NCBI GenBank assembly: GCA_031292655.1
Contig: JARLGO010000415.1
Location: 1 to 36,245 of the forward strand
DNA from: Geothrix sp.
Lineage (GTDB): Bacteria > Acidobacteriota > Holophagae > Holophagales > Holophagaceae
Length of the DNA stretch: 36,245 nucleotides
Direction: 5' to 3'
In this document: piece by piece, positions 1-36,245 of the stretch
Numbering within the stretch: position 1 is the stretch's first letter
Layout: each line of letters starts with the position of its first letter
The notes under the pieces: generated by a model
Seen by the model: the letters and a program-made list of their open reading frames with translations, nothing else
Database searches by the model: none
Told to the model about the DNA's origin: nothing
Position numbers and translations under genes: made by a program

Positions 1-141
1 AGCCCCACGCGCTCCCAGAGCGGCTCGCAGAGCCGCCAGTAGGCCCGTTCGGAAGGACCCAGCACCACCGCCGCCACCGGCAGCAGGAGCGACTGCATCA
101 GGGGGCGGATGGCGGCGCCGGGGCTGAGCCAGCAGCCCTTG
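1..141 (-). CDS. Host gene fragment, BshC-like (putative bacillithiol cysteine ligase), truncated by prophage and window edge
   Basis: Reverse frame reads KGCWLSPGAAIRPLMQSLLLPVAAVVLGPSERAYWRLCEPLWERVG, resembling the BshC segment (S..V.TRPLMQ...P..A.V.GP.E.AYW...). Confidence 0.6.
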
Positions 142-163
142 TGTGAACCGTCGAAATGATTCG
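142..163 (+). repeat. Left terminal inverted repeat / terminal transposase-binding-type site
   Basis: TGTGAACCGTCGAAATGATTCG pairs with right-end TGTGGCGCGTCAAAAAGAATCC; the BshC-like frame ends here. Confidence 0.65.
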
Positions 164-242
164 ATGAGACGGGGTTAGGGCGCGACGGGCCCGGGATTCA
201 ATTTCGGCGCGGGTTCACGGGCGATTTTCAGCCGCGGGGAAC

Positions 243-263
243 TTGCAGAAAGATTGGGAAGTT
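243..263 (+). promoter_or_regulatory. Left-end transposase-binding-type site (degenerate)
   Basis: TTGCAGAAAGATTGGGAAGTT resembles the motif TTCAAAAAGAATGGAAGTT found at both ends. Confidence 0.5.
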
Positions 264-286
264 TCGCGCGGGCCGCTGCGGTGATA

Positions 287-307
287 TTGCAAAAAGAATG
301 GAAACTC
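287..307 (+). promoter_or_regulatory. Left-end transposase-binding-type site
   Basis: TTGCAAAAAGAATGGAAACTC; shares the CAAAAAGAATGGAA core with sites at 350 and 36074. Confidence 0.7.
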
Positions 308-349
308 AGGGCCAGGAGGCAGTCACGGATGGCGGCCGGCTTCGCGTCT

Positions 350-368
350 TTCAAAAAGAATGGAAGTT
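350..368 (+). promoter_or_regulatory. Left-end transposase-binding-type site
   Basis: TTCAAAAAGAATGGAAGTT, 19-bp exact match to 36074-36092. Confidence 0.75.
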
Positions 369-375
369 TTCCGCT

Positions 376-1086
376 CTAGTTGTGCTTCGCCGCGGCCCTT
401 TTCAGGTCCTCCACTTCTTTACGCAGCCGCGCCAGTTCTCGCCGCATGTCCTCGACGGATTCCCCGTCTTCTTGGTGCGCCGGCTTCTTGCGCTTCGACT
501 TGGGGACGACATAGGGGGCATCCAATGTGGCGTCTTTCAGGGGTGTTGGTGCCCTGCGTGGAAGGATGGTCGCCAAGGGATCCACCTCTGAGATGCTCTT
601 CACGATGGGGCGACCGTCCGCATGAACAAGCAATCGCATGGGCGACACCCCAAGGACCCTGGCGATGGTACCCACCTCACCAAAGGTTGGCAGATCGTGC
701 CCGCGGACGATGGAGAAGTATCTGTCGCTACCCATGGTGCGTACTAATAGGTCGACTGAGGCGGCGCGCCGCGATTCGCGCATAACCTTGAGCATCCCCG
801 CGAGGTCGTCCTTGTAGATGCCCCCGTCCGGGGGCTCCTCGACGGAGCTAAGGTTTAGTTCAGACTCAAACATTGGGCCGATGCCGTCGAGGATCCATGC
901 GCGTGATGCCCCATAGACCGAGGCGGCCGCGAGGAGCACCGGCATAGGCACCGAACGCTTCCCAGATTCCCACGGGGACAGATTGCTCTGTGGTACCCCA
1001 ATGGCGCGGGCAAAGTCCACCTGGCCCACACCAAGATGAAGCCGGAGCTGCCGCAGCCGTGCGCCTTGACTCAGTTCCTCAGACAT
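376..1086 (-). CDS. CI-like HTH phage repressor
   Basis: N-terminal HTH_XRE-type segment (LRQLRLHLGVGQVDFARAIGVPQSNLSPWESGKRSVPMPVLLAAASVYG); divergent from the early operon, as in Mu c/ner arrangement. Confidence 0.8.
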   Translation of the reverse strand: MSEELSQGARLRQLRLHLGVGQVDFARAIGVPQSNLSPWESGKRSVPMPVLLAAASVYGASRAWILDGIGPMFESELNLSSVEEPPDGGIYKDDLAGMLKVMRESRRAASVDLLVRTMGSDRYFSIVRGHDLPTFGEVGTIARVLGVSPMRLLVHADGRPIVKSISEVDPLATILPRRAPTPLKDATLDAPYVVPKSKRKKPAHQEDGESVEDMRRELARLRKEVEDLKRAAAKHN

Positions 1087-1127
1087 TTTCTGTCCCTCCT
1101 CAAAAATACCCCTTGCGGGTAGCCATA

Positions 1128-1147
1128 ACGGGTATTACATTACCCGT
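1128..1147. promoter_or_regulatory. Putative operator: ACGGGTA-N6-TACCCGT inverted repeat
   Basis: Perfect 7-bp arms in the divergent repressor/early intergenic region; extra half-site GCGGGTA just upstream. Confidence 0.7.
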
Positions 1148-1150
1148 GAA

Positions 1151-1168
1151 GGCTAAGGCACCTTAGCC
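1151..1168. promoter_or_regulatory. Putative second operator: GGCTAAGG-CA-CCTTAGCC inverted repeat
   Basis: Perfect 8-bp arms, 2-nt spacer, directly upstream of the ATG at 1183. Confidence 0.6.
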
Positions 1169-1182
1169 GCTGTGGAGCCATC

Positions 1183-1524
1183 ATGAGTCAAGATCACGGC
1201 CCAGACAAGGGCAGGCCTGAGGCCTGTCTAGAAGACGGCCTGGCGCAACACCGCACCCTATCTGAGATCCAGCTGGTGTTCGTAAACCACGTCAGAAAGA
1301 ACGGGAGCCTCACGCCAATTGGCATCAAGGCCCTGCTTGAAGCTGAGGGAGTGACCATCCGCACCTTTGCGGAGCTGCTTGGTGTGACAGAAGGATTTGT
1401 CCACCAGGTCATCAGTCGCCACCGCAGGAACAAGCGTGTGGAGGACGCCATCACCGAACGGCTTGCCCGCTATGGGTTCGCATCAGACCGGATCTGGGGC
1501 CGCCAGACCGAACCCGCCGCCTGA
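1183..1524 (+). CDS. Early HTH DNA-binding protein (Ner/Cro-like position)
   Basis: First rightward gene; HTH-like segment IKALLEAEGVTIRTFAELLGVTEGFVHQVISRHRRNKRVEDAI. Confidence 0.65.
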   Translation: MSQDHGPDKGRPEACLEDGLAQHRTLSEIQLVFVNHVRKNGSLTPIGIKALLEAEGVTIRTFAELLGVTEGFVHQVISRHRRNKRVEDAITERLARYGFASDRIWGRQTEPAA

Positions 1525-1528
1525 CACC

Positions 1529-3889
1529 ATGGCCACCTGTGCCCGCCCCTCTCTATCCGAGAGCCTGGCCTCAGCCGAGGTTGTCCTGTCTGGTTGTCCT
1601 GTGGTTGTCCTGTCGAACAGGACAACAGGACAACCGGGCCTACGGACAGGACAACCGTCATTAAATGACTGCAAAGCTGAGTCTTGCTTCTCACCGAAAG
1701 ACAAGTCGGAGTCATCTTCTTTTGCCCCTACGGTTGTCCTGTTCAGTGTCCCAGAGCTGGCGGAACTGGCAGGTGTAAGCCGTCAATCGGTGCTTAAGGC
1801 GGTCCTCGCGAAGAAGCTCGAATCCGAGGTGGTCACCATCACGGAGGGGCGTCGAACAGGCCGAACTGAGCACCGGATCCACCCTTCCGCTGCATTCGCC
1901 TACTATCCCGCCGCCCGCGCCGCGTTCGAGGTCCGCCAGTCCGCCGCTCTGCCTGTGGCCACGCGCTCGGCCATGCCGGTCATCAAGCGCGACCCCCAGC
2001 AGGTCGTCCTGCGGGCCAATCCCGAGGCCCTCCAGCGGGCGCGGCAGGTCCAGCAGGCCCGGCTGAAGCTGATCGAAAAGACCCGCCTCCTCCTGGCCGA
2101 GCAAGGCCCCTCGCGCCGCTCCGCCAAAAAGGGCCTCCCCGGCGCCGTGTGCCAGGCGGCCATCACCTGGCTGTTGACCGCGCCGGAGGCCGAGGATGTG
2201 CGCCTGGTCCTGGGGGAGATCCCCAGCACCTCCACCCTTAATAGGTGGTGGGCGGCCCTGGCCGAGGACCCCAGCGGGGAGGCTCTGCGCCCCCAGTGGA
2301 GCGCCTGTGGCCGGCCCCGCAAGGTCGAGCAGGATCCCGAGCTGCTGGACAAGATCACCGGGGCCTTTGCCCACGCTGGCAGCTTCGCCTTGGCGGCCGA
2401 GCACCTGCAGAAGCAGGGCACGGCCATCAGCGAGGCCACCCTGCGCCGGGTGGTCCAGAGCCTGGATCCCGCCATCCGCATGGGATTGCGCTTTGGCAGC
2501 CGCAAGGCCCAGACCGACCTGGGGCCCTACGTCCGCCGGCGCCCCAGCGCCCCCTTCCAATGCTGGTCCATCGACGGCCACACCGAGGACTCCATGTGGA
2601 TCTGGGAGGAGCTGCTGCCCGGGGAACAGCCGAAAGGCTTCCGGCCCAACATCTATGCGGTGCGGGACGTGGGATCAGGCGCCCTCCTCAGCCTGACCGT
2701 GGGCTACAACCTCAACCGCTACCTGCCGTTCATGGCCATCGCCGAAGCCATCCTCCGGACCGGCGTCATCCCCGAGACCATCCAATCGGACAACGGCCGC
2801 GAGGTCCGGAACCGCTTCTTCCTGGGCGACGAGGACATGGTGGGCTACTTCCCCCAGCTGGCCATGGACTGGAAGGACGACGAGGCCCTCTGGCGCGGTG
2901 CGCTGCCCTACAACAGCCGCTCCAAGCCGGTGGAACGCGACTTCCTGAACGTCAAACAGCGTTTTTCAGCCCTTATTCCCACCTTCACAGGCGGAAGTCC
3001 CAGTACCAGGCCCGGCGACACCCTGGGCGAAGCCCTCAAGCGGGGCCAGATCGAGACCATCGACAGCCTGAAGATGCGCCTGGAGGCCTTCCGCGAAGCC
3101 GAGCTGGACCGCGTCCGCACCATCCACGGCCACAAGATCCACCCCCGCCAGGCCCTGGAGCAGGCCAAGGCCTCCCTCTTGCGCAGCCTGGGCCCGGAGC
3201 ACCCCCGCTTCATCCGCCCCGGCCAGGAATGGCGCGTGCTTCCGAGCCTCAAGGCCCAGAAGGCGCGGGGCTACGTCACCTGCAAGGTCGAGGGCCAGGA
3301 ATTCCGCTACAGCGCCCCCATCCTGCACGAGGTCGACGCGGACAACCTGACCGTGCGGATCAACCTCTGGGATGCCCGTCAGGCCTGGCTCTGCCGGGGC
3401 GGCGAGCTGCTGGACACCCTCACCTTCGTGCCCGATGGCCCCGAGCTGGGCGCCGCCGAGACGGATGTGGTGTCGCTCCGCATCATGCAGAACGCCAAGA
3501 AGACCCAGAAAGCCGTCATCCGGCGGGCCGAGGTTGAGCGCGACCGCATCCGCACGGCCGAAGGCTTCCAGGTGGGCCGCCCCACCCTCAAAGTGCTCCC
3601 CCAGGAGCCCATCGAGGTCAACGACCTGACGGATGACCAGCTCCGCCGCGCCCAAGAGCAGCGCCAGAAGCTGGGCCTCACTGAACCCGCCATCCCCCAG
3701 CCAGAGCCAGCCCCGGCTGATCCGGAAGCCCCGGTCCGCCTGGGCCGCGCGGGCCTCAAAGACCGCCTGGACTGGTGCCGCTACATGCTCACCAACCCGG
3801 ACGACGCGGATGACGACGAACGGCGCGATTTCCAGCGCTACCTCGACGCCAATCCCCTCGTCCGCCAACAGCTGGGCATCCCTGCCTAG
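1529..3889 (+). CDS. MuA-type DDE transposase
   Basis: rve-like core with acidic residues in WSIDGHTED, IQSDNGRE and KPVERDF, followed by Mu transposase C-terminal-like region; in-frame ATG at 1529 chosen over the longer ORF start at 1397, which overlaps the previous gene. Confidence 0.92.
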   Translation: MATCARPSLSESLASAEVVLSGCPVVVLSNRTTGQPGLRTGQPSLNDCKAESCFSPKDKSESSSFAPTVVLFSVPELAELAGVSRQSVLKAVLAKKLESEVVTITEGRRTGRTEHRIHPSAAFAYYPAARAAFEVRQSAALPVATRSAMPVIKRDPQQVVLRANPEALQRARQVQQARLKLIEKTRLLLAEQGPSRRSAKKGLPGAVCQAAITWLLTAPEAEDVRLVLGEIPSTSTLNRWWAALAEDPSGEALRPQWSACGRPRKVEQDPELLDKITGAFAHAGSFALAAEHLQKQGTAISEATLRRVVQSLDPAIRMGLRFGSRKAQTDLGPYVRRRPSAPFQCWSIDGHTEDSMWIWEELLPGEQPKGFRPNIYAVRDVGSGALLSLTVGYNLNRYLPFMAIAEAILRTGVIPETIQSDNGREVRNRFFLGDEDMVGYFPQLAMDWKDDEALWRGALPYNSRSKPVERDFLNVKQRFSALIPTFTGGSPSTRPGDTLGEALKRGQIETIDSLKMRLEAFREAELDRVRTIHGHKIHPRQALEQAKASLLRSLGPEHPRFIRPGQEWRVLPSLKAQKARGYVTCKVEGQEFRYSAPILHEVDADNLTVRINLWDARQAWLCRGGELLDTLTFVPDGPELGAAETDVVSLRIMQNAKKTQKAVIRRAEVERDRIRTAEGFQVGRPTLKVLPQEPIEVNDLTDDQLRRAQEQRQKLGLTEPAIPQPEPAPADPEAPVRLGRAGLKDRLDWCRYMLTNPDDADDDERRDFQRYLDANPLVRQQLGIPA
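1579..1742. repeat. Cluster of seven GGTTGTCCTGT motifs, direct and inverted
   Basis: Direct copies at 1579-1589, 1592-1602, 1603-1613, 1732-1742; inverted (ACAGGACAACC) at 1617-1627 (one mismatch), 1625-1635, 1646-1656. Confidence 0.9.
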
Positions 3890-3923
3890 CCCCCATAACC
3901 CATCCCTCTGGGAGGAGGACCCC

Positions 3924-4691
3924 TTGCACCAAGTTTTCTGCCACACCGTCAGCAACGTCTCGCGCCTGTTGGCCGGCATCGCCATCGTCCAGGAGCGAGG
4001 CGCGGCCGAGGCCTGCCAGATGCTCGTCACCGGGCAGCCCGGCCTGGGCAAGACCGAGACCCTGGGCTGGTATGTCACCCAGCAGCCCTATGCCGTCTAC
4101 CTTCGGGCCAAGTCGGGCTGGACGCGCCATTGGTTCCTGAATGACCTGCTGGCCGAGCTGGGCGAAGCGCCCGCCCGCCTCACCGAGGACATGTTCAAGC
4201 AGGCCCTGGCCGCCCTGGCCCGCAAGCCCTACATCCTGGTCGTGGACGAGGTCGAACACGCCCTCAATGATACCCGCGTGCTGGAGGCCATCCGCGACTT
4301 CAGCGACCTGCTGCGGCTCCCCACCGTCTTGGTGGGCATGGCCGAGGTTCGCAACAAGATCGCCCGGCATCCCCAGGTCCAAAGCCGCATCGCCACCATC
4401 GTCACCTTCCAGCCCGCCACCCTGGAGGACGTGAAGGCTACGGCCATGATGCTGCTGGAGGGCGGCGTGGCCATCACCGACGAGGTGGCCGAGCTGATCC
4501 ACTTGCGCTCCGAAGGCCGCATGCGCCTGGTGCTGAACGGCCTGGCGGCCTGCGAGCGCGTGGCCCGGCTGCGGAAGACCAAGACCGTGGGCCTGGCCGA
4601 AGTCAAGGATGTGGAGCTGGTCCACGACTGGCAGTCCCGCAAGCCCCAGACCCTGAAGCCCCAGGCCCGTGGGGCGAAGGAATCGCTGTGA
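3924..4691 (+). CDS. MuB-type AAA ATPase, transposition target DNA activator
   Basis: Walker A GQPGLGKTE, Walker B-like ILVVDEVEH, directly downstream of the transposase; TTG start preceded by GGGAGGAGG. Confidence 0.88.
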   Translation: MHQVFCHTVSNVSRLLAGIAIVQERGAAEACQMLVTGQPGLGKTETLGWYVTQQPYAVYLRAKSGWTRHWFLNDLLAELGEAPARLTEDMFKQALAALARKPYILVVDEVEHALNDTRVLEAIRDFSDLLRLPTVLVGMAEVRNKIARHPQVQSRIATIVTFQPATLEDVKATAMMLLEGGVAITDEVAELIHLRSEGRMRLVLNGLAACERVARLRKTKTVGLAEVKDVELVHDWQSRKPQTLKPQARGAKESL

Positions 4692-5248
4692 ACGTGGCCG
4701 ACCGCATCCTCCAGGCCCTGGCGCCCGACCCCCAGCGGCTGGGGGACCGGGTGTCCGTGGGAAGCCTGGCCCTCAGCCTGGGCTTGACGAACGTCTCGGT
4801 GCGCTTCGCCCTCTATGCCCTCAAGGACCGCAAGCTCGTCCGGCGCTGCTGGAAGGGCGTCTATGCCATCACCCCCGCGGGCCTCCAGCACCTGGCCGAG
4901 GGGAAGACCATCACCAGCGGCCCCAAAGGCCCGCGAACGAATCCAAGCCCCTTCGCCCCATCCACCTTGCGCTCGCGCCTGTGGCGGGCCCTCCGCCTCA
5001 AGCGGGTGGCCTCCGTGGATGAGCTGCTGCTGTTGGCCGCCAAGGGCAACGAGGGCAACGCCAAGGACGACGCCCGGCGCTACCTCAACGCCTTGCACAA
5101 GGCCGGGATCCTCGATCCCGCCTACACCCGCACCGGCCCCCAGCGCTACCTGCTACTGCGGGACCGGGGCCCCCTGGCCCCCCAGTGGAACAAGCGCCAG
5201 AAGCGGGTCTTCGACCCCAACGACGGGACCACCTATGACCTGGCGTGA
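4688..5248 (+). CDS. Winged-helix-like early phage protein
   Basis: GTG start overlapping MuB stop; VSVGSLALSLGLTNVSVRFALYALKDRKLVRRCWKGVYAITPAG looks wHTH-like. Confidence 0.55.
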   Translation: MNVADRILQALAPDPQRLGDRVSVGSLALSLGLTNVSVRFALYALKDRKLVRRCWKGVYAITPAGLQHLAEGKTITSGPKGPRTNPSPFAPSTLRSRLWRALRLKRVASVDELLLLAAKGNEGNAKDDARRYLNALHKAGILDPAYTRTGPQRYLLLRDRGPLAPQWNKRQKRVFDPNDGTTYDLA

Positions 5249-5546
5249 GCTGCTCGAAATCAAGATCGCCGATCGTGGCCAGGCGGCTGTGGCCCGCGAA
5301 CTGGGCTATTCCGCCACCACCCTCAGCCTGGTCCGCCGGGACAAATACCCCGCCGGCATCGAGCAGATCGCCGCCCGGGTGCTGGACCTCTACGGCGAAG
5401 TCGACTGCCCCTTCCTGGGCCACTCCATCCAGGCCGAGCCCTGCCGCCGCATCAGCCACGGGCCGGTGCCCACCTCCAATCCCAAGGCCATCCAGCACTG
5501 GTCGGCCTGCCAATCCTGCCCCCACTTCAAAGGAGCCAAGCCATGA
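5235..5546 (+). CDS. Small HTH protein with cysteine-rich C-terminus
   Basis: AAVARELGYSATTLSLVRRDKYP HTH-like and later cysteines C-P-F...C...C-x2-C. Confidence 0.6.
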   Translation: MTWRELLEIKIADRGQAAVARELGYSATTLSLVRRDKYPAGIEQIAARVLDLYGEVDCPFLGHSIQAEPCRRISHGPVPTSNPKAIQHWSACQSCPHFKGAKP

Positions 5547-5830
5547 GTACCTTCGAGCCCTCGCAGCAGGTGGCCGCCTTCGCCGCCGCCGCCTACACCG
5601 CCGGCCACGCCATCAGCTTGATCACCGATCAGACCAGCGTCGACATGGCCTGCGACGCGGTCAAAGAGGCCATCCAGCGCTCTCTGCCGCTGGCCAGCGT
5701 CGAACTGACCCTCGCCAACCTGCTGCGGGATGAGGAGGGCTTCCCCCCCCCCTCCCTGCAGGGCCTCTTCTTCCAGCTGAATAACCAGATCAGCATCCTC
5801 CGGGCCAGCGGGCGCTTTCTCTCCGCATGA
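5543..5830 (+). CDS. Hypothetical early phage protein
   Basis: ORF with stop/start overlaps on both sides; contains C10 tract 5743-5752 read in frame. Confidence 0.6.
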   Translation: MSTFEPSQQVAAFAAAAYTAGHAISLITDQTSVDMACDAVKEAIQRSLPLASVELTLANLLRDEEGFPPPSLQGLFFQLNNQISILRASGRFLSA

Positions 5831-5952
5831 CCAGGCCCGCCAAGGCCCTGGTCTGGGTCCTCGCCCCTTTCTGGCTGCCGATCCTCGGCGCCCTTCACCT
5901 TCGGGACGCCTGGCGCCGCTGGCACCACCGCTATCCGACCTCCCGCCTTTAA
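5827..5952 (+). CDS. Small hydrophobic protein (41 aa)
   Basis: MTRPAKALVWVLAPFWLPILGALHLRDAWRRWHHRYPTSRL; overlaps the preceding stop; not in the supplied ORF track. Confidence 0.4.
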   Translation: MTRPAKALVWVLAPFWLPILGALHLRDAWRRWHHRYPTSRL

Positions 5953-5972
5953 CCCCCCATCAAGGAGCACGC

Positions 5973-6584
5973 ATGGCCATCAAGATCCCCGAAGGCTACC
6001 GCCAGAACGCCAACGGCGACCTGGTCCTCATCGAAAACATCAAGGCCATCGACCTGCTGCGGGACGAGCTGGTGGTATCCATCGCCGCCCGCTCCCGTGA
6101 GCGGTCGGGCGAGCTGGCCGAATTCAAGAACAGCATCATGGCCGAAATCCAGGCCTTCGTGGCCACCAGCGCCGAGCGCTTCAAGGCCAAGCTGGGCGGC
6201 ACCAAGGGCAACCTGACCCTGATGAGCTTCGACGGCCGGTTCAAGGTGGTGTTGGCCCAGCAGGACAACATCAGCTTCGACGAGCGCCTGCAGGTGGCCC
6301 ACAGCCTCATCCAGAAGTGCATCAAGAAGTGGAGCGAGGGCGCGGATTCCAACCTGCTGGCCCTGGTCAACGATGCCTTCCAGGTGGACAAGGCCGGGAA
6401 CGTGAGCATCCGCCGCGTCCTGGGCCTGCGTTCCCTCGACATCAACGACACCCACTGGAAGAAGGCCATGGACGCCATCGCCGAATCCGTTCAGGTCACC
6501 GGCAGCAAGAGCTACATCCGGGTCTACGAGCGCAACGAGGCCGGCGACTACCTGCCCATCTCCCTCGACATGTCGGGGGTGTAG
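5973..6584 (+). CDS. DUF3164 family Mu-like phage protein
   Basis: Sequence type (IPEGYRQNANGDLVLIENIK...) and location; RBS AAGGAG upstream. Confidence 0.75.
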   Translation: MAIKIPEGYRQNANGDLVLIENIKAIDLLRDELVVSIAARSRERSGELAEFKNSIMAEIQAFVATSAERFKAKLGGTKGNLTLMSFDGRFKVVLAQQDNISFDERLQVAHSLIQKCIKKWSEGADSNLLALVNDAFQVDKAGNVSIRRVLGLRSLDINDTHWKKAMDAIAESVQVTGSKSYIRVYERNEAGDYLPISLDMSGV

Positions 6585-6585
6585 C

Positions 6586-6981
6586 TTGAATCAGCTGCTG
6601 CAGGACCTGAACCTGCCCCGGCGCCCCATGGGCTACCTGAGCGCCCCCATGAGCGCCCCCGATGCCCTGACCCGCGCCAAGCACCGCTTCCTGGCCCTGG
6701 ACGCCTCCCATCACCTGTGGGAGGCCGAGATCCTGCACTACTGCCCCATGGCCAACGCACCCATCATCGGCACCTCCGATGTGCATTATGAGGTCTGGAT
6801 GGCCATGGACCTGGAGGTCCTGCGCCGCTGTGACTACATCCTGCTGGTGGGGGAATGGGGCACGAGCGCAGGGTGCCGCCGCGAGCTGGCCATGGCCCGG
6901 AGCCTGGGCAAGCCGGTCGTCTTCAACGTGGAGGACGCCATCACCCTGGATCGGGAACTGCTGGGACGGATCGTCTCGTGA
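6586..6981 (+). CDS. DUF4406-like / nucleoside deoxyribosyltransferase-fold protein
   Basis: GYLSAPMSAPDAL...LRRCDYILLVGEWGTSAGCRRELAMARSLGKPVVF; TTG start. Confidence 0.6.
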   Translation: MNQLLQDLNLPRRPMGYLSAPMSAPDALTRAKHRFLALDASHHLWEAEILHYCPMANAPIIGTSDVHYEVWMAMDLEVLRRCDYILLVGEWGTSAGCRRELAMARSLGKPVVFNVEDAITLDRELLGRIVS

Positions 6982-7652
6982 CCAGCGAACCCGCCACCGC
7001 CCGGCCCTTGCCCTGCCTGATCCACATCCAGGGCGAGGACTACGTCTGGACCGAGGAGGGCGGCCTGGACCCCGCCGCCGTCCTCACACTCCGGCGGTTC
7101 ATCTGGCGCGAGGCCAAGCGCTACGCATCGGTCGGCCTCCGCTCCGGTTTGTCCCTGGAGGACCTGGCCCAGGAGGGGCAGCATGGCGCCCTGGTGGCCG
7201 CCCGTCGCTTCGATCCCACCAAGGGCCTCCGGTTCATCACCTATGCCGTCTGGTGGATCCGCGCCCGCATCCTGAACGCCCTGCGCAAGCACATGGTCTA
7301 CGTGCCGAAGGAAGTGGCCCGGGCCCTGCGCCAGAACGGCGGCCTGCCGCCCGTCTGCTCCCTCGATCTACCCCTGTTCGCCGACGGGACCACCCTCGGC
7401 CAATGCCTGGCCGGCGAATTCGACCAGACCACCACGGAAGCCCCGGTCGTGGCCCTGGAAGTCCGGCGCCTGGTCCGCAAACTCAAGCCCAGAGAGCAGC
7501 ACATCCTTGTCCGGCACTACGGCCTTGATGGCCAGCCTGCCGAAACCCTGGCCGCCGTCGCCGTCACCCTGGGCTTGAGCCGCGGGCGCGTCCGTCAACT
7601 GGAGAGCCAGGCTCTGGCCCAGCTCCGGAAAGTCATCGCCTTCAAAGGCTGA
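6978..7652 (+). CDS. Phage-encoded sigma-70-like RNA polymerase sigma factor
   Basis: Region 2-like DLAQEGQHGALVAARRFDPTKGLRFITYAVWWIRARILNALRKH and region 4-like LKPREQHILVRHYGLDGQPAETLAAVAVTLGLSRGRVRQLESQALAQLRK; GTG start overlapping the previous stop. Confidence 0.85.
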   Translation: MTSEPATARPLPCLIHIQGEDYVWTEEGGLDPAAVLTLRRFIWREAKRYASVGLRSGLSLEDLAQEGQHGALVAARRFDPTKGLRFITYAVWWIRARILNALRKHMVYVPKEVARALRQNGGLPPVCSLDLPLFADGTTLGQCLAGEFDQTTTEAPVVALEVRRLVRKLKPREQHILVRHYGLDGQPAETLAAVAVTLGLSRGRVRQLESQALAQLRKVIAFKG

Positions 7653-7664
7653 ATGGGAGGATTC

Positions 7665-7871
7665 ATGCCAGACGCAGAGGTTCAACACCGCCGCATTGCC
7701 CACGTCGAATTCAGCGGTCCAATGGCCACGAAAGTGATCCTCAATGATGGCTCTGAACTCGATGGGCTCATCAGGGTCGATGTCATAGGCCGTGAATGGG
7801 ATTTACCTTATTTCAAGATCGAGGGATACATCCAGGGGAAGCCTGAGCCCCAAGGCGGCTGCGATGACTAG
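7665..7871 (+). CDS. Hypothetical phage protein
   Basis: ORF with GGGAGG RBS before ATG 7665. Confidence 0.5.
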   Translation: MPDAEVQHRRIAHVEFSGPMATKVILNDGSELDGLIRVDVIGREWDLPYFKIEGYIQGKPEPQGGCDD

Positions 7872-8049
7872 TCAATTCGCAGTCCAGCTCACCATTGACG
7901 ACGCGATCCGGGAGCGCAAGCGCCAGGAACGCGCCGCCACACGGTCCACCCGGGACCAGCACCGTCAGCGCAAGGCCGCCACGGCCGGCTCGCCCCTGCT
8001 CCCCCTGGAATCCACCGAAGCCGAGACCGGCGAGGTGAACCATGGCTAA
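7864..8049 (+). CDS. Hypothetical small basic protein
   Basis: ATG overlapping previous stop; ...ERKRQERAATRSTRDQHRQRK... Confidence 0.5.
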   Translation: MTSQFAVQLTIDDAIRERKRQERAATRSTRDQHRQRKAATAGSPLLPLESTEAETGEVNHG

Positions 8050-8274
8050 GCCTTGGGCCGAGGGTGAACACGTCCGCTGGCGCACCACCCCGCTGGGGGA
8101 GAGCGCCCACATCAAGGGCGGCAAGTGCGTGGGCTCCTATTGGGCGGGGGGGGGGGCAAATTCTTTGCCAACTACCACCGTGTCGAGCGGTTTGCGGGCC
8201 CCTTCAACGGCCCTTCCGAGGCCCGCGGCTGGGTGGACGACCAGGCCCGGCTTGAGTTCCAGGAGAAGCGATGA
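8042..8274 (+). pseudogene. Hypothetical phage gene disrupted by frameshift at G11 tract (8146-8156)
   Basis: After the G run the frame reading GKFFANYHRVERFAGPFNGPSEARGWVDDQARLEFQEKR* has typical codon usage and ends overlapping the ATG at 8271; the annotated frame becomes Ser/Pro/Arg-rich noise. Confidence 0.7.
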
Positions 8275-8498
8275 CCCCAGCCGCGCCTGACCTCATCACC
8301 TGTCCCGCCTGCCAAGGCTGGGGCGCCCTTCTTGAGGGCAAGACCGGCACCGTCCCCTGCGCCTTCTGCCAGGGCGAGGGCACCGTCGAGGCCCGCGAGG
8401 AGGCCCCTGCGCTCCTCGTCGTCGTCTGCCTGGCCGTGATGCTCTGCCTGGTGGTGGCGGGGGTCTATCTCCTCGACGCCATCGTGGGAACGTCATGA
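8271..8498 (+). CDS. Zinc-ribbon plus transmembrane small protein
   Basis: CPACQGWG...CAFCQGEG (DnaJ-type CxxCxGxG) followed by hydrophobic helix. Confidence 0.6.
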   Translation: MTPAAPDLITCPACQGWGALLEGKTGTVPCAFCQGEGTVEAREEAPALLVVVCLAVMLCLVVAGVYLLDAIVGTS

Positions 8499-9271
8499 GC
8501 GAGAACGCCCGCATCCGCGAGGTCCGCCAGGAACTGGCCGAGCTGCGCGACCCCGGCGCCCAGGACGGCCCCGGCCACGACCTCTTCCTGCTTCTCCAGA
8601 AGAGCTACCTCGAGGAGTTGGAGCTGCTCGGGGCGCCCATTCAGCCGGAGGAGCCTCGCCGGCCCCTACCACATCTGGCCCGCATCCCGGTCAAACCTGC
8701 AACAAACCCGGCCATTCCCGCACCAAAGCCGCCCGTTTCTGCAACGCAGCCGGAGGCCTTGGATCCGACGCCAACCCAGGAGGTGCGTCATGCCGACAGC
8801 CCCGGTAACGCCGGGGCACCTGGCGCCTCTTCCATTCCAGAGATCCCCATGCCCAAGCAGGCCGCCAAGACCGACGAAGAAAAGGCCGCCGCGAAGCGCG
8901 AGTACCAGCGCCGCTGGTATGCCAAGAAGCATCCCAAGGTCCCGTCCAAGCAAAGTGCCCCCCCCCAGCAGTTCGCCGATGCCCTGGAAGGGCTGGACGC
9001 CGCCTTGCGCACCCTGCCTGAGGCCGAACCGATGGTCATTGACCGCACGGGCCACGGTACGCCACTTCGGGCCCTGGGCACCTACCCTCCACCACAAGAA
9101 GCCATTCCCGAAGCCGCCAAGCGCCTGCGCACCCTCCGTGCCCAGGCGCTGGAGATCCTGCCCCTTTGCGAGGGCCTGTCCCGCGAGGACGGCTATGCCG
9201 TGCGCCATCAGATCGACCTCCTGGCTGATGTGCTGGCCATGGGTGACCGGATTGCCCGGGAGGCGTCATGA
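8495..9271 (+). CDS. Hypothetical phage protein
   Basis: Long ORF overlapping neighbours by 4 nt at each end. Confidence 0.6.
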   Translation: MSENARIREVRQELAELRDPGAQDGPGHDLFLLLQKSYLEELELLGAPIQPEEPRRPLPHLARIPVKPATNPAIPAPKPPVSATQPEALDPTPTQEVRHADSPGNAGAPGASSIPEIPMPKQAAKTDEEKAAAKREYQRRWYAKKHPKVPSKQSAPPQQFADALEGLDAALRTLPEAEPMVIDRTGHGTPLRALGTYPPPQEAIPEAAKRLRTLRAQALEILPLCEGLSREDGYAVRHQIDLLADVLAMGDRIAREAS

Positions 9272-9537
9272 AGGCCCTCTACACCCGCCGCATGCCCCAC
9301 AAGACCAACCATCTGCCCGTGGGCATCTCCACCACCTGGCGGAAGCGGAAGGGGCGGCGCCCCTACCTCGAATTCCAGGTGCTCTGGGCCGACCGGCGGG
9401 GGAAAGCCAAGATCCGCCACTTCTATGTGGGCGTCGATCCCACCCACATCCGCCTGCGCCTGGAGCTGGCGCGAGCCATCGCCTTCCGCCGCGCCTATGA
9501 ACTCACCCGCCCGCCCTTCACCCGCCAAGCCGCCTGA
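9268..9537 (+). CDS. Small basic protein, possibly AP2-like DNA-binding
   Basis: PVGISTTWRKRKGRRPYLEFQVLWADRRGKAKIRHFYVG...ARAIAFRRAYE pattern; weak assignment. Confidence 0.45.
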   Translation: MKALYTRRMPHKTNHLPVGISTTWRKRKGRRPYLEFQVLWADRRGKAKIRHFYVGVDPTHIRLRLELARAIAFRRAYELTRPPFTRQAA

Positions 9538-9548
9538 AAGGAACTCCC

Positions 9549-9782
9549 ATGCAGGAATGCCGTACCGAAGACTCCCCCACCAAGCCCCTGGCCGCCATGC
9601 CCGAAGGCCCGAACAGCCGAAGCCTCCGCCGCGCTGGCCTCGTGCAGGCCGTGCTGGAGGTCATGGCCACGCCCCTGACCCTGAGGAAGCGCCCGGACCA
9701 ATCTGAGCCCCAGGAGACCCTGCGGGCCATGAACCGCCACGAGCGCCGCAAGGAAGCTGCGCTGGCGAGGAGGGGGCGATGA
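9549..9782 (+). CDS. Hypothetical phage protein
   Basis: ORF fits the overlapping gene chain. Confidence 0.5.
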   Translation: MQECRTEDSPTKPLAAMPEGPNSRSLRRAGLVQAVLEVMATPLTLRKRPDQSEPQETLRAMNRHERRKEAALARRGR

Positions 9783-10348
9783 GCTTCTTCCGCATGAATT
9801 CCATCGTGGTAGAAGCCTTCTGTTGGACTGGCGACATTGACCAGGCCGAAGATTCCGAGTGGGCTATCGCCGCCATCAAGGCTGGAAAGATCGTCTTTTA
9901 CATGGTGGGAAGCCCTGAGGTCCGCATGATCATCACGGCCATGGAAGGCGTGATGGAAGCGACCCCTGGCGACTACATCATCAAGGGAGTGAAGGGCGAG
10001 ATCTATCCCTGCAAGCCCGACATCTTCCAGATCATCTATAAGCCGGTTGATGCGCAGCATCCGGCGGAACGCATCCAAGCTGCGATCCGGGAGCTGATCC
10101 TCGCTTGCGCGAATATGGAGGCCATCCACGCGGCACAGGACATCCTTGCCTGTCGGTTTTACAAGGCCGATGGGTCCTACGAGGTGCTAGAGAGCGCCGA
10201 GGCCGTGATCACACGCCGGAAGGAATGCGCCGCCACCCTTCAGGACCAGGCCGCCGAGATCGCCACGCTCCGCCACGACCTGGCCAACGCCCAGCAGATC
10301 GCCATCACTGCGACAGAGCTTCTCCATCTGGAGCGGGCCCATGATTGA
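9779..10348 (+). CDS. Phage protein with PGDYIIKGVKGEIYPCKPDIF motif
   Basis: Motif common in small uncharacterised phage proteins (VVEAFCWTG...PGDYIIKGVKGE.YPCKPDIF). Confidence 0.65.
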   Translation: MSFFRMNSIVVEAFCWTGDIDQAEDSEWAIAAIKAGKIVFYMVGSPEVRMIITAMEGVMEATPGDYIIKGVKGEIYPCKPDIFQIIYKPVDAQHPAERIQAAIRELILACANMEAIHAAQDILACRFYKADGSYEVLESAEAVITRRKECAATLQDQAAEIATLRHDLANAQQIAITATELLHLERAHD

Positions 10349-10871
10349 CCTCGCCCTCATCGCGCCCCGTCCGGACGGGAAATACTCCACGAACCTCTGG
10401 CGGCACCTGAAGAAGCATGCGCTTCGCTACGGCCTCCAGGTGTTTCAGCGCACCGGGAGCTTCATTGACGGTTCCCCCACCGATCCGAAGGACTGGCATA
10501 TGGGCGACGTTTGGATTGGGGAAAACCCCGACCCAGGTTGGATCCATGGCCACACCCTTCGGGAACTTGTCCAGGACAGGTGCAGCTCCATGGGCTGGGC
10601 CATTCCTTTGGGGATCGGCGGCTTCAGGGAGATCACCGAGGAGTTCTGGGCGACCTACCTCCGCATCGGGCGCTGCGCTTGGGACCGTCGCCACTTCGAT
10701 TTCATGCGGAATAACGAACACCGCTTCACCATCGTGGGCGCCACCCGCCGCTGCAACTGGTGTGGGGAATGGCAGCGCTTGCAGGTGAAGAAGCACGTCC
10801 GTATCGCCCGGGACCAGGTCTGGGTTCCCCAACAGCGGCTGGGGGCGCCCATGCCCAACGCCATCAGGTGA
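10341..10871 (+). CDS. Hypothetical phage protein
   Basis: ORF in operon, overlaps previous stop. Confidence 0.55.
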   Translation: MIDLALIAPRPDGKYSTNLWRHLKKHALRYGLQVFQRTGSFIDGSPTDPKDWHMGDVWIGENPDPGWIHGHTLRELVQDRCSSMGWAIPLGIGGFREITEEFWATYLRIGRCAWDRRHFDFMRNNEHRFTIVGATRRCNWCGEWQRLQVKKHVRIARDQVWVPQQRLGAPMPNAIR

Positions 10872-10874
10872 GCC

Positions 10875-11060
10875 ATGCCCCTTCCTGAGCACCTCCAAGC
10901 CATGGCCAAGGCCCTAAGGGATCGCGTGGATGGCCTTCCACCCCAAGAGCAGGCCCCGATCTTCGCGGCGCTCTGCATCATTCGAGCCACGGTGCGGGCC
11001 CTTGGCGAGCCCGGGCAGATCGCCCTGGCCATCGCCGCCGCTGAATTCGCCGCCGAATAG
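10875..11060 (+). CDS. Hypothetical small protein
   Basis: ORF in operon. Confidence 0.5.
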   Translation: MPLPEHLQAMAKALRDRVDGLPPQEQAPIFAALCIIRATVRALGEPGQIALAIAAAEFAAE

Positions 11061-11079
11061 CGGCCCTCCAGGAGATCCC

Positions 11080-11400
11080 ATGTTCGCGCTAGTACGAGAA
11101 GCCTATGCACTGGTCAAGAAGCAGAAGGCGGAGCGCGTCGAGCGCCTCGAAAAGGCCGCCATCGCCAAGGCCTTCAATGATCGCTACACCTACCGGAAAC
11201 CGTGGGTCAAGGGCCTGCCGCGGCTCCCAGGCAGCGGCATGTTCGGCATCACCCCCGAGGGCGGCTACGCCTGGATGTGCCCCGAGTGCAACCGCATCCA
11301 CCATCCCGTAGAGTCCTCTGTCTTCTCTGGAATCCAATACCCGGCCTGCTGTCGATGGCCAGAGGGACATCGGTTCTATGACGAAATCAGGACCACGTAA
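11080..11400 (+). CDS. Hypothetical protein with Cys pairs
   Basis: ATG 11080 preceded by AGGAG; CPECNRIHH...PACC. Confidence 0.5.
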   Translation: MFALVREAYALVKKQKAERVERLEKAAIAKAFNDRYTYRKPWVKGLPRLPGSGMFGITPEGGYAWMCPECNRIHHPVESSVFSGIQYPACCRWPEGHRFYDEIRTT

Positions 11401-11418
11401 CGCGACCCAGGAGCCCAC

Positions 11419-11667
11419 ATGAACGACTCGCCCACCATCAAGGTCCTCTACTCCTGCCACAAATGTGGCATCAAGGACCGGCCCGTCCTGATCCCTGAAC
11501 GCCGGTTCGATGAGCCCATCACCAAATGGGTGGGTGACTTCGTGCCCAGATGCCTCTACCTCGACCACCTGATCGTCAGCCCCGGCTGCCGAATCGACAG
11601 CTTCTCCGAGGTCAAGATCCCCCTGCCTCCAGGCGAAGACTCCATCGGTTTCGCGACGGGGAACTAG
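11419..11667 (+). CDS. Hypothetical small protein with CHKC pair
   Basis: ORF preceded by AGGAG. Confidence 0.5.
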   Translation: MNDSPTIKVLYSCHKCGIKDRPVLIPERRFDEPITKWVGDFVPRCLYLDHLIVSPGCRIDSFSEVKIPLPPGEDSIGFATGN

Positions 11668-11671
11668 GGCC

Positions 11672-12067
11672 ATGACCGCCTTCCTCTCGATCAAGGATCA
11701 GAAGCGCGAGGCGCGGCAGAAGGCTGCGTCCGCCAAGGTCCCCCTCGCCACCCGGGTGGCTTTCATGGACGCCTGGCTCGCCTCAAAAGACTTCTCCATG
11801 AAGGACCTCGCCAAGGCCCAAGGGATTTCCGAGGACGCGGCCTGGGGCATCCTGAGCCATCCTCCTAGCTACAAACAAAGGCGGAGGCTGGAGGCCGATG
11901 CATTGCCTTTGGCCACCCGCCAGGCCTTCCTGGATGCCATGAAGGCAGGCCGGACTATGGGAGAAGCCTGCACGGCCACTGGGATCTCAACGGATGCGGG
12001 GATCTCGCTCCTGGCCCGTGCTTTCAAACGCCGCACCCACTACGACCTCGACTGGGTGGCGAAATGA
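11672..12067 (+). CDS. Putative DNA-binding protein with duplicated HTH-like unit
   Basis: PLATRVAFMDAWLASKDFSMKDLAKAQGISEDAAWGIL and PLATRQAFLDAMKAGRTMGEACTATGISTDAGISLL. Confidence 0.55.
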   Translation: MTAFLSIKDQKREARQKAASAKVPLATRVAFMDAWLASKDFSMKDLAKAQGISEDAAWGILSHPPSYKQRRRLEADALPLATRQAFLDAMKAGRTMGEACTATGISTDAGISLLARAFKRRTHYDLDWVAK

Positions 12068-12546
12068 GCACCCCGCTCCAGATCAAGATCATCCACACGC
12101 TGCGGGGGCAGATCCCGGGGCTGGCCGAGGACGACACCTACCGGGATTTCCTGGAGAACGTGGCCGGGAAGCGCAGCAGCAAGGACCTGAGCGAGTACGA
12201 GGCCCGGCAGGTGCTGCGGGCGCTGGAGCAGCTGCGGGGGCACAAGCCGGTCAAGACCAAGCCCATGGCGCCCCAGGACGAGCCCAAGGCCCGGCTCATC
12301 GGGCGGCTGCTGAGGGAGGCCTACAACGCGGGCTGGGACCAGCCCCAGGCGGCCGGCCCCTTCGATGCCAGCGAGACCGGACGCCGGGCGCGGGTGCGCG
12401 AGCGCGTGGTGGCCTGGCTGAAGACCAACCATCCTCACATCCACGGCACCCCCCAGCGCCTGGAGGCCTGGCCCATGGAGGCCCTCCAGCACCTGGTGGA
12501 GCACCTCAAAGGCGTCGCCGGTGCCCAGCGGCGCTGGAAGCGGTAG
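12064..12546 (+). CDS. GemA-like protein (Mu gp16 / DUF1018)
   Basis: LQIKIIHTLRGQIPGLAEDDTYRDFLENVAGKRSSKDLSEYEARQVLRALEQL pattern of the family. Confidence 0.8.
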   Translation: MSTPLQIKIIHTLRGQIPGLAEDDTYRDFLENVAGKRSSKDLSEYEARQVLRALEQLRGHKPVKTKPMAPQDEPKARLIGRLLREAYNAGWDQPQAAGPFDASETGRRARVRERVVAWLKTNHPHIHGTPQRLEAWPMEALQHLVEHLKGVAGAQRRWKR

Positions 12547-12574
12547 GATGGGCGGCAAACATAAGGGGGAAGAC

Positions 12575-12799
12575 ATGTCGGGAGGATGCACGGTGAAAAT
12601 CCAAGTTGAGTTTCTGAACTCGCCTAGCAGGGAGCCAGAAATTCACTCTGTTTCGCGTGTTCCAGTGGTTAATGAAACCCTTGTTACCGAACATGAGGAT
12701 TTCGATGTGAAACGGGTTACACATTGCCTCGATGCAGAAGACGGCTATTGCTCCGCCATTGTCCATGTGAAGAAGCGGGCGGATATCAACGTTGATTGA
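12575..12799 (+). CDS. Hypothetical protein, lower-GC insert gene
   Basis: 74-aa ORF with AT-richer codons, bracketed by similar leader sequences. Confidence 0.5.
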   Translation: MSGGCTVKIQVEFLNSPSREPEIHSVSRVPVVNETLVTEHEDFDVKRVTHCLDAEDGYCSAIVHVKKRADINVD

Positions 12800-12836
12800 A
12801 GCGGTAGGATTGGGCACCAAACACAAGGGAGGAACC

Positions 12837-13223
12837 ATGCGACAGCGAGCATTGATGGCCGTGGTCATGGCCTGTGGGTTGATGGGTGGGCTTTCAGCCA
12901 AACCCTCAGCCAAGACGCCAGAGGTGCAACGGCTGGAGACCTTCAACGACCTGGAGTCAGACAACGTCGACAAGGCCTACTTCCGGGGCGTTCAGCAGGC
13001 CGGAGACAAGGTCGTCATCCGGATCGCGGACCGTTGGCACCTGCTTTCCAAGGACCGGCGCGAGGCGCTGGCCAAGGGCATGTTCAAGCGGTGGTTCATG
13101 CTCGGCGCCCCACTGGGCCTTCATGAGAAGCCAGGCGCTTACCATTTCGAGTTCCGCCATGCCGAGAGCGACCGGCTGCTGGCGACCTGGGATGGGCTGT
13201 CGGGGTTGTCCTTGAAGGACTAG
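12837..13223 (+). CDS. Hypothetical secreted protein
   Basis: Signal-peptide-like MRQRALMAVVMACGLMGGLSAKP; RBS AGGAGG-like upstream. Confidence 0.55.
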   Translation: MRQRALMAVVMACGLMGGLSAKPSAKTPEVQRLETFNDLESDNVDKAYFRGVQQAGDKVVIRIADRWHLLSKDRREALAKGMFKRWFMLGAPLGLHEKPGAYHFEFRHAESDRLLATWDGLSGLSLKD

Positions 13224-13250
13224 CCGTTTCCAATCTTTATGACATCCCAT

Positions 13251-13275
13251 AGCCCCGCCCACGCGGGGCTTTTTC
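13251..13275 (+). terminator. Intrinsic terminator closing the early/middle operon
   Basis: AGCCCCGC-CCAC-GCGGGGCT followed by TTTTC. Confidence 0.85.
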
Positions 13276-13561
13276 ATGCCGGGACGGGGAATACCAGGCC
13301 TTCGTTGATGAGCCGTTCCACGTCCACCGGGCAGACCAGGACACGCCGGCCACCCTTACGGCCCTTGCGCTGCCAGATTCGGACGCGGGGGGCCTCGGGA
13401 GCGCAGTAGGTAGCTCGGAAGGCGTCCGGGGTCATCTGCATGCGTGCGGCGGCCTCTTTGGGGGTGAGCCATTCACCCAAGGGGGGTAGCTCCGCCAGGT
13501 CGTCGAAAGGCAGCCGGACCATGGCCGCCTGCCGCTTATCTTCCTGGAAGTGTGCCCGCAT
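13274..13561 (-). CDS. Excisionase/AlpA-like HTH protein
   Basis: EWLTPKEAAARMQMTPDAFRATY...RVRIWQRKGRKGGRRVLVCPVDVERLI. Confidence 0.55.
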   Translation of the reverse strand: MRAHFQEDKRQAAMVRLPFDDLAELPPLGEWLTPKEAAARMQMTPDAFRATYCAPEAPRVRIWQRKGRKGGRRVLVCPVDVERLINEGLVFPVPA

Positions 13562-13759
13562 CCCTGATCCCCTGGGCTAAAGATGCGCGATTGCCGCGAA
13601 CCGCGCAAACCCGTGGCCCAGAGGTAACAGGCCGGGCCGCGCTTTTCGTGATCTCCGCGCCTTCCGGCCCAGCCGCTGGCGGCCAGGGGATGCGCGGGCC
13701 ACCTATGGGGCTACCGCGGCGCGACCGTCCTCCCCTCCGGCCGTGCGGACTTCGGTCCC

Positions 13760-13789
13760 GGTCCAGGCGTCACCCCTTTCGCCTGGACC
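13760..13789. promoter_or_regulatory. Perfect 10-bp inverted repeat in leader of lysis operon
   Basis: GGTCCAGGCG-TCACCCCTTT-CGCCTGGACC, about 18 nt before the ATG at 13808. Confidence 0.6.
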
Positions 13790-13807
13790 GCCGCCCAAGG
13801 AGCCTTC

Positions 13808-14209
13808 ATGAACCTCAACTTCAGCCAGAGCACAGGACTGATCACCAAGGACGATGGCACCTCCGTGGCGCATGGCTGGGCCGGAAACGATTCGAATCCG
13901 GAGAACCCCCAGCGGATCCACGGGAAGCTCAACCCCGACAAGCAGGCCCTACACAAGATCGGCCCTCTGCCTCAGGGGGTCTATTCCGTCGGGCCCTGGG
14001 AAGAGAAGCATGGGCACCTGGGCGCCATGGTGGCGCCCCTCACCCAGATCAGCGGTGAGACGTTCGGGCGCGACGCCTTCTACATCCACGGCCCCGACCG
14101 AGACCCGGCCACGTATGGCCAGGAGTCCCTGGGCTGCATCGTGGTCCCCCACGCGGGCCGCCAGGCCATCAAGGACCTTGGCCCGGAGACTGTGACGGTG
14201 ACGGCGTGA
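13808..14209 (+). CDS. DUF2778-like peptidoglycan-targeting protein, putative endolysin position
   Basis: LNFSQSTGLITKDDG...GPLPQGVYSVGP...DAFYIHGPDR...ESLGCIVV resembles the DUF2778/L,D-transpeptidase-like motif (HG..S.GCI). Confidence 0.6.
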   Translation: MNLNFSQSTGLITKDDGTSVAHGWAGNDSNPENPQRIHGKLNPDKQALHKIGPLPQGVYSVGPWEEKHGHLGAMVAPLTQISGETFGRDAFYIHGPDRDPATYGQESLGCIVVPHAGRQAIKDLGPETVTVTA

Positions 14210-14451
14210 CCCCGCTCCTCCAAGCCATCCGTCACGCGCTCACTGGCAAGGACAACACGACCTGGGACCTGGGCCGGATCAGCTGGGCGTCCAGCTTCCT
14301 GGCTGTCGTGGGCCACGAGGCCCTCCAGCAATGGAAGGGCAAGGGCTCCAGTGTCCGCGACTTCGCCATCGCCCTGGCGGCCGTGGCGGCCGCTCACGGC
14401 GCGGCCCTAGGCCTGAAGGGCAAGACCGAGCCGGATGGAGGTGCCCAGTGA
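14206..14451 (+). CDS. Putative holin-like membrane protein
   Basis: Two hydrophobic stretches; between lysin-like and spanin-like genes. Confidence 0.5.
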   Translation: MTPLLQAIRHALTGKDNTTWDLGRISWASSFLAVVGHEALQQWKGKGSSVRDFAIALAAVAAAHGAALGLKGKTEPDGGAQ

Positions 14452-15068
14452 CGCCGCTGCGCTGGAAGATCCTCGCGGGTGCGATCGTCGCCCTGGTGCT
14501 GGTCTATGGCACGTTCTGGGTGGTCGAACACCACCGCCGGGCCACCGGCTCCAAGGACGAAGCCCAGGCCCAGGTCTTCAAGGGAGAGGCGAATGCCACG
14601 GAAGCGCAGGCCCGGCAGACGGACGCCAAGACGGAGGATGCCAAGGCCGGGGACGTGGCCGCCGGAAAGGTGGTGGCTCGGGTCGAAGCTGAACGCGCTC
14701 CCCTCCGCAAGGCCTGGGAATCCCGTCCGGTTCCCCCCGATATCCTTCCCCCGGCTGCCTCTGATGATCGCGCTGCTCTAATCGAGCAGCTGCACCAGGC
14801 CGAGGCCCTGATCGAAAAGGACCAGGAGGACATCGAGGCCCTGCAGAAGGCCTGCGCTGCCAAGGATGTCCTGATCGCCTCGGCCCTCCAGCGCGGCGAC
14901 GAATGGAAGGCCACCGCTGAGCTTCGGGAGAAACAAGCCCTGGCCCAGGAGGCGGCCACGGCGGCCTGGAAGGAGGCGGTCACCGCCTCCCGGTGGGAAG
15001 GCCGCATGGAGGGCGGGGGCGCCGTGGGCGGCATCTGGGGTCTGGCCAAACTCCTGGGGCACCTATGA
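14448..15068 (+). CDS. Putative Rz-like spanin component
   Basis: N-terminal TM (ILAGAIVALVLVYGTFWVV) then long charged coiled-coil; GTG start overlap. Confidence 0.5.
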   Translation: MTPLRWKILAGAIVALVLVYGTFWVVEHHRRATGSKDEAQAQVFKGEANATEAQARQTDAKTEDAKAGDVAAGKVVARVEAERAPLRKAWESRPVPPDILPPAASDDRAALIEQLHQAEALIEKDQEDIEALQKACAAKDVLIASALQRGDEWKATAELREKQALAQEAATAAWKEAVTASRWEGRMEGGGAVGGIWGLAKLLGHL

Positions 15069-15310
15069 GCGGCGATTTCCAGCCCTACCTTCAGCCCGCG
15101 GTGATCATCGGGGTTCTGGGCAGCATGCTCAAGTTCCTGGTGGCCGACCGGCTGAAACAGGTCACCACGGCCCTGGGCATCCATGAAAAGCGCATCCGGC
15201 GTACCGAGCTGCAGACCGCCCAGATCCGAGGCGCCCTGCGGGCCAAGGGCTGCCTCCAGATGGACGGCTGCCCCCTGGGTGATGACGACCTGGAAGGGGA
15301 CGGCCAGTGA
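15065..15310 (+). CDS. Hypothetical small phage membrane-associated protein
   Basis: ORF overlapping both neighbours; N-terminal hydrophobic segment. Confidence 0.5.
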   Translation: MSGDFQPYLQPAVIIGVLGSMLKFLVADRLKQVTTALGIHEKRIRRTELQTAQIRGALRAKGCLQMDGCPLGDDDLEGDGQ

Positions 15311-15780
15311 CCGTCCACGGCAACACCCGCTTCACGGCCGAGGACCGGGTCAAGGCCCGGCGCCTCTATGTGGAGGAGGGGTCCAACGTCGAGCAGATCG
15401 CCGCCATCATCGGCTGCTCCGAGCGCACGGTGCAGAGCTGGATCCGGGATCTGGGCTGGAAGGATGCCCGGTCCGCCTGGGTCGAGGTCCACGGGATCCC
15501 CCTGGAGGAGCTGGAGGAGCGTGCCCTGCGCAAGCTGCTGGGCCGCCTGGAGCGCGAGGCCTCGGAGCTGCAGCCCGCCGAGCTGCTGTCGCTGCTCACC
15601 CACGTCAATCGCTTCAAGGCCCTCATCGCCAAGCAGCAGGGCTACCGCCTGATGGACGCGGCCCTGGTGGTGGGCGAGGACTTCCAGTCCTTCGTGCTGC
15701 GGGAATTCCCGAACGAGGCCACGCGCCTGCTGGAGGCCTGGAAGGCCTTCCTGGATGAAGTCAACCGGAGGACCGCATGA
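15307..15780 (+). CDS. Small terminase-like / Mu gp27-like (DUF1804) protein
   Basis: HTH near N-terminus (EQIAAIIGCSERTVQSWIRDLGW), immediately upstream of large terminase. Confidence 0.75.
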   Translation: MTVHGNTRFTAEDRVKARRLYVEEGSNVEQIAAIIGCSERTVQSWIRDLGWKDARSAWVEVHGIPLEELEERALRKLLGRLEREASELQPAELLSLLTHVNRFKALIAKQQGYRLMDAALVVGEDFQSFVLREFPNEATRLLEAWKAFLDEVNRRTA

Positions 15781-17453
15781 GCGGCCCGCGCATCCACATC
15801 CCCCGCGCCACAGGCGCCCGGGCCCGCAAGAAGGCCGAGGAGCTGGAGCAGCTCATCGCCCGCCTGCGGGAGATGGAGGATTTCCCCGCCGATGCCCGCA
15901 CGGCGGAAGGCACCCTGGCCCGGCGCAAGGCGGCCCAGGCGAGTTTCCATTCTTTTTGCAAGACCTACCTCCCCGACCTGATCCAGGGCGACGGCTGTGT
16001 CCTGCATGACGACATTGCCGCTGGCTGCCAGGCCCTGGGCGACGGGAAGGCCGCACCCGTGCGCGATCCCGGCCCCTTCGGCGAGGTGGTGGAACCGGCC
16101 GACCAGGCTCTGGAGGCGGCGGAGATCCACGCCGTGGTCAAGGCCGCCCCCCGTGGCCACGCCAAGAGCACCTGGGGCACCATCGCCTTCAGCGCCTGGT
16201 GCATCCTCACGGGTCGCAAAGGCTACGCCCAGCTGGTGTCGGACACCCAGGACCAGGCCAAGGGCTTCGTGGAGGCCATCCGCACCCTCATCGAGGAGAG
16301 CCCCCGCATCCGCTGTGACTGGGGCCAGGTGCAGGTGGAGGGCCCCGAGGGCCTCATCGACCTGGTGGTGCCCACCGGCCCCGAGGGCGAGCGCCCGGCC
16401 TTCCGGCTGGCGCGGCTCCAGGGCTTCGGCTCGGGGCAGCGCCTGCGCGGCCGCACCTTCCAGGGCCGCCGGCCGGACCTGATCATCCTCGACGACGTGG
16501 AGAACGACGAGGCGGTGGAGAACCCCGACCGCCGCAAGAAGCTCCGCCGGTGGTTCATCAAGGCCGTGCTGCCCGCGCTGGATCCCAGCTGCGGGGCCCT
16601 GGCGGTCTGGGGCACCATCCTACACGAGGACAGCCTGCTCTGGTCGGTCCTGCGCATGTTCGGCGGGGCCATCTGGCGGTGCTGGGACGAGGGTGAGACG
16701 CCCCTATGGCCGGAGCGCTTCCCCGCCGGGCACCTCCGCTGGCTGCGCGCCACCATGGACGCCGAAGATCCCGGCAGCTTCGCCCAGGAGATGGAGAACC
16801 GCGCCCAAGGCGATGACGAAAAGCCCTTCAAGGCCTTCCAGGAGTACGACCAGCTGCCGGAGCGGCTGTCGGTCCTGACCCACATCGACCCCGCCATGGG
16901 CAAGCGCCGGAGCGACTTCACGGCCCTGGTGACCGTAGGCTTCGCGCCGGATGGCCTTTGCTACGTGCTGGACGCCGTGATCAAGCGCCTGGGTCCCACG
17001 GAGACCGGCCGGGCCATCCTCGCCCAGCGGGAGAGCTACCCGGGCGCGGTGCAGTCCGAGGACGTGGCCTACCAGGCGGCCCTGGTGGAGATCGTGGACC
17101 TGCTGTCGGCCAATGAGGGCGTCATGATCCCCGTGCGCCCGGTGAAGCCCATCGGCGGCGACAAGCCCACCCGCATCGCCAGCATGGCTCCCCATGTCGA
17201 GACGGGCCGGATCCTCTTCCCGCGCCTGAGCCCCCTGGCGAAGGGAAATGGCAGCATCGAGCCCTGCTTGATCGGGGGCGCCAGCGGCATCCGCAAGCTC
17301 CAGTCCCAGCTGCTCGCCTTCCCCAAGGGCGCCAACGACGACGGGCCGGATGCGCTCCAGGGCGCCGTGGCCGGCCGGTGGCGGAAGAAGTCCTTCGCCG
17401 GGGCTGGCATCGGCATGAAGCCGGGCCGTGAAGCCTTCGAGGTGCGCCTGTGA
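15777..17453 (+). CDS. Terminase large subunit, Mu gp28-like
   Basis: Walker-like APRGHAKSTWG, ...PDLIILDDVENDE, nuclease region HIDPAMGKRRSDFTALVTVG. Confidence 0.9.
   Translation: MSGPRIHIPRATGARARKKAEELEQLIARLREMEDFPADARTAEGTLARRKAAQASFHSFCKTYLPDLIQGDGCVLHDDIAAGCQALGDGKAAPVRDPGPFGEVVEPADQALEAAEIHAVVKAAPRGHAKSTWGTIAFSAWCILTGRKGYAQLVSDTQDQAKGFVEAIRTLIEESPRIRCDWGQVQVEGPEGLIDLVVPTGPEGERPAFRLARLQGFGSGQRLRGRTFQGRRPDLIILDDVENDEAVENPDRRKKLRRWFIKAVLPALDPSCGALAVWGTILHEDSLLWSVLRMFGGAIWRCWDEGETPLWPERFPAGHLRWLRATMDAEDPGSFAQEMENRAQGDDEKPFKAFQEYDQLPERLSVLTHIDPAMGKRRSDFTALVTVGFAPDGLCYVLDAVIKRLGPTETGRAILAQRESYPGAVQSEDVAYQAALVEIVDLLSANEGVMIPVRPVKPIGGDKPTRIASMAPHVETGRILFPRLSPLAKGNGSIEPCLIGGASGIRKLQSQLLAFPKGANDDGPDALQGAVAGRWRKKSFAGAGIGMKPGREAFEVRL
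15941..15961 (-). promoter_or_regulatory. Internal copy of left-end transposase-site motif within terminase CDS
   Basis: GAGTTTCCATTCTTTTTGCAA is the exact reverse complement of 287-307 (21/21). Confidence 0.8.
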
Positions 17454-19984
17454 GCCGCCGCAACCGCATCCAGCCCCCGTCGGCCAAGCAGGCCCAGCCC
17501 AACCGGGTGGGCGTCCTCAGGGACACGGCCTATCAGATCCCCTGGCTGGGCCTGGGGCGCACCTTCAATCCGAACCTGGACACGGGCACCGAGGGCATCG
17601 GCACCTGGCGCGAGCTGCATGACGCCCTGCGGGACACCAAGGCCGCCGCCTGCCTGGACATGCGCTGCCAGGTGGTGGCGGATCTGCCCTGGAGCCTGGT
17701 GCCCCAGAAGGGCACGTCGCCCCGAGCCATGGACTTGGTCCGCCGCGCCCTGGGCGGCCTGAACGTGGTGCAGATCGTGGAGGAGCTGGCCAAGGCCACC
17801 TACTACGGCCTGATCCCCATGGAGGTCCACTGGGATGTGGTGAAGGGGGACCTGGTCCCCATCGAGCTGGAGAGCTTCGAGCCCATCAACCTGAGCTTCG
17901 ACCAGGACCGCAACCCGGTCGTGGGAGGCCAGGTGGCCGTACCGGGCAAGCTGATCCTCCATCGGCATGGGAGCCACTTCCGCAACCCCTGGGGCCTGGG
18001 CCGGGGCCGCACCATCCCCCGCTGGGTGCGGGTCAAGGTGGCCATCGCCTATAGCACCTATCGGGACTATCCCCGGTATTCCCATGACCGCATGGTCTTC
18101 CGCTACCCCGACGGGACCGTGGACGAGCGGCAGGCGGAGTACATCAAGATCGCCAGCCAGCTCATGGACGCCCCCGGCGTGGTGGTCCCCGACGGGATGA
18201 CCGCCGAGCGGCTGCAGTTGGACAGCAAGTTCGAGACCGGCGTGAAGCTGCTGGACGCGGCCAATGCCGAGATCGCCACGGGCATCCTGGGCAACACCCT
18301 CACCACCGGGGAGGGCCGCCATGGCACCAACGCACTGGGCAACGTCCACCAGGGCCAGTCCGACCGGCAGGAAAGCGCCGATGCCGGGCGCATCCAGGCC
18401 ACCCTCAATCAGACCCTGATCCCCTGGATCGTCATCTTGAACCTGGGTCCGGACGAGGTCCCGCCCCTGTTTGTGTTCGAGAAACAGGTGCAGGCCTCGG
18501 TCAAGGACCGCCTTGAAGCCGTCCTCAGCCTGCGGAAGGCAGGCCTAGAGCCCTCCGTGCTCTGGCTGCGGGAGACCTTTGGCGTCCCGGCCCCCCAGGA
18601 CGATGATGACAAGCTGGAAGACCCGCCGGCCCCGCCCGTGATCCCGGACCTGCCGGTGCCCCAGGACGCGCCCCTGGACCCCGCGAAGGGCGTGGCCAAG
18701 CCGGTCGATCCCGCCCAGCTGGCGGACGCGGGGCTGGATCCCACCGATGCCATGCTGGCCAACTGGTCCACCGGCTATGTCCGTCGCCAGCAGCTGGCAG
18801 CCCAGCAGCTGGGGCAGGCGCTGCGCGAGGCCACCGACTTCGGCTCGGCCTGGACCGGCGCCCTGGCCGTGGCCAAGGACTTCCCCGTCAGTGCGGGCGC
18901 GGCGCTCTTCGCGGCCATGCGGGCCGCTCGGGACCTGGGTGCCTATGAGGTGGGCCAGGAAGTCCAGGCCCTGAAACTGGCGGACGGGGCCTTCGACTAC
19001 AACCAGAATCCCGACCAGGCCCTACGCTGGCTGGAGAACAAAGTCCCCATGACCTTCAACCAGGTGCAGGGGCTGAAGGATGCCGAGCTGCGGGCCCGGG
19101 CCTTCTGGGTGGCCGGCGTGGATCAGCTGAACACCCTGACGGACCTGCAGCGTTCCCTGGGCGACGCCCTGGCCGCGGGCACCCCCTTCGACGATTGGAA
19201 GAGCGCCTGGCTGGATCGCCTGGCCGGTTCGGGGATGACCGAGGACCGGCTTCGGCTGGCCTTCGACACCCAGATCCACGGCGCCTACATGGGCGGCCGC
19301 ATGACGACCCTCCAGTCCAACCCCCTGGTGGCGAACCTCACCTATGTCACCGCCGGGGATGACCGGGTGCGGCCGGAGCACCGGATGCTCGATGGCGTCA
19401 CCCGGCCCAAGGGCGATCCCTTCTGGAGCGACCACACGCCGCCCCTGGGCTTCAACTGCCGCTGCCGCATCCGGGCCTCGGAAGACGCCCGCAAGGTGAC
19501 CCAAAGCCAGGACCCCCGCCTGAACACGCCGCCGGAAAAGGGCTTCGGCCAGGGCGCACCCAGCTTTGCCGACTACCTCAACACCCTCTCGCGGGAGAAT
19601 CTCAGCTGGCAGCCCATGCCGGCGGACTCCTCCGGCTGGACCTGGCTGGACCAGTCCGCCTCCAACAGCACCCTGGCCGAGGGCGCGGCGCCGCCCCGGG
19701 TCGCCCCGGTGGACGGCCTGGTCGCCGATCCCACGGGCCGGGTGGTGGCCGCCTTGAACGCCAACCAGGACGCGCTGGATGCGCTCCAGGCCCCTTCGGA
19801 GATCTGGCTGGCCCCCGTGCAAGGCCCCGAAGGCCAGCTGGGGCTCCAGTTCAACTACCTCCGTCCCCTCCCCAATGACCAGGTCTCCCTGGTGCCCGTG
19901 CAAGGCGGCGTCGTGCCGAGGGCCCAGGGACCCCAGGTCCTTTCCGACCCGGCCCCCTACCGCCGGGGTGTGAGGCTCCTATGA
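17450..19984 (+). CDS. Portal (Mu gp29/DUF935-like) fused to MuF-type minor head protein (gp30-like)
   Basis: N-terminal DUF935-like region; C-terminal TLTDLQRSLGDALAAG...AFDTQIHGAYMGGRM...DDRVRPEHRMLDGVTRP...PLGFNCRCRI typical MuF. Confidence 0.88.
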   Translation: MSRRNRIQPPSAKQAQPNRVGVLRDTAYQIPWLGLGRTFNPNLDTGTEGIGTWRELHDALRDTKAAACLDMRCQVVADLPWSLVPQKGTSPRAMDLVRRALGGLNVVQIVEELAKATYYGLIPMEVHWDVVKGDLVPIELESFEPINLSFDQDRNPVVGGQVAVPGKLILHRHGSHFRNPWGLGRGRTIPRWVRVKVAIAYSTYRDYPRYSHDRMVFRYPDGTVDERQAEYIKIASQLMDAPGVVVPDGMTAERLQLDSKFETGVKLLDAANAEIATGILGNTLTTGEGRHGTNALGNVHQGQSDRQESADAGRIQATLNQTLIPWIVILNLGPDEVPPLFVFEKQVQASVKDRLEAVLSLRKAGLEPSVLWLRETFGVPAPQDDDDKLEDPPAPPVIPDLPVPQDAPLDPAKGVAKPVDPAQLADAGLDPTDAMLANWSTGYVRRQQLAAQQLGQALREATDFGSAWTGALAVAKDFPVSAGAALFAAMRAARDLGAYEVGQEVQALKLADGAFDYNQNPDQALRWLENKVPMTFNQVQGLKDAELRARAFWVAGVDQLNTLTDLQRSLGDALAAGTPFDDWKSAWLDRLAGSGMTEDRLRLAFDTQIHGAYMGGRMTTLQSNPLVANLTYVTAGDDRVRPEHRMLDGVTRPKGDPFWSDHTPPLGFNCRCRIRASEDARKVTQSQDPRLNTPPEKGFGQGAPSFADYLNTLSRENLSWQPMPADSSGWTWLDQSASNSTLAEGAAPPRVAPVDGLVADPTGRVVAALNANQDALDALQAPSEIWLAPVQGPEGQLGLQFNYLRPLPNDQVSLVPVQGGVVPRAQGPQVLSDPAPYRRGVRLL

Positions 19985-21129
19985 ACCCATTTCGCCAGAA
20001 AGGCCCCTTTAAGCCCTCTGAATGGGTCTCCCGCCTGCACGGGTGGGCACAGACCCTTCCCGCGATTTTTAAAGGGGGGTTCAAGCGGTTCCTGGGCCGG
20101 GCTGTGGCTCCCTTCGTCCGGCTGGACGCCCCGGAGGTCCCGGTGGTTACTTCCGGGGTCCACAACGGGCACCCCCTGGGCGAGGCCGAGCTGAAGCAGA
20201 TGGTGGACACCTACAACCCCACCGCTCAGCCGGCCCCCATCAAGCTCACCCATGCCGACAAACAGGGCCCCTCCGCCGGCTGGGTGAAGAGCCTGCGTCT
20301 GGGCGAATTCACGCCACCGGGCCAGACCAAGCCCCGCAAGGCCCTCCTGGCCACCCTGGCGCCCACGGCGCATGGCCGTGAAAAGGTCCGGTCGGGGGAC
20401 TTCCTTATGCGGTCCATCGAGGCCTGGCCGCCCATGCATCCGAGCAACCCCACGCCCGGCAAGTGGAACTTCAAGGCCTTGGCCCTGCTGGGCAATGACT
20501 CCCCGGCCTGCCCAAACCTGGGTCCCCTCCAACTGGCGGACGACGCCAGCGAAGTCGAAGTGCCCGTCCTGGCCCTTGGCCTGGATGGCGAATCCCCCAA
20601 CCCCGGCGGCCCACAGCCGCCCGCCTCACAAGGAGCAGCCATGGAGCTGACCCCCGAACAGAAGGCGGCCCTGGACAAGGCCCCCGCCACCGAAGCCGCC
20701 CTCGCCGAAGCCACCCGGAAGAACACCGAGCTGGAAGCGCAGCTCTCCGCCCTGGCCCTGGCGAATGACACCGCCACGGTGAAATCCTCCCTCGACGCCT
20801 TGGTGAAGGATTCCAAGCTCACCCCGGCCCAGGCTGCGTCCCTGGCGCCCGTCCTCCTGGCCCTCCCCGCCGATGGCGAGGTGCAGCTGGCCGAGGGGAA
20901 GAAGGCCAAGCCCCGCGAGGTGCTCCTGGCCGTGCTCACCGAAGGCCCCGCCCACAAGCTGAAGGACCGCCTGCCGGTCCCCAGCGGTTCCCCGGTCGAA
21001 CTGGCCGCTGGCAAGGGCGGCAAAGCGAAGGCCTTCCAGGCGGCGGTGGAAAAGCACAAGGCTGCCGGCAAGTCCCACGCCGACGCCGTGGCCCAGGCCG
21101 CCAAGGACCTGGACGCGGACGGCCAGTAG
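19981..21129 (+). CDS. Mu gpI-like prohead protease/scaffold
   Basis: Position and sequence type (VRLDAPEVPVVTSGVHNGHPLGEAELKQMVDTYNP...PIKLTHADKQGPSAGWVKSL). Confidence 0.8.
   Translation: MNPFRQKGPFKPSEWVSRLHGWAQTLPAIFKGGFKRFLGRAVAPFVRLDAPEVPVVTSGVHNGHPLGEAELKQMVDTYNPTAQPAPIKLTHADKQGPSAGWVKSLRLGEFTPPGQTKPRKALLATLAPTAHGREKVRSGDFLMRSIEAWPPMHPSNPTPGKWNFKALALLGNDSPACPNLGPLQLADDASEVEVPVLALGLDGESPNPGGPQPPASQGAAMELTPEQKAALDKAPATEAALAEATRKNTELEAQLSALALANDTATVKSSLDALVKDSKLTPAQAASLAPVLLALPADGEVQLAEGKKAKPREVLLAVLTEGPAHKLKDRLPVPSGSPVELAAGKGGKAKAFQAAVEKHKAAGKSHADAVAQAAKDLDADGQ
20641..21129 (+). CDS. Nested in-frame scaffold protein (Mu gpZ-like) from internal start
   Basis: In-frame ATG at 20641 preceded by AAGGAG at 20630-20635, start of coiled-coil scaffold region MELTPEQKAALDKAP. 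Confidence 0.7.
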   Translation: MELTPEQKAALDKAPATEAALAEATRKNTELEAQLSALALANDTATVKSSLDALVKDSKLTPAQAASLAPVLLALPADGEVQLAEGKKAKPREVLLAVLTEGPAHKLKDRLPVPSGSPVELAAGKGGKAKAFQAAVEKHKAAGKSHADAVAQAAKDLDADGQ

Positions 21130-21202
21130 GCCGCCCCCTGCCTTAACGCCCGGCGGCGTTCCGCCGAACCCTCCCCGCAATCCCTCTTCCGGAGACCCAT
21201 CC

Positions 21203-21583
21203 ATGTCCCAGTACGGACTTACCCTCAATGCCCCCATCACCACGAACATCAGCGCGATGCTCGCGGCCTACGAGGATCCTGCCACGGGCGTGGCCTCGGT
21301 GGCCGCCGTGGCCGGCGCCAAGTGCCTCGGCCTCTTCGTGGACGACACCCTGGCTTCCGCCGGGGAAGCCGCCATCCAGGTCGAGCGGGTGGCCCCCGCC
21401 GTGGGTGGCGGGGCCTGGGCTTTCAACGACAGCCTCGCCACGGACAACCAGGGGCGCCTGGTGACCGCCGCGGGCGCCTCTGGCGCCAAGGTCTGGTGCC
21501 TCGGCTTCGCACGCAGCGTGATCACCACCGACGGGGATATCGGTGACGTGTTGATCCACGCCCACGAAATCACCATCCCCTAG
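21203..21583 (+). CDS. Putative head decoration protein
   Basis: Small protein between protease/scaffold and major capsid; DUF2190-like character. Confidence 0.6.
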   Translation: MSQYGLTLNAPITTNISAMLAAYEDPATGVASVAAVAGAKCLGLFVDDTLASAGEAAIQVERVAPAVGGGAWAFNDSLATDNQGRLVTAAGASGAKVWCLGFARSVITTDGDIGDVLIHAHEITIP

Positions 21584-21641
21584 GCCCCGGCCGCTGACGG
21601 CCTCGCCCCTCCCCTTTCCGCATCCCTAAGGAGCCCACGCA

Positions 21642-22595
21642 ATGCTGCATGTCGCTGATGTCATCAACATGCTCCCCGGCACCTCCATCGCCTACAAGGG
21701 CGATGGGGGCATCGTGGACGAGCTGTTCAACACCATCCCGGTCGAACTGGAAGCCGGGACCTACACCCAGTTCGGGCGCGAGTTCGCCTTCCGGCTGGAG
21801 GATCCCTCCATGAGCCGCCTGGGGGAAGCCAAGGAGATCGACTTCTCCGAGGCCCAGGTGCCCTACATGACCCGCCCCGAGGCCCTCAAGGCTGCCATCC
21901 CCTACGACCTGGAGAACCTCACCCCGGTCCAGGTGAACCGCATCCAGCAGTCGGTCCAGGGCCTCACGGACACCCTCAACCGCTGGCGGGAGAAGAAAGG
22001 CGCCGCCCTGATCGCCTCCTTCGCCACCGACGCCGTGGGCACCTCCTGGGCCCAGGATGCGGCGGACCCCATCAAGGACGCCAAGACCCTGGCCCAGAAG
22101 CTGGCGATGCCCGCCAACGTCGCCGTGGTGGGCAAGCGGGTCTACGACCGCCTGATCTACCACCCCAAGGTGGTGGCCCTGCGCGCCAATACGCGGCCCG
22201 GGTCGATCACCCGGCAGGATCTGGCCTCCATCCTGGAGGTGGACCAGGTGCTGGTGCCGACCATGAAGGCCAACACGGCCGTCCGGGGCCGCGCCGAGGT
22301 GCTGGACTACCTCTGGGGCGACCTCTTCTGGATGGGCTACAAGGCCCCCACCCAGGAGATCGGCACCGAGCAGATCACCTTCGGCGCCATGATCCAGGTC
22401 CAGAACTTCACCCTGAAGGGCGCCAACCGGGAGTCCCAGGTCTACGCCTCGTCCGAGAAGGGCACCCTGGTGCGCGTCTGGGAAGACGAGAACCGGGGCT
22501 TCGCCGGCACCGCCATGGTGCAGGTGGGCCGCAAGTACTCCATGGCGCAGGTGGCGACCGATCTGGGCCGCGGCCTCTCCGGGTTGCTGGCCTAG
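21642..22595 (+). CDS. Major capsid protein
   Basis: Position and sequence type (FRLEDPSMSRLGEAKEIDFSEAQVPYMTRPEALKAAIP...). Confidence 0.82.
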   Translation: MLHVADVINMLPGTSIAYKGDGGIVDELFNTIPVELEAGTYTQFGREFAFRLEDPSMSRLGEAKEIDFSEAQVPYMTRPEALKAAIPYDLENLTPVQVNRIQQSVQGLTDTLNRWREKKGAALIASFATDAVGTSWAQDAADPIKDAKTLAQKLAMPANVAVVGKRVYDRLIYHPKVVALRANTRPGSITRQDLASILEVDQVLVPTMKANTAVRGRAEVLDYLWGDLFWMGYKAPTQEIGTEQITFGAMIQVQNFTLKGANRESQVYASSEKGTLVRVWEDENRGFAGTAMVQVGRKYSMAQVATDLGRGLSGLLA

Positions 22596-22597
22596 CC

Positions 22598-22771
22598 ATG
22601 GATGAGCGCGCCCAACTCCTCATGCTTCGCGGTGCCATCGCGGAGCTGCCCCAGAGCCAGCAGGACCAGATCAAGGCCACGGCTGCCCGGATCCGGGAGG
22701 TCCTGGCGCCAGCCCCCGAGCTGGGCATGACCGCCATGGCTCTGGTGGCGCTTGAGGAGAGCACGCGATGA
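22598..22771 (+). CDS. Hypothetical 57-aa protein
   Basis: MDERAQLLMLRGAIAELPQSQQDQIKATAARIREVL...; fills the gap between capsid and gp36-like gene; not in the ORF track. Confidence 0.55.
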   Translation: MDERAQLLMLRGAIAELPQSQQDQIKATAARIREVLAPAPELGMTAMALVALEESTR

Positions 22772-23184
22772 GCTGGTTTGCCCCCGCCGACCTGAGCACC
22801 CGTCTGTCCTCCGTGGAGCTGAATCAGCTTTCCACGGGGGACGGCCGGGCCCCGAGCCCCGATAACGACGTGCTCCAGGCCCTCCTGGACCGCGCCGAAA
22901 CCGAGGTGCGCGGGGTGCTGTCGGGCCGGGGCGTGCTGTCGGACACCGCGCCCACGGGCGTCCTGGCGGACATCACCCTCGACCTGGCGGTGGAAGGTCT
23001 CTTCCTGCGCCAGCCCGGGGCGGCCGCCAAGCTGCCCGATGGTTGGGTGGCCCGCGTCAAACGGGCCAGGGACCTCCTGGACCGCATGGCCTCGGGGGAG
23101 ATCCCCATCCCCACCATCGCCATTTCCCAGCGCCTGTCGATCCTCAACCCGCCCTCCTGGGTGGACAAGGCCTTCTTCCCATGA
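22768..23184 (+). CDS. Mu gp36-like (DUF1320) head-tail connector
   Basis: MSWFAPADLSTRLSSVELNQLS... size and position. Confidence 0.7.
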   Translation: MSWFAPADLSTRLSSVELNQLSTGDGRAPSPDNDVLQALLDRAETEVRGVLSGRGVLSDTAPTGVLADITLDLAVEGLFLRQPGAAAKLPDGWVARVKRARDLLDRMASGEIPIPTIAISQRLSILNPPSWVDKAFFP

Positions 23185-23762
23185 CGCCCTCCAAACTGCT
23201 CCGCAACGTGACGGCCATGCTGGACCGGGCTAACGATCCCGGCCCGGTGCTCGCGGCCATCGGTGACCTCATGGTGGCCAGCGCGGACCGCAACTTCGAG
23301 GCGGAGGGCCGTCCCGCCTGGGCGCCCGTCAAGGCCGCCACGGCCAAGCGCAAGACCAAGGCCGGGCACGAAAAGATCCTCATGTGGTCCGGGGCCCTGG
23401 CGCGGTCGATCACCTTCAAGGTGAACGGCAACGCCGTAGCTGCCGGGACCAACTCCCCCTATGGCCGGATCCACAACGAGGGGGGCGTCATCGACCACCC
23501 TGGCCGCACCGGCACCGTGCGCCTGCGCACGGATGTCCGGGGCAACCTCCTGCGCCAGGGCACCGAGGGCCGGGCCTCGCGCCTGGCGGTCTTCGCCAAG
23601 GGCTCCCACAAGCGGGCCGTGGAACGGGCCTTCACCCATGGCGCCTACCCCATCCCCATGCCCGCCCGGCCCTTCCTGATGTTCCAGCCGGGTGAAACCG
23701 AGACCTACGGCGCCCTGGTCCTCAACTACATCCTCACGGGCCGGATCGGGGGCCAGCCATGA
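23181..23762 (+). CDS. Phage virion morphogenesis protein, Mu gpG-like
   Basis: DLMVASADRNFEAEGRPAWAPVKAATAKRK...LMWSGALARSITFKV...IHNEGG...MPARPFL. Confidence 0.8.
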   Translation: MTPSKLLRNVTAMLDRANDPGPVLAAIGDLMVASADRNFEAEGRPAWAPVKAATAKRKTKAGHEKILMWSGALARSITFKVNGNAVAAGTNSPYGRIHNEGGVIDHPGRTGTVRLRTDVRGNLLRQGTEGRASRLAVFAKGSHKRAVERAFTHGAYPIPMPARPFLMFQPGETETYGALVLNYILTGRIGGQP

Positions 23763-24151
23763 TGAGCATCGACGCCATCGAGCAGGAGGCGGTCACCAAC
23801 CTGATCGCCCTGAACCTGCCCGAGCTGCAGGGCTTCGCCATCGGCAGCCTGGCCGGCCAGGTGGACCTGGAGAACGACCAGCTGCAGGTGGCCACGCCCA
23901 ACCTGCTGATCGCCGTCGTGGGCGCCCATCACGTCGGCACTGCCGCCGAGGCCGACACGCTCCAGATGGCCTTCGTGGCCGTGGTGCCTGGCTCGGATCA
24001 GATGGTGCGCCGCCAGACCGCCATGGACGCCCTGATGGCCGTCCGCCGCTGGATGGACGAATACGACACCCCCTACGCCCCCACCACCACCCGCACGGAG
24101 CGCCTGCACCCCATGACGGTCGCGGCCCTCTTTGCCAACCGGATCGGATGA
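23759..24151 (+). CDS. Mu gp37-like protein
   Basis: Position after gpG; size. Confidence 0.6.
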   Translation: MMSIDAIEQEAVTNLIALNLPELQGFAIGSLAGQVDLENDQLQVATPNLLIAVVGAHHVGTAAEADTLQMAFVAVVPGSDQMVRRQTAMDALMAVRRWMDEYDTPYAPTTTRTERLHPMTVAALFANRIG

Positions 24152-24154
24152 CCC

Positions 24155-24376
24155 ATGCCCAAAGCCACCAGCACCAGGTCCACCCTCGCCTTGAACAGCA
24201 GCAACCACGCCTCGATCCCCAAGGAAGGGCTGGAACTGCTGGCTGGCGTCCCCACCTCCGTCACCGCCGCCCAGGCGGCCTACCTGAAGACCCTCCGGAA
24301 CGTCGTGGTGGAAGAGGACGGCCCGGCGCCCAGGCCCGTCCCCATCGCCCCTTCTGCACCCGGCAATCCCGCCTAG
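24155..24376 (+). CDS. Hypothetical small protein
   Basis: ORF between gp37-like and tail tube genes. Confidence 0.5.
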   Translation: MPKATSTRSTLALNSSNHASIPKEGLELLAGVPTSVTAAQAAYLKTLRNVVVEEDGPAPRPVPIAPSAPGNPA

Positions 24377-24423
24377 TCCCCGGCTGACGCCGCTCACCGC
24401 CTTTCCATCCAAGGAGATCAAGC

Positions 24424-25089
24424 ATGACCGCCACCTTCAACCGCAAAGCCATCCAGGCCGCCGCGGGCTACCTCTACCTGGTGGCCACCCCCGCCAGCGT
24501 GGTGGCCACGACGCCCGCCACCATCGTCAAGGAACTGCTGGAGAACTTCTACGTCGACGGCACCATCTGCGGCGCCCTCAAGGCCGGCATCGTGCCCTGG
24601 AAGGTCCTTGATGCCAACGGCCTCAACGCCACCATCAAGCAGACCCCCGTCAAGGTGAAGACCAACGACGGGCCGGACGAGACCATCGGCTATGAGGATG
24701 TGTCCTTCGACGGCGACACCACGGTGCTGGACGTGGACGTGCAGGTGTTCAAGGACCTGCTCAGCGCCGTCTCGGCCCATGTCCTCGAGACCGTGGCCAG
24801 CGCCACCCAGGCCGGACGTGACACGCTACTGGGCGGCGGCCAGCGCAACGTCACCACCTATCTGGGCCTCTACCGCTACGAGTCCCGCGAATTCCCCGGG
24901 GAGTTCCGCAACGTCCTCATCCCGGCCATCGTCTTCAACCTGGACGGCGCCAGCCCCATGAACAAGGCCAAGGCCCGCGAGCTGAAGGTCAAGTTCACGG
25001 CCCAGGACAGCGGCCTGCTCTACGACCCCATCACCAACAAGCCGGTGATCTGGATCGAGGACTATGTCACCGCTGCGAAGGCGGCCTAG
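24424..25089 (+). CDS. Putative tail tube protein
   Basis: Located directly before the chaperone pair and tape measure gene; RBS AAGGAG. Confidence 0.65.
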   Translation: MTATFNRKAIQAAAGYLYLVATPASVVATTPATIVKELLENFYVDGTICGALKAGIVPWKVLDANGLNATIKQTPVKVKTNDGPDETIGYEDVSFDGDTTVLDVDVQVFKDLLSAVSAHVLETVASATQAGRDTLLGGGQRNVTTYLGLYRYESREFPGEFRNVLIPAIVFNLDGASPMNKAKARELKVKFTAQDSGLLYDPITNKPVIWIEDYVTAAKAA

Positions 25090-25091
25090 CC

Positions 25092-25442
25092 ATGGCGGGT
25101 CGCCAGAAGAAGCTCAATCTGATCCACATGGACCTGGCCCTCCAGATGGCCCCCCGGCTCGCCGAGCCGGGGGTGACCATCGAGATGGTGGCCACCTACT
25201 TGGGCACGGCGGACCAGCTCAACAAGGCCCGCAAGGACCCCTCGGTGATGGAACTCCTCACCGAGCAGGCCGCCGCCCTGGACGCCGAAGAAGCCGCGGG
25301 GTTGCTCGCTGATTTTTTCGTGCAGTTCAAGGCCTGGAGCAAGCTTTCCCTCGGCTCTTCGCAGCTGCCGAAGGCGGAGGAGATGGCGAAAGCCGTGCTG
25401 ACAGGCGCCCCGTCCCTGCCGGACTCCTCGTCGTCCAGCTGA
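25092..25442 (+). CDS. Tail assembly chaperone, zero-frame product
   Basis: 116-aa ORF between tube and tape measure. Confidence 0.7.
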   Translation: MAGRQKKLNLIHMDLALQMAPRLAEPGVTIEMVATYLGTADQLNKARKDPSVMELLTEQAAALDAEEAAGLLADFFVQFKAWSKLSLGSSQLPKAEEMAKAVLTGAPSLPDSSSSS

Positions 25443-25630
25443 TTGCCACCGAGGCGGGGGGGTGGGAAGCCGCTGCCACCCTCCCCGCCGAGGAAGCCCT
25501 CGCTTGGGCCGAGCGGATCCTCCGGGACCGCCGCTGGGCCGCCTATGAACGGGCGCTCCAGATCTATGCCAGCTCGATGGCCGCCCATGGCGAGCCCCGC
25601 CCCGAACCACCCCAACCCCCTGAGGACTGA
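25313..25630 (+). CDS. Tail assembly chaperone, -1 frame extension (no own conventional start)
   Basis: Open -1 frame from T_TTT_TTC (25313-25319) to TGA 25628-25630: ...LLVVQLIATEAGGWEAAATLPAEEALAWAERILRDRRWAAYERALQIYASSMAAHGEPRPEPPQPPED*. Confidence 0.65.
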   Translation, partial: FFRAVQGLEQAFPRLFAAAEGGGDGESRADRRPVPAGLLVVQLIATEAGGWEAAATLPAEEALAWAERILRDRRWAAYERALQIYASSMAAHGEPRPEPPQPPED

Positions 25631-28600
25631 TGTCATTCCAGGTCGAAGTCGAATTCGTGGCCCTGGCCGAGCAGCTCAAAGGGCAGCTCGGCCAGATCAA
25701 CGATTCGCTCCAGCAGATGGTCGGTGCCTCCGGCCAGGCTGGGGAAGCCGCCGGGTCCATGGGGCAAAGCGTCTTCGAGGGGGTGGTGACGGCGGAGCTG
25801 GCCGTTAAGGCGCTGACTGCCGCGTTCGAGGGAGTCAAGGAAGCCATCGGCTCGGTTATCGAGCGCGGCATCACTTTCAATGCCTCCATGGCTCAGAGCG
25901 CCCTGGGCGTGGGCACGCTTATCGCAACCATGAGCGACCTCAGGGATGCGAATGGGAATCTGTTGAAGGGCCAGCAGGCCCTCACAGCGGGATTGGAGCT
26001 TGGAGAGCGCCAAATCCAAGCCTTGCGCATCGGCAGCTTCCAGACGGTGGCCACCGTCCGCGAACTCACCGATGCCTACCAGCAGGGGCTTGGTCCCATG
26101 TTGGCGGCCGGAGTGGGTTTGGACGACACCACCAGGCTGACGGTCAAGTTCGCCCAGGCTGCGGGGGCCCTGGGCCTGGACATCCATACCCTCGGCCACG
26201 AGCTGCGGGCCACCTTCAGCGGCACCATCAGCCCCCGCATCACCAAGATCGCCAGCGCCCTCCAGATCAGCTCGGAAGACATCCAGAAGTGGAAGCAGGC
26301 CGGGACGCTGGTCGAGGAGATGAACAAGCGCCTGGAGTTCTTCGGCCTTGCCGGGGAAAAGGTGGAAGCCAGCTGGAAGGGCGTCACCTCCAATCTGGAG
26401 CACGCCTTCGAAGCCGGGGCTGGTCAGATGACCAAGCCGCTGTTCGATTCACTGCTGGAGGGGCTGCACAACGCCTTGAATGGCGCGTTCGACACGTCTA
26501 CGGGTGAATTCAGCAAGCTCTTTGATGGCTTGCTTGATGCAGGAAAGACCACCTTCGAGGCGTTGGGCGATCTCTCGAAGGGCGCCTTGTCCTGGGCCGT
26601 CCAGGCTGCTGAGGATCTATCGGCATGGTTCAAGGAGAACCGGGCCGATGTGATCGAGATGGTTGGGGCCATGAAGGCCCTGGCCATGCAAATCGGCGGC
26701 ATCTTGAAGGATGTGGTCTCTGTAGGGGCCGCTGCCAACCAAGCCCAGGGGCAGTTCAGCATCTTGAGGACGGTGGTGGAGGGGATTGGCCTGGTGATCG
26801 CGGTCATCCGGGATGTGGTCTCCGCGGTGGCCTATGCCCTCCAAACGGTGGGCGTGTTCCTTCTCCAAGGGGTGCTAGGTCCGATCCAGCTGGTGCTCAT
26901 CGGCATCGGCGAAGCCATGAACTATGTCAAGAAGGGCTCCGGCGACATGGTCGTCAAGGTGGCCGAAGACATGCAGAAGTTCCTGGATGCAGGCCATGCG
27001 GGGGCGGATGCCTTCCTCAAGCCCATCCTCGAAGGCAAAGGCGCGGTCGCCCAGTTCGGGGACGCGCTGCTGGATGCCAAGATCAAGGCGCAGAGCCTGG
27101 AAGAGGCCACGAAAAAGGCCGGAGACTCAGCCGTCACAGCCAGCGCCAAAGCGGCCAAAGAAAAACAGCAGGACAAGAGCGAAGCCCTGCGGGCCATGGA
27201 GCAGGAGGTCTTCCTTCAGGGCGAGGCCCTGAAGATGATGCCCAAGGCCACCCTGGCGGAGCAGGAGGCCCTGGCCATCGCCAAGGCCAAGCTGGAGGCG
27301 GCGCGGGCGCTGGCCAAGATCCAGGCCGACAACGAAAAGCGCGACGACGGCACCGGCAAGATCGTCAAGGGCATCAGCGACAAGGATGCAGCTGAGCGGC
27401 GCCTGGCGGTGCAGAAGGCCGAGCTGGCCGAGGAGGAGAAGGCCCACAAGGAATTCTCCGACAAGCGGGAGGCGATGATGGGGGATCTCCAGTCCCGGCT
27501 CACCGCCCAGGAGGATGGCGGCCTGGCCAAGCGACTGGAGGCGGTGCGTAAAACCTTCGCGGCCTTGCGCAAAGAGAATGAGCAACTGGCCAAGGACGGC
27601 CAGAAACCCATGTCCGAGGCGGAGATTCAGGCCGCCGAGGATGCCGCCAAGGCCCAGGCCCGGAGGGACCAGGTCAAGGCGGACCTCGCCCAGCTGAAGC
27701 AGCAGATGACCGAGCTGGCCCAGATCAACGGCGGCCCGCTGACCTCAGGCCAGATGGACGAGGCCCTGGACCGATTTGCCCGGAAATCCCCGGAGGCCGC
27801 CGCGGCCGCTTCGAAGCTGCGGCAGGAGTTGCACCTGGGGGAGGGCGCCCTGGCGGGCTTCAAAGACGGCCTGCAGATGTGGGTGGCCACCGCCACGAAC
27901 ACTTTCCAGACTTTCAAGGCCGCCGCCACGCAGGTGTTGGGGGGCGTCACGAATGCCTTTGCCTCGGGAATCCAGGGGATCCTCAGCGGCCAGATGAGCC
28001 TGAGCCAGGGGATCAAGTCCATCTGGGCTGGGATCGTAAGTTCCATCGCTGGGGCCGTGGCTCAGATGATCGCGCAATGGCTGGTCCTGGCGGCCGTCAA
28101 GAAGGCTCTGGGTCTGGAAGAGAACGCCACCGATGGCGGCCGCACGGCTGCCGCCATGACAACGGCCACGGCGGAGACCTGGGCGGCCTATGCCGGCATT
28201 CCTTTTGCGGGACCCGTCCTGGCGGAAGCCCAGATCGTGGCCATGTATGCCTCCATGGCGGCGTCGAGTGGCATGGCCAGTGCGATGGGCGCGAAGGTGG
28301 CGACCGGCATGCGGGTGGGCGGCCTGGTGACAGAGCCTCAGTTCACCTACCTGGCCGAAGACCGGGTGCCCGAAGTCGTGGCCCCGCAGCGTGACTTCAT
28401 GGACTGGGCGCGAACCATGGTCGCCATGGGCGCCAACCTACAGGCCAACGTCCAGCGGAATGACCGCGTGACGATGGGCTATTCGTCCCAGGCCGCCAGC
28501 TATGCCAGCGCCACTTCCGGGCAGCAATCCGGCCTGAGCAATCCGCAAGGCAATGGAGGCACCGTCCTCAACCTCGCCATCCACAACCCGACCATCCTGG

Positions 28601-28716
28601 ATAGCTCCCGGCGCGGCCTGCGCACCTTCGGGGGCATGGTCATCGACGGGGCCCGGGCGGCGGCGCGGGAGCGCAGCGTGGTCCTGGTGCCCGGCCAGGT
28701 CTTCGGCGGCCTCTGA
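25630..28716 (+). CDS. Tail tape measure protein
   Basis: 1028 aa, central coiled-coil, hydrophobic segments, location. Confidence 0.88.
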   Translation: MSFQVEVEFVALAEQLKGQLGQINDSLQQMVGASGQAGEAAGSMGQSVFEGVVTAELAVKALTAAFEGVKEAIGSVIERGITFNASMAQSALGVGTLIATMSDLRDANGNLLKGQQALTAGLELGERQIQALRIGSFQTVATVRELTDAYQQGLGPMLAAGVGLDDTTRLTVKFAQAAGALGLDIHTLGHELRATFSGTISPRITKIASALQISSEDIQKWKQAGTLVEEMNKRLEFFGLAGEKVEASWKGVTSNLEHAFEAGAGQMTKPLFDSLLEGLHNALNGAFDTSTGEFSKLFDGLLDAGKTTFEALGDLSKGALSWAVQAAEDLSAWFKENRADVIEMVGAMKALAMQIGGILKDVVSVGAAANQAQGQFSILRTVVEGIGLVIAVIRDVVSAVAYALQTVGVFLLQGVLGPIQLVLIGIGEAMNYVKKGSGDMVVKVAEDMQKFLDAGHAGADAFLKPILEGKGAVAQFGDALLDAKIKAQSLEEATKKAGDSAVTASAKAAKEKQQDKSEALRAMEQEVFLQGEALKMMPKATLAEQEALAIAKAKLEAARALAKIQADNEKRDDGTGKIVKGISDKDAAERRLAVQKAELAEEEKAHKEFSDKREAMMGDLQSRLTAQEDGGLAKRLEAVRKTFAALRKENEQLAKDGQKPMSEAEIQAAEDAAKAQARRDQVKADLAQLKQQMTELAQINGGPLTSGQMDEALDRFARKSPEAAAAASKLRQELHLGEGALAGFKDGLQMWVATATNTFQTFKAAATQVLGGVTNAFASGIQGILSGQMSLSQGIKSIWAGIVSSIAGAVAQMIAQWLVLAAVKKALGLEENATDGGRTAAAMTTATAETWAAYAGIPFAGPVLAEAQIVAMYASMAASSGMASAMGAKVATGMRVGGLVTEPQFTYLAEDRVPEVVAPQRDFMDWARTMVAMGANLQANVQRNDRVTMGYSSQAASYASATSGQQSGLSNPQGNGGTVLNLAIHNPTILDSSRRGLRTFGGMVIDGARAAARERSVVLVPGQVFGGL

Positions 28717-31700
28717 TGTCCACCTGGCACGTCACCGCCATCGAGCGCCTGGGGGCGCCGGACGCCTCGTGGCCCTCGATCTACGGGCCCACGGCGGGCA
28801 CGGACCCAGTGGCGGCCAACGGCCTGCACACCCTGGACCTCACGCCCAGCTTGGAGCCCCTGAAGGACTTCAGCGTCGAGATGCAGCGGGACCTCACCAC
28901 CAGCAGCTTCAGCAGCATGACCCTCGACCTGGCGGACGCGGACGGCAGCCTGGCCGACACGCTGGGGCCCTTCAGCGCTACCTTGGCCGCCGCCAACCGC
29001 TACTTCGGCCCCTGGGTGCAGGTGATCGAGGAATGGAGCACCGGATCGGCCGTGCGCTTCCTGGGCTACATCGACGAGGGCAGCATCCAGTGGAGCGAGG
29101 ACGACGCCCGCACCCAGGTCACGGTGCTCCACGCCAGCCAGCTGCTGAAAGAGCGCCTGATCACGGATTTCCCGGCCCTGCTGCGCCCCTGGCCCAGCGT
29201 TCCGAACGGCGTGGCCGCCAGCTTCGCGCAAAGTACCGCGGACGCTCTCCTGGCCGCCGCGGCGCCCGCCTACGCCCCCCGGTCCAACGCCGCGGCCCTG
29301 GAGGCCGCCCTGTGGACCACCGGGCAGCTTTCCTGGGAGGCCACGCCCTACAAGACCGTCATCCCCATGACCGGCGGGATGACCCGGACCATCACCACCT
29401 ATTACCCGGTGCCGACCGCCCTCGCGTCCTCCATCACCATCGGCAGCCACACCTATGCGGTGGATCACATCGACTGGGACCCCTCGCTGACGGATTCCTA
29501 CTTCGACGGTACCGAGACGGACTATTTCAAGGTGGCCCGGATCTACCTGCAGGGCGCGCCGGATCTCACCGGCATCCTGACGCTGGGAGCCACCGTCACC
29601 TGGGCCATCCCTGAGAGCCAGCGGAGCCACTACCTCCTGCCTGCGGGCTCTATCCCGGCGCCGGCATCGGGCAGCGATGGTCCGAAGTCCATCCAGCTGA
29701 ACACCGTCGAGCAGCTAGCGGCGGGTGACGTGCTGACGCTGACCTTCGTGGATTCGTCCTCCGGCGCGCCGCGCTCCACCACGGCGGACCTGCCGGTGAT
29801 CGTCGGTTTGGATGGCGAGACGGCCACGGTGCACCTGGCCACGGCCATCAGCCAGGGCTACGCCAACGTCAGCAAGGTGCGCCGCAACAGCCAGGATCCG
29901 GTGCTCTTCGACGGGCTGAAGTACGCCCAGGCCCTGGTGGCGCCCTTCGCCCTGGACGCCTCGGCCTTCACACCCGCGCCCACCGACCTGCCCGTGCTGG
30001 TCTGGCAGCCCTACGACGTGGCCACGCCGCCCCTCTACGGCGCCCACCACCTGCAGACCATCGACCAGGGGGGCGCCCTGCTGGTGGCCCGGCGCGGCGC
30101 GGACAATGGCGCCGCGGCCTACCCCACCATGGGAGTCTGGCAGGGTGCCTTCGGGGGCACCTGGCTCTGGCAGGGCTTGCCCACGGCAGACGCCACCCAT
30201 CAGATCTTCGGCGATGTCCTGCAGTGGCCGGGCGGCGTCAACGGCTACACCGCCCCGGTCATCTACACCGACGGCGACCTGTCCGGCGGGGCGACCATCC
30301 CCCCCAACGGCTGGAGGCACCACTGGCGCACTTGGAAGGACCTGGCCCACCAATCCCAGCCCGTGGAGAGCACCTGGGACGGCACCACGGTCCACTGGGT
30401 GCCCACCGTGGCCACCGGGGATGTCCCGGCCAAGCTGGTCGCCTTCGCCGCCAGCACCCCCACCCCGGGCCGCTACGCCCTGGCCGCGGGTGCCTGGACC
30501 TTCCAGGCCCACTCCGGCAACGGCACCCTGGCCGCGGCCGTGACGCCCACCCTCACGGGCGCCTGGCCCTCCGGCAATCCCCTGGCCCTGGGCATGGGGA
30601 TCTACGCCGCGGGCGACGAGCAGGAGGCCATCCTGGGTTTGGTGGCCACCGGCGCGGCCTACCCCTTCACCAACCTGACGGCCGTCCTGATGTCCCAGTC
30701 CGCCGGCGGCAACCTGACCGTCCGCCAGACCCAATCCCTGTGGGACAGCACCGGCCCGGCTTGGGCCACGGGGACCAACTACAGCCTCTTCCAAACGGTC
30801 ACCAACGCGGGCACCGCCTACACCTGCCTTGCGCCGCACACGTCGGGCACCTTCGGGGTGGACTTGGCCACCGGCAAGTGGATCGTCGCGGCCCCGGCGG
30901 GCCCCTGGGCCCTGGGCGGCGGCCTGGTGGTGCAGAGCTGGACGGAGACCATCGGTGGCCTGCCCTACGCCCACACCCGCCTCATCAAGCTCAACGGCAC
31001 CACCGGGCAGGTGGCCGACCTCAAGACCCTGGAAATCATCCCCCAGACCCTCCAGCCCCTGCTGCTTACGGGGGCATCCGGTTCGCGGGTGGTCGGCGGC
31101 TGGTACGCGCTGGCCCTGGAGAGCTACGCCGATCAGAACTACGCCATGTCGCGGCGGCTGCGCTTCGTCTACCTCGACCAGAGCCTGGCCGTGGTCAACG
31201 GGCAGCCCGAGCCGGATCCCACCGTGCCCACCGATGTCACCAAATACTTCAGCCGGGGCGACATGGTGGCCAGCCTGGTGCCCGATGGCGCCCTGATCGC
31301 CCGGATGGTGCGGACCAACAACGGGGCCGACACCATGGCGGGTCTGGTGGCGGGGCGGATCTTCACCATCGGCCACACGCTGCCCACCACCGTCGAGCGC
31401 CTGAAGATCGGCGCCACCGTGCCCCAGGGCAACACGCTGGACGTTTCCAACAGCGGCGACGGCCTGGCGGCCTCGGACTACCTCGAGAAGTTCGCCGCGG
31501 CGCAGCTGGCCAACGCCATCCCCTCGTCGGACGGCAACATGGCCCTGGTGAGCCGCGCCGGGGGCACCGTGCGCCTGCGCACCTTCGGCGCCCAGCAGGC
31601 CAGCGTGATGCCCTCCGAGCGCGGCAAGCGCAGCAAGACACAGGTCTGGACGGGCTACCTGCGCCGGGTGCGCGTCACCTACACCGACATCCTCACCGGG

Positions 31701-32066
31701 GGCACCGCCACCGTCTCGGTGGATGCCACCTTCGACGGCGGCAGCATCCTGGATCTGGATCTGTCGGACCTGGTGTGCAGCGAGACCATGGCCCAGGCCG
31801 TGGGGCAGGCCACCGTCTACTGGCTGGGGCAGCCCGCGCCCGTGATCAACGAGACGTGGGTGGATCTCTCCGGCGGCGTGCAGGGGGACATGGCACCCGC
31901 CTGGTGGGCCTCCTGGCATGTGGGCGACCTGGTGGTGCTGGATCCCTTCGTGGGGCCCTCGAATGTCACCGCCTGGAAACTCCTCAAGCTGCAGCCCGGC
32001 CTCGAGGACCGTTCCGTGGACGTGGAGCTGCGCAAGCAGCCCTTCCTCATCTCTGTGGGGTCCTGA
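28716..32066 (+). CDS. Tail tip/hub-like structural protein
   Basis: Very large ORF directly after tape measure. Confidence 0.65.
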   Translation: MSTWHVTAIERLGAPDASWPSIYGPTAGTDPVAANGLHTLDLTPSLEPLKDFSVEMQRDLTTSSFSSMTLDLADADGSLADTLGPFSATLAAANRYFGPWVQVIEEWSTGSAVRFLGYIDEGSIQWSEDDARTQVTVLHASQLLKERLITDFPALLRPWPSVPNGVAASFAQSTADALLAAAAPAYAPRSNAAALEAALWTTGQLSWEATPYKTVIPMTGGMTRTITTYYPVPTALASSITIGSHTYAVDHIDWDPSLTDSYFDGTETDYFKVARIYLQGAPDLTGILTLGATVTWAIPESQRSHYLLPAGSIPAPASGSDGPKSIQLNTVEQLAAGDVLTLTFVDSSSGAPRSTTADLPVIVGLDGETATVHLATAISQGYANVSKVRRNSQDPVLFDGLKYAQALVAPFALDASAFTPAPTDLPVLVWQPYDVATPPLYGAHHLQTIDQGGALLVARRGADNGAAAYPTMGVWQGAFGGTWLWQGLPTADATHQIFGDVLQWPGGVNGYTAPVIYTDGDLSGGATIPPNGWRHHWRTWKDLAHQSQPVESTWDGTTVHWVPTVATGDVPAKLVAFAASTPTPGRYALAAGAWTFQAHSGNGTLAAAVTPTLTGAWPSGNPLALGMGIYAAGDEQEAILGLVATGAAYPFTNLTAVLMSQSAGGNLTVRQTQSLWDSTGPAWATGTNYSLFQTVTNAGTAYTCLAPHTSGTFGVDLATGKWIVAAPAGPWALGGGLVVQSWTETIGGLPYAHTRLIKLNGTTGQVADLKTLEIIPQTLQPLLLTGASGSRVVGGWYALALESYADQNYAMSRRLRFVYLDQSLAVVNGQPEPDPTVPTDVTKYFSRGDMVASLVPDGALIARMVRTNNGADTMAGLVAGRIFTIGHTLPTTVERLKIGATVPQGNTLDVSNSGDGLAASDYLEKFAAAQLANAIPSSDGNMALVSRAGGTVRLRTFGAQQASVMPSERGKRSKTQVWTGYLRRVRVTYTDILTGGTATVSVDATFDGGSILDLDLSDLVCSETMAQAVGQATVYWLGQPAPVINETWVDLSGGVQGDMAPAWWASWHVGDLVVLDPFVGPSNVTAWKLLKLQPGLEDRSVDVELRKQPFLISVGS

Positions 32067-32563
32067 TGTATATCGTCTATGGCCTCGCCCAGACCCGGAT
32101 CACCCTCTACGCCGCCGATGGCGTCACGCCCCTGTACCGGATCACACTGCAGAAAGAGACCCGCGAGGGGCTGATCCTCAGCTACAAGCCTGAGGGTGTC
32201 ACCCACCAGCTGGGCAGCGGGGCGAACTGGGCCCAGAACCGGACCCATCGCGGCTTCCGCGCCCAGCTTGAGGTCAAGTGGGATTTCGGCCTCAACAGCA
32301 GCGTGGAGACCTGGGCCAGCGGCGCCTGGGGGCCGTCCGTCGTCATCCTCACGCCCACCGCCTTGAGCCTGATCTTCACCTGGGCTTTCCAGGCGCCCTG
32401 CCTGGTGGAGCCCCACCTGGATAAGGCCTACAGCTTCAGCGCCCAGCCTGACCCCTCCAAGGCCCTGGAGTTGAAGGACGTGAAGGGCGTGGCCCACAGC
32501 GGCCTCGACCTGGTGCTGGTGGCCACCACCGTGGGCAGCATCCCCGATTGGAGCAGCCTGTGA
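32066..32563 (+). CDS. Tail tip accessory protein, paralogue 1
   Basis: Shares HRGFR..L..KW..GL.S..E.W...AWG.....T with next gene. Confidence 0.65.
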   Translation: MYIVYGLAQTRITLYAADGVTPLYRITLQKETREGLILSYKPEGVTHQLGSGANWAQNRTHRGFRAQLEVKWDFGLNSSVETWASGAWGPSVVILTPTALSLIFTWAFQAPCLVEPHLDKAYSFSAQPDPSKALELKDVKGVAHSGLDLVLVATTVGSIPDWSSL

Positions 32564-33105
32564 GCTACACCGTCGTCAACACCGCCCCGGCCACGCGGAT
32601 CAGCCTGCTGGACGGTGCCGGCGTGGCCCAGGTGCGCTGGACCCTCCAGGCCCCGGAGCGCGAGGGCCGCAGCCTGCGCTGGATCCCCGACGGCATCCTG
32701 GCCCCCCTCGGCAGCGCCACGGGCTGGAGGCGCTCCTGGGAGCACCGCGGCTTCCGCTTGGAGTTGGGTCTGAAGTGGGGCTACGGCCTGACCAGCTTCC
32801 GCGAGGCTTGGACCGGCAGCGCCTGGGGCGCCCCGGTTGAGCTGCCCACCGCCACGGCCCACAGCGAGATCCTGGACTGGAGCGCCCGCTACCCAGTGCA
32901 GGTTGAGCCCTTCCTGGGCCAGCCCATGCCCAGCTTCCAGGCCCAGAGCTACGAGAAGGGCCCCAGCCTGGCCGACACCAAGGGCATCGCCCATCCCAGC
33001 CTGGAGCTGGTGCTCACGGCCATCGTGCTGCTGAGCACGGTGACTCTCCGGCAATCCCTCGGCTGGGGTATCGGCCCATGGGGCCTGCTGCCTTGGGGTG
33101 ATTGA
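32560..33105 (+). CDS. Tail tip accessory protein, paralogue 2
   Basis: GTG start overlapping previous stop; paralogous to 32066-32563. Confidence 0.65.
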   Translation: MSYTVVNTAPATRISLLDGAGVAQVRWTLQAPEREGRSLRWIPDGILAPLGSATGWRRSWEHRGFRLELGLKWGYGLTSFREAWTGSAWGAPVELPTATAHSEILDWSARYPVQVEPFLGQPMPSFQAQSYEKGPSLADTKGIAHPSLELVLTAIVLLSTVTLRQSLGWGIGPWGLLPWGD

Positions 33106-34616
33106 TGACCTATCCGACCACACCCAACCTGGGCCTTCCCCTGGTGCCCGACGGCGACCAGAGCTGGGGCCCGGCCATGCGCGCGGCCATGAACACCCTG
33201 GATGGCGCGGTGCCAATGAAGGGGCGTGTCCATGTCCTGGCTGCCACTGGCGTTCTTGCCTACAACGCCACGGCCAATCTGGACGTGGACTTCGCTGAAA
33301 GCTGCGACCTGATCAGCGTCACCTCCGATCATCCTGCCTGGATACGCGTCTATTCGAGCGATGCGGCGCGGACCCTGGACGCCGCCCGGGCCTACACCGA
33401 TGATCCGACTCCTGGCCAGGGACTCATGGGCGAGGTGGCCACCTATGCGCCGGATTATCTGACAATCGATTTCAGCCCCGTGCCTTTCTTTAACAACCAG
33501 GACGCCACCCTGGCAAAGACGGCCTACCTGGCCATCACGAACATGGATCCAGCCTATGCGGGCGTGATCAACCTGGATTTCATGGTGCTGCCCCAGGAGC
33601 AGTTGAGTCCGAGCGGCCCGCAGGGGGGCCGTGGGTTGCCAGGTGTGGATGGCAACACGGTCCTTTATGGCACCACCGATCCCACCATCGCCACGGGCGT
33701 GGATGGCAACTTCTACATCAACACCGCCACGCATACCCTCTTTGGGCCCAGGGCCGCGGGGGTTTGGCCAGCGGGGACCTCGCTGGTGGGGCCTGCCGGC
33801 GTCAATGGCACAGCTGGTGCCAATGGGACGAATGGCGTGGATGGCAACACCATCCTCTATGGCACCGTCGATCCCACTGGCGCCGTGGGTCTGGATGGGA
33901 ACTTCTACATCAACACCGCGATGCATGCCCTCTTCGGGCCCAGGGCCGCGGGGGTTTGGCCAGCGGGGACCTCGCTGGTAGGACCTGCGGGGAGTGGAGT
34001 TCCCGCAGGCGGCACCACTGGGCAGGCCCTCGTCAAGCTCAGCAATACCGATCTGGATGTGGGATGGGGGGCGGGTGGTGGTGGCGGCCTGGTGCTGCTT
34101 GAGCAGCACACGGCGAACAACTCTGCATCGCTCGATTTCACGACGGCGTTTACGAGTAACTATGACGACTACGTAATGGAACTGATCGGCATCATCCCGG
34201 CTACGAACGGGGCCGTGCCATACCTGCGCTGCTCCACGAACGGCGGCTCAGCGTGGGACACGTCGAGCATCTACACCGGCAACGAGCTGCACACTGGCGC
34301 CGCCGGCAGCAGCAGCATCGCCTACGGTGCGCAGGGACAGTGGATCATATTCAGTGACAACGCGGGCAGCGCACTCTCCTCGTCGGCGCTGCCCGCGCTC
34401 GTCGGCTCGATCCACATCTACGATCCGCTCAGCATATCCAAGCACAAGCGGTTCGTGTTCGGTGGGATCGGCGTGTACAGCGGAAATGGAGCGGACTATC
34501 TGACCCAATCGTCAGGCAAATACGCTAGCACCACGGCTGTCAATGCCCTCCGCTTCGTCCTGTCCACGGGCAACATCGCCTCGGGCACCATTCGCGTCTA
34601 CGGAATCGCCAAATAA
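33102..34616 (+). CDS. Tail fibre protein with repeated shaft module
   Basis: Gly-rich segments, VGPAGVNGTAGANGTNG, two ~64-aa repeats and adhesin-like C-terminus. Confidence 0.75.
   Translation: MMTYPTTPNLGLPLVPDGDQSWGPAMRAAMNTLDGAVPMKGRVHVLAATGVLAYNATANLDVDFAESCDLISVTSDHPAWIRVYSSDAARTLDAARAYTDDPTPGQGLMGEVATYAPDYLTIDFSPVPFFNNQDATLAKTAYLAITNMDPAYAGVINLDFMVLPQEQLSPSGPQGGRGLPGVDGNTVLYGTTDPTIATGVDGNFYINTATHTLFGPRAAGVWPAGTSLVGPAGVNGTAGANGTNGVDGNTILYGTVDPTGAVGLDGNFYINTAMHALFGPRAAGVWPAGTSLVGPAGSGVPAGGTTGQALVKLSNTDLDVGWGAGGGGGLVLLEQHTANNSASLDFTTAFTSNYDDYVMELIGIIPATNGAVPYLRCSTNGGSAWDTSSIYTGNELHTGAAGSSSIAYGAQGQWIIFSDNAGSALSSSALPALVGSIHIYDPLSISKHKRFVFGGIGVYSGNGADYLTQSSGKYASTTAVNALRFVLSTGNIASGTIRVYGIAK
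33645..34028 (+). repeat. 192-bp tandem duplication in fibre gene (two units)
   Basis: Units start GTGGATGGCAACAC at 33645 and 33837; 44-bp exact match 33744-33787 / 33936-33979. Confidence 0.9.
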
Positions 34617-34686
34617 CCACCAGAGCCCCCATGTCCACCTTACTCGCATCAACTTCATTCACTGGTCTCTGAGCTAGGGGGGGTCT

Positions 34687-36051
34687 ATGCCAGTTATGCT
34701 TCCAGGCCCTAGCATCGGCATGCGGTTATTCACCCTGAAGGTGGCCTGCTCTGCGTCTACCAATTTTTCCATTTTTGAGATTCAATACCGCGACCTCTGT
34801 AACCCGATCAATCACGTCTTCGCCACTTATGCGAAGGTTCCTGATAGCCTCCTCTACACGTCGGGCCCTGGATCCACGTTGGTTCCGCTTCCGGGCTCCT
34901 GGATCTATGTGGATGGCACCGATATCTACCTGCAGTTGATCCAGGGTTATGCCGGTTCTGTGATCACCATGATCAACCTCTATAAGCTTACCGGCATCGA
35001 TCCCACCACCAAGATAGGGACGTTCGTCCTCATCAGCACCAACTCCACGCCTGGGGTGAGCCCGAATTTCAGTTATGGGATTCCAGGAGATGGTGGTTAT
35101 ACCCCTTTCGGAGAAACAACAGCAAATTATTCAATTTCATATAGCGCCGGGAACCTAGATGGAACCAACGTCACGACACTCCTAACCCAGACCGATTACA
35201 ACGGGACTCACACATTAGGAGATACCCAGACGATCAATGGTGCAGTGCTATTGCTAACCCCCTATTATCCAAGCGGTGGAGGGATTAAGCTCACCGTCAC
35301 CGAGACTTACCGGCATCGCATCATCGAAGCCACGGGCTATTATGTGCTCAACAATGTGCGGCCCTTTGGTGGCTCTATCACTTACTCCATTGGGGGCGGC
35401 ATAGCAGTGACAGAAGAAGGCGGATCTACGGAGTGGAACTGGCCTGCGCAGCCTGTCCTGAATGGGGCCCTATGGGAACTCGCAACGCTGACCGCCTGCC
35501 TGCCTGTCGCACTAACTTGCGGGGGAGAGTTTGGGGTGTTCTTTGGCAACCGAACAACCTATTCGGGATACAACGCTCACACGGGTGCGAGTGGCACGGC
35601 GACCAATGTTTTCATGTGCCAGAGCAACCTGGGAAACGTGATGGCCTACACGGGTGTCACCAGCCGGTCCAGTGGTGCCGAGTTACTGGCGGGGATCTGG
35701 GGTGCCAATGCCGAGGCTCAGGTGTGGAGCGCCTATCAGCGTGGACCGGCCTATACCTATGCCTCCAAGGGACTGGGAACGGCCTACGACTACAACGACC
35801 ACTATGTCGTGAAGGGCTCCGATACAGCGTTTGCCAACAAATACTCCATCTTCTCCTACCTGGACGAGAGCGACGGCTCGGTCATCTGGGTCAAGGGTGT
35901 GGAAGACCCCAAGCCAGAGCTTTGGCGGGACAACGTGAAGCTCTACGACATGAACGGTCGCCGCTCCCAGGGCCAGCTCTGGCCCCGCACCCGCCTCGGC
36001 ATGTGCCAGGCCAGGCCCGAAAAGGGCCAGCTCTGGCCGCGTACACGATGA
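34687..36051 (+). CDS. Terminal tail-associated/receptor-binding candidate, unknown family
   Basis: 454-aa ORF after the fibre gene; AT-richer, Tyr/Thr/Gly/Ser-rich. Confidence 0.55.
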   Translation: MPVMLPGPSIGMRLFTLKVACSASTNFSIFEIQYRDLCNPINHVFATYAKVPDSLLYTSGPGSTLVPLPGSWIYVDGTDIYLQLIQGYAGSVITMINLYKLTGIDPTTKIGTFVLISTNSTPGVSPNFSYGIPGDGGYTPFGETTANYSISYSAGNLDGTNVTTLLTQTDYNGTHTLGDTQTINGAVLLLTPYYPSGGGIKLTVTETYRHRIIEATGYYVLNNVRPFGGSITYSIGGGIAVTEEGGSTEWNWPAQPVLNGALWELATLTACLPVALTCGGEFGVFFGNRTTYSGYNAHTGASGTATNVFMCQSNLGNVMAYTGVTSRSSGAELLAGIWGANAEAQVWSAYQRGPAYTYASKGLGTAYDYNDHYVVKGSDTAFANKYSIFSYLDESDGSVIWVKGVEDPKPELWRDNVKLYDMNGRRSQGQLWPRTRLGMCQARPEKGQLWPRTR

Positions 36052-36073
36052 ACGGCCCCAGGGCGGCCGTTCA

Positions 36074-36092
36074 TTCAAAAAGAATGGAAGTT
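36074..36092 (+). promoter_or_regulatory. Right-end transposase-binding-type site (R3-like)
   Basis: TTCAAAAAGAATGGAAGTT identical to 350-368. Confidence 0.75.
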
Positions 36093-36106
36093 CCAATCAT
36101 TTTGAA
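36088..36106 (-). promoter_or_regulatory. Right-end transposase-binding-type site (R2-like), overlapping R3
   Basis: Reverse complement TTCAAAATGATTGGAACTT. Confidence 0.6.
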
Positions 36107-36116
36107 CCCGCCACCT

Positions 36117-36138
36117 GGATTCTTTTTGACGCGCCACA
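36117..36138 (-). repeat. Right terminal inverted repeat / R1-like site
   Basis: Reverse complement TGTGGCGCGTCAAAAAGAATCC. Confidence 0.7.
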
Positions 36139-36245
36139 GTCATCCCCGCGAGCCCGGCCAGGGCCTCGACCGTCCGGGGACTCTGCGCCAGGAGGTCCAG
36201 CAGTTCCATCCGCTTCGGATTGGCTAGGCCCTTGGCCAGGCGGGC
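36139..36245 (-). CDS. Host gene fragment, ArsR-family HTH regulator N-terminal portion
   Basis: Reverse frame ARLAKGLANPKRMELLDLLAQSPRTVEALAGLAGM resembles the ArsR/SmtB pattern (KALANP.R..IL..L......V..LA...G). Confidence 0.65.

Follow-up and report, generated by a model that had tools for sequence, protein, structure and literature searches.

Internal end-type sites in Mu-type Geothrix phages and their possible role as docking points for the transposase

Here, we observe that a Mu-type phage of Geothrix carries two internal sites, I1 and I2, which resemble the transposase sites at its ends, and that I2 lies within the codons of the large terminase gene. The two sites form a pair in right-end orientation, 36-48% along the genome. 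From the sequence comparisons given below, we put at about one half the probability that I2 is a genuine internal copy of the end site of transposase A, kept by selection, and that the I1/I2 pair docks A and acts in cis on transposition. Binding of A at both sites, as well as the effect of this binding, is what we infer.

The phage and its end-site array

The window, i.e. the whole stretch of DNA that was analysed (36,245 nt), is a whole single contig (G000:C100) from a genome with close relatives in Geothrix. It carries a complete Mu-type Geothrix phage at 142-36138 (35,997 bp) with the following features:

142-162, plus strand: left terminus of the element, TGTGAACCGTCGAAATGATTC
149-168, plus strand: end site L1
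243-262, plus strand: end site L2
287-306, plus strand: end site L3 (287-307 is the I2 sequence on the opposite strand)
349-368, plus strand: end site L4
1742-3889, plus strand: Mu-type transposase A, phrog_310 (start uncertain, open frame from 1397)
3633-4691, plus strand: AAA+ transposition protein B, phrog_296, AAA_22, TniB (true start probably near 3890-3920)
12550-13250: variable gene island holding I1, between gemA (12064-12546) and a conserved leftward gene (13274-13561)
13225-13244, minus strand: I1, internal end-type site, non-coding, two bases past a stop codon
15777-17453, plus strand: large terminase gene, phrog_38, with I2 inside
15942-15961, minus strand: I2, internal end-type site in the large terminase gene (21-bp match 15941-15961)
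36073-36092, plus strand: end site R3, overlapping R2
36088-36107, minus strand: end site R2
36112-36131, minus strand: end site R1
36138: right terminus of the element, GCCACA

Transposase A matches phrog_310 with an E-value of 7e-45 over nearly the full protein, and the A proteins of Mu and D3112 belong to the same family. The family of protein B, phrog_296, also takes in Mu B. With a MuA-family transposase and a MuB-family AAA+ protein, the phage is of the Mu type; the window further holds a DUF1804 gene, a Mu portal gene and a Mu F gene. A search of solved-structure sequences with transposase A returned unrelated matches only, and a structure prediction of this protein from four sequences had a mean pLDDT of 45. 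The right part of the phage contains a direct duplication (33642-33799 and 33834-33991) of 158 nt, 87% identical and 192 nt apart.

Three relatives were compared with the window phage: G003 (IMG/VR contig 3300042876_000652), Geothrix sp. BP11 and Geothrix fuzhouensis SG12 (FUZ). All four share the termini TGTGAACC...GCCACA and carry seven end sites each at fixed positions. The left sites lie 8 (L1), 102 (L2), 146 (L3) and 207/208 (L4) from the left end, while the right end comprises R3 (+), R2 (-) and R1 (-). The element ends are confirmed by perfect 5-bp direct-repeat target duplications, as expected for Mu-type insertion, which flank two of the relatives (ATCAG in FUZ, AAGAA in BP11). TG...CA termini, several sites per end and a 5-bp duplication are all Mu-type characters, the duplication being present in these relatives and not in the window itself. 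There, the host flanks mismatch (CCTTG at 137-141 versus GTCAT at 36139-36143), and the contig was thus perhaps assembled from copies at different host insertion sites.

The array resembles that of Mu in its near-equal spacing on the same strands (8, 102 and 146 versus about 11, 116 and 156 in Mu). The right end of Mu likewise reads R3 +, R2 -, R1 - and was recovered by the same kind of search. Unlike Mu with its L1-L3, the Geothrix phage has a fourth left site, L4.

A natural mini-element of 4,148 bp with the same type of ends was found in a complete Geothrix genome (L153; G038 contig 1, about 2535846-2539992). It comprises L1-L4 and R1-R3 of the Geothrix phage type, a 5-bp target duplication (GCAAA), a repressor and a tail-end gene, is devoid of a transposase, and is apparently an internal-deletion derivative.

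Interior sites I1 and I2

The initial annotation described 15941-15961 as the exact reverse complement of the left-end site 287-307, and indeed all 21 bp agree (TTGCAAAAAGAATGGAAACTC). Apart from 287-307 (+) and 15941-15961 (-), no place in the window fits this sequence with up to 3 mismatches, and 100 dinucleotide shuffles contained no match. The exact identity is confined to the window phage, because its L3 stands apart: in the five other elements whose left end could be read, L3 starts with CGTC or TTTC, whereas in the window phage it starts with TTGC and ends with AACTC, like I2. The perfect 21 bp are therefore a local feature, which possibly arose by conversion of L3 from I2 or by convergence; the conserved part is the motif at I2, which the relatives keep at the same terminase position.

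This motif was described by a matrix that drew on nothing but the 28 end sites (seven in each of four phages) and was scanned over the whole elements. I2 reaches scores of 27.7 in the window phage, equal to L3, 26.8 in G003, 19.5 in BP11 and 22.4 in FUZ. The second internal site I1, which is absent from the initial annotation, lies on the same strand and scores 23.8, 16.6, 21.1 and 29.9 in the same order. Both are on the minus strand in all four phages, I1 at 0.36-0.39 and I2 at 0.44-0.48 along the element. The next interior score in the window phage is 14.0, and shuffles preserving local composition place the 95% limit for the best interior score at about 20, a level close to that of I2 in BP11. 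The I1 of G003 and, marginally, the I2 of BP11 are thus weak alone and become credible because of their place. The end motif is nearly the same across the relatives, and covariation of I2 with the end sites of its own phage therefore carries little weight either way.

Site I1 and the early/late boundary

The island that holds I1 consists of unrelated genes in each phage, and two of its genes in the window have no Pfam match. When only the island was shuffled, the I1 score was reached in 1 (window), 82 (G003), 6 (BP11) and 0 (FUZ) of 5000 shuffles, corresponding to within-island p-values of 2e-4, 0.016, 1.2e-3 and below 2e-4, respectively. Directly after I1, G003 (L010) and BP11 (L005) have TTGACCTnAATnnGCAGCAAG in common, a conserved non-coding stretch.

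In the window phage, I1 sits between the stop codon and a terminator-like hairpin, while I2 lies 165 bp inside its gene. Because of these positions both are unlike promoter operators, which does not fit the earlier suggestion of a transposase-controlled operator. A different influence on transcription is conceivable: A bound at I1, at the end of the early region, and at I2, at the start of the packaging and head genes, could form a roadblock to rightward transcription, such that the terminase is delayed until A has been consumed or replication has diluted it. This would suit the placement of both sites on the same strand of rightward-transcribed DNA around the early/late boundary, with none further right. 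However, I1 already precedes the hairpin in the window phage, and single-site roadblocks are usually weak. We regard a roadblock at the early/late boundary as a possible third option, though an unlikely one.

Codon choice at I2

The codons AGT, TCT and TTT had been pointed out as unusual, and the counts agree: elsewhere in the terminase gene of the window they amount to 0/21, 0/21 and 0/19, respectively. In FUZ, AAA and ACA occur at I2 and nowhere else in the gene. A four-way codon alignment shows 15 of 28 AT-ending codons at I2, compared to a mean of 3.4 and a maximum of 9 outside the region. No other run of AT-ending codons in the gene is as extreme, and this one spans just the length of the site. 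BP11 and FUZ have Thr ACA in place of Ser TCT, with the third base still AT despite the amino-acid change.

Even before any codon choice, the terminase residues F(Q/H)(S/T)FCK dictate a sequence on the other strand that resembles the end motif, and a plain chance calculation therefore overstates I2. In our codon null, the protein is fixed and codons are redrawn from the usage of the same gene. The expected mean score is 9-13, whereas 19.5-27.7 were observed. When the matrix for each phage was built without its own sites, p came to 1.3e-4 (window), 1.9e-4 (G003), 1.0e-2 (BP11) and 3.5e-3 (FUZ), values which are not independent because the four phages are related.

The initial annotation had read the codon choice as a sign of selection on the DNA. 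This is borne out by the three relatives, whose terminases are 83-90% identical and whose genes have an end-type site in the same codon positions. No synonymous changes that abolish the match were found in these three terminases; rather, unusual synonymous codons keep the site, even where Ser is exchanged for Thr. DNA-level selection at I2 is well supported.

Alternatively, I2 might not be a DNA site, and the constraint on F(Q/H)(S/T)FCK together with a conserved cluster of rare codons, as in translational pausing, could mimic the end motif. The peptide alone yields YTTRCARAANGN.TGRAA on the other strand, which is much like the end motif. Furthermore, once the AT-ending pattern is accepted, the precise codons show no additional constraint (p 0.11-1), and thus the codons alone leave room for pausing. 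However, I2 exceeds the usage-based null in each of the four phages, the window-phage I2 matches L3 over 21 bp, and the AT-rich run does not extend beyond the site. The non-coding I1, which carries the same motif on the same strand, also argues against pausing, and we consider this explanation improbable.

Pure chance as the origin of the internal sites is rejected by the shuffles, the matrix scan, the codon null and the island shuffles. I1 and I2 match the end motif beyond chance and coding constraint, the I1 of G003 being weak in this respect.

As stated in the initial annotation, I2 faces as a right-end site would, in the orientation of R1 and R2, but its proposed use as an alternative right end mobilising about 142-15961 is highly implausible on anatomical grounds: the TGTGGCG directly outside R1 and hence a terminal TG at R1 spacing is absent at I2, there is neither an adjacent R2/R3 partner nor a conserved terminus in the relatives, and the natural mini-element uses the true two ends.

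Proposed role of the internal sites

An internal docking or synapsis element at I2 is a live reading. We suggest that transposase A docks at I1 and I2 and acts from there in cis on transposition. As a first choice, bound A would clear the AAA+ protein B locally, and the genome centre, far from the ends, would be spared self-insertion. How Mu avoids self-insertion is described as unsettled; its cis-immunity acts around end-bound A, is strongest within about 5 kb in vivo and does not account for protection of the whole interior (PMC7350765). When linear Mu serves as the target in vitro, its central regions are preferred for insertion (PMC2837660). Part of this interior gap would be closed by additional A sites at 13-18 kb. 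Cis target immunity of Mu and Tn7 only needs transposase-bound sites on the protected DNA, and homologues of A and B are present here; known Mu/Tn7 immunity works from the element ends, whereas the Geothrix candidate sites are internal. Two observations count against immunity. The scan for interior sites left the right half without any, where immunity would need one, and the conserved strand would be superfluous, although the number of independent loci is small.

In a close second version of the docking role, a central docking point would help the two distant ends to pair; Mu, too, depends on a gyrase site at its centre to bring its ends together (PMC3820752). This strong gyrase site, the SGS, is gyrase-bound and located at the Mu centre between genes G and I (PMC3820752). 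Like the proposed docking sites, it is a cis element from the middle part of a Mu-type genome with a possible end-pairing role, but I1 and I2 carry a transposase-end motif at 36-48%, with one copy inside the terminase.

Like the putative docking sites, the Mu transposition enhancer (operator region, MuA domain I-alpha) is an internal cis element touched by the transposase during end synapsis, and it is contacted by a separate MuA DNA-binding domain. The enhancer occupies an AT-rich stretch to the right of the repressor gene (PMC5977238), whereas I1 and I2 lie at 13 and 16 kb in the window phage and carry the end motif. With the sites 13-18 kb from the left end and of the end-motif type, we do not assign them to the Mu enhancer.

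We give slightly less than even odds to the broader view that this phage lineage keeps internal docking sites, one of them in terminase codons, for the protection of the centre or for a three-site synapse. If true, the phages would have a means of their own to keep a 37-kb transposon from inserting into itself or to bring its far-apart ends together, and an essential packaging gene would carry a second, non-protein message. The known aid to distant-end pairing in Mu is a gyrase site of limited distribution, and a natural phage group with mid-genome end-type sites would offer a clean handle on both self-insertion and end pairing. Mu-type end arrays themselves are known; new here would be the internal use of Mu-type end sites. 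In the literature searched, with most subscription papers outside its reach, there is no report of dedicated internal transposase sites.

Other relatives and Mu-like phages

A fifth, partial phage (G027 contig 81, cut before the terminase) has L1-L4 and one interior site at 10.15 kb with a score of 23.7, on the same strand as I1 and I2. In L012, with a 66% identical terminase and its ends off the contig, the motif is absent at the I2 position. The sequence at this position (9760) is matched at 16 of 20 bases by another one 2.1 kb beyond it (11889), both on the minus strand, which might be a diverged site pair or due to chance. In the more distant Geothrix Mu-like elements G036 and G027 contig 83, a simple repeat search found no clear end arrays, and the search for further relatives turned up no more than single-site matches and the mini-element of 4.1 kb.

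De novo end motifs were good for Mu and acceptable for BalMu-1 and RcapMu, and in these phages no interior end-type site exceeds the shuffles, with one-phage matrices of low power. Mu thus differs from the Geothrix phages, which have two such sites in each of four. For D3112, Ab30, B3 and SuMu the de novo motifs were unreliable or absent, and these four are uninformative on interior sites.

The insertion-free central segment of Pseudomonas phage Ab30 was suggested as a possible gyrase site (PMC5977238); its 37 bp have no likeness to the Ab30 ends. An inverted repeat, GGCACATTGTGCC / GGCACAATGTGCC, is located there (18736-18790 in L114) upstream of an accessory gene, and we infer that this segment may be an operator rather than a gyrase site.
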